Positions 1 through 64,000 of a stretch of 64,000 nt of DNA are shown in pieces. The first letter of the stretch is position 1. Each line of letters starts with the position of its first letter. The position numbers and the translations under genes are program-made. The notes beneath the pieces were generated by a model. It worked only from the letters and a program-made list of their open reading frames with translations, made no database searches and was not told the origin of the DNA. Origin of the DNA: Pseudomonas sp. SORT22 (GTDB lineage Bacteria > Pseudomonadota > Gammaproteobacteria > Pseudomonadales > Pseudomonadaceae); assembly GCF_018417635.1 (NCBI RefSeq), contig NZ_CP071007.1, forward strand, positions 4,154,501-4,218,500, written 5' to 3'.

Positions 1-1
1 A

Positions 2-433
2 ACCATCAAGGCCTCCATCATGGGCGGCCGTCACGGGGTAATGCCGGCCTGGGCCGACGTGATTGGCGAACAAGGCGTTGCCGACGTTGCCGCCTTCGTG
101 CTGACCAACCTCGATGGCCGCAGCCTGCCGCAGGAAGCCAAGGCGGATCCGGCCAACGGCGAGAAGCTGTTTGCCGCCAACTGCGTGGCCTGCCACGGCC
201 CTGAAGGCAAGGGCACCCCGGCCATGGGCGCACCGGACCTGACCCACCCGACCGCGTTCATCTACGGCTCAAGCTTCGCCCAACTGCAGCAGACCATCCG
301 CTACGGCCGCCAGGGCCAGATGCCTGCCCAGGAAGCGATCCAGGGCAACGACAAGGTCCACTTGCTGGCCGCCTATGTCTACAGCCTGTCCCAGGAGCAA
401 CCTGCACAAGGCGAAAGCCTGTCTGCCAAGTAA
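2..433 (+). CDS. ccoP: Cytochrome c oxidase cbb3 subunit III, C-terminal part (upstream operon copy)
   Basis: This is the last 143 residues of a CcoP subunit whose start lies before the window. CcoP is the membrane-anchored dihaem cytochrome c that feeds electrons to the CcoNO core. The fragment carries the second haem c site (C-V-A-C-H, first Cys codon at 182) and matches residues 187 onward of the complete CcoP at 3171-4151 almost base for base. Two tandem cbb3 operons are usual in Pseudomonas; by position this one corresponds to the ANR-induced cbb3-2 copy of P. aeruginosa, which is an inference because its promoter is outside the window. Confidence 0.93.
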   Translation, partial: TIKASIMGGRHGVMPAWADVIGEQGVADVAAFVLTNLDGRSLPQEAKADPANGEKLFAANCVACHGPEGKGTPAMGAPDLTHPTAFIYGSSFAQLQQTIRYGRQGQMPAQEAIQGNDKVHLLAAYVYSLSQEQPAQGESLSAK

Positions 434-461
434 AACGATTGAGTAACTGAGCCTTGACTCA

Positions 462-497
462 AACCGCCGCATCGGCACCCGATGCGGCGGTTCCCTT
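462..497 (+). terminator. Hairpin downstream of the first ccoP
   Basis: A perfect 14-bp stem (AACCGCCGCATCGG and its complement, 462-475 and 479-492) begins 28 bases after the ccoP stop. It is followed by TTCCCTTC rather than a clean T run, so it is either a weak intrinsic terminator or an mRNA-stabilising hairpin that separates the two cbb3 operons. Confidence 0.5.
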
Positions 498-920
498 CGC
501 CCCTTGCGACCAAGTGTCGCACCCCGCCCTACCCCCGCCTTGCACCCCCCTCGATCACAACTAAGCTTGTTGCCACAGCGACTGAAACAGCCGGTGTGTT
601 TGCACCTTTTTGGGGCATTTTTCGCCAGCGGTTCTGCGCAAAGGCTGATGGGGCCGACTCAAGCGCCGATCGGCGAGTGATGAACGGTACTGCGCACGCG
701 CTCATCGAAAGCCTTTGCCATAGACGAAAAATCAAATTTTGGTACACATACCAGATAATTAATTGTGTACAATTTGCCCACCACAAAGGCTCGAAACCGC
801 CGTGGAACAGGCTTTGGCAAGGATCGGCGCGGGCGCCATCGCGTTGCAATAACCACACGGTTTATACATACTTGCGCCGATTTTTACCCTATAAAAACAC
901 CCAAACCGTGGAACCTTAGA
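498..920 (+). promoter_or_regulatory. Leader and promoter region of the second ccoNOQP operon
   Basis: About 420 bases without a credible gene. The last 200 bases before ccoN are AT-rich, as expected of a promoter. No TTGAT-N4-ATCAA ANR/FNR box is visible, in contrast to hemN (9839). In P. aeruginosa the second-placed operon (cbb3-1) is expressed constitutively and the first is ANR-dependent, so the absence fits. A lone TTGTGTACAA occurs at 763-772. No confident -35/-10 pair could be assigned. Confidence 0.5.
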
Positions 921-2363
921 ATGAGCACAGCAATCAGTCCGACTGCTTATAACTATAAGGTCGTCCGCCAGTTCGCCATCATGACGGTGGTCTGGGGGAT
1001 CCTTGGCATGGGGCTTGGTGTCTTCATCGCCTCGCAACTGGTCTGGCCCCAGCTGAACCTGGACCTGCCGTGGACGAGCTTCGGACGCCTTCGCCCATTG
1101 CACACCAACCTGGTGATCTTCGCCTTCGGTGGTTGTGCACTGTTTGCCACTTCCTACTATGTCGTGCAGCGAACCTGCCAGACGCGACTGATTTCCGACA
1201 GCCTCGCGGCCTTCACCTTCTGGGGTTGGCAAGCGGTCATCGTCGGTGCGCTCATTACCTTGCCGCTGGGCTACACCACGACCAAGGAATACGCCGAGCT
1301 GGAATGGCCGATCGCCATTTTGCTGGCCATTGTCTGGGTCACCTACGGCGTGGTGTTCTTCGGCACCATCGTCAAGCGCAAGACCAAGCACATCTATGTC
1401 GGTAACTGGTTCTACGGCGCCTTCATCGTGGTTACCGCGATGCTGCACATCGTCAACCACGCCTCGTTGCCGGTCAGCCTGTTCAAGTCCTACTCGGCGT
1501 ATTCGGGTGCCACCGATGCGATGATCCAGTGGTGGTACGGCCACAACGCCGTAGGTTTCTTCCTGACCACGGGCTTTCTCGGCATGATGTACTACTTCGT
1601 GCCGAAACAGGCCGAGCGCCCGATCTACTCCTATCGCCTGTCGATCGTGCACTTCTGGGCGCTGATCACCCTGTACATCTGGGCCGGCCCGCATCATTTG
1701 CACTACACCGCCCTGCCGGACTGGGCACAGTCGCTGGGCATGGCCATGTCGATCATCCTCCTGGCGCCAAGCTGGGGCGGCATGATCAACGGCATGATGA
1801 CCCTCTCGGGCGCCTGGCATAAGCTGCGTACCGACCCGATCCTGCGCTTCCTCGTGGTTTCGCTGGCGTTCTACGGCATGTCGACCTTCGAAGGTCCGAT
1901 GATGGCGATCAAGACCGTCAACTCGCTGTCGCACTACACCGACTGGACCGTCGGCCACGTACACGCCGGCGCCCTTGGCTGGGTAGCGATGATTTCGATC
2001 GGCGCCCTGTACCACATGATTCCGAAGGTCTACGGCCGCGAGCAGATGCACAGCACCGGCCTGATCAATGCGCACTTCTGGCTGGCGACCATCGGTACCG
2101 TACTGTACATCTCCTCGATGTGGGTCAACGGCATCACCCAGGGCCTGATGTGGCGTGCAATCAACGATGACGGCACCCTCACCTACTCCTTCGTCGAAGC
2201 CCTGCAGGCCAGCCATCCGGGCTTTATCGTCCGTGCCCTGGGCGGTGCGTTCTTCGCCTCCGGCATGCTGCTGATGGCGTACAACGTTTTCCGTACCGTG
2301 CGCGCCTCGAAGCCGGCCGAAGCTGAAGCCGCCGCTCAGATCGCTGTAGTTGGAGCTCACTGA
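921..2363 (+). CDS. ccoN: Cytochrome c oxidase cbb3 catalytic subunit I
   Basis: 480-residue integral membrane subunit of the high-affinity cbb3 oxygen reductase; it binds haem b and the haem b3-CuB centre and pumps protons in the inner membrane. The haem-copper oxidase histidines are in place: H61 in the HTNLVIF segment, H208 in WYGHN, the HH pair in AGPHHLHY, and H346/H348 in VGHVHAG. Length matches Pseudomonas CcoN. The ATG at 921 was chosen because it gives the conserved [18 protein letters not shown] start; the longer in-frame extension is promoter sequence. Its TGA overlaps the ccoO ATG (TGATG), indicating translational coupling. Confidence 0.98.
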
Positions 2364-2971
2364 TGAAGCATGAAGTAGTCGAGAAGAATATCGGCCTGCT
2401 GGCCTTCTTCATGGTCATCGCCGTGAGCATCGGCGGCCTGACCCAGATCGTCCCGCTGTTCTTCCAGGACGTCACCAACAAGCCGGTCGAGGGCATGAAG
2501 CCGCGTACCGCGCTTGAACTCGAAGGCCGCGACATCTATATCCGCGAAGGCTGCGTGCAGTGCCACTCGCAGATGATCCGGCCGTTCCGCGCCGAAACCG
2601 AACGCTATGGCCACTACTCGGTCGCCGGTGAAAGCGTCTGGGACCACCCATTCCTCTGGGGTTCCAAGCGTACCGGCCCGGACCTGGCCCGCGTCGGCGG
2701 TCGTTACTCCGACGACTGGCACCGTGCTCACCTGTACAACCCGCGCAACGTCGTGCCCGAGTCGAAGATGCCGGCCTACCCATGGCTGGTGGAGAACAAG
2801 CTCGATGGCAAGGACACGGTGAAGAAGATGGAAGTCCTGCGCACCCTCGGCACGCCGTACACCGATGAAGACATCGCCGGTGCCCGCGACGCGGTCAAGG
2901 GCAAGACTGAAATGGACGCCCTGGTTGCCTACCTGCAAGGCCTGGGCACCATCATCAAAAGCAAACGGTGA
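2363..2971 (+). CDS. ccoO: Cytochrome c oxidase cbb3 subunit II
   Basis: 202-residue monohaem cytochrome c subunit of the cbb3 oxidase. It has one N-terminal membrane anchor (about residues 10-32) and a periplasmic domain with the haem c motif C64-V-Q-C67-H68. It relays electrons from CcoP to CcoN. It starts on the last base of the ccoN stop and is followed after 5 bases by ccoQ, the standard ccoNOQP order. Confidence 0.98.
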
Positions 2972-2976
2972 CATTG

Positions 2977-3174
2977 ATGGATATCGGGATGATTCGTGGC
3001 CTGGGCACCGTCGTGGTGATGGTGGCCTTTATCGGCCTGGCGTTGTGGGTGTTCAGTTCTCGGCGCAAGTCCGAGTTCGACGAAGCGACCATGCTGCCCT
3101 TCGCGGATGATCCCGAAGCCAGCAAGCACGTCGAGCAAGCGCAAGCGAAAGCGTCTAGGAGTAACAACGAATGA
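2977..3174 (+). CDS. ccoQ: cbb3 oxidase small subunit CcoQ
   Basis: 65-residue single-pass membrane protein (hydrophobic segment about residues 8-25, followed by a basic SSRRK stop-transfer patch and an acidic tail). CcoQ is thought to stabilise the cbb3 complex. The ATG at 2977 gives the conserved MDIGMIRG start; an in-frame GTG at 2968 overlapping the ccoO stop is a possible alternative. The stop overlaps the ccoP ATG (ATGA). Confidence 0.93.
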
Positions 3175-4151
3175 CTACCTTCTGGAGTCTGTACGTCACC
3201 GTTTTGAGTCTGGGCACCATCTTCGCCCTGACCTGGCTGCTGCTGTCCACCCGCAAGGGCCAGCGCAGCGAAACCACTGAAGAAACCGTGGGCCACGCCT
3301 ACGACGGCATCGAGGAGTACGACAACCCGCTGCCAAAATGGTGGTTCATGCTGTTCGTCGGCACCATCGTTTTCGCCCTTGGCTACCTGGTGCTGTACCC
3401 GGGCCTGGGTAACTGGAAAGGCATCCTGCCGGGCTACCAGTACCTGGACAACGACAAGAAAACCGAGTTTGCCAACGGCCAGGCCGGCTGGACCGGCGTG
3501 CACGAGTGGGAAAAGGAAATGGCCCGCTCGGACGCCAAGTTCGGGCCGATCTTCGCCAAATTCGCGTCGATGCCTATTGAAGAAGTGGCCAAGGACCCAC
3601 AAGCGCTGAAGATGGGCGGGCGCCTGTTCGCCTCCAACTGCGCGGTGTGCCATGGCTCCGACGCCAAGGGCTCCTACGGCTTCCCCAACCTCACCGACAA
3701 CGACTGGCGTTGGGGCGGCGAACCGGAAACCATCAAGGCCACCATCATGGGCGGTCGTCACGGGGTGATGCCGGCCTGGGCCGAAGTCATCGGCGAACAA
3801 GGCGTTGCCGACGTTGCTGCCTACGTGCTGACCAACCTCGATGGCCGCACCCTGCCCAAGGATGCCAAAGCGGATCCGGCCAACGGCCAGAAGCTGTTTG
3901 CCGCCAACTGCGTGGCCTGCCACGGCCCTGAAGGCAAGGGCACCCCGGCCATGGGCGCGCCCAACCTGACCCACCCGACCGCGTTCATCTACGGTTCGAG
4001 CTTCGCCCAACTGCAGCAGACCATCCGTTACGGCCGCCAGGGCCAGATGCCTGCCCAGGAAGCAATCCAGGGCAACGACAAGGTCCACCTGCTGGCCGCC
4101 TATGTCTACAGCCTGTCGCACCAGCCTGAGAAAACCGCTGAAGCGCAGTAA
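3171..4151 (+). CDS. ccoP: Cytochrome c oxidase cbb3 subunit III (dihaem)
   Basis: 326-residue dihaem cytochrome c. There are two N-terminal membrane segments (about 5-25 and 58-78), a CcoP N-terminal domain, then two cytochrome c domains with C157-A-V-C160-H and C247-V-A-C250-H. It takes electrons from soluble or membrane c-type cytochromes. Its last third is about 94 percent identical in DNA to the partial ccoP at the left edge, but the last few residues differ ([10 protein letters not shown] here, QEQPAQGESLSAK there). Confidence 0.98.
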
Positions 4152-4165
4152 TTCGCCCAGCTGGC

Positions 4166-4202
4166 AAAAGCCCCGTCAGTGAAACTGCCGGGGCTTTTTT
4201 AT
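4166..4202 (+). terminator. Rho-independent terminator after ccoNOQP
   Basis: Stem AAAAGCCCCG / CGGGGCTTTT (4166-4175 and 4189-4198) followed directly by a T run. It starts 15 bases after the ccoP stop and closes the oxidase operon. Confidence 0.9.
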
Positions 4203-4226
4203 AGACCCTGTCCCGTCCCATGACCT

Positions 4227-4240
4227 GTGTCAATTGACAC
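4227..4240. promoter_or_regulatory. Perfect 14-bp palindrome upstream of ccoG
   Basis: GTGTCAATTGACAC is self-complementary and lies in the only gap before ccoG, just after the ccoP terminator. It resembles but does not match the ANR box (TTGAT-N4-ATCAA). It may be a regulator site for the ccoGHIS operon; this is an inference from position and symmetry. Confidence 0.4.
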
Positions 4241-4402
4241 GGGCCAATACACTATTAACCGCGATTCCCCAACGCGGCCAAAGGTCGCACCCCTCCCCCC
4301 TGGCGGCAGGACAGGCGTATCATGCGCCCTAGAGCAGCAAGCTTTCGACTGCGGCCGGCAGGTACTGGCCGCGGCACTTCTCCACTGCCGTGGGACTCAA
4401 TG

Positions 4403-5818
4403 ATGAGCAAGCAGATTCCGGTACATGACGTCACCCCGCCTGCCAGTAAAGACACCAGCAGCGTCGATCTCTACGCCTCCCGAGAAAAAATCTACACCCG
4501 CGCCTTCACCGGCGTGTTCCGCAACTTGCGCATGGTCGGCGGCGCCGTCCTGTTCCTGCTGTACTTTGGTACGGTATGGCTGAACTGGGGCGGCCACCAG
4601 GCCGTCTGGTGGAACCTGCCGGAGCGCAAGTTCTACATTTTCGGCACCACCATCTGGCCTCAGGACTTCATCCTGCTCTCGGGCCTGCTGATCGTCGCCG
4701 CCTTCGGCCTGTTCTTCATCACCGTTTACGCCGGCCGCGTCTGGTGCGGCTACACCTGCCCGCAAAGCGTGTGGACCTGGATCTTCATGTGGTGCGAGAA
4801 AGTCACCGAAGGTGACCGCAACCAGCGCATGAAGCTCGACAAGGCGCCAATGAGCGGCAACAAATTCCTGCGCAAGCTGGCCAAGCACAGCCTGTGGCTG
4901 AGCATCGGCTTTGTCACCGGCATGACTTTCGTCGGCTACTTCTCGCCGATCCGCGAGCTGGTGATTGAGTTCTTTACCGGCCAGGCCGACGGCTGGGCCT
5001 ATTTCTGGGTCGGCTTCTTCACCCTGGCCACCTACGGCAACGCCGGCTGGCTGCGCGAGCAAGTGTGCGTGTACATGTGCCCGTATGCACGCTTCCAGAG
5101 CGTGATGTTCGACAAAGACACCCTGATCGTTTCCTACGACCCGCGCCGCGGCGAAACCCGTGGCCCGCGTAAAAAAGACCTGGACTACAAGGCCAAGGGC
5201 CTGGGCGACTGCATCGACTGCACCATGTGTGTACAGGTGTGCCCGACCGGCATCGACATCCGTGACGGCCTGCAGATCGAGTGCATCGGCTGCGCCGCCT
5301 GCATCGACGCCTGCGACACCATCATGGACAAGATGAACTACCCCAAAGGCCTGATCAGCTACACCACCGAGCACAACCTGTCGGGGCAAAAGACCCACAT
5401 GGTGCGCCCGCGCCTGATCGGTTATGCCGTGGTGCTGTTGACCATGATCGGCCTGCTCACTACCGCGTTCGTCATGCGTCCGCTGGTCGGTTTCGACGTC
5501 AGCAAGGACCGCGTGCTGTACCGCGAGAACGCCCAGGGGCGGATCGAGAACGTCTACAGCCTGAAGGTCATGAACAAGGACCAGCGCGACCACGTCTACG
5601 TGCTCGAAGCCGGCGGCCTGCCTGACCTCAAGCTTGAGGGCGCACGGGAAATCCGCGTCGCGGCCGGCGATATCGTCAGCCTGCCGGTACAACTGTCGAT
5701 GGCGCCGGAGCAACTGCCGTCGACCACCAACGAAGTCATCTTCACCCTCAAGGACGCTGACGACAGCGCCACCCAGGTTGAAGCCAAGAGCCGCTTCATC
5801 GGCCCGCAAATTCGATAA
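4403..5818 (+). CDS. ccoG: cbb3 oxidase assembly protein CcoG (FixG/RdxA ferredoxin-like)
   Basis: 471-residue polyferredoxin. It has several membrane segments (about 35-60, 85-105, 160-180, 190-210, 340-360) and two 4Fe-4S ferredoxin motifs (CIDCTMCVQVCP and CIGCAACIDACD), then a periplasmic Ig-like C-terminal domain. CcoG reduces Cu(II) for loading of the cbb3 CuB site. Two ATGs are in tandem (4400 and 4403); the second gives the family's MSxQIPVHDVTPP start. The long in-frame extension upstream is not conserved-looking. First gene of ccoGHIS. Confidence 0.95.
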   Translation: MSKQIPVHDVTPPASKDTSSVDLYASREKIYTRAFTGVFRNLRMVGGAVLFLLYFGTVWLNWGGHQAVWWNLPERKFYIFGTTIWPQDFILLSGLLIVAAFGLFFITVYAGRVWCGYTCPQSVWTWIFMWCEKVTEGDRNQRMKLDKAPMSGNKFLRKLAKHSLWLSIGFVTGMTFVGYFSPIRELVIEFFTGQADGWAYFWVGFFTLATYGNAGWLREQVCVYMCPYARFQSVMFDKDTLIVSYDPRRGETRGPRKKDLDYKAKGLGDCIDCTMCVQVCPTGIDIRDGLQIECIGCAACIDACDTIMDKMNYPKGLISYTTEHNLSGQKTHMVRPRLIGYAVVLLTMIGLLTTAFVMRPLVGFDVSKDRVLYRENAQGRIENVYSLKVMNKDQRDHVYVLEAGGLPDLKLEGAREIRVAAGDIVSLPVQLSMAPEQLPSTTNEVIFTLKDADDSATQVEAKSRFIGPQIR

Positions 5819-5830
5819 GAGACTGAGCCC

Positions 5831-6370
5831 ATGCCTTCTGCAACTGCCGCAAGCCCCTGGTACAAGCACCTCTGGCCGTGGATCATCATCGGTGTATTGG
5901 CCACCTCGGTGACCCTCAGCCTGACCATGGTGACCATCGCGGTGAACAACCCGGACAACCTGGTCAACGACAACTACTACGAGGCCGGCAAAGGCATCAA
6001 CCGCTCGCTGGACCGCGAGCTGCTGGCCCAGACCCTCAACCTCAAGGCCAGCGTGCACCTGGACGCGCTGACCGGTGAAGTCGACCTGCGCCTGACCGGC
6101 AACAGCCAGCCGCAAACCCTGGAGCTGAACCTCATTTCGCCGACCCAGCCGGAGAAGGACCGCAAGATCATGCTGACCCGCAGCGACAGCGAAGCCGGCC
6201 GCTACCTCGGCCAGCTTGGCGACAAGGTCGAGGGCCGGCGTTTCGTCGAGCTGCTGGGCAGCCAGGACGCGCATGTCTGGCGCCTGTTCGAAGAAGAGGA
6301 AGTCGCTCACGACAAGACCCTGGTACTCGGTGACGAGGCGCTGCAAGGGGCTGAACACCTCGAGAAATAA
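5831..6370 (+). CDS. ccoH: cbb3 oxidase biogenesis protein CcoH (FixH family)
   Basis: 179 residues with one membrane segment (about 15-38) and a periplasmic domain. The N-terminal membrane-anchored layout and the position between ccoG and ccoI identify it as FixH/CcoH, needed for stable assembly of the cbb3 complex. It lies 12 bases after ccoG; a REP pair separates it from ccoI. Confidence 0.9.
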   Translation: MPSATAASPWYKHLWPWIIIGVLATSVTLSLTMVTIAVNNPDNLVNDNYYEAGKGINRSLDRELLAQTLNLKASVHLDALTGEVDLRLTGNSQPQTLELNLISPTQPEKDRKIMLTRSDSEAGRYLGQLGDKVEGRRFVELLGSQDAHVWRLFEEEEVAHDKTLVLGDEALQGAEHLEK

Positions 6371-6379
6371 GTCGTTGCT

Positions 6380-6446
6380 GATCGCGGGGCAAGCCCGCTC
6401 CCACAGGTGCAATGAATCCCTGTGGGAGCGGGCTTGACCCGCGATC
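6380..6446. repeat. REP pair (REPIN-like hairpin)
   Basis: Two inverted REP units, ATCGCGGGGCAAGCCCGCTC at 6380 onward and its near complement ending at 6446, fold into one long hairpin between ccoH and ccoI. The same unit recurs at 12757, 30654, 40025, 43114, 45695 and, with longer arms, 57795. Confidence 0.85.
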
Positions 6447-6476
6447 AGCCCAACACCACACCTTGCGACTGACACC

Positions 6477-8930
6477 ATGACCAGCCCCACGCCCTGCTAC
6501 CACTGCGCCCTGCCCGTGCCCGCCGGCAGCCACTTCACCGCCGTGGTGCTTGGCCAGCCGCGGGCGTTTTGCTGTCCGGGCTGCCAGGCGGTGGCCGAAG
6601 CCATCGTCGCCGGCAACCTGGAAAGCTATTACCAGCACCGCAGTGAAGCCAGCGCCAACCCCGATGCCCTGCCCCAGCAACTGGTCGACGAACTGGCCCT
6701 GTACGACCGCGCCGATGTGCAAAAGCCCTTCGTGCGCCACAGCGGCGAGCTGGCCGAAACCACCCTGCTGATCGAAGGCATCAGTTGCGCCGCTTGCGGC
6801 TGGCTGATCGAAAAGCACCTGCGCAACCTGCCGGCGGTGGCCGAGGCGCGTTTGAACCTGTCCAACCACCGCCTGCAGGTGAGCTGGGCCGACAGTGCGT
6901 TGCCGCTGTCCAAGCTGCTCGCCGAGCTGCGCCACATCGGCTACGCCGCCCACCCCTACCAGGCCGACCGCGCCGCCGAACAACTGGCCAGCGAGAACCG
7001 CACCGCCCTGCGCCAACTGGGCGTGGCCGGGTTGCTGTGGTTCCAGGCGATGATGGCAACCATGGCCACCTGGCCGGAGTTCAACATCGACCTGAGCCCG
7101 GAGCTGCACACCATCCTGCGCTGGGTGGCGATGTTCCTTACCACGCCGATCGTGTTCTACAGCTGCGCACCGTTTTTTCGCGGCGCCGCCCGCGACCTGC
7201 GTACCCGCCACCTGACCATGGACGTCTCGGTATCGCTGGCCATCGGCCTGGCCTACGGTGCCGGGATCTGGACCGCAATCACCGGCAGCGGCGAGCTGTA
7301 CTTCGACGCCGTGGGCATGTTCGCCCTGTTCCTGCTCGCCGGACGCTACCTTGAGCGCCGCGCCCGCGAGCGCACTGCCGCCGCTACCGCGCAACTGGTC
7401 AACCTGCTGCCGGCCTCGTGCCTGCGCCTGGGCGCGGCCGGGCAGAGCGAGCGGATCCTGCTCAGCGAACTGCGCCTCAAAGACTGCGTGTTGATCCAGC
7501 CAGGCCACGTGATCCCCGCCGACGGGCGCATCGTCAGTGGCCAGTCGAGCATCGACGAGTCGCTGCTTACCGGCGAGTACCTGCCGCAACCACGCAGCGC
7601 TGGCGACGCAGTCACCGCCGGCACCCTCAACGTCGAGAGCGCGCTGACCGTCGAGGTCCAGGCTCTGGGCCAGGACACTCGCCTGTCGGCGATCGTGCGC
7701 CTGCTGGAGCGGGCACAGTCGGAAAAACCGCGCCTGGCGGAAATCGCCGACCGCGCCTCGCAGTGGTTCTTGTTGTTTACCCTGATCGCCTCGGCCGCCA
7801 TCGGCCTGCTGTGGTGGCAGATCGACCCGTCGCGGGCGTTCTGGATCGTCCTGGCCATGCTGGTCGCTACCTGCCCCTGCGCCCTGTCGCTGGCCACCCC
7901 GACCGCGCTGACCGCCGCCACCGGCACCCTGCACAAGCTCGGCCTGCTGCTGACCCGCGGCCACGTGCTGGAAGGCCTGAACCAGATCGACACGGTAATC
8001 TTCGACAAGACCGGCACCCTCACCGAAGGCCGCCTGACCTTGCGCGCAATCCGCCCCTTGCGCGACACCGACGCCGATCGTTGCCTGATGCTCGCCGCCG
8101 CCCTCGAAAACCGCTCCGAGCACCCCATCGCCCGCGCCTTTGGCCGCGCCAGCCAGGCTGCCGACGAAGTTCAGGCAATGCCCGGGCTGGGTCTTGAAGG
8201 CAAGGTAGGCGAGCACGTGCTGCGCATCGGCGAAGCCGGCTTTGTCTGCGCCCTCAGCGGCGCCCCCACACCGGCGATGCCAGACGAAGCCGGGCAATGG
8301 CTGTTGCTCGGTGACCAGCAAGGCCCGCTGGCCTGGTTCGTCCTCGACGACCGCCTGCGCAGCGATGCCGCCGACCTGCTGGCGGCCTGCCGCGCCCGTG
8401 GCTGGCAGACCCTGCTGCTGTCTGGCGACAGCTCGCCGATGGTCCACAGCGTGGCCGCCGAACTGCAGATCGACCAGGCCATTGGCAGCCTGCGCCCGGA
8501 CGACAAGCTGGAGCAACTCAAGGCCCTGCAGCAGCAAGGGCGCAAGGTATTGATGCTCGGCGACGGGGTCAACGATGTGCCAATCCTGGCGGCGGCCGAC
8601 ATCAGCATCGCCATGGGCTCGGCCACCGACCTGGCCAAGACCAGCGCCGACGCGGTGCTGCTGTCCAACCGCCTGGACGCCCTGGTCCAGGCCTTCAGCC
8701 TGGCCCGGCGCACCCGGCGGATCATTATCGAGAACCTGCTGTGGGCCTCGGCGTATAATGGCGTCATGCTGCCGTTTGCCGCACTGGGCTGGATCACGCC
8801 AATCTGGGCGGCGGTCGGCATGTCGGTCAGTTCGCTGATCGTGGTCCTCAATGCCCTGCGCCTGACCCGCGTCAGCGGCCTGCCGGCCAGCCATGCGCCA
8901 GCCACTGCCACGCATCCCGCGACGGCCTGA
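6477..8930 (+). CDS. ccoI: Copper-translocating P1B-type ATPase CcoI
   Basis: 817-residue heavy-metal P-type ATPase that supplies copper for cbb3 oxidase assembly. In order: an N-terminal Cys-rich domain (CYHC near 7-10, CCPGC near 32-36), a metal-binding domain with C104-A-A-C107, membrane helices, actuator loop with TGE (365-367), the membrane metal site C466-P-C468, phosphorylation site D510-KTGT, and the GDGVND hinge near 698. The Cys-rich extension and the ccoGHIS context distinguish it from a general copper exporter such as CopA. Confidence 0.96.
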   Translation: MTSPTPCYHCALPVPAGSHFTAVVLGQPRAFCCPGCQAVAEAIVAGNLESYYQHRSEASANPDALPQQLVDELALYDRADVQKPFVRHSGELAETTLLIEGISCAACGWLIEKHLRNLPAVAEARLNLSNHRLQVSWADSALPLSKLLAELRHIGYAAHPYQADRAAEQLASENRTALRQLGVAGLLWFQAMMATMATWPEFNIDLSPELHTILRWVAMFLTTPIVFYSCAPFFRGAARDLRTRHLTMDVSVSLAIGLAYGAGIWTAITGSGELYFDAVGMFALFLLAGRYLERRARERTAAATAQLVNLLPASCLRLGAAGQSERILLSELRLKDCVLIQPGHVIPADGRIVSGQSSIDESLLTGEYLPQPRSAGDAVTAGTLNVESALTVEVQALGQDTRLSAIVRLLERAQSEKPRLAEIADRASQWFLLFTLIASAAIGLLWWQIDPSRAFWIVLAMLVATCPCALSLATPTALTAATGTLHKLGLLLTRGHVLEGLNQIDTVIFDKTGTLTEGRLTLRAIRPLRDTDADRCLMLAAALENRSEHPIARAFGRASQAADEVQAMPGLGLEGKVGEHVLRIGEAGFVCALSGAPTPAMPDEAGQWLLLGDQQGPLAWFVLDDRLRSDAADLLAACRARGWQTLLLSGDSSPMVHSVAAELQIDQAIGSLRPDDKLEQLKALQQQGRKVLMLGDGVNDVPILAAADISIAMGSATDLAKTSADAVLLSNRLDALVQAFSLARRTRRIIIENLLWASAYNGVMLPFAALGWITPIWAAVGMSVSSLIVVLNALRLTRVSGLPASHAPATATHPATA

Positions 8931-8942
8931 CCAGGAGCCCCC

Positions 8943-9155
8943 ATGCCCGCGCTTTACATCATGATCCCGGCGGCCCTGCTGATCGTCGCCATCGCCATCT
9001 ACATCTTCTTCTGGGCGGTGGACAGCGGCCAGTACGACGACCTCGACGGCCCGGCCCACAGCATCCTCTTCGACGACCAGGACCCGCAGCACCAGGCGGC
9101 CATGGACGAGGCCGACGGCAAGAAACCCGACGACGGTACCCCGCCCCGTGACTGA
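8943..9155 (+). CDS. ccoS: cbb3 oxidase maturation protein CcoS
   Basis: 70-residue protein with one N-terminal membrane helix (about 4-24) and a short acidic tail containing the family's FWAVDSGQYDDLDGPA stretch. It is required for insertion of redox cofactors into the cbb3 oxidase. It follows ccoI by 12 bases and overlaps the next gene. Confidence 0.93.
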   Translation: MPALYIMIPAALLIVAIAIYIFFWAVDSGQYDDLDGPAHSILFDDQDPQHQAAMDEADGKKPDDGTPPRD

Positions 9156-9831
9156 ACTTCTGCCCCTGCTCAGCTCGGCGTTGATTCTCGGCCTGCTCGG
9201 TGGTGGCCATTGCCTGGGCATGTGCGGCGGCCTCATGGGCGCGCTGACCCTGGCCATTCCCAAGGAGCAACGCAGCCGCCGCTTTCGCCTGTTGCTGGCC
9301 TACAACCTGGGGCGCATCCTCAGTTATGCCCTGGCCGGCCTGCTGCTCGGCCTGGCCGGCTGGGCGGTGGCCAACAGCCCGGTGGCGACCGCCATGCGCG
9401 TACTGGCGGCGCTGCTGCTGATCAGCATGGGCCTGTACCTGGCCGGCTGGTGGAGCGGCCTGACCCGTATCGAGGGCCTGGGCCGGGGCCTGTGGCGGCA
9501 TATACAGCCGCTGGCCAACCGCCTGCTGCCGGTCTCCAGCCTGCCGCGCGCCCTGCTGCTGGGCGCCCTGTGGGGCTGGCTGCCGTGCGGGCTGGTGTAC
9601 AGCACCCTGCTCTGGGCTGCGAGCCAGGGCAATGCCGCCGACAGCGCGCTGTTGATGCTGGCCTTCGGCCTGGGCACCTGGCCGGTACTGCTGGCCACCG
9701 GCCTTGCCGCCGAACGCACCAGCGCCCTGCTGCGCCAGCGGGGCGTGCGTATTGCCGGCGGCGTGCTGGTGATGCTGTTTGGCCTGTGGACCCTGCCAGG
9801 GCCACACCAGCACTGGCTGATGGGCCACTGA
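9148..9831 (+). CDS. Sulfite exporter TauE/SafE family (DsbD-like) membrane protein
   Basis: 227 residues with about six membrane segments and conserved cysteines in HCLGMCGG (near 22-28) and LPCGLVYS (near 150). It belongs to the COG2836 branch that resembles the membrane part of DsbD and is often found beside ccoS. It may move thiol reducing power or copper for oxidase assembly; the substrate is unknown. It starts with GTG inside the end of ccoS, so it is translationally coupled to it. Confidence 0.85.
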   Translation: MTELLPLLSSALILGLLGGGHCLGMCGGLMGALTLAIPKEQRSRRFRLLLAYNLGRILSYALAGLLLGLAGWAVANSPVATAMRVLAALLLISMGLYLAGWWSGLTRIEGLGRGLWRHIQPLANRLLPVSSLPRALLLGALWGWLPCGLVYSTLLWAASQGNAADSALLMLAFGLGTWPVLLATGLAAERTSALLRQRGVRIAGGVLVMLFGLWTLPGPHQHWLMGH

Positions 9832-9838
9832 AGCGGCG

Positions 9839-9880
9839 TTGATACAAATCAACACGGGTTTGCCCGGCACTCCCTAGACT
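9839..9880 (+). promoter_or_regulatory. ANR/FNR-dependent promoter of hemN
   Basis: TTGATACAAATCAA (9839-9852) is a perfect ANR/FNR box. A -10 hexamer TAGACT lies at 9875-9880, which places the box about 41.5 bases upstream of a start near 9887, the standard activating position. The regulator itself (anr) is the second gene downstream. No convincing -35 hexamer is present, as expected for an activated promoter. Confidence 0.9.
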
Positions 9881-9914
9881 CCGGACACTGCTGCTCTTTC
9901 TGGGGACTGCCCGC

Positions 9915-11297
9915 ATGCTCGACGTTCTTCGTTGGGACTCCGACCTGATTCGCCGCTACGACCTGGCCGGCCCACGCTACACCTCCTACCCGACCGCGGT
10001 GCAACTGCACAGCGAAGTCGGCTCCTTCGACCTGCTGCACGCCCTGCGTGACAGCCGTCGTGCCGTTCGCCCACTGTCGATCTATGTGCACGTGCCGTTC
10101 TGCGCCAACATCTGCTACTACTGCGCCTGCAACAAGGTCATCACCAAGGACCGTGGCCGCGCCGCGCCCTACCTGCAGCGCCTGGAGCAGGAAATCCAGC
10201 TGATCGCCTGCCACCTGGACCCCAAGCAGACCGTCGAGCAGTTGCACTTTGGCGGCGGCACCCCGACCTTCCTCAGCCACGTCGAGCTGCGCCAGCTGAT
10301 GGCCCACTTGCGCCAGCATTTCAACCTGCTGGATGACGACTCCGGCGACTACGGCATTGAAATCGACCCGCGCGAGGCCGACTGGTCGACCATGGGCCTG
10401 CTCCGTGAGCTCGGCTTCAACCGCGTCAGCCTCGGCGTGCAGGACCTCGACCCGGTTGTGCAGCGGGCGATCAACCGCCTGCAGAGCCTGGAGCAGACCC
10501 GGGCGATCATCGAAGCGGCGCGCACCCTGCAATTTCGCTCGATCAACCTCGACCTGATCTACGGCCTGCCCAAGCAGACCCCGGAAGGTTTTGCCCGCAC
10601 CGTCGAGGAAGTGATCAAGCTGCAGCCCGATCGCCTCTCGGTGTTCAACTATGCGCACCTGCCGGAACGCTTCATGCCCCAGCGGCGCATCGACAGCAAC
10701 GAGCTGCCGGCCCCGGCGGCAAAACTGGAAATGCTCCACAACACCATCGAGCAACTGACCGCCGCTGGCTACGTGTACATCGGCATGGACCACTTCGCCC
10801 TGCCCGATGACGAGCTGGCGATTGCCCAGGAAGAGTCGACCCTGCAGCGCAACTTCCAGGGCTACACCACCCACGGGCATTGCGACCTGATTGGCCTGGG
10901 GGTCTCGGCCATCAGCCAGATCGGCGACCTCTATTGCCAGAACAGCAGCGACCTCAACACCTACCAGGACACCTTGTCCACCGCTCAACTGGCGACCAGC
11001 CGCGGCTTGATCTGCAGCGAGGATGACCGCCTGCGCCGGGCGGTGATCCAGCAATTGATCTGCCATTTCGAACTGGACTTCGCAACCATCGAGCGGGATT
11101 TCACCATTGACTTTCGCGGCTATTTCAACGACCAGTGGCCCGCCCTGCAGGCCATGCACAAGGATGGCCTGATCGAACTAGGCAACGACAGCATCAAGGT
11201 GCTGCCCGCCGGACGACTGCTGGTGCGATCGGTGTGCATGGTGTTCGATGCCTACCTGGACCTGCACAACCGCCAACGTTTCTCCCGGGTTATCTGA
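9915..11297 (+). CDS. hemN: Oxygen-independent coproporphyrinogen III oxidase
   Basis: 460-residue radical SAM enzyme that converts coproporphyrinogen III to protoporphyrinogen IX without oxygen. The cluster motif is C63-ANI-C67-YY-C70, followed by the GGGTPTFL stretch that binds SAM. Length matches proteobacterial HemN. Haem is needed by the neighbouring oxidase, and the ANR box just upstream indicates induction at low oxygen. Confidence 0.97.
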
Positions 11298-11415
11298 GGT
11301 TTTTTGTCGCAGTCTTGTCCCGTCTGGCCTCGGCACAATCGTCCAAGCTGGCCGAAACACCCTAGCCTGGGTTACCCTTACGGCTTATGTGTGCTTTCCC
11401 ACAAGGATTGAAGAA

Positions 11416-12150
11416 ATGTCCGAGCCAGTTAAACTGCGCCCCCATAACCAGGCCCATTGCAAGGATTGCAGCCTGGCGCCTCTGTGCCTGCCCTTGTCAT
11501 TGAACTTGGAAGACATGGATGCACTGGATGAAATCGTCAAACGCGGGCGTCCGCTGAAAAAAGGCGAGTTTCTGTTCCGCCAGGGCGACAATTTTGGCTC
11601 GGTCTATGCGGTGCGCTCCGGCGCCCTGAAAACCTTCAGCCTGAGCGACAGCGGCGAAGAGCAGATCACCGGCTTCCACCTGCCCAGCGAACTGGTCGGC
11701 CTGTCCGGCATGGACACCGAAGCCTACCCGGTGTCGGCCCAGGCCCAGGAAACCACCTCGGTGTGCGAGATTCCTTTCGAGCGCCTGGATGAGCTGTCGG
11801 TGCAACTGCCACAGCTGCGTCGCCAGCTGATGCGGGTGATGAGCCGGGAAATCCGCGACGACCAGCAAATGATGCTGCTGCTGTCGAAAAAGACCGCTGA
11901 CGAGCGCATCGCCACCTTCCTGGTCAACCTTTCGGCGCGCTTCCGCGCCCGTGGTTACTCGGCCAACCAGTTCCGCCTGAGCATGTCACGCAACGAAATC
12001 GGCAATTACCTGGGCCTGGCGGTCGAGACCGTCTCACGGGTGTTCACGCGCTTTCAGCAGAACGGCCTGATCCAGGCCGAGGGCAAGGAAATCCATATCC
12101 TAGACCCGATTCAGCTGTGCGCCCTGGCCGGTGGTTCGCTGGAAAGCTGA
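11416..12150 (+). CDS. anr: Anaerobic transcriptional regulator ANR (FNR/CRP family)
   Basis: 244 residues, the same length as P. aeruginosa Anr. N-terminal cysteines C15, C18 and C24 plus a central Cys in TTSVCEIP form the oxygen-sensing 4Fe-4S site. A cyclic-nucleotide-type beta barrel and a C-terminal helix-turn-helix ([18 protein letters not shown]) follow. The ATG at 11416 was chosen for the [18 protein letters not shown] start and the AAGGATTGAAGAA leader. It lies 118 bases after hemN and probably has its own promoter. Confidence 0.98.
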
Positions 12151-12203
12151 CCCCGCGGATAACAGGTATACTGGCGGGCATTCGTTTCTCAGGATACCCG
12201 CCC

Positions 12204-12752
12204 ATGCCCAGCGCCACTTTCGACCTCAAAGCCCTGATCCGCCCCGTACCGGACTTCCCCAAGCCGGGCGTGATCTTTCGCGACATCACCCCGCTGTTCC
12301 AGTCGCCGCGGGGCCTGCGCCATGTCGCCGATGCCTTTATCGAACGCTATGTTGAAACCGAGTTCAGCCATATCGGCGCGATGGATGCGCGCGGCTTTCT
12401 GATCGGCTCGATCATCGCCCACCAGTTGAACAAACCCCTGATCCTGTTTCGCAAGCAAGGCAAGCTGCCGGCCGACGTGCTCGCCGAGGGCTACCAGACC
12501 GAGTACGGCGAAGCCTTCCTCGAAGTGCACGCCGACAGCCTCTGCGAAGGCGACTCGGTACTGATTTTTGATGACCTGATCGCCACCGGCGGCACCCTGC
12601 TGGCCGCCACCAAACTGGTACGGCGCATGGGCGCGCAGGTATATGAGGCGGCGGCGATCATCGATCTGCCGGAGCTGGGCGGCTCGCAGCGCCTGAACGA
12701 CGTGGGTGTGCCGACCTTCTGCCTGACCGAGTTCTCGCTGAGCGAGTATTGA
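12204..12752 (+). CDS. apt: Adenine phosphoribosyltransferase
   Basis: 182-residue purine salvage enzyme making AMP from adenine and PRPP. The PRPP-binding motif [12 protein letters not shown] is clear. The ATG at 12204 yields the standard length; the longer frame reads back into anr. Convergent with recR, with a REP pair between them. Confidence 0.96.
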
Positions 12753-12756
12753 CAGC

Positions 12757-12817
12757 ATCGCGGGGCAAGCCCGCTCCCACAGGCTAAGGTTCTGTGGGAG
12801 CGGGCTTGCCCCGCGAT
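12757..12817. repeat. REP pair between convergent apt and recR
   Basis: Inverted ATCGCGGGGCAAGCCCGCTC units facing each other around a short loop (GGCTAAGGTTCT). It begins 5 bases after the apt stop and ends 13 bases before the recR stop. It may act as a two-way transcription barrier. Confidence 0.85.
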
Positions 12818-12830
12818 TAAAGACCCAGGG

Positions 12831-13433
12831 TTACAGCGAGATCGGTTTGCGCCCGGCGAACGAATGCGCCAGGGTGCCGCCGTCGACCAGCTCCAGCTCA
12901 CCGCCCAATGGCACACCGTGGGCGATACGAGACGCGACCAGACCTTTGTCGGCCAGCAACTGGGCGATGTAATGGGCGGTCGCTTCACCTTCCACCGTCG
13001 GGTTGGTGGCCAGGATTACTTCGGTGAAGCTGCCCTGCTCCTCGATCCGCGCCATCAGTTGCGGAATGCCGATGGCTTCCGGGCCCAGGCCATCAAGCGG
13101 CGACAGGTGCCCTTTGAGCACGAAGTAACGGCCACGGTAGCCGGTCTGCTCGACGGCATAGACATCCATCGGCCCTTCTACCACGCACAGCAGCGTGTCG
13201 TCCCGGCGCGTGTCGGAACACTGCGGGCACAGCTCCTGCTCGGTCAGGGTCCGGCACTGGCGGCAATGCCCCACCCCTTCCATGGCCTGGTTCAAGGCCT
13301 GGGCCAGCCGGGTACCGCCACTGCGATCGCGCTCAAGTAGCTGCAAGGCCATGCGCTGGGCGGTTTTCTGTCCGACGCCAGGCAAGATGCGCAACGCGTC
13401 GATCAGCTGTCGGATAAGAGGACTGAAACTCAT
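12831..13433 (-). CDS. recR: Recombination mediator protein RecR
   Basis: 200-residue RecR: N-terminal helix-hairpin-helix ([16 protein letters not shown]), a C4 zinc finger ([16 protein letters not shown]) and a TOPRIM domain ([12 protein letters not shown]). With RecO and RecF it loads RecA on SSB-coated gaps. The ATG at 13433 gives the family's [15 protein letters not shown] start. In other Pseudomonas recR directly follows ybaB; here a fimbrial operon intervenes and recR has its own promoter. Confidence 0.97.
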
Positions 13434-13463
13434 GGGAAAAGGCCTTGATGCAAGTGAAGGCGG

Positions 13464-13492
13464 TTTATACCTGCCCGACTGGGCAACGTCAA
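13464..13492 (-). promoter_or_regulatory. Sigma-70 type promoter of recR
   Basis: On the minus strand TTGACG (13492-13487) and TATAAA (13469-13464) are separated by 17 bases, close to consensus. The predicted start is near 13457, about two dozen bases before the recR ATG. This replaces the expression that recR would receive as part of a dnaX-ybaB-recR operon. Confidence 0.7.
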
Positions 13493-13533
13493 ATCTTACA
13501 GACATTAGACTAGCCGCGTAAGAAGCTAATGTT

Positions 13534-13797
13534 TCTTTCACGCTAACAGTAATATTGCCTACATCACATAAAGCATACCACCCCCTTTCTCACACTTCCT
13601 GCCTCACTCCTTTCTATAAACACCCAATCTTACAATACCCGGCTAAGTTCCCTCCGCCATCACCACCCTTCTTCCTACATCCAGCCAAACAAATAATCCG
13701 CATAATTTCCTGGCGCTCAAAAGCAAGTAAATATGTCTATGCAACACCTCATTTTACTTATCAACGCGCAATCTTAATTAATCCAGTTGGAAAAAAA
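13534..13797 (+). promoter_or_regulatory. AT-rich, C-over-G biased leader of the fimbrial operon
   Basis: About 260 bases without a credible gene before the pilin. Roughly 13560-13700 has many C and very few G residues on the coding strand, like a Rho utilisation site; the rest is AT-rich, unlike the flanking chromosome. TAATAT (13550-13555) and TATAAA (13615-13620) are possible -10 elements, without good -35 partners. No ribosome binding site beyond an A-rich run directly precedes the ATG. Confidence 0.45.
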
Positions 13798-14343
13798 ATG
13801 AACACACGCATTTTCGCTCTTGCCCTGTCCTTACCTCTGTTGGCTGGCGTCACCCTCAATGCCCAGGCAACTGATGGCCTGATCGATTTCACCGGCAGCA
13901 TCTCGGGCACCACTTGCACCATCAACGGCGGCCCTGGCGGCCAGAACTTCACTGTTGCCATGAGCCCGGCGCATACCACCGAATTCACTACTGTCGGCAG
14001 TATCGCCCAACCTCGCCCCTTCGAGATCTCCCTGACCAACTGTGTCGCTGGCACCAGCGGCCAAGTGGACATCGAGTTCCTGGGCGGCGCCAATGTGCAG
14101 AACGGCCGACTGAACATGGATGCCGGTCCTACCAGCGCAACTGGCGTGCAGTACCAACTGCTCAACCAGGCGGGCATTCCGATCATTATCGGCGGGGTAA
14201 GCGGTGGCCAAAACACTGTCCCCGTAGAACTGGTAGATGGCGCTGCGACCCTGCGCTACACCAGCCAGTACTACGCTTCCGCCGCAGCGGTCACCCCGGG
14301 TGCCGCCAACTCCCGCGTTCAGTACGTGATCAATCTGCCGTAA
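13798..14343 (+). CDS. Type 1 family fimbrial major pilin
   Basis: 181-residue pilin. A Sec signal peptide (about 1-23, ending LNAQA) is followed by a fimbrial (PF00419-type) domain with the paired cysteines in SGTTCTING and LTNCVAG that form the usual disulphide. It ends with the beta strand used for donor-strand exchange (RVQYVINLP). First gene of a pilin-chaperone-usher-adhesin operon, so it is probably the main shaft subunit. Confidence 0.92.
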   Translation: MNTRIFALALSLPLLAGVTLNAQATDGLIDFTGSISGTTCTINGGPGGQNFTVAMSPAHTTEFTTVGSIAQPRPFEISLTNCVAGTSGQVDIEFLGGANVQNGRLNMDAGPTSATGVQYQLLNQAGIPIIIGGVSGGQNTVPVELVDGAATLRYTSQYYASAAAVTPGAANSRVQYVINLP

Positions 14344-14402
14344 TGAACCAGCAGGCGCGCCTTGCGCGTCTGCTACCCCCAATCAGGTCGGATATCGCTT
14401 TC

Positions 14403-15149
14403 ATGACTCGCTTTTCTTCCTTCCTGCTGGCTGCCCTCGCGCTACTGGCGGCCAGCGCACCCGCGCATGCCAGCGTTGTAATTACCGGCACCCGTATCAT
14501 CTTTGCGGCACAAGAGCGCGAGGCTACCGTCAACCTCCTCAACAATGGCAAAGACCCCAGCCTGGTTCAGGTCTGGGTAGACGATGGCGATTCCCGAGCA
14601 GCACCCGAGACTCTACAGGTCCCCTTTACCGTAACGCCGGCGCTGGCCCGCATCGAACCTGCTCAAGGGCAGAGTATTCGCCTGTTGCACACCGGCAGCC
14701 CGATGGCCAGTGATCGAGAGTCAATCTTCTGGTTCAACATGTTAGAAGTCCCCCCAAAAGCCAAAGACAGCAACGTCCTGCAACTGGCCTTTCGTACCCG
14801 CATCAAGCTGCTGTACCGCCCACAAGGCCTGCCAGGCAAGCCCGAGGACGCACCCGCCCTGGTAACCTGGCACCGAGCGCCTGGCCAGGACGGCAAGCCG
14901 CACACGCTGGTTGGCCGCAACCCAACGGCCTACTTTGTCAATCTCGGGGGAATAAAAGTCGAATTCAACGGCCAGTCGACGTCCTTGGGCACCGGCTATA
15001 TTGCACCTTATTCGCTCGCACACTTCAGCCCTTCGGCACCTATTAATCCAAGCGCAACCATCAACTTTACCAGCATTAATGATTATGGCGCAGGCCATAA
15101 CAATAGCGCGCCCCTAAGTGCAGTGACGGCTACTACACCCAGCCCATAG
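14403..15149 (+). CDS. Periplasmic fimbrial chaperone (PapD-like)
   Basis: 248 residues. Signal peptide about 1-23 (LAASAPAHA), then two Ig-like domains. The family's subunit-anchoring basic residues are present in TGTRIIF near the mature N-terminus and RIKLLYRP at the end of domain 1. It folds pilins and delivers them to the usher. An upstream in-frame ATG at 14343 overlaps the pilin stop (TAATG) but would put about 20 extra residues before the signal peptide, so 14403 is preferred. Confidence 0.92.
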   Translation: MTRFSSFLLAALALLAASAPAHASVVITGTRIIFAAQEREATVNLLNNGKDPSLVQVWVDDGDSRAAPETLQVPFTVTPALARIEPAQGQSIRLLHTGSPMASDRESIFWFNMLEVPPKAKDSNVLQLAFRTRIKLLYRPQGLPGKPEDAPALVTWHRAPGQDGKPHTLVGRNPTAYFVNLGGIKVEFNGQSTSLGTGYIAPYSLAHFSPSAPINPSATINFTSINDYGAGHNNSAPLSAVTATTPSP

Positions 15150-15226
15150 CCTTACTCCTTATCTGACACTCCGGGCGGTCTCGAAGTCTTCGTGCGTGCC
15201 CAGGTTTACTATTGGCACTTCTGAAA

Positions 15227-17803
15227 ATGACGATAATGTTATTGCACTTTCGCTCGCATCGAAAAAGCTCAGCTTCGTTAGTAAGCCGATTACCCGTTGG
15301 CCTGGCCAGTCTGTTGCTTTGGCAAGTACCGGCCATGGCCGACACACCTTCGTCCGCACTTGTCGAGTTTGAACCGGCGTTTTTGGGCAACGGTAGTACC
15401 TCCCCCGTGGACCTCTCGCGCTATCAGCGGCGCAACATCACAAGCCCCGGAACCTACAGCGTGGATGTGCTGGTCAACGATAACTGGCACGGGCGCATGA
15501 ACCTCAGCTTCAAGGCCTGGCCCGGTAAAGAAGAAGCCCTGGCCTGTTTCGACAACGCTTTGCTGGAGCGTCTGGGCCTGGATACCAGCAAGTTCAGCCC
15601 GCAGGCGCAACAGCAGCTGCTTGCCGTCGATACCTGCATCCCCCTGGACGGCGCACTTGACGATGCCAGCAGCCGCCTGGATTTTGCCAGCCAACGCCTG
15701 TACCTGTCGGTACCGCAAATCGCGGTCAAGCGCAGTGCGCGTGAAACAGTCGACCCGGCGCAATGGGATGAGGGCATAACGGCGGGTTTTCTCAATTACA
15801 ATCTCAACAACTACAGCACCCGGCACCGCAATCAGGATAATTCGCGCCAGACCTACCTGGGCTTGGGGGCCGGGCTCAACATCGGGCCATGGCGCCTGCG
15901 TCATGACGGTTCACTGAACTGGAGCGACCAGGGCCAGCACCGCTATCAGAGCATTGCCAGCTATGCCCAACGCGATATCACGCCCTGGCGCTCGCAACTG
16001 ACCCTGGGCGAAAGCTACACCTCGGGCGAGCTGTTCGACTCATTGAGTTTCACCGGCATACGCCTGGCCAGCGACAATCGTATGCTCCCCGCCTCGCAGC
16101 GCGGCTATGCCCCCGTAGTCCGCGGGATTGCCAGCAGTAATGCCCGGGTAGTGGTCCGCCAACGCGGCGTGACCCTGCATGAAACCACTGTGGCGCCAGG
16201 CGCCTTCGAAATCGATGATTTGTATGCAACCGGCTACGGTGGCGATCTGGAGGTCACGGTAACCGAGGCCGACGGCCGCGAACATAGCTTCTCCGTGCCT
16301 TACGCTGCTGTTCCGTTATCCTTGCGTGCCGGCTCCAGCCGCTTCAGTGCAACCCTGGGTACCCTGCGTAACCAGGCACTGGACAGTGACCCGGTATTTG
16401 TCGAAGGTACCTGGCAATATGGCCTGAACAACCTGGTCAGCACCTACAGCGGCATGACCCTGGCATCAGGGTATGGCTCGGCCTTGTTCGGTGGCAGCCT
16501 GAACACCGAGCTTGGTGCGTTCGGCGCCGACCTCACCCAGGCCCGCACCCATCTGCCCGGGCTCGGCAGCCAGCAAGGCCAGAGCCTGCGCCTGAGCTAT
16601 GCCAAGACCCTGAGTGAAACCGACACACAAATCGCTCTGGCGACCTATCGCTACTCGACCCGCGGCTTTTATGGCCTGGAAGACGCCCAGTTGAGCCGCC
16701 AGTTCCTGCGCGATGCAGGCGATCAGCGCCACCAGCGTCATCGCAATCGCACTACCCTGTCGCTGGCGCAACCGCTGGCCGAGCACTATGGACAGTTGCA
16801 CTTGAGTGCCTCGGCATCCAGCTATTGGGACCATGCCGGCAGCGACGTCAACTATTCGATCGGCTACAGCAATCACTACAAGACGCTGGGCTATACCCTC
16901 AGCAGCACCAGGGAACGTGACCGCTTCGGGCGCGCCGACAACACCTATTTCCTGAGCTTGTCCCTGCCCCTGGGCGGCGAACGCGCGCGTAGCCTCAGCA
17001 GCAGTATTTCCAGGGACGGCAGAGGCAACAGCCGGGCCCAGGCCACGCTCACCGGCGCCCTCAGTGTCGATCAGCAGGTCAACTATGGCATCACCGCCAG
17101 CCAGGATCGCTCCGATGGCCTGAACAACCATACGCTGAGCAGCAACGTACTGTACCGCGGCTCTGCCGCCGAACTCAGTGCATCGATCAGTCAGGGCCGG
17201 CATACCTCACAAGCCTCGCTCGGCCTGCGCGGCGCCATTGTCGCCCACGCCGATGGCATGACCTTGTCGCAACCCTTGAGTGAGACCTTCGGGTTGATTC
17301 AGGCCAAAGATGCCGATGGCGCTCGGGTGATTTCGGCGTCCGCGCTGAAAGTCGACAGCAGCGGCTACGCGGTCGTCCCGAACCTTACGCCTTACCAACG
17401 CAATACGGTTGCCATTGACCCCAAGGGCTTGTCGACCGATGTCGAGCTGCAATCGAGCAGCCAGCAGACCGTGCCGCGCGCCGGCGCCATTGCGTTGCTG
17501 GTGTTCCAGACCCGCTCCGGACGTTCGGCCGTCATCCATGCCCGCCAGGCCGATGGCCAGCCGCTGCCGTTTGGCGCCGCAGTGCTGGATAGCCAAGGTA
17601 ACGAGCTGGGCGCGGTGGGCCAGGGTAGCCAATTGTTTGCCCGCGGCCTGCAGGATGCAGGTGAGTTGATCGTGCGCTGGGACAGCGGCCTGGCAGGCAA
17701 CTGCCGAATTACCTATGCCCTGCCCGCCGCCACGAAAAAAGCCGCGAACGCTGCACCACAGAACATTCACTCCGTTTGCCTCGCACCCCCAGCCCACCCT
17801 TGA
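15227..17803 (+). CDS. Outer membrane fimbrial usher
   Basis: 858-residue FimD/PapC-family usher. A signal peptide (to about residue 38) is followed by the N-terminal periplasmic domain (VEFEPAFLGNG start), a large beta-barrel with the plug domain near 240-320, and C-terminal domains with a Cys pair near 835-855. It assembles and secretes the pilus across the outer membrane. The ATG at 15227 was chosen over an in-frame TTG at 15212; neither has a strong ribosome binding site. It lies 77 bases after the chaperone. Confidence 0.94.
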   Translation: MTIMLLHFRSHRKSSASLVSRLPVGLASLLLWQVPAMADTPSSALVEFEPAFLGNGSTSPVDLSRYQRRNITSPGTYSVDVLVNDNWHGRMNLSFKAWPGKEEALACFDNALLERLGLDTSKFSPQAQQQLLAVDTCIPLDGALDDASSRLDFASQRLYLSVPQIAVKRSARETVDPAQWDEGITAGFLNYNLNNYSTRHRNQDNSRQTYLGLGAGLNIGPWRLRHDGSLNWSDQGQHRYQSIASYAQRDITPWRSQLTLGESYTSGELFDSLSFTGIRLASDNRMLPASQRGYAPVVRGIASSNARVVVRQRGVTLHETTVAPGAFEIDDLYATGYGGDLEVTVTEADGREHSFSVPYAAVPLSLRAGSSRFSATLGTLRNQALDSDPVFVEGTWQYGLNNLVSTYSGMTLASGYGSALFGGSLNTELGAFGADLTQARTHLPGLGSQQGQSLRLSYAKTLSETDTQIALATYRYSTRGFYGLEDAQLSRQFLRDAGDQRHQRHRNRTTLSLAQPLAEHYGQLHLSASASSYWDHAGSDVNYSIGYSNHYKTLGYTLSSTRERDRFGRADNTYFLSLSLPLGGERARSLSSSISRDGRGNSRAQATLTGALSVDQQVNYGITASQDRSDGLNNHTLSSNVLYRGSAAELSASISQGRHTSQASLGLRGAIVAHADGMTLSQPLSETFGLIQAKDADGARVISASALKVDSSGYAVVPNLTPYQRNTVAIDPKGLSTDVELQSSSQQTVPRAGAIALLVFQTRSGRSAVIHARQADGQPLPFGAAVLDSQGNELGAVGQGSQLFARGLQDAGELIVRWDSGLAGNCRITYALPAATKKAANAAPQNIHSVCLAPPAHP

Positions 17804-17820
17804 CCCGCCGAGACCTGCCC

Positions 17821-18813
17821 ATGTTTTGTTCTCTACCCGCGCGCCTCGCCGGCGCTACAGGATTGTTGCTGCTGGCCCACTGCGCAATCAGTACCGCCAG
17901 CTGCCAGCATATCGGCGCAGGCCCGTCCCAGGCTTACATCACCGTAGACTCGAGACTGACGGTGTCTGCCGCAGACCCGGTCGGCACGGTGATTTATGAC
18001 AGCAACACCCGGTTCGCGACACGCATGGCCTACCGTTGCTCAGCCGCCCATGAGCAGCGCGCCGGCTTTACCCAGGGCTTCACTCACATCGGTGAGGGCA
18101 TTCATCAAACCAACCTGGAGGGTATCGGTATCAAGATCACCGGTTCCGAAGCCGGCGCCAGTCGTTTTTACCGCTGGCCGGTTCCTACTACCAGACATCC
18201 TGCCGGCACTACCGACGTAACCCCTTGGTACAGACTGCAGTTGATCAAGACCGGACCGGTAACCAGTGGGGTGCTGTTTTTCCCTCAGACAATCATTAGC
18301 CACACCTTTGAGCCGCATCATATCCCGGCCAATACCGCCAGGCTGACGATGGTGCAAACCCGAGTAGAGGTTGTTTCGGCCGATCCCACCTGCGCCGTCG
18401 ACCCCGGTTCGAAAACCATCCCCGTTAACCTGCGGGATCATCCAGCAGGGTTCTTCGACGCTGTTGGCAAGGCTACCGCACCCCAGCCACTTGAAATCCG
18501 CCTCAACTGTGCCGGCGGCAGTAGCGGCAGCCGCCTCAACGTCAGCTATACCGTCAGCGACGCCAGCAACCCGGGCAACCAGACCTCCATCATCAGCCTG
18601 GCCAGTCACGCTACTGCACGTGGCATCGGCATTCGCTTGTTGCGTAGCGACAACACCCCGATCGTGCTGGGCACCCGGCAACCGGGCGGTACGGTCGGAG
18701 CAGGCCCGGTAACGCATCGCATCCCCCTGCTCGCGCAGTATGTGCAGACCGCATCCCGGGTAACCCCAGGCTCCGCGCCAGGCCGGGCGACATTTCTGAT
18801 GAGTTATGACTGA
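17821..18813 (+). CDS. Two-domain fimbrial tip adhesin
   Basis: 330 residues: a signal peptide (about 1-27), an N-terminal domain (about 28-185) without a recognisable lectin family by eye, and a C-terminal pilin domain (about 186-330) with Cys pair ADPTCAVD and LNCAGG and a pilin-type last strand. This FimH-like layout and its last place in the operon mark it as the receptor-binding tip; the ligand is unknown. ATG 17821 is 17 bases after the usher stop and gives the signal peptide. Confidence 0.85.
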   Translation: MFCSLPARLAGATGLLLLAHCAISTASCQHIGAGPSQAYITVDSRLTVSAADPVGTVIYDSNTRFATRMAYRCSAAHEQRAGFTQGFTHIGEGIHQTNLEGIGIKITGSEAGASRFYRWPVPTTRHPAGTTDVTPWYRLQLIKTGPVTSGVLFFPQTIISHTFEPHHIPANTARLTMVQTRVEVVSADPTCAVDPGSKTIPVNLRDHPAGFFDAVGKATAPQPLEIRLNCAGGSSGSRLNVSYTVSDASNPGNQTSIISLASHATARGIGIRLLRSDNTPIVLGTRQPGGTVGAGPVTHRIPLLAQYVQTASRVTPGSAPGRATFLMSYD

Positions 18814-18816
18814 GCA

Positions 18817-18848
18817 GAAAAAAGCCAGGCAATAGCCTGGCTTTTATT
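18817..18848. terminator. Bidirectional terminator between adhesin and ybaB
   Basis: Stem AGCCAGGC (18823-18830), loop AATA, GCCTGGCT (18835-18842), with A run on the left and T run on the right, so it can stop transcripts from both sides. It now ends dnaX-ybaB transcription before recR. Confidence 0.88.
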
Positions 18849-18863
18849 TACGCTGCGACCGCC

Positions 18864-19190
18864 TCAGAACGGCATCTTGAAGCCCGGCGGCAACTGCATG
18901 CCGGCGGTCATGCCGCCCATTTTTTCCTGGCTGTTGGCTTCGACCTTGCGCACCGCGTCGTTGACGGCGGCGGCGATCAGGTCTTCGAGCACTTCCTTGT
19001 CTTCCTGCATCAGGCTGTCGTCCAGGCTGATGCGCTTGACGTCGTGACGACCGGTCATCACCACGCTGACCAGACCGGCACCGGATTGGCCAGTCACTTC
19101 GGCGTTGGCCAGTTCTTCCTGCATCTTGGCCATTTTTTCCTGCATCTGCTGGGCCTGCTTCATCAGGCCGGCCATGCCACCTTTCATCAT
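18864..19190 (-). CDS. ybaB: Nucleoid-associated protein YbaB/EbfC
   Basis: 108-residue DNA-binding protein with a coiled-coil N-terminal half ([17 protein letters not shown]) typical of YbaB/EbfC dimers. The ATG at 19190 is preferred because GAGGTGA lies 5 bases upstream and it gives the conserved [14 protein letters not shown] start; a GTG at 19199 in frame overlaps that ribosome binding site. Cotranscribed downstream of dnaX. Confidence 0.95.
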
Positions 19191-19259
19191 GGGGTTCACC
19201 TCAACTATTAGCTTACGGGGTGCGGCGAGGGTCGGGCCCGGGCCGCTGCTGTTTTTCCG

Positions 19260-21251
19260 TTACTCGCCCTGGGCAACCGGGGCGTCGACAGGTTCAATCG
19301 TATCGTGGCGGACCATGGCGCCGAACTGCTGGATCATCTGCTGGATCAGCGGATCATCCTCGATCGAGGCCTCGGCCAGGCCTTGGCGCTCGGCGCGTTT
19401 GCGGGCTGCGGCCTGGGCGGGGGTTTCCTGCTCCGGGCGAATCAGCTCGATGGTCAATTTGAGCGTACGGCCCAGGTGCTGGTTCAACGCATCGTTCAGG
19501 CGCCGCTGTTGCGTGCTGTTAAACAGGGCGCTGTGGGCCGGGTCCAGGTGCAGCAGCCAGTCGTCGCCTTCGGCGCTGATCAGCGTACAGTTGGCGGCGA
19601 TATTGCCGGTCATCCCGGAAATCGGCAACTGCGGGAACAATTCCAGCCATTTCAGCGCCAGCCCCGTGGCCGGTTGCGCGGCCGGCAAGGGCTCGGCCGG
19701 TGGCGCGTCGACTTCGTGGGCATGCTCGATGGCCAGCTCGTCCAGATAACTGTAGCTGGCCGGGTCCATTTCCGGCTCGTAATAATCTTCGTCCAGCGGC
19801 GGTTCATCGTCGCGGTCCATGCCGGCCGGGCTGTAGCCGATACCGTCGTCGGACATCGGCATATCCACTGCGGTTGCCTGCTGAACCGGCGCCGGCGGCG
19901 CTTCAACGACAAGCGGTTCAGGCTCGACCTCGACCTCGACGGCGACAGGATCGTTCCAGGGCAGATCGACCACCGGCTCAGGCGCTGGGACCTCGACAGG
20001 GGTGGGCTCTGGCTCTGCAACGGGTTCAGGTTCCGGTTCAGCAACCACAGGCACGGGCACCGCAACTGGCGCAGCCTGAGGGGCTACTGCCACCGCGTTT
20101 GCAGAATCAGCTGTGGCCTGGCTGATCCCCACCGGCTTTAGCACCGGTTTCGGTGCATCGTCGCTGTCTGCGGGGCGGAACGCCAGCATGCGCAGCAGGA
20201 CCATTTCAAAGCCGCCACGCGGATCTGGTGCCAATGGCAGGTCGCGACGGCCGATCAGGCCCATCTGGTAATAAAACTGCACATCTTCGGCCGGCAATGC
20301 CTGGGCCAAAGCCAGCACCCGGTCACGATCGCCCTGGCCGTTGTCAACTGCCTCAGGCAGCGCCTGGGCAATGGCCACGCGGTGCAGCACATTGAGCATT
20401 TCGGCGAGCACGCCGTTCCAGTCCGGCCCCTGCTCGGCCAAATGGCGAACGGCTTCGAGCAAGGCCCGGGCATCACCTTCGAGCAACGCCTGCAGCACGC
20501 CATACACCTGGCCATGATCCAGAGTGCCGAGCATCGCCCGCACATCTGCGGCCAACACCTTGCCTTCACCGAAGGCGATGGCCTGGTCGGTCAGGCTCAT
20601 GGCGTCGCGCATCGAGCCGTCCGCGGCGCGGCCGAGCAGCCACAGGGCGTCGTCTTCGAAGGGGACGTTTTCGGCCCCGAGCACATGGCTCAGGTGCTCG
20701 ACGACCCGTTCGGGGGTCATGTTCTTCAGCGAGAACTGCAGGCAGCGCGAGAGGATGGTCGCCGGCAGCTTCTGCGGGTCGGTGGTGGCGAGGATGAACT
20801 TGACGTAGGGCGGCGGCTCTTCCAGCGTCTTCAGCAAGGCGTTGAACGAGTGGCTGGAGAGCATGTGCACTTCGTCGATCAGGTAGACCTTGAAGCGCCC
20901 GCGGCTCGGTGCGTACTGCACGTTGTCGAGCAGCTCGCGGGTGTCTTCGACCTTGGTGCGACTGGCGGCGTCGATTTCGATCAGGTCGACAAAGCGCCCC
21001 TCATCGATCTCCCGGCACACCGAGCAGGTACCGCAAGGCGTCGAGGTGATGCCGGTTTCGCAGTTAAGGCACTTGGCGATGATCCGCGCAATGGTGGTCT
21101 TGCCCACACCGCGGGTACCGGTGAACAGGTAGGCATGGTGCAGGCGCTGGTTGTCCAGCGCGTTGATCAAGGCCTTGAGCACATGGGTCTGGCCGACCAT
21201 TTCGCGGAACGAGCGCGGACGCCATTTACGTGCAAGAACCTGATAACTCAT
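19260..21251 (-). CDS. dnaX: DNA polymerase III subunits gamma and tau
   Basis: 663-residue clamp-loader ATPase. Walker A GTRGVGKTT (45-53), a Cys-rich zinc module (C-NCETGITSTPC-GTC), Walker B LIDEVHML and SRC motif ILSRCLQF are present. A long Pro/Glu/Val-rich linker (about 380-480) precedes the tau C-terminal domain that binds DnaB and Pol III alpha. ATG 21251 gives the conserved MSYQVLARKWRPRSF start. No E. coli-type slippery A-AAA-AAG heptamer is visible, so a gamma form by frameshifting is not supported. Confidence 0.97.
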   Translation of the reverse strand: MSYQVLARKWRPRSFREMVGQTHVLKALINALDNQRLHHAYLFTGTRGVGKTTIARIIAKCLNCETGITSTPCGTCSVCREIDEGRFVDLIEIDAASRTKVEDTRELLDNVQYAPSRGRFKVYLIDEVHMLSSHSFNALLKTLEEPPPYVKFILATTDPQKLPATILSRCLQFSLKNMTPERVVEHLSHVLGAENVPFEDDALWLLGRAADGSMRDAMSLTDQAIAFGEGKVLAADVRAMLGTLDHGQVYGVLQALLEGDARALLEAVRHLAEQGPDWNGVLAEMLNVLHRVAIAQALPEAVDNGQGDRDRVLALAQALPAEDVQFYYQMGLIGRRDLPLAPDPRGGFEMVLLRMLAFRPADSDDAPKPVLKPVGISQATADSANAVAVAPQAAPVAVPVPVVAEPEPEPVAEPEPTPVEVPAPEPVVDLPWNDPVAVEVEVEPEPLVVEAPPAPVQQATAVDMPMSDDGIGYSPAGMDRDDEPPLDEDYYEPEMDPASYSYLDELAIEHAHEVDAPPAEPLPAAQPATGLALKWLELFPQLPISGMTGNIAANCTLISAEGDDWLLHLDPAHSALFNSTQQRRLNDALNQHLGRTLKLTIELIRPEQETPAQAAARKRAERQGLAEASIEDDPLIQQMIQQFGAMVRHDTIEPVDAPVAQGE

Positions 21252-21368
21252 CGAAAACCGTCGCGACTGCAAGCTGAAGACCGCTAATCGTAGCGGAGCG
21301 GGGGCAAAATTGCACCCTGCCGATCTCGGCTAAGCTGTCAGGCGGGCCGGCATCAGGGAGGATGCAGC

Positions 21369-22142
21369 ATGTGGCGAATCGTGGGTGCACTGCTGCTGAT
21401 CAGTTCTGCCAGCTTCGCGCAGCAACCGGTGCTGCGCTTTTCGGTGGCCGAGAGCTGGACCATGCCGCTGATTCGGGTGGAGCAGGAGCAGCCGGTCGAA
21501 GGTATTTTGCATGACCTGATGCTCGCTGTTGCCCGCGACGTCGGGCATCACCCCGAATTTCACGTCCTCCCGCGCCTGCGCCTGCAGCAAGCCATGGACA
21601 ACGGCGATGTCGATGTGCGCTGTTATGTTGCCCAGTCCTGGCTGAACACTACCTCGGATGCCTATTTGTGGAGCCTGCCGCTTTTTCAGCAACGCGACTG
21701 GCTGGTCGGTCAACCCGACCAGACACCGCCGCTGACGCCCACGCAATTGGCGCCCCAGGCCATTGGCACCGTGCTCGGCTACACCTACTCGACCATCGAA
21801 CCGCTGTTTGCCAGCGGCCATTTGCATCGCGAGGACAGCCGCAATCAACTGCTGGTGCTGAACAAGTTGCACGCCCGCCGTTACCACTATGCCATCAGCA
21901 ACCAGCTGTCGCTTGACTGGTTCAACCGGCAACTCCCTTCTGAGCAGCAACTGCGCCCGCTGACTGTGGTCGAGGAGCAGACCCTGGCCTGCCTGGTGCG
22001 TAACGATCCGGCCTTGCCGGTACAAGGCATCCTGCAGGCCTTGCTGCGATTGAAAGCGTCCGGGGAGATTGAACGAATGATCGAGCGCTATACACACATC
22101 CGTGGACAACCGCCCCAATCAAGCTCCCCGCCGCCCTCATGA
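21369..22142 (+). CDS. Periplasmic solute-binding-protein-like protein (family 3 type)
   Basis: 257 residues with a signal peptide (about 1-17, SSASFA) and an extracellular solute-binding family 3 fold (LRFSVAESWTMPLIR start, DVDVRCYVAQSWL middle). No permease or ATPase gene is adjacent, so it may be an orphan binding protein or a sensor-like partner. Convergent with the LRR/NEL gene, with only 4 bases between the stops. Confidence 0.75.
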   Translation: MWRIVGALLLISSASFAQQPVLRFSVAESWTMPLIRVEQEQPVEGILHDLMLAVARDVGHHPEFHVLPRLRLQQAMDNGDVDVRCYVAQSWLNTTSDAYLWSLPLFQQRDWLVGQPDQTPPLTPTQLAPQAIGTVLGYTYSTIEPLFASGHLHREDSRNQLLVLNKLHARRYHYAISNQLSLDWFNRQLPSEQQLRPLTVVEEQTLACLVRNDPALPVQGILQALLRLKASGEIERMIERYTHIRGQPPQSSSPPPS

Positions 22143-22146
22143 CCGG

Positions 22147-25100
22147 TCAGCCACCGGGGGCAGCCGGTATGCCCAGCGCTTCGCGGGTCAACCGCAGCAA
22201 CAGCGCGGCCTCATCCATCGCCTGTTGCAACTGCCGGCCGCGTTCAAGCTGCAAACGTTCGGCCTCGGGCAGGCTGGCCTCGCGTAACCGTTGCGCAGCG
22301 CTGAGCTGATTGAAGCGGGTATCCAGTTCAAGCCACGCCGAGGCATGCCGCTGATGCAGGTACTCGACCCAGTTCGGTTGCCTGGTCATGAAGCGCGGCA
22401 AGCGCGCCTGTACCTGCGCCCCTTGCACATGGGCCAGCGCCGCGTCGAGCTGCGCGGTTGAAAGGGCAAGATCGGTGAGGATCAGATCCCGGGCATCGCC
22501 CGGCAACGCAAGCCGCCCGTACAGCTCTTGTTGGTAAAGCAACTGCAACTCGTCTCTGCGCGCAAACAGTTCGGGCTCCAGCAGCACCTGATCGATCACA
22601 AAGCGCCGCAACTCCTCACGATTGAAGGAGGCCCGGGCGAAATCCAGCAGTTGTCGCGGCCCGTGCTCCTGCAAGGCATACAGCAAGGCGCGATGCCCTT
22701 GAACCCTGCTTTCCAGATTCTCAAACGCCAGCAACGGATGACCTATGCTCTGTTGCGGATCACCGGCAAAGCGCAACAGGTCTTCGGCCATCGGCCCTTC
22801 GACGGCGTAATGCAAGATCCCCGCGACCCGTGTGCGCATCGACTCTGACTGCTCCTGCGCTTCGACGGTCTGGGCCAAGCGCTCCAGGACTGTCATCAAA
22901 TTGCCGGCCTGGGGCTCGTTGCGCAGTCGCTGCCAATACTCGACAAGCTGGCGGTTGGCAGACGCCGGAGCAGTCCAGAATTGTTGTGCGGCATCACCGC
23001 CCGGCAACCGCACAGGCGTCGGCGGCGCCTGTAGCCGACGTAGCCGTCGATACTGCTCGTCGGTCAATGCATTACCTTCCAGCTCGATCATGCGCAAAAA
23101 ACTGCGTGGTTCTTCAAGGAAGTGTTCGGGCAACTGGCTGATCTGGTTGTCGCTCAGGTCGACCCACTCCAGCCTTGAGCGATCGTGCAGGCTTTCCGGC
23201 ACGCGGGTGATCTCGGTATTGTTCAAGGTCAGGATACGTAGCTGGGGCAGCCTGCTCACATCGGGCGGGATGCCCAGAGGGTTGCCCTCCAGGTGGAGGC
23301 TGTCCAGATTCAAAAGATCACCTATTCTCGCGGCATCGCGGGCATCAAGCACAATCCGGTTGTTGCTCAGGCGCAGGTTTTGCAAGCTCAGGCGATTTTC
23401 GATTGCTGGCGGAATCAGGGCCAGCTCATTACCGGAAAGATCCAGATAACGAAGACGGCCAAAGTGGGCGAGAAAATCCGCCGACACGGCCGCCAGGTTC
23501 ATGCCTGCCATATCCAGCTCCAGCACATGATGCAGGTCCACCGCCTGCAACTCGGGCAATTCGCCAACCATCAGGCCTCCCAGATCCAGGCGATAACCCA
23601 GGGTTCGCCCTAATGGCGTGCGTATGCTCAACGACTGGTGACGCCAGGCCTGGACCAGGCGCTCGCTGAATTGCTGGCGACCGAGCGCCTGCTCACTGTC
23701 CACTGAAGCACCTTGCCAGCGCCGCAGCCCGGATTGCAGCCCTTGCAACTCTTCGCGACGGCGCTGCAACAGCGCGCGGGCCTCGGCGGGTCGAGCACGA
23801 TAGGGCTCAAGGTAAGCGGCGATCTCTTCAGCTGAATAGTCAGGGTAAAGCTCAAGGATTTCTTCTTCAATGGAACGGGGTGACACCGGGAGCCGTGCCC
23901 CGCCCCCACTCAGGGCATAGCCCAGGCGACCATCGGCAAAACGCTGAAGCGGCGTCCACCACCGCTCATGTACGCCCCCCAATACGCGTCCAACCATGGC
24001 CCGCTGTGCACCGGCCTGTACGCCAAGCTGACGGCGCAAGGCCGGCAGATCTTCTGCAGCGTCCAGCCCGGCCAGTTCCCACGCCAGCTCAAGCAGGTCG
24101 CGAGGCGCAGCTTCAGGCCGTTGACCGTCGATGTACAGGTCGCCTCGGCGGATCAGGGTCGGGCCTTGCACCGCAGGACCTACCCCTTCGATACCAAGTT
24201 CCAGCGCCGCAGGCCAGCGCGGGTCCTGCATCAGCATATGCAGCAGCAGCTTGTCACAATCAGTGTTGGCCATTTGCGGCCAGAAAAACCCCTCCAGCGC
24301 ATGCGCCAGCCGTGTCTCACTCAAAGCTTGCCGCGCCTGCCTGGCCAGCCGCAGGGGCACACGACGGCCGTCGGCCATGCGCAAGCGCTCAGCGCTGGTG
24401 GCACTGGCTTCGATTTCCTCGACCATGGCCGGCCCCAGGCCAGGGAAATCACGCGCCACCAGGGACGATGCAGGTGGCCGCTCGGCGGCCAGGCAGTGCT
24501 CGAAAAATCGCCGCCAGTTTGCCTTGAGCCACTCCTGCACTTGCCCTTGCGGCACCGGCTCATCCGCCGAAGAAGACATCAGTTGCAACGCGCGCATCAG
24601 CAAACTTTCATCGGCTACGGCTGCCGGGTTTTGCAACTGCTGGCTAAAACGCTGCAAGCGCCGCTGCAGCCGCGCCCGCTCGCAGGCATCCACAAGAGCC
24701 CCGCTGGGTGGACGCCGATGCAGATGCAATTGACGCAACTGTGCTTCATCGGCACCACTGACGGCGAGTACCGAAGTTACCTCCTCATCGCCGAGATCTT
24801 CAACACTGGGGCCCAGTCGACGAAACAGGTACTGACTGCCTTGCCAGCGGTGTGGACTGTCAAAGCGGCTGCGCCAGGCGCCCTTGCCATTGTGTTCCAG
24901 CACCGGCGCCCAAGCGCCACTGCGCACGGGATGGCGAATGCGCCAGCTCCCCGTCTCGGCGTCTTGCTCGACGCGATAGAAACTGTCCTCGATGCGCACA
25001 ACCTGTTGCTCACCGATCTGGTAAATACCTTGCTCGGACGCCGTCCCGGCAATCGTCGAGTCCAGGTCAAGGGCATAGGGCTTCAGGTCAGGCAAGCAAA

Positions 25101-26619
25101 GACGTAGCGCGCCATTATCCTTTCTCACCAGGGCCAGCGCCTTGAACAGTGCCGAGTTGCGTACCAGCGTTGCCGCCGTGCCGACAACGACTGCCCCGGC
25201 CGCCAGCCCGGCCACTTCGCCAACAACATGGGTAAGGCAATTGAACGCCTCATGACGATCACCTTCAGCCCAATCATCCAGCCCGGTGAACACCTCTTTC
25301 ATCAATTGGCTGGCCACCACCCCGAACAGCACCTCACCTACACCTGGCACCACAAAGGCCGCCAGACCCAGCACATCCAGGCCAATTTCCAACGCATTGT
25401 CCAGCGCGGCCTGGCGTTCGCTGGCATCCAGCGTTGCGGTGGGCACCGCGATGAAACGGGCATCATCCTGAAGCTGCTCCAGGCACTGATTGAACAAGTC
25501 CTCGAACAGCGGCTCCGGCCGCAGGATGGCATCCAGCGCCAAGGACGGGCTGGACAGCGCCACTCGCTGGCCATTGCGCTGCTCAAACAGCCGGTTTTGC
25601 AACTGCGTATGAAGCGCCGGCCATTGACGACGCAATGCCAAACGCACAACGAACTGCCGGTAGCTGTCCCGGGACAGCTTGCCGGCCAGGTCCTGCTCGA
25701 ACTCATCCCAACCGGCGTACTCCTTGAGAGGTGAAAACGGGTCCTGGGGGATGTGCACCAGCAAGCGGACCCAGGACCGCTGAATCGCGGCCAGATGCCC
25801 CAGCGGCTGAAAACTGAACTCGAAAACACTGACCCCACGCAGTTCGATCCCCGCCAGCTTCAGCCGTTTGAGCCGTAGCGGCACGCCCTGCTCCCGGATC
25901 CCGGTCTTGAGTTCACTGATTTCAAGCACTTGCTTGTACATTGGCGCGCTGATTGCCCCGCGCATCAGCGCCACATGAGCATCGACCTGCAAGGCGTAAC
26001 GGTCACACTCCCGGAACAGCTCACGGGTCGACTGGGGAATGCCGACAACGCCATCGGGATCGAACACCGAGTCAATGTGTTTTTGATACTGCCCACCCAG
26101 ATCCAGTTCGCGGCAGAACCTGACGAAATCCAAAACACTGACGCCCTGCACTCGCCTACCGGCATGGCGAAAGGATGACATCCTGACCAGGGCGCTATCA
26201 CTCTGCTGCTCAGCGGCAGTGAAATTGTGCAAGGCCGCTTGCAGCAATCCCTGCTCGCTATAGTTACGCTTCCATAGCCAATCCAGGCCAGGGGGTTGCC
26301 AGGCGCCAAGGAGCCGATTGACGCGAATCAAACGATCACCCGTGGGCTTTAGTCTCGAACCGAAGCGTCGACGCAACGCCTCGTCGAATCGCGCCTGGGC
26401 AAACACCTGAACCGACTGCAGCGGCGCCAGCAAGCGGGCCCGCGCCGCCCGACTGGCCTCGCAGGCACGCATGCTGACACTCAGCTTTGCCAACAGTGCT
26501 GGCGCAGCAGAACGCAACCAGGCAGGTAGCTGTTGGCGAAGGAATTCGAGATTGAGACTGGCGGCGGAAAAATCCGCAGGTGATGTGGCCGCTGAAGGTA
26601 CTTGCTCGGGGGCTGACAT
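22147..26619 (-). CDS. Large LRR protein with dermonecrotic-toxin-like N-terminus and degenerate NEL E3-ligase domain
   Basis: 1490 residues. The N-terminal two thirds resemble the DUF6543/dermonecrotic-toxin-like region of Pseudomonas effector-like proteins (helical, LPAWLRSAAPALLAKL start; a hydrophobic stretch near 430-510). A leucine-rich repeat block spans about 1039-1190, and a C-terminal NEL-type domain about 1211-1480. NEL ligases (IpaH, SspH, SlrP) need a cysteine in a CxD motif; here the aligned segment reads AGDPQQSIGHPLLAFENLE, with Ser1291 (codon AGC, 22747-22749) for Cys and Gly for Asp, and no Cys occurs in the last 280 residues. Ligase activity is therefore unlikely. ATG 26619 follows GGGAGAG. 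No secretion signal or hrp box was seen. Confidence 0.8.
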   Translation of the reverse strand: MSAPEQVPSAATSPADFSAASLNLEFLRQQLPAWLRSAAPALLAKLSVSMRACEASRAARARLLAPLQSVQVFAQARFDEALRRRFGSRLKPTGDRLIRVNRLLGAWQPPGLDWLWKRNYSEQGLLQAALHNFTAAEQQSDSALVRMSSFRHAGRRVQGVSVLDFVRFCRELDLGGQYQKHIDSVFDPDGVVGIPQSTRELFRECDRYALQVDAHVALMRGAISAPMYKQVLEISELKTGIREQGVPLRLKRLKLAGIELRGVSVFEFSFQPLGHLAAIQRSWVRLLVHIPQDPFSPLKEYAGWDEFEQDLAGKLSRDSYRQFVVRLALRRQWPALHTQLQNRLFEQRNGQRVALSSPSLALDAILRPEPLFEDLFNQCLEQLQDDARFIAVPTATLDASERQAALDNALEIGLDVLGLAAFVVPGVGEVLFGVVASQLMKEVFTGLDDWAEGDRHEAFNCLTHVVGEVAGLAAGAVVVGTAATLVRNSALFKALALVRKDNGALRLCLPDLKPYALDLDSTIAGTASEQGIYQIGEQQVVRIEDSFYRVEQDAETGSWRIRHPVRSGAWAPVLEHNGKGAWRSRFDSPHRWQGSQYLFRRLGPSVEDLGDEEVTSVLAVSGADEAQLRQLHLHRRPPSGALVDACERARLQRRLQRFSQQLQNPAAVADESLLMRALQLMSSSADEPVPQGQVQEWLKANWRRFFEHCLAAERPPASSLVARDFPGLGPAMVEEIEASATSAERLRMADGRRVPLRLARQARQALSETRLAHALEGFFWPQMANTDCDKLLLHMLMQDPRWPAALELGIEGVGPAVQGPTLIRRGDLYIDGQRPEAAPRDLLELAWELAGLDAAEDLPALRRQLGVQAGAQRAMVGRVLGGVHERWWTPLQRFADGRLGYALSGGGARLPVSPRSIEEEILELYPDYSAEEIAAYLEPYRARPAEARALLQRRREELQGLQSGLRRWQGASVDSEQALGRQQFSERLVQAWRHQSLSIRTPLGRTLGYRLDLGGLMVGELPELQAVDLHHVLELDMAGMNLAAVSADFLAHFGRLRYLDLSGNELALIPPAIENRLSLQNLRLSNNRIVLDARDAARIGDLLNLDSLHLEGNPLGIPPDVSRLPQLRILTLNNTEITRVPESLHDRSRLEWVDLSDNQISQLPEHFLEEPRSFLRMIELEGNALTDEQYRRLRRLQAPPTPVRLPGGDAAQQFWTAPASANRQLVEYWQRLRNEPQAGNLMTVLERLAQTVEAQEQSESMRTRVAGILHYAVEGPMAEDLLRFAGDPQQSIGHPLLAFENLESRVQGHRALLYALQEHGPRQLLDFARASFNREELRRFVIDQVLLEPELFARRDELQLLYQQELYGRLALPGDARDLILTDLALSTAQLDAALAHVQGAQVQARLPRFMTRQPNWVEYLHQRHASAWLELDTRFNQLSAAQRLREASLPEAERLQLERGRQLQQAMDEAALLLRLTREALGIPAAPGG

Positions 26620-26790
26620 GAATACTCTCCCTGTAGGTCCAAAACCACAGACACTACGGGGCTGTCGAGCAGCCACGGCACTACAGGGTTATCGCACGCG
26701 CGCGAAAAACGGCAACGTAGGTTGTTGCGCCAGCGTTTTGGAAAAATCTTAGAGAGGAGGTGATGCAGAGCGCCAACAGGCAAGATGGGT

Positions 26791-26900
26791 GGCGACCCCA
26801 CCAGCCACACCCCGGCACACAATGTTCCCGCTGTGGCTGCTTCCTTCCGGATCTGACCAGGTTCACGGGTAATCGTTGCGGGGGGACCGATGGGGTCACC
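26791..26900 (-). ncRNA. ffs: Signal recognition particle 4.5S RNA
   Basis: The minus strand carries the SRP RNA signature GGTCAG...CCGGAAGGAAGCAGCC in the apical loop. The ends pair (GGTGACCCC at the 5' end with GGGGTCGCC at the 3' end), giving the single-hairpin bacterial 4.5S form of about 110 nt. It binds Ffh for co-translational targeting of membrane proteins. Exact ends are estimated from the terminal pairing. Confidence 0.93.
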
Positions 26901-26933
26901 ATAACGCATGCTCATCTGGCGACGAGCCGCGCC

Positions 26934-26961
26934 ATTGTACCGGCATCAACTCAAGATACAA
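26934..26961 (-). promoter_or_regulatory. Putative promoter of ffs
   Basis: Minus-strand TTGTAT (26961-26956) and TACAAT (26939-26934) are 16 bases apart. A start near 26927 would leave a leader of about 27 bases, similar to the RNase P-trimmed leader of E. coli 4.5S RNA. Confidence 0.55.
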
Positions 26962-27008
26962 CCACTAAATTTAAAAAAACCATCACCACTCAATGACTTG
27001 GCATTGCT

Positions 27009-28181
27009 TCACGGGAGCGCAGCACCCGCTTGGTCGGCTATCGGTGACGTTGGCTGGGTGACCCGCAGGTGGATAAAGTGCAGCTTGGCAACCACCGCTT
27101 TGCCCAGCACGAACGGATAGAGATCCACCTGGCCCATGCTGCGCGACAGCTCATTGAGCATTGCTGACAGCTCGACCCAGGCATTGATAAAGGCGAGAAA
27201 CTCCTTTGCCCCGGGGTCGTCCGGGCGATAGAGGTCCTCACGCGTGAACGGCGGGAAGTCCAGCTCCAGGCTGCTGGCATTCATGCCCAGTGCCAGCGCG
27301 GTGTCGAGCGCATCGGTCATGTGCAGGTAGTGTGCCCAGGTTTCAGCCCAGTCTTCCCAGGGGTGCATGGTCGCATAGGCACTGACGTGAGCAGCCGCCC
27401 AATCACTTGGCGCCCCTTGCTGATAGTGACGTTCCAGCGCCTCGCTGTAGCTTTCGCGCTCGTCACCGAACAGGTCACGAAAGCCGTCGAGCCAATGGCT
27501 GTCGGCAATCAGACGATCCCAATAGTAGTGACCGACTTCATGACGCAGGTGGCCCAGCAGGGTGCGATAGGGTTCGTGCAGTTGCACGCGCACCCGCTCG
27601 CGCCAGTCATCATCGGCCTCGCGCACGTCGAGAGTAATCAGGCCATTGGCATGGCCGGTGATGGGCGCGTTGCCCTCAAGATCGACGCCGATGAAATCAA
27701 AGGCCAGGCCCGGGCCGTCCTGCGCGCTTTTCGGCTCCACCGGCAAGCCCAGGTGCAACAGCTGCGCGGTCAGCCGGCGCTTGGCGGTTTCCAGCTTGCG
27801 CCAGCGCGGGTGATTTTCAGCAATGCCAAGGTCGGGGATGGTGCGGTTCAGGCGACAGGCCAGGCACAGGTTGTCGGGCTCATGCTCGGCCAGCAGCCAG
27901 TTGCAGGCCGCCGGGGTGTCAAGGTTGGCACAGCGACGCAGCGGCCCGGCTTCAGGCTCGCCATCGAGCAGCCAGAGCCCCTCTGCAGGGCCGGGCGACA
28001 GGCTGGCGACACGGTTACTGAGCGGCCAGTAGCCCAGTGCCGACTGGCAGGCCAGGCACTGGCTGTTGCGAAAGAACACCGACTGCCCACACCGGCATTG
28101 CCAGACCCGATCCGGACGCTGCTGCTGGCTGACGAAGGGCGCCGCGATCCTGGCGCCCAGCTGTTCGAAAAAACGGTACAT
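27009..28181 (-). CDS. Zinc-ribbon putative zinc metallopeptidase
   Basis: 390 residues. Two N-terminal zinc-ribbon-like pairs (CRCG, CLAC) and a further pair (CANL, CLAC) are followed by a peptidase-like domain with HExxH in LRHEVGHYYWDRLI and a conserved WEDWAETWAHYLH segment that could supply the third ligand. This is the layout of the zinc-ribbon_6 plus Peptidase_Mx proteins. Substrate unknown; no signal peptide, so cytoplasmic. Gap to ligA is 60 bases. Confidence 0.8.
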   Translation of the reverse strand: MYRFFEQLGARIAAPFVSQQQRPDRVWQCRCGQSVFFRNSQCLACQSALGYWPLSNRVASLSPGPAEGLWLLDGEPEAGPLRRCANLDTPAACNWLLAEHEPDNLCLACRLNRTIPDLGIAENHPRWRKLETAKRRLTAQLLHLGLPVEPKSAQDGPGLAFDFIGVDLEGNAPITGHANGLITLDVREADDDWRERVRVQLHEPYRTLLGHLRHEVGHYYWDRLIADSHWLDGFRDLFGDERESYSEALERHYQQGAPSDWAAAHVSAYATMHPWEDWAETWAHYLHMTDALDTALALGMNASSLELDFPPFTREDLYRPDDPGAKEFLAFINAWVELSAMLNELSRSMGQVDLYPFVLGKAVVAKLHFIHLRVTQPTSPIADQAGAALP

Positions 28182-28241
28182 GGCGATCCCTCCTGGCTGC
28201 CTGCCAAGACTAGACCATGGCGAACGCCACCAGTGCCGCCT

Positions 28242-31546
<3,305 letters not shown>

Positions 31547-31573
31547 GTAATCCCGTGCCTCTGTAAAAAATGC

Positions 31574-31602
31574 TGAAAAATAAAGGGTTTAAACCCCTTT
31601 AA
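31574..31602 (-). terminator. Terminator-like hairpin upstream of zipA
   Basis: Minus-strand stem TAAAGGG/CCCTTTA around GTTTAAA, followed by ATTTTT. It could end smc transcripts, but it sits only about 28 bases before the zipA ATG, so it may instead be a leader hairpin of zipA. Confidence 0.45.
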
Positions 31603-31750
31603 AACGTGGCGCCAACTCTATGTTCTGACAGGCGTTTTACCCACGCAAAAAAATAAGTGACATTAAGCTAGCACGACCAAAGATAACTTTACACCGTCTG
31701 TCGCAACTGACAGGGCCATTTACCGCAGGTTCACGCGTTATTGCTTCAAA

Positions 31751-34700
31751 TCAGGCGTCGACCATGGCCATCGCCTCCTCCACATCCACCGCCACCAGCC
31801 GTGAACACCCCGGTTCATGCATGGTCACGCCCATCAGTTGATCAGCCATCTCCATGGCAATCTTGTTGTGGGTGATGTAGATGAACTGCACCGTCTGGCT
31901 CATCTCTTTCACCAGCCGGGCGTAACGCCCGACGTTGGCATCGTCCAGTGGCGCATCGACTTCATCGAGCATGCAGAACGGTGCCGGGTTCAACTTGAAA
32001 ATGGCAAATACCAGGGCCAGGGCGGTCAGCGCTTTCTCACCGCCCGAGAGCAGGTGGATGGTGCTGTTCTTCTTGCCCGGTGGCCGCGCCATGATCGTCA
32101 CCCCTGTATCGAGTAGATCTTCGCCCGTCAGTTCCAGGTAAGCGCTGCCGCCACCGAAAACTTTTGGGAAAAGTGCCTGTAATCCGGCATTTATCTGATC
32201 AAAGGTATCTTTGAAGCGGTTGCGGGTTTCCTTGTCGATCTTGCGAATGACGTTCTCGAGGGTATCCAGGGCTTCGACCAGATCGGCGTCCTGGGCATCC
32301 AGGTAGCGCTTGCGTTCGGACTGCTGCTGGTACTCGTCGATGGCCGCCAGGTTGATCGCACCCAGGCGCTGGATACGCGCATCGATGCGTTCGAGCTCCT
32401 GTTCGGCTTCCTGCTCGCTGGCCTGCTCGCCCAGGGTCGCCAGCACCCCGTCGAGGTCGTAACCGTCGGCGAGCAGTTGCTCCTGCAAGGTCTTGCGCCG
32501 CACGCTCAGCCCTTGCCACTCCAGGCGGTGCTGCTCGAGCTGGCCACGCAACAGTTGCGATTGCTGTTCGGCCTGGGTGCGGCGTTTTTCGGCATCACGC
32601 AGCTCGCGGTCGGCTTCGTCCATGTGCAGGCGCGCCTGACGCATCTCGTCGTCGACGCTCATGCGTTTTTCCAGCAGCTCTTCAAGCTTGAGGCGCAGCT
32701 CTTCGAGCGGTGCCTCGCCCTCCTCCAGGTTCAGGGTCAGCTGTTCGCGTTTTTCGCTCAGGCGCTCGGACTGCAGCTCCAGCCGCTCCAGGGCCTGGCG
32801 GGTGGAATCGTGCTGGGCGCGCAGCGACCCCAGGCGCACGGCCAGCTGGTGGCCGTGGTCCTTGTGCTGGCGGGCTTCCTGGCGCACCCGGTCGAGGCGC
32901 TCGCGCAGGCTGTCGCGTTGGGCCAGCAACAGTTCGCGCTGTTCGGTGTCCTGGGCCATCAGGTCGAGGGCTTCCTGCAGCTGCAGGCGCGACTCACCGA
33001 GGTTTTCGTGCTCGATGCTGCGTTGTTCAAGCAGCTCGGCAAGCTCTTCTTCCAGGCGCCGGCGGCGCAGGCTCAACTGCTCGGCGCGGGCCTTGCCGGC
33101 CGAGAGCCTGGCGTTGAGTTCGCTTTGCTGGCGCGCTTGGTCCTGGGCGCTGCGACGCAACTGCTCGCGGCGCTCTTCCAGTTCTTGCTGCTGCTCGCGC
33201 AGTTCCTGCAATCTGGTTTCCAGTAGCTCCAGCGCCGCTTCATGCTCTTGCAGCTCTTGGCCCAGGCGCTCCAGTTCCTGGCCACGGGCGAGTACGCCAC
33301 CCTGGGCGTCGCTGGCGCGGCTGACACGCAAAAAGTGCCGGCCAACCCAGTAGCCGTCACGGCTGATCAGGCTTTGCCCGTCTGCCAGCTGAGCGCGCAA
33401 GGCCAGGGCCTGATCGAGGCTCTCCACCGGTTTGACCTGGCCGAGCCAGGGCGCCAGGTCGATGCGCCCCTCGACCTTGTCGAGCAGGCTGCCGGGAATA
33501 CGCACGCCTTCGCCACGGCTGGCGAGCAGGCGCAACTCGCCCTGATCGAAGGCGCCGAGGTCCAGGCCATTGAAGTCTTCGACCACTACCGCCTGCAGGT
33601 CGGCGCCGAGCACGGTTTCCACCGCCAGCTCCCACCCCGGCTCGACGCGCAGGCCTTCAGCCAGGCGCGGACGCTGCTCCAGGCCCTGCTCGCGCAGCCA
33701 TTGCGCGGTGCCGGTGCTGGGGTCGAGCGCCGCCTGCTGCAAGGCTTCGAGCGAAGCCAGGCGGCCGCCCAGGCGCTGCAATTCGCCCTGGGCTTGCTGC
33801 TGGGCCTGCACCGCCTGCTGCAGTTGTTCGCGCAGGGTTTCTAGCTGCTCGACGACCTGCAGCTCTTCTAGCTGTAGTTCTTCGAGCAGCAATTCACTGC
33901 TGGCCACCTGCTCGCCCAGTTCGAGGATTGCGGCGTCTTCCGGGTCGGCGCTGAGCTGGTCGCGCTCTTCGCCAAGCTTGCGCTGGCGCTCGGCCAAGCG
34001 CTCGAGGCTGGTTTCCAGCTGCTGGATGCGCGCCTGCTGCACTTCGGCCTGGCGCCGCGGTTCGGCCGAGCGGGTGTTGAAGCTGTCCCACTGCTCCTGC
34101 CAGCCGTGCATGGTGGTTTCGGCGTCTTCCAGGGTGGCGGCGGCCTCTTCGGCGGCGGCCAGGGTCAGCTCCTGCTCGGGTTCGAGCATCTGCAGCTCTT
34201 CGCCCAGGGTGGCGAGCATCGTGCGGTCGTGGCCCAGGTGCGACTCGGTTTCGAGGCGCGCGCGCTCGGCTTCCTTGAAGTCATCCTGCAACTGGCGCAA
34301 GCGCTGCTGGCCGTGCTGGATGCTCTGCTCGACCCGGGCGATATCGCCGCCAACCGAATAGAAACGCCCCTGCACCAGGTTGAAACGCTCGGACAGCTCG
34401 TGATGGCCATCACGCAGGCGCTCGATGCTGGCATCGGCATTGCGCTGCTCGGCCACCAGCGCTTCGAAGGCCACTTCCTGATCGCCAATCACCGCTTCGC
34501 GCTGGCCGACCTGATCGTTCAGGGCCTGCCAGCGCAGGGCTGCCAGTTGCGCCTTGAGCTGGCGTTCCTCGGCCTTGTATTCCTTGTACTTCTCGGCCGC
34601 CTGGGCCTGGCGATGCAGACGTTCGAGCTGGCGCTCGAGCTCTTCGCGCAGGTCGGTCAGGCGTTCGAGGTTCTCGTGGGTACGGCGGATGCGGTTCTCG

Positions 34701-35239
34701 GTCTCGCGCCGGCGCTCCTTGTACTTGGAGATGCCCGCCGCTTCTTCGATGAAATTGCGCAGGTCCTCGGGCTTGGCTTCGATCAGCTTGGAGATCATCC
34801 CCTGCTCGATGATCGAATAGCTGCGCGGGCCCAGGCCGGTGCCGAGGAAGATATCGGTAATGTCCCGGCGCCGGCATTTAGCGCCGTTAAGGTAGTAGGT
34901 GTTCTGCCCGTCGCGGGTCACCTTGCGGCGAATGGAGATTTCCGCATACGCCGCGTACTCACCGACCAGGGTACTGTCGGAGTTGTCGAAGACCAGTTCG
35001 ATACTGGCCTGGCTCACTGGCTTGCGGCTGGTCGAGCCATTGAAGATGACGTCGGTCATCGACTCGCCACGCAGGTTTTTCGCCGAGCTTTCGCCCATCA
35101 CCCAGCGCACCGCGTCGATGATGTTGGACTTGCCGCAGCCATTGGGCCCGACCACCGCTGCCATGTTGCTGGGGAAGTTGACCGTGGTCGGGTCGACGAA
35201 CGACTTGAACCCGGCCAGGCGAATGCACTTTAAGCGCAT
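31751..35239 (-). CDS. smc: Chromosome segregation ATPase SMC
   Basis: 1162 residues. Walker A GPNGCGKSN (31-39) at the N-terminus; two long coiled coils (about 170-500 and 660-1000) on either side of a hinge domain near 520-640; ABC signature LLSGGEKALTALAL and Walker B FCMLDEVDAPLDD at the C-terminus. It compacts and segregates the chromosome as a dimer with ScpAB. The long arms explain the extreme Gln/Glu/Arg/Leu content. Starts 2 bases after the GntR gene stop. Confidence 0.98.
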   Translation of the reverse strand: MRLKCIRLAGFKSFVDPTTVNFPSNMAAVVGPNGCGKSNIIDAVRWVMGESSAKNLRGESMTDVIFNGSTSRKPVSQASIELVFDNSDSTLVGEYAAYAEISIRRKVTRDGQNTYYLNGAKCRRRDITDIFLGTGLGPRSYSIIEQGMISKLIEAKPEDLRNFIEEAAGISKYKERRRETENRIRRTHENLERLTDLREELERQLERLHRQAQAAEKYKEYKAEERQLKAQLAALRWQALNDQVGQREAVIGDQEVAFEALVAEQRNADASIERLRDGHHELSERFNLVQGRFYSVGGDIARVEQSIQHGQQRLRQLQDDFKEAERARLETESHLGHDRTMLATLGEELQMLEPEQELTLAAAEEAAATLEDAETTMHGWQEQWDSFNTRSAEPRRQAEVQQARIQQLETSLERLAERQRKLGEERDQLSADPEDAAILELGEQVASSELLLEELQLEELQVVEQLETLREQLQQAVQAQQQAQGELQRLGGRLASLEALQQAALDPSTGTAQWLREQGLEQRPRLAEGLRVEPGWELAVETVLGADLQAVVVEDFNGLDLGAFDQGELRLLASRGEGVRIPGSLLDKVEGRIDLAPWLGQVKPVESLDQALALRAQLADGQSLISRDGYWVGRHFLRVSRASDAQGGVLARGQELERLGQELQEHEAALELLETRLQELREQQQELEERREQLRRSAQDQARQQSELNARLSAGKARAEQLSLRRRRLEEELAELLEQRSIEHENLGESRLQLQEALDLMAQDTEQRELLLAQRDSLRERLDRVRQEARQHKDHGHQLAVRLGSLRAQHDSTRQALERLELQSERLSEKREQLTLNLEEGEAPLEELRLKLEELLEKRMSVDDEMRQARLHMDEADRELRDAEKRRTQAEQQSQLLRGQLEQHRLEWQGLSVRRKTLQEQLLADGYDLDGVLATLGEQASEQEAEQELERIDARIQRLGAINLAAIDEYQQQSERKRYLDAQDADLVEALDTLENVIRKIDKETRNRFKDTFDQINAGLQALFPKVFGGGSAYLELTGEDLLDTGVTIMARPPGKKNSTIHLLSGGEKALTALALVFAIFKLNPAPFCMLDEVDAPLDDANVGRYARLVKEMSQTVQFIYITHNKIAMEMADQLMGVTMHEPGCSRLVAVDVEEAMAMVDA

Positions 35240-35241
35240 GC

Positions 35242-35901
35242 TCAGGCAGTCGCCAGCGCCGCCAGCACCAGCTCACAGCTGCGCTGGCAGTACTCGGCCA
35301 ATACCGTGCGGATACGCACCTGGTCTCGGGCCACCACGGCTTCGAGCAGGTTGGCGAACAACACCAGGAAGTCGTTCATGTTGGCCTTGCGCTGGTCCAG
35401 CGCCAGGTAATAGGTACGACTCATGGCCGGCTGCAGGTTCTCGACGGTTTCCTGCAGGTACGGATTGTTGGCAAACGGATAGGCGGCGCGCATCACCGCG
35501 AAGCTTTCATCGACGAAGGCGCGGATGTCCTGGCGCTCGAACGCGCCGGTCAGGCGCTGCTGGATCTTGAGGAACGGATGCAAATCGCCATCGTTGCGCC
35601 AGTTAAGGGCCACGGCGTTGCCGAGCAGGTTGTACAGCTCGCCCATCAGCGTGCACAGGCTGCGCACATTGTGCTCATTGAGCTCGGTCACATGGGCGCC
35701 ACGGCGCGGCAGGATGGTCACCAGGTGGCGGCGTTCGAGGATCAACAGCGCCTCGCGCACCGAGCCACGGCTGACATTCAATGCCTGGGTGACCTTCTGC
35801 TCCTGGATCCGCTCGGCGGGCTTGAGCTCGCCGCGGATGATCCGCTCGGCCAGATAATGGGCAATTTGCTCGGAGAGGCTGTCCGGCGCCTTGAACGTCA
35901 T
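35242..35901 (-). CDS. GntR family regulator (FadR/FCD subfamily)
   Basis: 219 residues: N-terminal winged helix-turn-helix (VTQALNVSRGSVREALLILERR, about 37-58) and an all-helical FCD ligand domain. It lies directly upstream of smc on the same strand and divergent from xdhA, so it could regulate either the xdh genes or itself. A palindrome-like TTGTGCACAG (35934-35925) is in its own upstream gap. Confidence 0.9.
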   Translation of the reverse strand: MTFKAPDSLSEQIAHYLAERIIRGELKPAERIQEQKVTQALNVSRGSVREALLILERRHLVTILPRRGAHVTELNEHNVRSLCTLMGELYNLLGNAVALNWRNDGDLHPFLKIQQRLTGAFERQDIRAFVDESFAVMRAAYPFANNPYLQETVENLQPAMSRTYYLALDQRKANMNDFLVLFANLLEAVVARDQVRIRTVLAEYCQRSCELVLAALATA

Positions 35902-36084
35902 GGTTTTCCTTCAAAATCATTGAACTGTGCACAAGCGCCGAATTGTAGCGCACTTGCCCCCGCGCCGCGCAGTGGCCATGCAGCAGAAGTTGGCACGATT
36001 GGCGCAAAAGATTCGGATCACGCAGGGCCAACTATGCTCATAACAGAGCACCTGTGAAAGGGCGGAAGCGCCACGAGAAATTTC

Positions 36085-36136
36085 CTGACCCAAAGGTCAG
36101 AAAATTGTTGACCTGAAAATCAAGTCTGCTTACAGT
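36085..36136 (+). promoter_or_regulatory. xdhA promoter with upstream palindrome
   Basis: CTGACCCAAAGGTCAG (36085-36100) is a perfect 6-4-6 palindrome. Just downstream TTGACC (36108-36113) and TACAGT (36131-36136) are separated by 17 bases, a good sigma-70 promoter with a start near 36143. The palindrome centre is about 50 bases upstream of that start, an activator-like position. A near copy precedes the azgA-like gene at 44160. Confidence 0.6.
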
Positions 36137-36173
36137 CCGCTCAACAACAATAAGTCGCTTGTGAGGCCTTCCC

Positions 36174-37628
36174 GTGATCCAGTTTCTACTTAACCAGGAG
36201 CTGCGCAGTGAGCATGCCCTGGACCCCAACCTGACCGTGCTCGAGTATCTTCGTGAACACCTGGGCAAGTCCGGTACCAAGGAAGGCTGCGCCAGCGGCG
36301 ATTGTGGCGCCTGCACCGTGGTGGTCGGCGAGCTGGCCGAGGGCGAGGACGGCGGCGAGCACATTCGCTACCGCAGCCTCAACTCGTGCCTGACTTTTGT
36401 CTCCTCGCTGCACGGCAAACAGCTGATCAGCGTCGAAGGGCTCAAGCACCAGGGCAAGCTGCACAGCGTGCAACAGGCCATGGCCGATTGCCACGGCTCG
36501 CAATGCGGCTTCTGTACTCCGGGCTTTGTCATGTCGTTGTTCGCCCTGCAAAAGAACAGCGACGCACCCGATCTGCACAAGGCCCAGGAAGCCCTGGCCG
36601 GCAACCTCTGCCGCTGCACCGGCTACCGGCCGATCCTCGCCGCCGCCGAGCAGTCGTGCTGCCAGGCCCAGCCGGATCAGTTCGACAGCGGCCAAGCGCA
36701 GACCATCGCCCGCCTCAAAGCCATCGCCCCAAGCGAAACCGGCGAGCTCAACAGCGGCGACAAGCGCTGTCTGGTGCCGCTGACCGTGGCCGACCTGGCC
36801 GAGCTGTACGGTTCGCACCCCGAAGCCCGCTTGCTGGCCGGCGGCACCGACCTGGCGCTGGAAGTCACCCAGTTCCACAAGACTCTGCCGGTGATGATCT
36901 ATGTCGGCAACGTCGCCGAACTCAAGCGCATCGACACTCAAGCCGAACACCTGGAAATCGGCGCGGCCACGCCATTGACCGACTGCTACGACGCCCTGAG
37001 CCGCGAATACCCGGATTTTGGCGAACTGCTGCACCGCTTCGCCTCGCTGCAGATCCGCAACCAGGGCACCCTGGGCGGCAACATCGGCAACGCCTCGCCG
37101 ATCGGCGACTCGCCGCCCCTGCTGATTGCCCTGGATGCGCAGATCGTCCTGCGCAAAGGTGACAACACCCGCACCCTGGCCCTGGAAGACTACTTCATCG
37201 ACTACCGGATCACCGCGCGTCAGGAAAGCGAGTTCATCGAGAAGATCATCGTGCCACGGGCCCGCGCCGACTGGGCGTTCCGCGCCTACAAGGTGTCCAA
37301 GCGCCTGGACGATGACATCTCGGCAGTCTGCGCGGCATTCAACCTGCGTATCGAGAACGGTGTTGTCGGCGCAGCGCGCATCGCCTTCGGCGGCATGGCG
37401 GCGATTCCCAAGCGCGCCCGCGCCTGCGAAGCGGCGCTGGTCGGCAAGGCCTGGAACCAGGCCAGCGTCGAGCGCGCCTGCCAGGCCCTGGCCGAAGACT
37501 TCACGCCGCTCTCGGATTTCCGGGCGAGCAAGGAATACCGCCTGCTCAGCGCGCAGAACCTGCTGCGCAAGTACTTCATCGAACTGCAAACGCCGCACAT
37601 CGAAACTCGGGTGACCGCTTATGTCTAA
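36174..37628 (+). CDS. xdhA: Xanthine dehydrogenase small subunit (FeS/FAD)
   Basis: 484 residues. N-terminal plant-type 2Fe-2S domain with C39, C44, C47 and C72; a second 2Fe-2S domain with CGFCTPG and CRCTGY; then an FAD-binding domain (LLAGGTDLALEV, GTLGGNIGNASPIGD) and a CODH-like C-terminal domain. It passes electrons from the molybdenum centre to NAD. Start is GTG at 36174, the only start giving an intact MIQFLLNQE N-terminus. Overlaps xdhB by 8 bases. Confidence 0.97.
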   Translation: MIQFLLNQELRSEHALDPNLTVLEYLREHLGKSGTKEGCASGDCGACTVVVGELAEGEDGGEHIRYRSLNSCLTFVSSLHGKQLISVEGLKHQGKLHSVQQAMADCHGSQCGFCTPGFVMSLFALQKNSDAPDLHKAQEALAGNLCRCTGYRPILAAAEQSCCQAQPDQFDSGQAQTIARLKAIAPSETGELNSGDKRCLVPLTVADLAELYGSHPEARLLAGGTDLALEVTQFHKTLPVMIYVGNVAELKRIDTQAEHLEIGAATPLTDCYDALSREYPDFGELLHRFASLQIRNQGTLGGNIGNASPIGDSPPLLIALDAQIVLRKGDNTRTLALEDYFIDYRITARQESEFIEKIIVPRARADWAFRAYKVSKRLDDDISAVCAAFNLRIENGVVGAARIAFGGMAAIPKRARACEAALVGKAWNQASVERACQALAEDFTPLSDFRASKEYRLLSAQNLLRKYFIELQTPHIETRVTAYV

Positions 37629-40017
37629 CCATCACGTCGCCAAAAGCCAGGCCGAAATGGCAGAACTGTTCAGCCAGGACCTGACCACCGGGGTCGGCCG
37701 CAGCCTCAAGCACGACAGTGCCGACAAACATGTGTCGGGCGAAGCGGTGTATATCGATGACCGTCTGGAGTTTCCCAACCAGTTGCATGTGTATGCGCGC
37801 CTGTCCGACCGCGCCCACGCCCGGGTGCTGAGCATCGACACCAGCCCCTGCTACGCCTTCGAGGGCGTGCGCATCGCCATCACCCATGAAGATGTGCCGG
37901 GCCTCAAGGACATCGGCCCGCTGCTGCCCGGCGACCCGCTGCTGGCGATCGACACCGTCGAATTCGTCGGCCAGCCAGTGGTTGCCGTCGCCGCCCGTGA
38001 CCTGGATACCGCGCGCCGCGCGGCGATGGCCGCGATCATCGAGTACGAAGACCTGGAGCCGGTGCTGGATGTGGTCGAGGCACTGCGCAAGAAGCACTTC
38101 GTGCTCGACAGCCACACCCACCAGCGCGGCGATTCGGTCAGCGCCCTGGCCAGCGCCCCGCACCGCCTGCAGGGCAGCCTGCACATCGGCGGCCAGGAGC
38201 ACTTCTACCTGGAAACCCAGATCTCTTCGGTGATGCCCACCGAAGACGGCGGGATGATCGTCTACTGCTCGACCCAGAACCCCACCGAAGTGCAGAAGCT
38301 GGTGGCCGAAGTGCTCGACGTGCCGATGAACAACATCGTCGTCGACATGCGCCGCATGGGCGGCGGTTTCGGCGGCAAGGAAACCCAGGCGGCAAGCCCC
38401 GCCTGCCTGTGCGCGGTCATCGCCCACCTCACCGGCCAGCCGACCAAGATGCGCCTGCCGCGGGTCGAGGACATGCTGATGACCGGCAAGCGCCACCCGT
38501 TCTACATCGAGTACGACGTCGGCTTCGATGACAACGGCCGCCTGCATGGCATCAATTTCGACCTGGCCGGCAACTGCGGTTGCTCGCCGGACCTCTCGGC
38601 CTCTATCGTCGACCGTGCGATGTTCCACGCCGACAACGCCTATTACCTCGGCGATGCCACCATCCACGGCCACCGTTGCAAGACCAACACCGCCTCCAAC
38701 ACTGCCTACCGTGGCTTCGGCGGCCCGCAAGGCATGGTCGCCATCGAGGAGGTGATGGACCATATCGCCCGCCACCTGGCCCTCGACCCGCTGGCGGTGC
38801 GCAAGGCCAACTACTACGGCAAGACCGAGCGCAACGTCACCCACTACTACCAGACCGTCGAGCACAACATGCTCGAAGAGATCACTGCCGAGCTCGAAGC
38901 CAGCAGTGACTACGCCGAGCGCCGCGAATCGATCCGCCGCTTCAACGCCAACAGCCCGATCCTGAAAAAAGGCCTGGCGCTGACCCCGGTAAAATTCGGC
39001 ATCTCGTTCACCGCCAGCTTCCTCAACCAGGCCGGCGCCCTGGTGCATATTTACACCGATGGCAGCATTCACCTGAACCACGGTGGCACCGAGATGGGCC
39101 AGGGCCTGAACACCAAGGTCGCGCAGGTGGTAGCCGAAGTGTTCCAGGTGGATTTCCAGCGTATCCAGATCACCGCGACCAACACCGACAAGGTGCCCAA
39201 CACCTCGCCGACCGCGGCTTCCAGCGGCGCCGACCTGAACGGCAAGGCGGCGCAGAATGCCGCCGAGATCCTCAAGCAGCGCCTGACCGAATTTGCCGCA
39301 CGCCAGTACAAGGTCAGTGAAGAGGACGTCGAATTCCGTAACGGCCATGTGCGCGTGCGCGATGAAATCCTCAGTTTCGAAGCGCTGGTACAACAGGCCT
39401 ATTTCGCCCAGGTGTCGCTGTCGAGCACCGGCTTCTACAAGACCCCGAAGATCTATTACGACCGCAGCCAGGCCCGCGGCCGGCCGTTCTACTACTTCGC
39501 CTTCGGCGCAGCCTGCGCCGAGGTGATCGTCGACACCCTGACCGGCGAGTACAAGATGCTGCGCACCGACATCCTGCACGACGTCGGCGCCTCGCTGAAC
39601 CCGGCCATCGACATCGGCCAGGTCGAGGGTGGTTTCATCCAGGGCATGGGCTGGCTGACCACCGAAGAGCTGGTGTGGAACGCCAAGGGCAAGCTGATGA
39701 CCAACGGCCCGGCCAGCTACAAGATCCCGGCGGTAGCGGATATGCCGGTGGATTTGCGGGTGAAACTGGTGGAAAACCGCAAGAACCCGGAAGACACGGT
39801 GTTCCATTCCAAGGCCGTGGGCGAGCCGCCGTTCATGCTCGGCATTGCCGCCTGGTGCGCGATCAAGGACGCCGTGGCCAGCCTTGGCGATTACCGCGTG
39901 CATCCGCTGATCGATGCGCCAGCGACGCCGGAGCGGGTGCTCTGGGGCTGCGAGCAGATGCGCAAGGCGCTGGCGGCGCAGCAGGCTGCTGCCGAGGTTG
40001 AGACAGTCGCTCCGTAG
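37621..40017 (+). CDS. xdhB: Xanthine dehydrogenase molybdopterin-binding subunit
   Basis: 798 residues. Molybdopterin-binding motifs include GGGFGGKE, AYRGFGGPQG and GTEMGQGL. The catalytic Glu of the family lies in GEPPFMLG near the C-terminus. It hydroxylates hypoxanthine to xanthine and xanthine to urate. Cotranscribed with xdhA and xdhC. Confidence 0.97.
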   Translation: MSNHHVAKSQAEMAELFSQDLTTGVGRSLKHDSADKHVSGEAVYIDDRLEFPNQLHVYARLSDRAHARVLSIDTSPCYAFEGVRIAITHEDVPGLKDIGPLLPGDPLLAIDTVEFVGQPVVAVAARDLDTARRAAMAAIIEYEDLEPVLDVVEALRKKHFVLDSHTHQRGDSVSALASAPHRLQGSLHIGGQEHFYLETQISSVMPTEDGGMIVYCSTQNPTEVQKLVAEVLDVPMNNIVVDMRRMGGGFGGKETQAASPACLCAVIAHLTGQPTKMRLPRVEDMLMTGKRHPFYIEYDVGFDDNGRLHGINFDLAGNCGCSPDLSASIVDRAMFHADNAYYLGDATIHGHRCKTNTASNTAYRGFGGPQGMVAIEEVMDHIARHLALDPLAVRKANYYGKTERNVTHYYQTVEHNMLEEITAELEASSDYAERRESIRRFNANSPILKKGLALTPVKFGISFTASFLNQAGALVHIYTDGSIHLNHGGTEMGQGLNTKVAQVVAEVFQVDFQRIQITATNTDKVPNTSPTAASSGADLNGKAAQNAAEILKQRLTEFAARQYKVSEEDVEFRNGHVRVRDEILSFEALVQQAYFAQVSLSSTGFYKTPKIYYDRSQARGRPFYYFAFGAACAEVIVDTLTGEYKMLRTDILHDVGASLNPAIDIGQVEGGFIQGMGWLTTEELVWNAKGKLMTNGPASYKIPAVADMPVDLRVKLVENRKNPEDTVFHSKAVGEPPFMLGIAAWCAIKDAVASLGDYRVHPLIDAPATPERVLWGCEQMRKALAAQQAAAEVETVAP

Positions 40018-40024
40018 GGCGCCA

Positions 40025-40098
40025 ATCGCGGGTCAAGCCCGCTCCCACAGTGGACTACTGTGGGAGCGGCGGTGCGACGACTCGACTTGACCCGCGAT
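40025..40098. repeat. Asymmetric REP pair between xdhB and xdhC
   Basis: The left arm is the short REP (ATCGCGGGTCAAGCCCGCTC), the right arm is the long variant with extra GGTGCGACGACTCGACT found in both arms of the 57795 element. The shared outer and inner parts still pair. Confidence 0.85.
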
Positions 40099-40132
40099 GA
40101 GGCCAGAACAGGCACCACATAGGTAACTGAAC

Positions 40133-40978
40133 ATGCACACCTGGATCAACGCCCTGTCCGACCTGCAGTCCCGCGGCGAGCCCTGCGTACTGGTGACCAT
40201 CATCGAAGAGCGCGGCTCGACGCCGCGCAATGCCGGCTCGAAGATGGTCGTCAGCGCCGAGCAGTTGTTTGACACCATCGGCGGTGGCCACCTGGAATAC
40301 AAGGCCATGCATATCGCCCGGCAAATGCTCGCCGAGCGCCGCGAAGCGCCGCACCTGGAGCGCTTCAGCCTCGGCGCCAGCCTCGGCCAGTGCTGCGGCG
40401 GTGCCACCGTGCTGCTGTTTGAGCCGATGGGCCAGGTTCAGGCGCAGATTGCCGTCTTCGGCGCAGGCCATGTCGGCCGCGCTCTGGTACCCTTGCTCGC
40501 CGCCCTGCCCTGCAAGGTGCGCTGGATCGATTCGCGCGAGCAGGAATTCCCCGAGAGCATTCCCGCCGGGGTCAGCAAGATCGTCAGTGAAGAGCCGGTG
40601 GATGAAGTCGATGAGCTGCCCGCTGGCAGCTACTGCATCGTCATGACCCATAACCATCAACTGGATCTGGAACTGACCGCGGCGATCCTCAAGCGCAATG
40701 ATTTCACCTGGTTCGGCCTGATCGGCTCGAAGACCAAACGCGTCAAGTTCGAGCATCGCCTGCGCGAGCGCGGCTTTGCCGAGGAACGCCTGCAGCGCAT
40801 GCGTTGCCCGATGGGCATCGCCGAGGTCAAGGGCAAGCTGCCGATCGAGATCGCCGTGTCGATTGCCGCAGAAATCATTGCCACCTACAACGCAAGCTTT
40901 GGCCAGCACAACAACGCTGCCAACGCCGGCCCCATTGCCCAATTGCTGCCGCCATCACGGCGCAGCCAAGCCATATGA
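40133..40978 (+). CDS. xdhC: Xanthine dehydrogenase accessory protein XdhC
   Basis: 281 residues. N-terminal XdhC domain with CCGGATVLLFEP, and a C-terminal Rossmann domain (VFGAGHVGRAL). XdhC binds the molybdenum cofactor, favours its sulfuration and inserts it in XdhB. Follows xdhB by 115 bases that contain a REP pair, and precedes guaD by 10 bases. Confidence 0.95.
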   Translation: MHTWINALSDLQSRGEPCVLVTIIEERGSTPRNAGSKMVVSAEQLFDTIGGGHLEYKAMHIARQMLAERREAPHLERFSLGASLGQCCGGATVLLFEPMGQVQAQIAVFGAGHVGRALVPLLAALPCKVRWIDSREQEFPESIPAGVSKIVSEEPVDEVDELPAGSYCIVMTHNHQLDLELTAAILKRNDFTWFGLIGSKTKRVKFEHRLRERGFAEERLQRMRCPMGIAEVKGKLPIEIAVSIAAEIIATYNASFGQHNNAANAGPIAQLLPPSRRSQAI

Positions 40979-40988
40979 CGAGAGCCCT

Positions 40989-42293
40989 ATGAGCGCAACC
41001 CGCAAAGCCTACCGTGCCGCCATCCTGCACAGCATCGCCGACCCTGCTGAAGTAGGCGTCGAAGCCTCCTATCAGTATTTCGAAGACGGCCTGCTGGTGA
41101 TCGACAACGGCAAGATCAGCGCTGTCGGCCATGCCCGCGACCTGCTGCCGAGCCTGGCCGCCGACATCGAGGTCGAGCACCATCAGGACGCCTTGATCAC
41201 CCCGGGCTTTATCGACACCCATATCCATTTCCCGCAGACCGGCATGATCGGTTCCTACGGCGAGCAGCTGCTGGACTGGCTCAACACCTACACCTTCCCC
41301 TGCGAAAAGCAGTTCGCCGACAAGGCGCATGCCGACAAAGTCGCGAAAATCTTCGTCGAGGAACTGCTGCGCAACGGCACCACCACCGCCCTGGTGTTCG
41401 GCAGCGTGCACCCGGAATCGGTCAATGCCTTCTTCGAAGAAGCCGAGCGCCTGGACCTGCGGATGATCGCCGGCAAGGTGATGATGGACCGCAACGCCCC
41501 GGACTACCTGACCGACACCGCCGAATCCGGTTATGTAGAAAGCAAGGCGCTGATCGAGCGCTGGCATGGCAAGGGCCGCCTGCACTACGCAGTGACCCCG
41601 CGTTTTGCGCCGACCAGCACCCCGGAGCAACTGGCCCTGGCCGGCCAGCTGCTGGGCGAATACCCCGACCTGTACATGCACACCCACCTGAGCGAGAACC
41701 TCAAGGAGATCGACTGGGTCAAGGCGCTGTTCCCGGAGCGCAAGGGCTACCTCGACGTCTACGATCACTACAAGCTGCTCGGCCAGCGCTCGGTGTTCGC
41801 CCACGGCGTACACCTGTGCGACGACGAATGTCAGCGCCTGGCCGAAACCGGCTCGGCCGTGGCCTTCTGCCCGACTTCCAACCTGTTCCTCGGCAGCGGC
41901 CTGTTCAACCTGCCGCAGGCCGAGAAGTTCAAGGTCAAGGTCGGCCTGGGCACCGACGTCGGCGCCGGCACCAGCTTCTCGCTGCTCAATACCCTGAACG
42001 AAGCCTACAAGGTCATGCAGTTGCAGGGCGCGCGCCTGAGCCCGTTCAAGTCACTGTACCTGGCAACCCTGGGCGGCGCCCGGGCGCTGAGCCTGGATGA
42101 CCGTATCGGCAGCCTGCAGCCGGGCAACGATGCTGACTTCGTGGTCCTCGACTACAAGGCCACGGCGTTGATGGACTACCGCATCCAGCAGTCGAACAGC
42201 ATCGACGAGACGCTGTTCGTGCTGATGACCCTGGGCGATGACCGCACCGTCAAGCAGACCTTCGCTGCCGGGCGCTGCGTGCATCAGCGCTAA
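40989..42293 (+). CDS. guaD: Guanine deaminase
   Basis: 434-residue amidohydrolase converting guanine to xanthine, the XDH substrate. Zinc ligands are in DTHIHFPQ, the central MHTHLSEN, and [12 protein letters not shown] 40989 gives the [19 protein letters not shown] start and standard length. Its TAA overlaps the stop codon of convergent aqpZ. Confidence 0.96.
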
Positions 42294-42988
42294 GGCTCGC
42301 GGAACAGCCCCTTGTACAGCGCGCCGCCGATCACCGCCCCGATCAGCGGCGCCACCCAGAACAGCCACAGCTGCTGCAACGCCCAGCCGCCGACGAAAAT
42401 CGCCGGGCCGGTGCTGCGCGCAGGGTTCACCGAGGTATTGGTGACCGGTATCGAGATCAGGTGGATCAAGGTCAGGGCCAGGCCGATGGCAATCGGTGCA
42501 AAGCCTGCCGGGGCACGGCTGTCGGTGGCGCCCATGATGATCAGGATGAACATCGCGGTCATCACCACTTCACTGGCAAAGCCTGCCGCCAATGAGTAGC
42601 CGCCGGGGGAATGCTCGGCATAGCCGTTGGACGCCAGCCCCGCCGACAACTCGAAACCGGCCTTGCCGCTGGCAATGAAGTAGATCACCGCCGCACCGAG
42701 AATTGCCCCGATCACCTGGGCGATGACGTAGGGCAGCAGGTCTTTGAGTGGAAACCGCCCACCCACCACCAGCCCGACCGACACTGCGGGGTTGAGGTGG
42801 CATCCGGAAATATGGCCAATGGCGAAAGCCATGGTCAGCACGGTCAGGCCGAAGGCCATGGCCACTCCGACCAGGCCGATACCAATGGGGAACGAGGCGG
42901 CAATCACCGCACTGCCGCAGCCACCCACCACCAGCCAGAACGTCCCGATCAGTTCAGCACCCATGCGTTTGCTCAGGGGCATCGACAT
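42290..42988 (-). CDS. aqpZ: Aquaporin Z (water channel)
   Basis: 232-residue MIP-family channel with six membrane helices and both NPA motifs (HLNPAVS, SVNPARS). The selectivity-filter residues of AqpZ appear conserved: Phe in VAMAFGL, His in TLIHLIS, Thr in PVTNTS and Arg after the second NPA. This indicates water rather than urea or glycerol transport, although it lies inside the purine cluster. Confidence 0.95.
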
Positions 42989-43113
42989 ATACCAGTCCTC
43001 AAGTAGTTGAAGTTCTACGCAAAGCGCGCAAGCCCAACTGCTTGATGAAGGTTTGCGGTGGATCAGGTGAGAATCTAGCAGAGGCTGGATAACCTGCCAG
43101 TGGCCTGAAACGC

Positions 43114-43134
43114 ATCGCGGGGCAAGCCCCGCTA
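43114..43134. repeat. Single REP unit
   Basis: ATCGCGGGGCAAGCCCCGCT between aqpZ and the GntR gene; an unpaired member of the family at 6380. Confidence 0.7.
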
Positions 43135-43151
43135 TTTGATGTTACTGGCCT

Positions 43152-43919
43152 TCAACCCTTGAGCGGTGCAACCCCACCCCGCTTCTTGGTTTGCAGCAGG
43201 TGCGAGAACACCGCGTGCAGGTCATCCGAAGCGCTGTCTTCGTCGAGGTTGAGCTTGCTGTCGATGTGGTCCATGTGGTGCATCATCAGGCTCACCGCCT
43301 GGTTGACGTCACGGGCCTCGATGGCGTCGATCAGCTGCATGTGCTCGTCGTAGGAGCAGTGCGAGCGGTTGCCGCTTTCGTACTGGGCGATGATCAGCGA
43401 GGTTTGCGACACCAGGCTGCGCTGGAAGCTGATCAACGGGGCGTTGCCCGCCGCTTCCGCCAGTTTCAGGTGGAACTCGCCAGACAGGCGAATGCCGGCA
43501 CCGCGATCGCCACGGGAGAAGCTGTCGCGCTCTTCGCGGACCATCTGGCGCAGTTCGTTGAGTTGCTCGGCGGTGGCGTGCTCGACCGCAAGCTCGGTGA
43601 TCGCGCGCTCTACCATGCGCCGCGAGAAGAACACCTGGCGGGCCTCTTCGACCGTCGGGCTGGCCACTACCGCGCCGCGGTTGGGCCGCAGCAGCACCAC
43701 GCTTTCGTGGGCCAGGCGCGACAGCGCGCGACGGATGATGGTGCGGCTGACGCCGAAGATCTCGCCCAGGGCTTCCTCGCTCAACTTGGTACCCGGCGCC
43801 AGACGCTGCTCGAGGATGGCCTCGAAAATGTGCGCGTAGACGATATCGTCCTGGGTTCCGCTACGACCGGCCTTGCCGGTACGCACTGGTTTCTTGAGAG
43901 GTTGCAGCTGTTCGTTCAT
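43152..43919 (-). CDS. GntR family regulator (FCD type), likely purine-catabolism regulator
   Basis: 255 residues: an N-terminal basic tail, winged helix-turn-helix (LGEIFGVSRTIIRRALSRL, about 50-70) and an FCD domain with conserved metal/ligand residues (EFHLKLAEAAGN). ATG 43919 is preferred; the upstream frame extension is unlikely. Divergent from the azgA-like permease; the shared gap holds TTGTACACAG (44027) and TTGTATACAA (44125). Because the same palindrome recurs before uraH, puuE, glcG-like and gcl, this is the best candidate for their common regulator. Confidence 0.88.
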   Translation of the reverse strand: MNEQLQPLKKPVRTGKAGRSGTQDDIVYAHIFEAILEQRLAPGTKLSEEALGEIFGVSRTIIRRALSRLAHESVVLLRPNRGAVVASPTVEEARQVFFSRRMVERAITELAVEHATAEQLNELRQMVREERDSFSRGDRGAGIRLSGEFHLKLAEAAGNAPLISFQRSLVSQTSLIIAQYESGNRSHCSYDEHMQLIDAIEARDVNQAVSLMMHHMDHIDSKLNLDEDSASDDLHAVFSHLLQTKKRGGVAPLKG

Positions 43920-44026
43920 GGGCACTCGAGCACGGAGATCCGCCAGTCGGACCCTGACTGTAATACCAGCCAGAGGGGCGATGGCAAGTCCTGGTAAGAA
44001 AATTAAACGATTAAGGTATTGGCACA

Positions 44027-44036
44027 TTGTACACAG
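44027..44036. promoter_or_regulatory. Near copy of the TTGTATACAA operator, GntR side
   Basis: TTGTACACAG, two differences from TTGTATACAA, about 110 bases upstream of the GntR start. Consistent with autoregulation. Confidence 0.45.
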
Positions 44037-44123
44037 CCGCAGGGATTTCTGCAGGTGCCGATGGCCTTTATAGCTACGCCTGCAAATTATCTGGCCACAA
44101 CAACGAAAACATTATTTGCATTC

Positions 44124-44135
44124 TTTGTATACAAA
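44124..44135. promoter_or_regulatory. TTGTATACAA operator upstream of the AzgA-type permease
   Basis: TTTGTATACAAA, a perfect palindrome. The core is the FadR-subfamily GntR type (T-N-G-T...A-C-N-A). It lies in the shared promoter gap of the GntR regulator and the permease. Confidence 0.7.
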
Positions 44136-44159
44136 CGCATAATCCATCCGTGCAACTTC

Positions 44160-44175
44160 CTGACCCAGAAGTCAA
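44160..44175. promoter_or_regulatory. Second shared palindrome (xdhA-type box)
   Basis: CTGACCCAGAAGTCAA differs at three positions from the perfect CTGACCCAAAGGTCAG before xdhA, and both are preceded by TTC and followed by a short A-rich stretch. Likely a site for a regulator shared by xdhA and this permease. Confidence 0.5.
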
Positions 44176-44279
44176 CAAACGGTCCGGTGGCCTGCCATCC
44201 CATCCGCCTCACAGAGCCCCCCCAGTGCGTGCGCAGGACTGGTTCTGGAAAACAAGAAAAGACTTGAGGAGTACACGCT

Positions 44280-45629
44280 GTGGAAAGCCGCAAATCCGAC
44301 GCCCCTACGCTGGATCTTGCCCCACCGCTCGAAACGAGCTGGCTGGAGCGGATTTTCAAACTCAAGCTACATGGCACCACCGTCAAAACCGAGATGATCG
44401 CCGGGTTGACCACCTTCATCACCATGGCCTACATCATTTTCGTCAACCCCAACATCATGGCCGATGCCGGCATCGATCACGGTGCGGCATTTGTCGCCAC
44501 CTGCATCGCTGCCGCCCTCGGCTGCCTGTTGATGGGCCTGTACGCCAACTGGCCGGTCGGCCTGGCACCGGGCATGGGCCTGAACGCCTTCTTTACCTAC
44601 ACCGTGGTCGGGACCATGGGCTACACCTGGGAAGCCGCGCTGGGCGCGGTATTTGTCTCCGGGGTGCTGTTCATGCTGCTGACTTTGTCGCGGGTGCGCG
44701 AATGGCTGCTCAACAGCATTCCGGTCAGCCTGCGCCATGCCATGGGTGCCGGCGTCGGATTGTTCCTCGGACTGATCGGTCTTAAAACCGCAGGGATTGT
44801 CGTCGACAGCCCGGCGACCCTGATCAAGCTCGGCTCGCTGCACGAGCCCGGCCCGCTGCTGGCAGCCATCTGCTTTCTGATGATCGCGGTGCTCAGCTAC
44901 CACCGGGTGTTCGGCGCGATCCTGATCAGCATCATCAGCGTCACCCTCGCCGGCTGGGGCCTGGGCCTGGTCGAGTACGGCGGCTTGTTCTCGCTGCCGC
45001 CGAGCCTGGCACCGACCTGGATGGCCATGGATGTTGCCGGGGTGTTCAACGTCAGCATGATCGCGGTGGTGTTTGCCTTCCTCTTCGTGCACATGTTCGA
45101 CACCGCCGGCACCCTGATGGGCGTAGCCCAGCGGGCCGGCCTGGTGAATGCCGACGGGCGCATCGAGAACCTGTCGCGGGCGCTTAAAGCAGACAGCGCC
45201 TCGAGCGTGTTCGGCGCGGTGGTTGGTGTACCGCCGGTGACCAGCTATGTAGAGAGCGCGGCAGGTGTCGCCGCCGGCGGCCGTACCGGGCTGACTGCGG
45301 TGGTAGTCGGCCTGTTCTTTATCGCCGCCATGTTCTTCGCCCCGCTGGCCGGGATGATTCCTGCCTACGCCACCGCTGGCGCGCTGATCTATGTGGCGAT
45401 GCTGATGATGGGCAGCATGGCCCACATCAACTGGGATGAAGCCACTGACAGCATCCCGGCGATCGTCACCGCGATCATGATGCCGCTGACCTTCTCGGTC
45501 GCCGACGGCATCGCCCTGGGCTTTATCACCTATGTGGTGCTCAAGGCCGGGACCGGACGCTACAAGGAGATCTCGGCCAGCCTGTGGGTGCTGACGGCGA
45601 TCTTCATTGCCAAGTTCGTGTTCCTCTAA
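44280..45629 (+). CDS. AzgA-family (NCS2) purine permease
   Basis: 449 residues with about 12 membrane segments. Motifs of the AzgA branch are evident: GLTTFITMAYIIFVNP, GLAPGMGLNAFF and TSYVESAAGVAAGGRTGLTA. It imports adenine, guanine or hypoxanthine by proton symport. Start is GTG at 44280 behind GAGGAG. The substrate choice is inferred from family and from guaD/xdh nearby. Confidence 0.93.
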   Translation: MESRKSDAPTLDLAPPLETSWLERIFKLKLHGTTVKTEMIAGLTTFITMAYIIFVNPNIMADAGIDHGAAFVATCIAAALGCLLMGLYANWPVGLAPGMGLNAFFTYTVVGTMGYTWEAALGAVFVSGVLFMLLTLSRVREWLLNSIPVSLRHAMGAGVGLFLGLIGLKTAGIVVDSPATLIKLGSLHEPGPLLAAICFLMIAVLSYHRVFGAILISIISVTLAGWGLGLVEYGGLFSLPPSLAPTWMAMDVAGVFNVSMIAVVFAFLFVHMFDTAGTLMGVAQRAGLVNADGRIENLSRALKADSASSVFGAVVGVPPVTSYVESAAGVAAGGRTGLTAVVVGLFFIAAMFFAPLAGMIPAYATAGALIYVAMLMMGSMAHINWDEATDSIPAIVTAIMMPLTFSVADGIALGFITYVVLKAGTGRYKEISASLWVLTAIFIAKFVFL

Positions 45630-45651
45630 CACGGCACACTGCGACAACAGG

Positions 45652-45680
45652 GCCTCACCTTCGGGTGGGGCTTTTTGTTG
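45652..45680 (+). terminator. Terminator of the permease gene
   Basis: Stem GCCTCACC / GGTGGGGC around a TTCG tetraloop, followed by TTTTT, 22 bases after the stop. Confidence 0.85.
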
Positions 45681-45694
45681 TGTGTGAGGGACCT

Positions 45695-45728
45695 ATCGCG
45701 GGTCAAGCCCGCTCCTACACCCGCGATG
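45695..45728. repeat. Short REP-like pair
   Basis: ATCGCGGGTCAAGCCCGCTC followed closely by CCGCGAT; an abbreviated pair without a loop. Confidence 0.65.
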
Positions 45729-45749
45729 AGGCCGCAGAAAAATCACAGG

Positions 45750-45780
45750 CAAAAAAAAGCCCGCAGTGTGAGCGGGCAAG
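45750..45780 (-). terminator. Terminator of uraH
   Basis: On the minus strand GCCCGC-TCACACT-GCGGGC is followed by a run of eight T. It starts about 30 bases past the uraH stop. Confidence 0.85.
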
Positions 45781-45809
45781 GGACCTACGAAGATTCTTCT
45801 AGCGACCAA

Positions 45810-46163
45810 CTAGCTTCCACGATAGGTCGAGTAACTGTACGGCGAGATCAACAGCGGCACGTGGTAGTGATCCTGTTCGGCGCTGATGCCGAAACGCAGT
45901 ACCACCACGTCAAGAAAAGCAGGCTCGGGCAGTTGTACGCCGCGGGCACGGTAGTAGTCGCCGGCGCTGAACTGCAGCTGGTAAACGCCGCTGCGGTAAT
46001 CATCGCCTTGCAGCAGCGGTGCGTCGCAACGGCCATCGCTGTTGGTCAGGGTAGTGTTCACCAGTTCCAGCTGCTGGCCTTCGACCCGGTAGAGCTCGAC
46101 CTTGATCGAGCTGCCAGGGCAGCCATGAGCGGCATCCAGTACATGCGTGGTCAAACGTCCCAT
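45810..46163 (-). CDS. uraH: 5-hydroxyisourate hydrolase (transthyretin-like)
   Basis: 117 residues. Transthyretin fold with the N-terminal LTTHVLDAAHG motif (catalytic His) and the diagnostic C-terminal YRGS tetrapeptide. It hydrolyses 5-hydroxyisourate, the product of urate oxidase, to OHCU. Divergent from puuE; the gap holds two copies of the GntR-type palindrome. Confidence 0.97.
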   Translation of the reverse strand: MGRLTTHVLDAAHGCPGSSIKVELYRVEGQQLELVNTTLTNSDGRCDAPLLQGDDYRSGVYQLQFSAGDYYRARGVQLPEPAFLDVVVLRFGISAEQDHYHVPLLISPYSYSTYRGS

Positions 46164-46561
46164 TGCTTGCTCGCCTCTGTTCTATCTGTGGGCAAAAAAT
46201 ACCCGCACGCCAGCGTCAGGAAGCCCGACAACGTGCGGCTGTCGGATTATTAAGACATTTTTCTATGAAATTGTACACAATAATTCGGTATTCTTTCCTG
46301 GCACGCCGCTCATCCCCTGTAAATAGGCCATCAGTCGCAAAACCACGCCAATAGCCGACGCATCCGTCATTAGCTGACCGATCAGGCAGGTTTCTTGCAG
46401 GGCTCCTTATAGAGGTGGGAGTGGCCAAAAAGGCAAAGAAAAGCGAAAAAACAGGCTTACAAATCGCAAACAAAGTTGTATACAATCATTCCATCGTCGT
46501 GGCCGATACCCTACCCGGGTACCCACGCCCTCCGTATTCACGTACAAGAAGGAAGACTGCA
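46164..46561. promoter_or_regulatory. Divergent uraH/puuE control region with two operators
   Basis: 398 bases without a credible gene. TTGTACACAA at 46271-46280 is 108 bases upstream of uraH, and TTGTATACAA at 46476-46485 is 77 bases upstream of puuE. The region is AT-rich around both sites. AAGGAAG at 46552 region serves as the puuE ribosome binding site. Confidence 0.65.
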
Positions 46562-47488
46562 GTGAGCGCTGATTACCCTCGCGACCTGATCGGTTACGGC
46601 AACACCCCACCTCATCCGCGCTGGCCGGGGAATGCCCGCATTGCTTTGTCTTTCGTGCTCAACTACGAAGAAGGTGGCGAACGCAACATCCTTCACGGTG
46701 ACAAAGAGTCCGAAGCCTTCCTCTCGGAAATGGTCGCCGCCCAGCCGCTGCAGGGCGCGCGCAACATGAGCATGGAATCGCTGTACGAGTACGGCAGCCG
46801 TGCCGGCGTCTGGCGCCTGCTCAAGCTGTTCAAGGACACCGGCGTGCCGCTGACCATCTTCGCCGTGGCCATGGCCGCCCAGCGCCATCCGGACGTGATC
46901 CGCGCCATGGTCGAAGCCGGCCACGAGATCTGCAGCCACGGCTACCGCTGGATCGACTACCAGAACATGGACGAGGCCCAGGAACGCGAGCACATGCTCG
47001 AAGCCATCCGCATCCTCACCGAACTCACTGGTGAACGGCCGCTGGGCTGGTACACCGGCCGTACCGGGCCGAACACCCGGCGCCTGGTGATGGAGGAAGG
47101 CGGCTTCCTCTACGACAGCGACACCTACGACGACGACCTGCCTTACTGGGAACGCAACAACCCCACCGACAAGCCGCACCTGGTGATCCCCTACACCCTG
47201 GACACCAATGACATGCGCTTCACCCAGGTACAGGGTTTCAATTGCGGCGAGCAGTTCTTCCAGTACCTCAAGGACGCCTTCGATGTGCTCTACGAAGAAG
47301 GCGCCGAGGCGCCGAAAATGCTCTCGATCGGCCTGCACTGCCGCCTGATCGGTCGCCCGGCGCGCCTGGCTGCGCTCAAGCGCTTCGTCGAGTACGCCAA
47401 GAGCCATGACCAGGTCTGGTTCGCCCGGCGCGTGGACATCGCCCGTCACTGGCATGCCACCCACCCTTTCCAAGCCGAGAACGCCTAA
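46562..47488 (+). CDS. puuE: Allantoinase PuuE (polysaccharide-deacetylase family)
   Basis: 308 residues, NodB/polysaccharide deacetylase fold, closely matching P. fluorescens PuuE, a metal-independent allantoinase. Recognisable stretches: LSFVLNYEEGGE, EICSHGYRWIDY, GWYTGRTGPNTRR and YTLDTNDMRF. It opens allantoin to allantoate. GTG at 46562 (MSADYPRDLIGYG) follows AAGGAAG and gives family length; the 49-residue in-frame extension crosses the operator and is rejected. TAATG overlap with uraD. Confidence 0.95.
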   Translation: MSADYPRDLIGYGNTPPHPRWPGNARIALSFVLNYEEGGERNILHGDKESEAFLSEMVAAQPLQGARNMSMESLYEYGSRAGVWRLLKLFKDTGVPLTIFAVAMAAQRHPDVIRAMVEAGHEICSHGYRWIDYQNMDEAQEREHMLEAIRILTELTGERPLGWYTGRTGPNTRRLVMEEGGFLYDSDTYDDDLPYWERNNPTDKPHLVIPYTLDTNDMRFTQVQGFNCGEQFFQYLKDAFDVLYEEGAEAPKMLSIGLHCRLIGRPARLAALKRFVEYAKSHDQVWFARRVDIARHWHATHPFQAENA

Positions 47489-48003
47489 TGACCGCATTCA
47501 AGACCCTGAAGCCTTCGACCCTGGACCGCACAGCGTTTGTCGAAGCCTTCGCCGACATCTACGAACACTCGCCATGGGTTGCCGAAAAGGCCTACGACCT
47601 CGGCCAGTTGCACGAAGCCGACCAGATCGAAGCCCTGCACCAGCGCATGAGCGACATCCTCCTGAGCGCCGACCACGCCGCCCAGCTGGCGCTGATCAAT
47701 GCTCACCCGGACCTCGCCGGCAAGGCCGCGATCCAGGGTGAGCTGACCGAATCGAGCACCAATGAACAGGCCGGCGCCGGTATCCACCAGTGCACCGCCG
47801 AAGAGTTCGAGCGTTTCACCGAACTCAACGATGCCTACAAAGAAAAGTTCAAGTTCCCGTTCATCATGGCGGTCAAAGGCAGTAACCGGCACCAGATCCT
47901 CGCCGCCTTTGAAAAGCGCATCCACAACTCGGTCGAGGCCGAGTTCAAGGAAGCGCTGGCGCAGATCAACCTGATTGCCCTGTTCCGCCTGCTGCAGCTT
48001 TAA
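47488..48003 (+). CDS. uraD: OHCU decarboxylase
   Basis: 171 residues. Catalytic His73 in the conserved INAHPDLAGK motif and the FKFPFIMAVKG stretch are present. It decarboxylates 2-oxo-4-hydroxy-4-carboxy-5-ureidoimidazoline to S-allantoin. Its ATG overlaps the puuE stop. Confidence 0.96.
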   Translation: MTAFKTLKPSTLDRTAFVEAFADIYEHSPWVAEKAYDLGQLHEADQIEALHQRMSDILLSADHAAQLALINAHPDLAGKAAIQGELTESSTNEQAGAGIHQCTAEEFERFTELNDAYKEKFKFPFIMAVKGSNRHQILAAFEKRIHNSVEAEFKEALAQINLIALFRLLQL

Positions 48004-48107
48004 GGGCGTCGACCGCCGGGCTGGCCCGAGTGCGCGACGCGAGCGTACCCAGGGCCTGACCGGCGCCACAACGGCACCCTCCACAACACAGAATAAAGAG
48101 AATCCGC
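48004..48107 (+). other. Gap where allantoicase (alc) is found in P. aeruginosa
   Basis: 104 bases between uraD and allA. In P. aeruginosa alc sits here; no alc reading frame exists in this window. One frame (48006-48059) reads STAGLARVRDASVPRA and stop, faintly like the GGVSRLR end of allantoicases, but this is too short to call a remnant. AAAGAG at 48092-48097 can serve allA. Confidence 0.4.
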
Positions 48108-48611
48108 ATGCGCACTTTAGTGATTGAGCCCCTGAGCAAAGAAGCCTTCGCCCCTTTCGGTGACGTGATCGAAACCGACGGCAGCGACCACTTCATGATC
48201 AACAACGGCTCGACCATGCGCTTCCATCGTCTGGCCACGGTCGAAACCGCACAACCCGACGACAAGGCGATCATCAGCATCTTCCGCGCCGATGCGCAGG
48301 ACATGCCCCTGACCGTACGCATGCTGGAGCGCCATCCGCAGGGCAGCCAGGCTTTCATTCCGCTGCTCGGCAACCCCTTTCTGATCGTGGTCGCGCCCGT
48401 TGGCGATGCACCTGTATCAGGCCTGGTCCGTGCCTTCATCAGTAATGGAAGGCAGGGCATCAATTACCATCGCGGCGTCTGGCACCACCCGGTGCTGACG
48501 ATCGAAAAGCGGGATGACTTCCTGGTGGTTGATCGCAGTGGCACTGGCAACAACTGCGATGAGCATTTTTTCAATGAGGATGAGCAATTGATCCTCGCCC
48601 CCCACCAATAA
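48108..48611 (+). CDS. allA: Ureidoglycolate lyase
   Basis: 167 residues, AllA family: FAPFGDVIETDG near the start, MLERHPQGSQAFIPL and NYHRGVWHHPV with the conserved His residues. It cleaves ureidoglycolate to glyoxylate and urea, which links purine breakdown to the gcl pathway at 58.6 kb. Confidence 0.95.
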   Translation: MRTLVIEPLSKEAFAPFGDVIETDGSDHFMINNGSTMRFHRLATVETAQPDDKAIISIFRADAQDMPLTVRMLERHPQGSQAFIPLLGNPFLIVVAPVGDAPVSGLVRAFISNGRQGINYHRGVWHHPVLTIEKRDDFLVVDRSGTGNNCDEHFFNEDEQLILAPHQ

Positions 48612-48661
48612 GAGAAGACCTGAGCGCCCGGCTACAGGGTGCCAGGGTAGAGGTAAAGACT

Positions 48662-49987
48662 GTGGAAGCACATCTGTTGGAATGGCTGAACCTGAGCGTG
48701 CGTTGGGTTCACATGATCACTGGCGTGGCATGGATTGGCGCGTCGTTCTACTTTGTCTGGCTGGAAAACAACCTCAACCGGGCTAACCCGCGCGACGGTC
48801 TGTCCGGCGATCTCTGGGCGATTCACGGTGGCGGGATCTACCACCTGGAGAAGTACAAGTTGGCTCCGCCAAAAATGCCGGAGAACCTGCACTGGTTCAA
48901 ATGGGAAGCCTACTTCACCTGGATGTCGGGTATCGCCCTGCTGTGCCTGGTGTTCTACTGGAACCCGACCCTCTACCTGCTGGCCCCTGGCAGCACCCTG
49001 AGCGGTGGTGAAGGGATTGCCATCGGTGTCGGTTCGCTGATCGCCGGCTGGTTCATCTACGACTTCCTCTGTGACTCGCCACTGGGCAAGCGCCCTGGCC
49101 TGCTCGGCCTGGTCCTGTTCGTGCTGGTCATTGCCGCCTGCTACGGCTTCAGCCAGGTGTTCAGCGGCCGCGGCGCGTACCTGCACACCGGCGCGATCAT
49201 CGGCACCATCATGGTCGGCAACGTGTTCCGCATCATCATGCCGGCCCAGCGTCAGCTGGTGGCCGCCATCGAAGCCAACCAGACCCCCGACCCGCTGCTG
49301 CCGGCCAAGGGCCTGCTGCGTTCGCGACACAACAACTACTTCACCCTGCCGGTGCTGTTCATCATGATCAGCAACCACTTCCCGAGCACCTATGGCAGCC
49401 AGTACAACTGGTTGATCCTGGGCGGTATCGCGGTGGCTGCGGTGTTGGTGCGTCACTACTTCAACACCCGTCATGACAGCAACAAGTACGCCTGGACCCT
49501 GCCGGTCGGCGCCCTGGCGATGATCTGCCTGGCTTACGTTACCGGCCCTGCGCCGATGCCGACTGCGCCACAGCAGGCCGCCGCCAAGGTTGAGTACCAG
49601 CCGCTGCCGGAAACCGCCCTGGGTGGCAAGACCGCTGCCGAGAAAGCCGCCGAACAAGCTGCCGCCCCTGCCCAGCCAGCCGCCCCTGCTGCTGCCCCGG
49701 CCGAGGCCACCGCCAAGCTCGACGATGCCGGTTTCGACAAGATCCACAGCGTCATCCAGGAACGCTGCGCGGTGTGCCATTCGGCCAAGCCGACCAGCCC
49801 GCTGTTCAGCGCCGCCCCTGCCGGGGTGATGCTCGATACCCCGCAGCAGATCCAGCAACAGGCCGCGCGCATCCAGGCGCAAGCGGTAGCCACGCAGATC
49901 ATGCCCCTGGGCAACATCACGCAGATGACCCAGCAGGAACGTGAACTGATTGGCGCCTGGGTCGCCAAGGGAGCACCGACCAACTAA
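48662..49987 (+). CDS. puuD: Membrane-bound urate oxidase with cytochrome c domain
   Basis: 441 residues. About eight membrane segments (1-305) form the PuuD urate oxidase core; an Ala/Pro-rich linker (about 312-355) leads to a C-terminal cytochrome c domain with C369-A-V-C372-H. PuuD proteins oxidise urate to 5-hydroxyisourate and pass electrons to the respiratory chain rather than directly to oxygen. Start is GTG at 48662. It completes the urate-to-allantoin steps with uraH and uraD. Confidence 0.95.
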   Translation: MEAHLLEWLNLSVRWVHMITGVAWIGASFYFVWLENNLNRANPRDGLSGDLWAIHGGGIYHLEKYKLAPPKMPENLHWFKWEAYFTWMSGIALLCLVFYWNPTLYLLAPGSTLSGGEGIAIGVGSLIAGWFIYDFLCDSPLGKRPGLLGLVLFVLVIAACYGFSQVFSGRGAYLHTGAIIGTIMVGNVFRIIMPAQRQLVAAIEANQTPDPLLPAKGLLRSRHNNYFTLPVLFIMISNHFPSTYGSQYNWLILGGIAVAAVLVRHYFNTRHDSNKYAWTLPVGALAMICLAYVTGPAPMPTAPQQAAAKVEYQPLPETALGGKTAAEKAAEQAAAPAQPAAPAAAPAEATAKLDDAGFDKIHSVIQERCAVCHSAKPTSPLFSAAPAGVMLDTPQQIQQQAARIQAQAVATQIMPLGNITQMTQQERELIGAWVAKGAPTN

Positions 49988-50095
49988 GGCAGCCGCAAGC
50001 TGCCAGCTGTAAGCGGCAAGCAAAAAAAAGCTGCAAGCCAAGCGCGACCTCCTGCTTCTTCTTGAAGCTTGGCGCTTGAAGCTTGCAGCTCCAAG
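49988..50095. repeat. Intergenic inverted repeat of the GCTTGAAGCTTGCAGCT type
   Basis: AGCTGCAAGCCAAGCGC and GCGCTTGAAGCTTGCAGCT face each other around about 30 bases. A related element is at 62131-62222. It follows the puuD stop directly. Confidence 0.65.
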
Positions 50096-50120
50096 AATAA
50101 AAACAAAACCGAGGTGTTGC

Positions 50121-51476
50121 ATGTCCGAGTCACGCAAGGCGTACATCCCTGTTGCGCCCCCACGACAGCCACTGCCCCTGTTCCAACTGTTCCTGGTGGG
50201 TCTGCAGCATGTGTTGCTGATGTACGGAGGCGCGATTGCCGTGCCGCTGATCATCGGTCAAGCCGCCGGACTTTCTCGTGAAGAAGTCGCTTTCCTGATC
50301 AATGCCGACCTGCTGGTCGCTGGTGTCGCCACCATCGTCCAGTCGTTCGGCATTGGTGCTGTCGGCATCCGCATGCCGGTGATGATGGGCGCAAGCTTTG
50401 CCGCGGTCGGCAGCATGGTGGCCATGGCCGGCATGCCCGGCGTCGGCCTGCAGGGGATTTTCGGCGCGACCATCGCCGCCGGCTTCTTCGGCATGATCAT
50501 CGCGCCGTTCATGTCCAAGGTGGTGCGCTTCTTCCCGCCCCTGGTGACCGGCACAGTCATCACCTCGATCGGCCTGTCGCTGTTCCCGGTTGCCGTCAAC
50601 TGGGCCGGCGGCGGCGCCGATGCCGCACCCTTCGGCTCCCCCGTGTACCTGATCGTCGCCGGCCTGGTGCTGGCCACCATCCTGCTGATCAACCGCTTCA
50701 TGCGTGGCTTCTGGGTCAATGTCTCGGTGCTGATCGGCATGGGCCTGGGCTACATCATTGCCGGCTCCATCGGCATGGTCGACCTCACCGGCCTGAGCGA
50801 AGCGCCCTGGGTCCAGGTCGTCACCCCGCTGCACTTCGGCATGCCGACCTTCAGCCTGGCGCCGATCCTGTCGATGTGCCTGGTGGTGGTGATCATCTTT
50901 GTCGAGTCCACCGGCATGTTCCTCGCCCTGGGCAAGGTCACCGACCGTGAAGTCACCCCGGGCATGCTGCGCCGCGGCCTGATGTGCGATGCCGGCGCAT
51001 CGTTCGTGGCCGGCTTTTTCAACACTTTCACCCACTCCTCGTTCGCCCAGAACATCGGCCTGGTGCAGATGACCGGCGTGCGTTGCCGCTACGTTACGGT
51101 AGTTGCCGGAGGTTTTCTGATCCTGCTCAGTCTGCTGCCAAAAGCGGCGTTCCTGATTGCCTCGATTCCGCCAGCAGTACTCGGCGGCGCCTCGATTGCC
51201 ATGTTCGGCATGGTCGCCGCTACCGGCATCAAGATCCTCCAGGAAGCCGACATCGCCGACCGTCGTAACCAGTTGCTGGTGGCCGTCAGCGTCGGCATGG
51301 GCCTGATCCCGGTGGTGCGCCCCGAATTCTTTGCACAGATGCCGCAGTGGATGGAACCGATCACCCATAGCGGCATTGCCATGGCCACCGTCAGCGCGTT
51401 GATCCTCAACCTGCTGTTCAACATCCTCGGTGGCGCCGAGCGCGCTGCCCACAACGATACCGCCCACCAGCACTGA
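50121..51476 (+). CDS. NCS2 nucleobase permease (urate/xanthine type)
   Basis: 451 residues, about 14 membrane segments, NAT/NCS2 family. The family signature QNxGxxxxT is seen as AQNIGLVQMTG, and ESTG precedes it. Place between puuD and tsx suggests urate or xanthine import, similar to UacT; the exact substrate is inferred. ATG 50121 follows GAGGTG; the upstream extension lies in a repeat and is rejected. Confidence 0.92.
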   Translation: MSESRKAYIPVAPPRQPLPLFQLFLVGLQHVLLMYGGAIAVPLIIGQAAGLSREEVAFLINADLLVAGVATIVQSFGIGAVGIRMPVMMGASFAAVGSMVAMAGMPGVGLQGIFGATIAAGFFGMIIAPFMSKVVRFFPPLVTGTVITSIGLSLFPVAVNWAGGGADAAPFGSPVYLIVAGLVLATILLINRFMRGFWVNVSVLIGMGLGYIIAGSIGMVDLTGLSEAPWVQVVTPLHFGMPTFSLAPILSMCLVVVIIFVESTGMFLALGKVTDREVTPGMLRRGLMCDAGASFVAGFFNTFTHSSFAQNIGLVQMTGVRCRYVTVVAGGFLILLSLLPKAAFLIASIPPAVLGGASIAMFGMVAATGIKILQEADIADRRNQLLVAVSVGMGLIPVVRPEFFAQMPQWMEPITHSGIAMATVSALILNLLFNILGGAERAAHNDTAHQH

Positions 51477-51609
51477 GCCTTTGGGCGGCGCTTGCCGCCC
51501 GGCGTCACCCGAGCAACATGCAAGGCCGTCGACCCGTGGGAGCGGGTCGGCCGGGGCGCTTCGCGCCAAAAAACCGAAAACCAACAATAACAAAGCCGGG
51601 AATCACAAC

Positions 51610-52395
51610 ATGAAAGGCATCACCACTTCCCTCCTGCTGGGTAGCAGTCTGCTGGCCACCTTGCCAGCCGCCGCAGGGGACTTGCTGCTCTGGCACACCA
51701 ACAGCCTCACCTACCTCTACGGCAAGGACTTCCAGGTCAACCCGGCGATCCAGCAGACGCTGACCTTCGAACACGCCAACAAGTGGAAGTACGGCGACAC
51801 TTTCCTGTTCATCGACAAGATCTTCTACAACGGCGGTACCGACCGCAACAAAGGCAGCAACACCTACTACGGTGAGTTCAGCCCGCGGCTGTCGCTAGGC
51901 AAGATCTTCGATCGCAAATTCGAGTTCGGTCCGATCAAGGACGTACTGATCGCCATGACCTACGAGTCGGGCGAAGGCGACAACGAGGCCTACCTGATCG
52001 GCCCCGGCTTTGACCTGGCGATTCCCGGCTTCAACTACTTCACCCTCAACATCATGCAGCGCAACACCGAAGGCAGCCGCCCAGGTGATCGTGTCTGGCA
52101 GATTACCCCAACCTTTTCCTACACCATCCCCGTGGGCAAGTCCGACGTGCTGATCGATGGCTACATGGACTGGGTGGTGGACAACGATCAAACCCGGCGC
52201 GGCACCTACCACGCCAACCTGCAGTTCAACCCGCAGGTCAAATACGACCTGGGCAAGGCCCTGAACCTGGGCGCCAAGCAGTTGTACGTAGGTATCGAAT
52301 ACAGCTACTGGAAAGACAAATACGGTATCGAGAACAGTGGGAAGCTCGACACCAACCAGAGCGTTACCAGCGCCCTGGTTAAGGTTCACTTCTAA
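51610..52395 (+). CDS. Tsx-like nucleoside-specific outer membrane channel (copy 1)
   Basis: 261 residues. Signal peptide (about 1-21) then a 12-strand-type barrel beginning GDLLLWHTNSLTYLYG and ending in Phe (VKVHF), as outer membrane proteins do. It probably admits nucleosides. A paralogue of the same length follows 361 bases downstream with about three quarters of residues shared by eye. Confidence 0.92.
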   Translation: MKGITTSLLLGSSLLATLPAAAGDLLLWHTNSLTYLYGKDFQVNPAIQQTLTFEHANKWKYGDTFLFIDKIFYNGGTDRNKGSNTYYGEFSPRLSLGKIFDRKFEFGPIKDVLIAMTYESGEGDNEAYLIGPGFDLAIPGFNYFTLNIMQRNTEGSRPGDRVWQITPTFSYTIPVGKSDVLIDGYMDWVVDNDQTRRGTYHANLQFNPQVKYDLGKALNLGAKQLYVGIEYSYWKDKYGIENSGKLDTNQSVTSALVKVHF

Positions 52396-52756
52396 AAGCT
52401 GACCAAACGCACAGTTTTTGCCACACCTGCTCCAGGACGGAGCACTTGAGGACCGGCGCGCAAGCCAGTAATCTGCGCGCCCCCTCGCTCAGGGCAGGAC
52501 GGATCCTGTCTGCGTTTGCTGACCGCTCAGTCAATGAATTCGGGCGGTTGGCAAGCGTCACGCCATCCAGCAATACCCTTTTCATCTGTTCAGTCTGACG
52601 TCGAGCAGGATTGTTGAGCCAGCCCCAAAAAGTTGGCCCAGCTCTTGCCAAACAGCTGTGGCCAATCGAAAAAAACTGACTCAGAAGACAAGTAATTACC
52701 CAAAAGGTGCCACACCAGAGCACCGACACAGAATCAATCAAGGGAGCAACTACGCG
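52396..52756 (+). promoter_or_regulatory. Gap between the two tsx-like genes with sigma-54-like promoter
   Basis: 361 bases without a gene. A hairpin GGCGCGCA/TGCGCGCC lies at 52455-52481, without a T run. TTGGCCCAGCTCTTGC at 52633-52648 has the sigma-54 spacing (GG, ten bases, GC) and fits most of the TGGCACG-N4-TTGC consensus. It is about 110 bases before the second tsx-like start. No enhancer site was recognised, so the promoter is tentative. Confidence 0.4.
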
Positions 52757-53545
52757 ATGCGTATTACCAACAGCCTGATCCTCGCCAGCGGCCTGCTGGC
52801 GGCCAGCACCGGCGCCAGCGCCGGTGACCTGCTGCAATGGCAGAACAACAGCCTGACCTACCTGTGGGGCAAGAACTTCGCCGTCAACCCGTCGATCCAG
52901 CAGACCGTGACCTTCGAGCACGCCGATGCCTGGAAGTACGGCGACAACTTCATCTTCGTCGACAAGATCTTCTACAACGGCGACAAGGACTTCAACAACG
53001 GCCCCAACACCTACTACGGCGAGATCAGCCCGCGCCTGTCCTTCGGCAAGATCTTCGACCAGAAGCTGGCCTTCGGCCCGGTCAAGGACGTGCTGCTGGC
53101 CATGACCTACGAGTTTGGCGAAGGTGACACCGAGTCCTACCTGATCGGCCCGGGTTTCGACCTGGACATCCCGGGCTTTGATTACTTCCAGCTGAACTTC
53201 TACCAGCGCCACACCGAAGGCAGCCGCGCCGGTGACAACGTCTGGCAGATCACCCCGGTATGGTCCTACACCATTCCCGTGGGCAAGTCCGACATCCTCA
53301 TCGATGGTTTCATGGACTGGGTCGTCGACAACGATGCCACCAGCCGCCGTGGTACCTACCACGCCAACCTGCACTTCAACCCGCAGGTCAAATACGACCT
53401 GGGCAAGGCGCTGAACTGGGGCGAGAAGCAGTTGTATGTCGGTTTCGAATACGACTACTGGAAGAACAAATACGGCATCAAGGACAGCGATGCCTTTGAT
53501 ACCGATCAGAACACGGCCAGCTTCCTGGTCAAAGCGCACTTCTGA
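52757..53545 (+). CDS. Tsx-like nucleoside-specific outer membrane channel (copy 2)
   Basis: 262 residues with signal peptide (about 1-22, ASTGASA) and a Tsx-type barrel (GDLLQWQNNSLTYLWG start, VKAHF end). Paralogue of the preceding gene; loops differ more than the strands. ATG 52757 is the start that yields the signal peptide. It has its own leader and terminator, so it can be expressed apart from copy 1. Confidence 0.92.
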   Translation: MRITNSLILASGLLAASTGASAGDLLQWQNNSLTYLWGKNFAVNPSIQQTVTFEHADAWKYGDNFIFVDKIFYNGDKDFNNGPNTYYGEISPRLSFGKIFDQKLAFGPVKDVLLAMTYEFGEGDTESYLIGPGFDLDIPGFDYFQLNFYQRHTEGSRAGDNVWQITPVWSYTIPVGKSDILIDGFMDWVVDNDATSRRGTYHANLHFNPQVKYDLGKALNWGEKQLYVGFEYDYWKNKYGIKDSDAFDTDQNTASFLVKAHF

Positions 53546-53559
53546 TCTGCACGAATACA

Positions 53560-53592
53560 AAGTTGCGCCCTGCATGGGCGCAACTTTTATAA
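53560..53592 (+). terminator. Terminator of the second tsx-like gene
   Basis: Perfect 11-bp stem AAGTTGCGCCC / GGGCGCAACTT with a 5-base loop and a following TTTT, starting 15 bases after the stop. Confidence 0.9.
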
Positions 53593-53649
53593 GCAAGTCA
53601 AACTTCGGAAATCTCTTACATCAACTAAGGTGTTTTCCTACAAACGAAT

Positions 53650-53967
53650 TCAACCGATACTCGCGCGCCGCAGATTCAGACGCAGATACAAACCAGCAGC
53701 CGCAAGCCCCGGTGCAATTACCCCAAAAACCAACAGACTGAATAACACCGCCCGGTGATCGATCAGGCGCAGTACATCTGCCAACAGGATTCCCAGGCAG
53801 ACCAGCACGCCCAGCCCAGCCACGCCCAGGCAACTGCCCGGCACAGTAGCAAAGCGACGCCTGCGCGCGCAAAGCAAAACCATGACGCACAGGCTGGTCC
53901 AGGCCAATGCAGTGGCCATGTACAAGCCCAGGTGAAAGACATCGTAGGTCAATGTTCTGAAGGGCAT
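53650..53967 (-). CDS. Small membrane protein of unknown function
   Basis: 105 residues with three likely membrane helices (about 12-34, 44-64, 74-95) separated by Arg-rich turns. AAGGAG lies 7 bases before ATG 53967, which decides the frame; another ATG four bases upstream opens a different, non-hydrophobic frame. No family recognised. Confidence 0.65.
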   Translation of the reverse strand: MPFRTLTYDVFHLGLYMATALAWTSLCVMVLLCARRRRFATVPGSCLGVAGLGVLVCLGILLADVLRLIDHRAVLFSLLVFGVIAPGLAAAGLYLRLNLRRASIG

Positions 53968-54153
53968 TCATGGGCTCCTTATTTAGTTATCAGGGGCGAT
54001 TATCATTAGCGCCTCGTGCGCATCCTTGCGGCATGAAAGAACCATCACTATAAACTACAGACAAACTTCTTCACTGCATTTATTTGACAATTTTTTCTCA
54101 TTTCAAGCGTTAGTTTGCCGCCCCACTTCCCCTGCAATAACAAGGCAAACGCC

Positions 54154-56100
54154 ATGCACGCTACACGCTCAGCGCCGGTGCGCTATCTACTGCTATTAAC
54201 GTCGTTGTGGTTGGTTATTTTCTTACTGACAAGAAGCGCCCTGTACTTCACTCACCTGAGTGAAGCCGGGGGGCATTTTTTCTCGATCTTTACCACCGGC
54301 CTGGTCTATGACCTGGGCTTTCTGATTTATGCCGCCCTGCCCCTGGCCGTCTACCTGCTGCTGTGCCCGGCGCCGCTATGGCGGTTGCGGGCGCATCGCG
54401 GGTTGCTGCGAGTGGTGATGTTCGCCAGCGTATTCATCATGTTGTTCGTCGCCGTTGCCGAATGGCTGTTCTGGGACGAGTTCGGCGTGCGCTTCAACTT
54501 TATCGCCGTGGACTACCTGGTGTACTCCGATGAGGTACTGAACAACATCCTCGAGTCCTACCCCATCGGCCTGATTCTCAGCGTACTGGCACTGGTCGCG
54601 TTGGTAGTGACCCTGGCAATTGCCAAACCGCTGCGCCAGGCCCTGGATGCACCTTTGCCCAGTTGGCGTAAACGCCTTGCCAACCTTGCTGGCCTGGCAC
54701 TGCTGGTTGGCTGTTGCGCGCTGTTGATCAACCAGGACATGCCTCGCGGCCAGGGTGGCAATGCTTACGCCCGCGAACTGGCAAGCAACGGGCCGTACCA
54801 GTTCTTTGCCGCGTTTCGCAACAACGAACTGGACTATTCACAGTTCTACGGCAGCCTCAGCGAAAGCGAATCCACCCAGTTGATCCGCGCCGAACTGCAA
54901 GAACCCAATGCACGCTTCGTCGATCAGGAACCCATGGGCATTCGCCGGGAAATTACTGCCTCGGGCAGCCCGCGCACGCCGAATATCGTCCTGGTTACCA
55001 TCGAGAGCCTGAGCGCCAAGTACCTGGGCAGCAACGGCGATACTCGCAACCTTACCCCCAACCTCGACGCACTGCGCAAGCAGAGCCTGTACTTCAACAA
55101 CTTCTATGCCACCGGCACGCGCACCGACCGCGGTCTGGAGGCGATCACCCTGTCGATGCCGCCAACGCCCGGGCGTTCGATCGTCAAGCGCATCGGCCGT
55201 GAAAGCGGCTTCGCCAGCCTTGGCCAGCAACTGGCCGAAGTCGGCTATGACAGCGTGTTCGTCTACGGCGGGCGCGGCTATTTCGACAACATGAACGCGT
55301 TTTTCAGCGGCAACGGCTACCGGGTCGTCGACCAGAGCAGCGTTGCCGAAGCCGACATCAGCTTCAAGAATGCCTGGGGCATGTCCGATGAAGACCTGTA
55401 CACCCAAGCGCTAAAACTGGCGGACGCCGACCACGACAACCAGGTGCCGTTCTTCCTGCAACTGATGACCACCTCCAACCATCGTCCCTACACCTACCCC
55501 GATGGCCGTATCGATATTCCATCAGGCAATGGCCGCGACGGCGCGGTGAAGTACACCGACCATGCCATCGGGCGCTTTTTGCAACAGGCCCGCAGCAAAC
55601 CCTGGTTCGACAACACCCTGTTCATCTTTGTCGCCGATCACACGGCGGGCAGCGCCGGCAAGGAGGACCTGCCGGTCAGCAACTATCAGATCCCGCTGTT
55701 CATCTACGCCCCGAAGCTGATCGAAGCGCGCGAGGAGTCAAAACTGGCCAGCCAGATCGACCTCGCACCGACCCTGCTGGGCCTGTTGAACATGAGCTAC
55801 ACCTCGACCTTCTTCGGTCGCGACCTGATGCTCGATGACCGCCTGCCACCGCGGGTGCTGATCGGCAACTACCAGCACCTGGGCCTGTTCAACGGCCAGG
55901 ACCTGGCCATCCTCAGCCCGCGTGACGGCTTGCGCCGCCACAACCAGGCGCTGGGTGAAAGCCAGGAAGTGAACAGCAGCACCAGTGACCCGTTGATCCA
56001 GCGCGCAATCGCCTACTACCAGGTCGCCAGCTACGGCTTCACCCACCACCTGCTCGACTGGCTGCCCGCAGCCAACGAGCGCACAGCACTGAAGAACTGA
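54154..56100 (+). CDS. LTA synthase-like membrane sulfatase family protein
   Basis: 648 residues. Four or five N-terminal membrane helices (to about 195) are followed by an alkaline-phosphatase/sulfatase-fold periplasmic domain (about 277-575). Metal and nucleophile sites resemble LtaS: E284 in VTIESLS, the nucleophile probably T324 in GTRTDRGLEA, and D495-H496 in VADHTAG. Such proteins in Gram-negatives transfer phosphoglycerol or phosphoethanolamine groups to envelope glycans or lipids; the exact acceptor is unknown. ATG 54154 is preferred over an in-frame TTG at 54115. Confidence 0.88.
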   Translation: MHATRSAPVRYLLLLTSLWLVIFLLTRSALYFTHLSEAGGHFFSIFTTGLVYDLGFLIYAALPLAVYLLLCPAPLWRLRAHRGLLRVVMFASVFIMLFVAVAEWLFWDEFGVRFNFIAVDYLVYSDEVLNNILESYPIGLILSVLALVALVVTLAIAKPLRQALDAPLPSWRKRLANLAGLALLVGCCALLINQDMPRGQGGNAYARELASNGPYQFFAAFRNNELDYSQFYGSLSESESTQLIRAELQEPNARFVDQEPMGIRREITASGSPRTPNIVLVTIESLSAKYLGSNGDTRNLTPNLDALRKQSLYFNNFYATGTRTDRGLEAITLSMPPTPGRSIVKRIGRESGFASLGQQLAEVGYDSVFVYGGRGYFDNMNAFFSGNGYRVVDQSSVAEADISFKNAWGMSDEDLYTQALKLADADHDNQVPFFLQLMTTSNHRPYTYPDGRIDIPSGNGRDGAVKYTDHAIGRFLQQARSKPWFDNTLFIFVADHTAGSAGKEDLPVSNYQIPLFIYAPKLIEAREESKLASQIDLAPTLLGLLNMSYTSTFFGRDLMLDDRLPPRVLIGNYQHLGLFNGQDLAILSPRDGLRRHNQALGESQEVNSSTSDPLIQRAIAYYQVASYGFTHHLLDWLPAANERTALKN

Positions 56101-56115
56101 TCGAACCTCGCGGCA

Positions 56116-57024
56116 TCAGGCTCTGGCAGCACGCCAGAGCTTGCCGATGACCGCCACCACCGCCAGTACCGCGGCGCCGGCAAGGATACCGACGCCGGCG
56201 TTGAGCAAGGCGCCGGTCAAGGCGCCGCCGCGGCCTGCGCTGAAGGCTTCAATGGCATGGTGCAGCGGCGCCACGCCGTGCACCAGAATCCCGCCACCGA
56301 CCAGAAACATCGCCGCCGTGCCGATCACCGACAGGCTTTTCATCATGTACGGCGCCGCGCGCAGGATGCCGTTGCCGATCGCCTTGGCGGCGCTGGAAGC
56401 CTTCTGGGTCAGCCACAGGCCCAGGTCATCGAGCTTGACGATGCCGGCCACCAGGCCATAAACACCGATGGTCATGACAATGGCGATGCCCGAGAGCACG
56501 ATGATCTGCTGGGTCAGCGGCGCATGGGCGACCGCGCCCAGGGTGATGGCGATGATCTCGGCCGAAAGGATGAAGTCGGTGCGCACCGCGCCCTTGATCT
56601 TGCCTTGCTCGAAGGCCACCAGGTCGACTGCTGGGTCCGCCACCGCCTCGGTCAGCGCCGCATGCTCGGCCTGGTCTTGCTCCTTGCTGTGGAGGAACTT
56701 GTGCGCGAGCTTTTCGAAGCCTTCAAAACACAGGAACGCACCGCCGACCATCAGCAGCGGCGTCACCGCCCAGGGGATGAAGGCGCTGATCAACAGCGCC
56801 GCCGGCACCAGGATCAGTTTGTTGAGGAACGAGCCCTTGGCCACCGCCCAGACCACCGGGATTTCCCGCTCGGCGCGCACGCCGGTAACCTGCTGGGCAT
56901 TGAGCGCCAGGTCGTCGCCCAGCACCCCTGCGGTCTTTTTTGCCGCGACCTTGGTCATTACCGAGACATCGTCGAGTACCGTAGCGATATCGTTGATCAA
57001 TACCAGAAGACTGCTTCCTGCCAT
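56116..57024 (-). CDS. DUF808 (YedI-like) inner membrane protein
   Basis: 302 residues with about seven membrane segments. The [38 protein letters not shown]-terminus is typical of the DUF808 family; function is unknown. ATG 57024 gives that conserved start. Convergent with the sulfatase-like gene, 15 bases apart. Confidence 0.88.
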
Positions 57025-57171
57025 GTTTGCCTGATTCCAGCGGGTTGAGAGGGCCACAGTCTAGCTCAAAGTCGCCACCTTGAGCCGCTTGCGAACCCGG
57101 TGCTACCATGCGCAACCGCCCTCCCAGGCCCGGGTGCCGCCAGCGGCCAGACACGAGGAACAGCGTCAACC

Positions 57172-57780
57172 ATGAGCAGCATTCGCGAGCGCAACAAAGA
57201 ACTGATCCTGCGCGCGGCCAGTGAAGAGTTTGCCGACAAGGGCTTCGCTGCCACCAAGACCAGCGACATCGCGGCCAAGGCCGGCCTGCCCAAGCCCAAC
57301 GTCTATTACTACTTCAAGTCCAAGGAAAACCTCTACCGCGAGGTCCTGGAAAGCATCATCGAGCCGATCATGCAGGCGTCGACACCGTTCAATGCCGACG
57401 GCGATCCCAAAGAAGTGCTGAGCGCCTACATCCGCTCCAAGGTGCGCATCTCGCGCGATCTGCCGTTCGCCTCCAAGGTGTTCGCCAGCGAGATCATGCA
57501 CGGCGCGCCGCACCTGAGCCCGAGCCAGGTCGAGCAGCTCAACGACCAGGCCCGGCACAACATCGAGTGCATCCAGGCGTGGATCGACCGCGGCCAGATC
57601 GCCCCGCTCGACCCGCACCACCTGATGTTCAGCATCTGGGCCGCGACCCAGACCTACGCCGACTTCGACTGGCAGATCTCGGTGGTCACCGGCAAGGCCA
57701 AGCTCGATGACAGCGATTATGAAGCGGCGGCGCAGACCATCATTCGTTTGGTGCTCAAGGGCTGTGAGCCGGACGCTTGA
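57172..57780 (+). CDS. TetR family regulator (RutR-like)
   Basis: 202 residues. N-terminal helix-turn-helix (TSDIAAKAGLPKPNVYYYFKSKENLY, about 31-56); the C-terminal domain with DFDWQISVVTGKAKL resembles the RutR/YcdC branch, which senses pyrimidines in E. coli. It precedes the gcl cluster, as a TetR gene does in P. aeruginosa, so it may help regulate it; no operator was identified. Confidence 0.88.
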   Translation: MSSIRERNKELILRAASEEFADKGFAATKTSDIAAKAGLPKPNVYYYFKSKENLYREVLESIIEPIMQASTPFNADGDPKEVLSAYIRSKVRISRDLPFASKVFASEIMHGAPHLSPSQVEQLNDQARHNIECIQAWIDRGQIAPLDPHHLMFSIWAATQTYADFDWQISVVTGKAKLDDSDYEAAAQTIIRLVLKGCEPDA

Positions 57781-57794
57781 TCGGTAGTGCATCC

Positions 57795-57886
57795 ATCGCG
57801 GGTCAAGTCGAGTCGTCGCACCGCCGCTCCCACAGGGTCAGGTGATTGTGGGAGCGGCGGTGCGACGACTCGACTTGACCCGCGAT
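57795..57886. repeat. Long REP pair with perfect 39-bp arms
   Basis: Arms 57795-57833 and 57848-57886 are exact reverse complements around a 14-base loop. Each arm is a REP core (ATCGCGGGTCAAG... and ...GCTCCCAC) enlarged by CGAGTCGTCGCACCGC. Only one arm of the 40025 element carries the same enlargement. It lies 14 bases after the TetR stop. Confidence 0.92.
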
Positions 57887-57891
57887 ACATT

Positions 57892-58332
57892 TTAAGCCGC
57901 TACACCGGCATCCGCCGTCAACCCCGCCTCTTCGATCGCACTGATCGCGCACTGCTCGTCGATATCCGACGTATCGCCACTGATACCGATCGCCCCCAGC
58001 ACCACGCCCTGCTGATTACGAATCAGCACCCCACCCGGCGCCGGCACCACCGGGCTTTGACCCAGGCCATTGAGCGCGGCGAAGAACGCCGGGCGCTGTT
58101 GCGCGTCCAGCGCCAGCAGGCGCGAGCCCTTGCCCAGGGCAATTGCGCCCCAGGCCTTGCCCATCGCCACTTGCGGGCGCAGCAGGCTGGCGCCGTCTTC
58201 ACGCTGCAGGGCCAGCAGGTGACCGCCGCTGTCCAGCACCGCCACGGTCAGCGGCGCGGAGGAGATCTTGCGCCCGGCCACCAGCGCAGCGTTCACCAGG
58301 CTGACAGCGACTTTCAGGGTCAAAGCGTTCAT
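57892..58332 (-). CDS. GlcG/HbpS-family protein
   Basis: 146 residues, PF03928-type fold: TLKVAVSLVNAALVAGRK start, VAVLDSGGHLLALQREDGA and the GVLGAIGISGDTSDIDEQCA end. The family binds small ligands or haem and often sits with glycolate/glyoxylate genes. Divergent from gcl; TTGTATACAA at 58413 is 81 bases upstream of its ATG. Confidence 0.9.
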   Translation of the reverse strand: MNALTLKVAVSLVNAALVAGRKISSAPLTVAVLDSGGHLLALQREDGASLLRPQVAMGKAWGAIALGKGSRLLALDAQQRPAFFAALNGLGQSPVVPAPGGVLIRNQQGVVLGAIGISGDTSDIDEQCAISAIEEAGLTADAGVAA

Positions 58333-58412
58333 GGAAAGGTCCTCTTGTTGTTAGAAGCCCGAGGGCAGGTGTAAAAATCAATAGAACAAATAGAACACAA
58401 TGGCGAATATTT

Positions 58413-58422
58413 TTGTATACAA
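58413..58422. promoter_or_regulatory. TTGTATACAA operator, glcG-like side
   Basis: Exact copy of the palindrome seen at 44125 and 46476, in the divergent gap before the GlcG-like gene. Confidence 0.7.
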
Positions 58423-58552
58423 TAATTTCGACGCGATGAACCAATTCTGACGAAACGCCATTTTTAAAGGCTTCCCGACGAAAGCGCCGATCGCCGATGA
58501 AAATGGATTGACCAGAGTCGCCTGGCGTGAATACACTCTGGTGAAAAGCCAT

Positions 58553-58562
58553 TTGTATACAA
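58553..58562. promoter_or_regulatory. TTGTATACAA operator, gcl side
   Basis: Exact copy ending 26 bases before the gcl ATG, probably over or just past the transcription start, a repressor-like place. Confidence 0.7.
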
Positions 58563-58588
58563 TTACAAAATCAAAGAGGCACAAAACC

Positions 58589-60364
<1,776 letters not shown>

Positions 60365-60374
60365 TCGCTGCGAA

Positions 60375-60407
60375 GGCCCTGCTGCCGGGTGCACAGGGCC
60401 CCTTTTT
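60375..60407 (+). terminator. Terminator-like hairpin between gcl and hyi
   Basis: GGCCCTG / CAGGGCC (60375-60381 and 60394-60400) followed by CCTTTTT, 10 bases after the gcl stop and just before the hyi ribosome binding site AAGGAG. It may attenuate expression of the distal genes. Confidence 0.6.
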
Positions 60408-60421
60408 GCAAGGAGACAACC

Positions 60422-61204
60422 ATGCCACGTTTCGCCGCCAACCTGTCCATGCTGTTCACCGAGCAGGACTTCCTCGCCCGTTTCAAGGCTGCTGCCGACG
60501 CCGGCTTCAGCGGTGTCGAGTACCTGTTCCCGTACGACTTCAGCTCGGCTGAAATCAAGCAGCAGCTCGATGCCCACGGCCTGACCCAGGTGCTGTTCAA
60601 CCTGCCGGCCGGCGACTGGGCCAAGGGTGATCGCGGCATCGCCTGCGACCCGGCCCGTGTCGAGGAATTCCGCGCCGGTGTCGATCTGGCCATCGCCTAC
60701 GCCCAGGTGCTGGGCAACACCCAGGTCAACTGCCTGGCCGGCATCCGTCCACAAGGCCCGGACTGCGCCACGGTGCGCAAGACCTTCGTCGACAACCTCA
60801 AGTTTGCCGCCGACAAGCTGCAGGCCGCCGGGATCAAGCTGGTCATGGAAATGATCAACACCCGCGACATCCCGGGCTTCTACCTGAACACCACCAAACA
60901 GGCGCTGGAGATCCAGGCCGAGGTGGCGAGCAGCAACCTGTACCTGCAATACGACATCTACCACATGCAGATCATGGAGGGCGATCTTGCCCGTACCGTG
61001 CAGAGCAACCTGGCCAAGATCAACCACATCCAGCTGGCCGACAACCCCGGCCGCAACGAGCCGGGTACTGGCGAGATCAACTATCGCTTCCTCTTCGAAC
61101 ACCTGGACCGCATCGGCTACCAGGGCTGGGTGGGCTGTGAATACAAGCCGCTGACCACTACCGAAGCGGGCCTTGGCTGGCTGAAGACCCATAACGCGAT
61201 CTGA
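60422..61204 (+). CDS. hyi: Hydroxypyruvate isomerase
   Basis: 260-residue TIM-barrel isomerase (AP endonuclease 2 superfamily) that interconverts hydroxypyruvate and tartronate semialdehyde. Active-site stretches KLVMEMINTRDIPGF, LQYDIYHMQIMEGD and VGCEYKP (acid residues) are conserved. Preceded by AAGGAG. Confidence 0.96.
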   Translation: MPRFAANLSMLFTEQDFLARFKAAADAGFSGVEYLFPYDFSSAEIKQQLDAHGLTQVLFNLPAGDWAKGDRGIACDPARVEEFRAGVDLAIAYAQVLGNTQVNCLAGIRPQGPDCATVRKTFVDNLKFAADKLQAAGIKLVMEMINTRDIPGFYLNTTKQALEIQAEVASSNLYLQYDIYHMQIMEGDLARTVQSNLAKINHIQLADNPGRNEPGTGEINYRFLFEHLDRIGYQGWVGCEYKPLTTTEAGLGWLKTHNAI

Positions 61205-61236
61205 CCTGCATCCAACAATTACAAGAGGCATTTCTC

Positions 61237-62130
61237 ATGGCTAAAATCGGATTTATCGGCACCGGCATCATGGGCCGCCCAATGGCGCAGAACCTGCAAA
61301 AAGCCGGTCACAGCCTGTTCCTCTCGACCCACCACGACGCTGCCCCTGCCGACCTGGTCGCCGCCGGCGCCGTAGCCCTGGCCAACCCGAAAGAAGTGGC
61401 CCAGGAAGCTGAATTCATCATCGTCATGGTCCCCGATACCCCGCAGGTTGAAGCGGTGCTGTTCGGCGACAACGGCGTGGCCCAGGGCGTCGGCCCGAAC
61501 AAGGTGGTGATCGACATGAGCTCGATCTCGCCAACCGCCACCAAAGCCTTCGCCGAGAAGATCAAGGCCACCGGCGCCACCTACCTCGACGCGCCGGTGT
61601 CCGGCGGTGAAGTCGGTGCCAAGGCCGCGACCCTGAGCATCATGGTCGGCGGCTGCCCGAACGCCTTCGAACGCGCCCTGCCGCTGTTCCAGGTCATGGG
61701 CAAGAACATCACCCGCGTCGGCGGCAGCGGCGACGGCCAGACTGCCAAGGTCGCCAACCAGATCATCGTCGCCCTGAACATCCAGGCGGTGGCCGAAGCG
61801 CTGCTGTTCGCCGCCAAGAACGGCGCCGACCCTGCCAAGGTGCGTGAAGCACTGATGGGCGGCTTCGCTTCGTCGAAAATCCTCGAAGTGCACGGCGAGC
61901 GCATGATCAAGGGCACCTTCGACCCGGGCTTCCGTATCAGCCTGCACCAGAAAGACCTGAACCTGGCCCTGCAAGGCGCCAAGGAACTGAACATCAACCT
62001 GCCCAACACCGCCAACGCCCAGCAAGTGTTCAGCACCTGCGCGGCCATCGGCGGCGCCAACTGGGACCACTCGGCGCTGATCAAGGGCCTTGAGCACATG
62101 GCCAACTTCTCGATCCGCGGTGAAGAGTAA
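61237..62130 (+). CDS. glxR: Tartronate semialdehyde reductase
   Basis: 297-residue beta-hydroxyacid dehydrogenase. NAD-binding GFIGTGIMGRPMAQNL at the start, substrate motif DAPVSGGEVGA, catalytic Lys in GDGQTAKVANQI. It reduces tartronate semialdehyde to glycerate. 32 bases after hyi. Confidence 0.97.
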   Translation: MAKIGFIGTGIMGRPMAQNLQKAGHSLFLSTHHDAAPADLVAAGAVALANPKEVAQEAEFIIVMVPDTPQVEAVLFGDNGVAQGVGPNKVVIDMSSISPTATKAFAEKIKATGATYLDAPVSGGEVGAKAATLSIMVGGCPNAFERALPLFQVMGKNITRVGGSGDGQTAKVANQIIVALNIQAVAEALLFAAKNGADPAKVREALMGGFASSKILEVHGERMIKGTFDPGFRISLHQKDLNLALQGAKELNINLPNTANAQQVFSTCAAIGGANWDHSALIKGLEHMANFSIRGEE

Positions 62131-62222
62131 GAGGCCAGTTGCAAGCTTCAAGCTGCAAGTAAAAGCAGGCCGCGCGTCGATCCGCTTTCTCTTGCGGCTT
62201 GGAGCTTGAAGCTTGCCGCTTT
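62131..62222. repeat. Intergenic inverted repeat, second copy of the 49988 family
   Basis: GCAAGCTTCAAGCTGCAAG and GGCTTGGAGCTTGAAGCTTG face each other around about 35 bases, as at 49988-50095. It directly follows glxR. Confidence 0.65.
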
Positions 62223-62225
62223 CAG

Positions 62226-62270
62226 CGCCCCTGGGTCGGCCTGCACGGAGGCGGGCCCAGGGGCGTTTTT
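62226..62270 (+). terminator. Terminator between glxR and the glycerate kinase gene
   Basis: Ten-bp stem CGCCCCTGGG / CCCAGGGGCG (62226-62235, 62256-62265) and a T run. It may uncouple ttuD-pyk from gcl-hyi-glxR. Confidence 0.8.
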
Positions 62271-62302
62271 GATTCTGAAAAACAATAAGATTGGAGCCTG
62301 CC

Positions 62303-63571
62303 ATGTCGGTCGATCCGCAACACTTTCTGCGCGAGCTGTTCGCCACGGCCATCGATGCCGCGCATCCCCGCCAGGTCCTTGAAGCCCACCTGCCCAGCGA
62401 CCGCAGCGGTCGCGTCATCGTCATCGGCGCCGGCAAGGCTGCCGCGGCCATGGCTGAAGTCGTCGAGCGCGCCTGGAAGGGCCCGGTTTCCGGCCTGGTG
62501 GTTACCCGCTACGGCCATGGCGCCAGCTGCTCGAAAATCGAAGTGGTCGAAGCCGCCCACCCGGTCCCGGATGCCGCCGGCCTGGCCGTGGCCAAGCGGG
62601 TACTGGAAATGGTCAGCAACCTCACGGCTGACGACCGGGTGATTTTCCTGCTCTCCGGCGGTGGTTCGGCGCTGCTGGCGCTGCCTGCCGAAGGCCTGAC
62701 CCTGGCCGACAAGCAACAGATCAACAAGGCCCTGCTCAAATCCGGCGCCACCATCGGCGAGATGAACTGCGTGCGCAAGCACCTCTCGGCGATCAAGGGC
62801 GGGCGCCTGGCCAAGGCTTGCTGGCCGGCCACCGTCTATACCTATGCGATTTCCGATGTACCCGGGGATCTGGCCACGGTCATTGCCTCCGGCCCCACCG
62901 TGGCCGACCCGAGCACCTCGGCCGAAGCCCTGGCGATCCTCAAGCGCTACAACATCGAAGCGCCTGCTGCGGTCACCGCCTGGCTCAACAACCCGGCCTC
63001 CGAGACCGTCAAGGCTGACGACCCGGCCCTGGCCCGCAGCCACTTCCAGCTGATCGCCCGGCCCCAGCAGTCGCTGGAAGCGGCAGCGGTCAAAGCCCGC
63101 CAGGCCGGCTTCAGCCCGCTGATCCTTGGCGACCTCGAAGGCGAGTCGCGCGAGGTGGCCAAGGTCCATGCCGGCATCGCCCGGCAGATCGTCCAGCACG
63201 GCCAGCCGCTGTCGCCACCCTGCGTGATCCTCTCCGGTGGCGAAACCACCGTGACCGTGCGCGGCAATGGCCGTGGCGGGCGCAACGCCGAGTTTTTGCT
63301 GAGCCTGACCGAAAGCCTCAAGGGCCTGCGCGGGGTCTATGCCCTGGCCGGTGACACCGATGGCATCGACGGCTCCGAAGACAACGCCGGCGCACTGATG
63401 ACCCCGGACAGCTACGCCCGCGCCGCGGCCCTGGGCCTGTCGGCCAGTGACGAGCTGGACAACAACAATGGCTACGGCTACTTCGCCGCGCTCGATGACT
63501 TGATCGTTACCGAGCCGACGCGGACCAACGTCAACGATTTTCGCGCCATCCTGATTCTCGAGAGTGCCTGA
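62303..63571 (+). CDS. ttuD: Glycerate 2-kinase (MOFRL/TtuD family)
   Basis: 422 residues. N-terminal DUF4147-type domain (VIGAGKAAAAMAEVVE, LLSGGGSALL, GATIGEMNCVRKHLSAIKGGRLA) and the C-terminal MOFRL domain (LSGGETTVTVRGNGRGGRNAEFLL). It phosphorylates glycerate to 2-phosphoglycerate. ATG 62303 is preferred over an in-frame TTG at 62291. One base separates its stop from the pyk ATG. Confidence 0.95.
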   Translation: MSVDPQHFLRELFATAIDAAHPRQVLEAHLPSDRSGRVIVIGAGKAAAAMAEVVERAWKGPVSGLVVTRYGHGASCSKIEVVEAAHPVPDAAGLAVAKRVLEMVSNLTADDRVIFLLSGGGSALLALPAEGLTLADKQQINKALLKSGATIGEMNCVRKHLSAIKGGRLAKACWPATVYTYAISDVPGDLATVIASGPTVADPSTSAEALAILKRYNIEAPAAVTAWLNNPASETVKADDPALARSHFQLIARPQQSLEAAAVKARQAGFSPLILGDLEGESREVAKVHAGIARQIVQHGQPLSPPCVILSGGETTVTVRGNGRGGRNAEFLLSLTESLKGLRGVYALAGDTDGIDGSEDNAGALMTPDSYARAAALGLSASDELDNNNGYGYFAALDDLIVTEPTRTNVNDFRAILILESA

Positions 63572-63572
63572 C

Positions 63573-64000
63573 ATGACGCCTGATAAAAAAGTCAAAATCC
63601 TCGCCACCCTCGGTCCTGCGATCAAGGGCATCGATGACATCCGCCAACTGGTCGAGGCCGGGGTGAACATCTTTCGCCTGAACTTCAGCCACGGCGAGCA
63701 CGAAGACCACGCCCTGCGCTACCAGTGGATCCGCGAGGTGGAGAGCCAGCTCAACTACCCGCTGGGCATCCTCATGGACCTGCAGGGGCCTAAACTGCGC
63801 GTCGGCCGTTTTGCCGAGGGCAAGGTCCAGCTGCAACGCGGCCAGGCCCTGCGCCTGGACCTGGACAGCACCCCGGGTACGCTTGAGCGGGTCAACCTGC
63901 CGCACCCGGAAATCATCGCTGCGCTGGAGCCGGGCATGGACCTGCTGCTCGACGACGGCAAGCTGCGCCTGCGGGTGACCGCCAAGCACAGCGACGCAAT
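63573..64000 (+). CDS. pykF: Pyruvate kinase, N-terminal part
   Basis: First 142 residues; the gene runs off the window. The N-terminal beta/alpha barrel shows KILATLGPA, FRLNFSHGEHE and MDLQGPKLRVG, where Arg, Asn and Ser bind ATP and K+. It converts phosphoenolpyruvate to pyruvate and ends the glyoxylate route. Starts 1 base after ttuD, hence coupled to it. The choice of pykF over pykA rests on gene order shared with P. aeruginosa. Confidence 0.93.
   Translation, partial: MTPDKKVKILATLGPAIKGIDDIRQLVEAGVNIFRLNFSHGEHEDHALRYQWIREVESQLNYPLGILMDLQGPKLRVGRFAEGKVQLQRGQALRLDLDSTPGTLERVNLPHPEIIAALEPGMDLLLDDGKLRLRVTAKHSDA

Follow-up and report, generated by a model that had tools for sequence, protein, structure and literature searches.

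In P. aeruginosa, the regulator UgmR (PA1520) has been reported to bind near gcl and the allantoin genes and to repress them, and urate relieves the repression (Xu et al. 2022, cited in PMC12694930, as far as the accessible text goes). Of the effectors offered in the original prediction for the present locus, urate alone matches the effector reported for UgmR, and allantoin is reported, in the same accessible text, not to relieve the repression. The gcl gene of P. aeruginosa is nevertheless described there as induced by allantoin, so a second input exists in that organism. In Escherichia coli, a single repressor, AllR, likewise joins allantoin use and the glyoxylate genes; its protein family and effectors are unlike those of UgmR. 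In P. putida KT2440, the GntR repressor GclR (PP_4283) acts on gcl and is tied to xanthine metabolism, and its loss allows the use of ethylene glycol (accessible parts of PMC13357446 and PMC9206389). In P. umsongensis GO16, gcl is described in the available excerpt as lying beside another regulator, and a strain deleted for the homolog grew no differently with ethylene glycol.

The stretch of DNA analysed here (64,000 nucleotides, hereafter the window) encodes a GntR-family regulator at 43152-43919, within a purine cluster (xdh-guaD-uraH-puuE). It is 92-98% identical to genes of named P. putida strains and 77-78% identical to its counterparts in genus g9, which is probably the P. aeruginosa clade. 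Based on the P. putida-strain genes, the gene order and the literature, it fits an ortholog of UgmR/GclR, and we refer to its gene as ugmR. Like the UgmR system, the locus combines a GntR-family regulator with a RutR-like TetR gene near gcl, and KT2440 is alike in carrying a GntR repressor gene about 12 kb from gcl, according to the accessible descriptions. The differences lie elsewhere: the available text names no chemoreceptor among the UgmR targets, and GclR is described as a glyoxylate-carboligase regulator, with neither an operator sequence nor a chemotaxis link mentioned in the portions available.

A palindromic box in three divergent promoter gaps

The regulator contains both an N-terminal GntR winged helix-turn-helix and a C-terminal FCD domain, the combination that marks the FadR subfamily. 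The original prediction placed exact copies of TTGTATACAA at 44125, 46476, 58413 and 58553, and near copies at 46271 and 44027. The six sites were all confirmed, and every one lies in a promoter gap: 44027 and 44125 between the starts of ugmR (43919) and the permease gene (44280), 46271 and 46476 between uraH (46163) and puuE (46562), and 58413 and 58553 in the gap that separates the GlcG/HbpS-like gene (58332) from gcl (58589). The genes and boxes are listed in Table 1; the gene at 60422..61204 we take to be hyi from its position and general knowledge.

Table 1. Genes of the purine and glyoxylate routes and candidate boxes in the window
Feature	Position	Strand	Basis or location
ugmR/gclR (putative), GntR-family FCD (FadR-type) regulator, 255 aa	43152..43919	-	PF00392 1.9e-17 + PF07729 2e-23
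degenerate candidate UgmR box TTGTACACAG	44027..44036	.	107 bp upstream of ugmR
candidate UgmR box TTGTATACAA	44125..44134	.	between ugmR and permease gene
purine permease, Xan_ur_permease family (azgA-like)	44280..45629	+	PF00860
uraH, hydroxyisourate hydrolase	45810..46163	-	PF00576
candidate UgmR box TTGTACACAA	46271..46280	.	107 bp upstream of uraH
candidate UgmR box TTGTATACAA	46476..46485	.	76 bp upstream of puuE
puuE, allantoinase	46562..47488	+	TIGR03212 above cut-off
uraD, OHCU decarboxylase	47488..48003	+	PF09349
allA, ureidoglycolate lyase	48108..48611	+	PF04115
puuD, membrane urate oxidase, C-terminal haem motif CAVCH	48662..49987	+	PF06181
GlcG/HbpS-like protein	57892..58332	-	PF03928
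candidate UgmR box TTGTATACAA	58413..58422	.	80 bp upstream of GlcG/HbpS-like gene
candidate UgmR box TTGTATACAA	58553..58562	.	26 bp upstream of gcl
gcl, glyoxylate carboligase	58589..60364	+	TIGR01504 above cut-off
hyi-like gene, xylose-isomerase-like TIM barrel	60422..61204	+	PF01261
glxR, tartronate semialdehyde reductase	61237..62130	+	TIGR01505 above cut-off
glycerate kinase	62291..63571	+	glycerate 2-kinase models, below their cut-offs

We regard TTGTATACAA as the likely operator of this GntR/FCD repressor, with a regulon that reaches an unlinked xanthine permease gene and the chemoreceptor gene mcpH (probability roughly 0.9, on sequence comparison). Without inducer, the repressor, presumably a dimer, would occupy the boxes in the three divergent gaps and shut these promoters, probably including that of its own gene. 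The repressor would be freed from the boxes by urate, which is the effector reported for UgmR, and its release would open the breakdown of urate to glyoxylate and the assimilation of glyoxylate to glycerate together. Through like boxes the regulon may extend to the xanthine permease and mcpH, in which case the cell would raise its sensing, uptake and breakdown of purines in concert. Control of the route from purines through glyoxylate to glycerate by this FadR-type regulator, as originally predicted, is supported by its domains, by the association of the box with its orthologs and by the published repression by UgmR/GclR; the prediction is thus right, but its core is not new, since both were already described as repressors. 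The present reading proposes operator letters for a regulator used in metabolic engineering, where loss of gclR serves ethylene glycol use in P. putida.

Box counts and presence of the regulator

The genome (5.8 Mb) contains eight exact copies of TTGTATACAA, four of them inside about 14.5 kb of the window, and the reversed word, used as a control, has 0 copies genome-wide. Assuming independent bases at the composition of the window, 0.01 copies are expected per 64 kb and 0.88 per genome, against the 4 and 8 found. The chance that four of eight genome copies fall within 14.6 kb is 3e-9, for a stretch picked after the sites were known. The claim that the clustering exceeds chance thus holds for the exact copies, and a chance cluster was rejected on the genome count of 8, with its control of 0 and expectation of 0.88. 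The near copies are much weaker evidence, because allowing one mismatch gave 23 places in the genome and 10 for the control. A two-mismatch scan of the window alone was unremarkable (10 found vs 5.85 expected, with at least 10 in 8 of 100 shuffles). Genome-wide there are 13 copies of the core TGTATACA and one of its control. The box consensus is aTTGTRYACAAt, with A before the box in 67% and T after it in 67%; the base counts for TTGTRYACAA are partly circular, as the search pattern was itself TTGT..ACAA, so that only the middle positions (A/G, C/T) and the flanks are informative. A literature search for TTGTATACAA as a word returned a single match, by its title a paper on neural synapses, and PA1520 is absent from the accessible main text of the SELEX atlas.

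The boxes are conserved where the promoter gaps could be followed, in loci from named records reaching far enough and within 300 bp before the gene. TTGTRYACAA precedes ugmR in 80 of 80 loci (exact TTGTATACAA in 19), the permease gene in 66 of 66 (exact in 19) and uraH in 55 of 55; the exact word also precedes puuE, which shares the uraH gap, in all 55. Upstream of ugmR, TTGTGTACAA is found at -94 to -104 in 14 loci (L082-L095) and at -142 to -144 in others. All five gcl loci examined have an exact box 24-27 bp (from the core) before gcl. The glcG/gcl gap holds two exact boxes in two other genomes as well (G071, G054), and one exact box plus one near copy in three more (G063, G094, G011).

We then compared box numbers between genomes with and without an ortholog of 43152-43919. 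The ortholog is present in 136 of 149 genus genomes, and these have a median of 8 and a mean of 7.46 exact boxes (control 0.39); the 13 that lack it average 0.85 (control 0.54), and 12 of them hold 0 or 1. The Mann-Whitney p of 9e-9 is only nominal, because the genomes are related. Exceptions occur on both sides: six of the 136 hold just one exact box, and six are present in G193 (93% complete, ~650 contigs), which was scored as a genome without the regulator. Among 119 genomes of the family, with orthology set at at least 71% identity, the mean is 5.08 boxes in the 52 ortholog-bearing genomes (control 0.27) and 0.92 in the 53 lacking it (control 0.89); one ortholog-bearing genome (G007) has zero exact boxes. 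These counts provide strong comparative evidence linking the putative operator to this regulator.

The box might instead belong to another GntR protein, either the second FCD-GntR, encoded next to xdhA at 35242-35901, or a paralog at C1:2070035. The former has the same two domains, and the xdhA gap, which contains no good box in the window, holds near this gene only CTGTGCACAA, one letter off TTGTRYACAA; the paralog is 48-49% identical to UgmR. However, neither gene is preceded by the full TTGTRYACAA, as ugmR is in every locus, and box number follows the ortholog of 43152-43919, the one GntR tabulated against it. We consider this assignment very unlikely. The wing of the paralog is altered, and no TGTnnACA word was found in the 3.5 kb stretch examined. 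The helix-turn-helix region of the ugmR product is nearly identical across three box-bearing genomes of three genera, and a homolog of 40% identity from a different genus (L112) keeps the RPNRGA wing and has two exact boxes just upstream of its gene.

Unlinked sites and the extent of the regulon

The genome-wide scan for unrelated promoters, proposed with the original prediction, gave four further exact copies: those before the xanthine permease and purine chemoreceptor genes are in keeping with the regulon, the link of the lpd site is less evident, and the fourth falls within a coding frame. This last copy (C1:1481796, within the long frame L003) was rejected as an operator and taken as a coding coincidence, as a relative has an exact copy with very similar flanks (L375). 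At the unlinked xanthine permease gene, (A/T)TGTATACAA starts at -67 to -83 in all 30 loci examined out of 38 matches, spanning four genera.

The product of the mcpH gene at C1:582555 matches McpH (PP_0320, PDB 8bmv) with an E-value of 6e-132 and retains all five purine-motif residues (Y121, R129, W140, F167 and D169). McpH of P. putida mediates purine chemotaxis (PMC11245519), and its transcript is reported to be raised by purines (PMC6363813), in the accessible text of both papers; no regulator of mcpH turned up in the literature search, in the portions of the sources available. Across the genus, the TGTRYACA core is present in 68 of 70 mcpH promoters (shuffle mean 1.3), and among the 30 loci of greatest similarity, 13 have a weaker form of the box, GTGTATACAC. 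In a small family sample, the box is present in 22 of 41 genomes with a close regulator ortholog and in none of 4 lacking one (Fisher p 0.11). The McpH-like gene of genus g9 has no box in any of 11 genomes. Since the box of most mcpH genes begins close to -45 or -60 relative to the start codon, and TATACA is similar to a -10 hexamer, the conserved word could be an element of the core promoter, or have clustered by chance, rather than being an operator. Against this, the palindrome is complete and starts at varied positions (-36 for gcl, near -60 for mcpH, near -78 for the xanthine permease and -215 for ugmR), box numbers fall to background without the regulator, and after shuffling an average of 0 to 1.3 of 70 mcpH promoters match; we regard such an origin as extremely improbable. 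As an operator, the box would make UgmR a candidate for the regulator that renders the purine chemoreceptor gene purine-responsive.

Boxes are also found upstream of lpd, where the box is conserved in the nearest relatives, and of azurin, a VOC/ABM pair and a glycine-zipper protein gene, all outside purine breakdown. These sites may answer to an additional regulator that recognises the box: UgmR would own the purine and glyoxylate boxes, and a regulator of like preference those of lpd, azurin, VOC/ABM and the glycine-zipper gene. We know of no established role of these four in purine breakdown, and FCD-GntR sites resemble one another. Yet 12 of the 13 genus genomes lacking UgmR hold 0 or 1 exact box, counted irrespective of whether the target genes are present. 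This makes a separate regulator hard to accommodate, and we judge a mixed regulon possible but rather unlikely.

Under the preferred assignment of all boxes to UgmR, we infer from the sequences that the repressor binds at each box and controls mcpH, the xanthine permease gene and lpd. This wider reach, with boxes before the unlinked xanthine permease gene, mcpH and lpd, appears to be new, and it recasts a repressor of one cluster as the head of a genome-wide regulon that can be tested. Taken further, at what we would call even odds, UgmR/GclR may be a master switch of a purine lifestyle and not a local repressor, acting through one urate-responsive operator on a shared core with lineage-specific additions. 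It would couple mcpH (finding purines), the unlinked NCS2 xanthine permease and an NCS1 allantoin-type permease (import), moaC (molybdenum cofactor for xanthine dehydrogenase), azurin (electrons perhaps from cytochrome-c urate oxidase), gcl, glcB, enolase and lpd (carbon), and gdhA (ammonia). Should azurin and moaC prove to be genuine targets, azurin would be a suggested electron carrier for the membrane urate oxidase, and moaC would point to a supply of cofactor for xanthine dehydrogenase.

Two further boxes were noted, one at C1:2260601 and one at window position 763 (ATTGTGTACAAT), the latter upstream of a frame read as a cbb3 oxidase subunit.

Distribution of the box in the SORT22 genome

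The window (4154501-4218500 of the genome) encodes most of the purine-to-glyoxylate-to-glycerate route (see table), and the closest record among the matches listed is Pseudomonas donghuensis HYS, whose regulator is 100% identical. A scan of the window placed all six sites of the palindromic box (consensus TTGTRYACAA) exactly where the original prediction had put them, two in each of the divergent gaps ugmR/permease, uraH/puuE, and glcG-like/gcl. On the single 5.80 Mb contig of the genome (C1), the exact word TTGTATACAA occurs 8 times versus 0 for the reversed word used as control, and the chance of 4 of the 8 copies falling within 14.6 kb is 3e-9. The core TGTATACA is found 13 times versus 1 for the control. 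When one mismatch is allowed, the excess shrinks to 23 sites versus 10, which restricts the informative sites to those that match exactly or nearly so. The exact copy at C1:1481796 was set aside as it lies within a coding frame. Two further words were observed in the window. CTGTGCACAA, one letter off the box, lies in the region 35242-35934, in the gap between xdhA and the divergent second GntR-FCD gene and near the start of the latter, and ATTGTGTACAAT (763-772) lies about 150 bp upstream of a frame identified by reading only as a cbb3 oxidase subunit.

Box sites and purine-route genes in the window
Feature	Position	Strand	Gap
Exact box TTGTATACAA	44125		ugmR-permease
Exact box TTGTATACAA	46476		uraH-puuE
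Exact box TTGTATACAA	58413		glcG-like-gcl
Exact box TTGTATACAA	58553		glcG-like-gcl
Near copy TTGTACACAA	46271		uraH-puuE
Near copy TTGTACACAG	44027		ugmR-permease
Second GntR-FCD protein	35242-35901	minus	
xdhA, xdhB, xdhC			
Amidohydrolase, read as guanine deaminase	40989-42293		
MIP channel			
GntR-FCD regulator (ugmR)	43152-43919		
Xan_ur permease			
UraH, PuuE, UraD, AllA			
PuuD, membrane urate oxidase with haem motif			
Xanthine permease, pbuX family			
Tsx-like channel, at least one			
RutR-like TetR protein	57172-57780		
GlcG/HbpS-like protein			
Gcl, Hyi-like protein, GlxR, glycerate kinase			

The box tracks the GntR regulator

With the regulator protein we fetched 80 loci from named records, the best 80 of at least 540 confirmed stretches (78 titled Pseudomonas). 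TTGTRYACAA lies within 300 bp upstream of ugmR in all 80 and, in those reaching far enough, before the permease (66/66), puuE (55/55), and uraH (55/55); gcl is beyond their flanks. Among 119 genomes of the family, the mean number of exact boxes is 5.08 (control 0.27) where an ortholog of ≥71% identity is present (52 genomes), 2.29 (control 0.79) where the sole homolog is 37-40% identical (14 genomes), and 0.92 (control 0.89) in the 53 genomes without either. Within the genus, the median is 8 boxes in the 136 genomes with the ortholog, six of which have a single box, and the 13 without it have 0 (seven genomes), 1 (five), and 6 (one, whose assembly is 93% complete and split into about 650 contigs). 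Two exact boxes stand immediately before the gene of a 40% homolog from another genus, in which the RPNRGA wing sequence is conserved; the wing is changed in the own-genome paralog of UgmR, and the word TGTnnACA is absent from the 3.5 kb fetched for that paralog. Where the boxes lie, how far they are conserved, and how they go with the regulator gene are direct observations. The predicted role of this GntR protein as controller is supported across the 80 loci and the 119 family and 149 genus genomes, an association among related genomes that points to it as the putative owner of the box, with binding predicted.

Published work on the counterparts UgmR (PA1520, P. aeruginosa) and GclR (PP_4283, P. 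putida) means that the regulon of the original prediction is the established one, here in another species. A 2025 paper (PMC12694930), citing work of 2022, reports that UgmR represses gcl and the allantoin genes and that urate relieves this repression. According to the available parts of the reports, GclR is a GntR repressor tied to xanthine metabolism, the loss of which permits ethylene glycol use (PMC13357446, PMC9206389, PMC6978631). For the P. putida carbon-scavenging regulator CbrB, in vivo binding work published in 2018 lists, in the part available, a xanthine/uracil permease, PP4283, and an NCS1 transporter as targets (PMC6296734), the same kinds of genes as those bearing boxes here. 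The contribution of our analysis is the links to a chemoreceptor and transporters, together with the proposed operator aTTGTRYACAAt, neither of which was found in the available parts of the literature searched. The most likely mechanism is a classic derepression circuit, in which apo-UgmR would occupy operators in the divergent gaps and repress its own gene until released by urate. Binding, effector, and expression in SORT22's species would be as in the published orthologs, from which they are taken.

A purine chemoreceptor, a xanthine permease, and lpd

An exact box at C1:582498 lies 47 bp upstream of a chemoreceptor gene. The ligand domain of its product matches that of the purine chemoreceptor McpH (PDB 8bmv; E 6e-132) and retains the complete set of five residues of the purine motif. 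An McpH-like gene occurs in 78 of the 149 genus genomes, and 70 of its promoters were counted: 40 contain exact TTGTATACAA (shuffle mean 0), 65 TGTATACA (0.2), and 68 TGTRYACA (1.3). Of the 30 genus loci with the highest similarity, 13 carry the weaker form GTGTATACAC, a candidate site that UgmR may read. Across the family, nTGTRYACAn lies within about 450 bp in 22 of 45 McpH-like genes and TTGTnnACAA in 11; none of the 11 from the sampled genus g9, which is probably the P. aeruginosa clade, has the box within that distance. The mcpH transcript of P. putida is reportedly raised by purines (PMC6363813, available part). In the sampled genus g15 (genomes G088, G015, G031, G055, and G096), the McpH-like gene and ugmR share one contig about 10 to 22 kb apart, which links the chemoreceptor to the purine cluster there.

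The exact box at C1:5164402 starts 79 bp upstream of a pbuX-type xanthine permease, and [A/T]TGTATACAA starts at -67 to -83 before this gene in 30/30 loci of four genera (30 of 38 matches). Another, at C1:188199, lies 60 bp upstream of lpd; of 30 loci (30 of 47 matches), the 11 of highest similarity have it in exact form and the other 19 do not. In these loci (L305-L334), the box sits at about -70 in the 11, and most of the other 19 have instead a different, palindrome-like word, ATTACG..CGTAAT.

Lineage-specific boxes

Box neighbourhoods in other genomes were sampled as a selection rather than a full census; repeated targets were then checked, and one example each of azurin, moaC, NCS1, VOC, ABM, malate synthase, enolase, glutamate dehydrogenase, lpd, and TetR was examined with family models. 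Azurin has a box in 8 genomes, and TTGTATACAG stands upstream in SORT22 (locus L367, C1:5376282). In 7 of the 8, the core lies 88-90 bp upstream of the start, and in one it lies 117 bp upstream. The UgmR-type box thus keeps a steady distance before azurin in several Pseudomonas genomes (L126, L136, L348, L350, L373, L378, L381, and L387, besides L367). PuuD urate oxidase has a cytochrome c domain, and its electron acceptor goes unnamed in the available part of PMC4562309. Boxes also lie upstream of an NCS1 permease (6 genomes), of moaC for molybdenum cofactor synthesis (exact, 4 genomes of two genera; L338, L342, L352, L190), of malate synthase G (2 genomes, the gap shared with a divergent acetyltransferase), and of enolase (2 genomes). 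NADP-glutamate dehydrogenase has exact boxes in two g9 genomes (L336, L340) and, in SORT22, GTGTATACAT with the TGTATACA core (L365, C1:5152895). The RutR-like TetR gene near gcl has an exact box upstream in 2 lineages (L140, L167); its P. aeruginosa counterpart PA1504 is a proposed candidate for allantoin control (PMC12694930, available part). The pattern agrees with the biochemistry of the pathway (glyoxylate, 2-phosphoglycerate, pyruvate, and ammonia, together with electron transfer and the molybdenum cofactor), a match noticed post hoc.

A divergent VOC/ABM pair has a box in 9 genomes. The central exact box is common to this pair (VOC, glyoxalase superfamily) in four genera (L337, L341, L344, L374, L383, L189, L197, L198, L201). 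A glycine-zipper protein, named by reading only, has the box in 3 genomes and TTGTACACAA in SORT22. Other boxes lie inside frames or beside unclassified genes (e.g., L349, L371, L385, L377, L193, L204).
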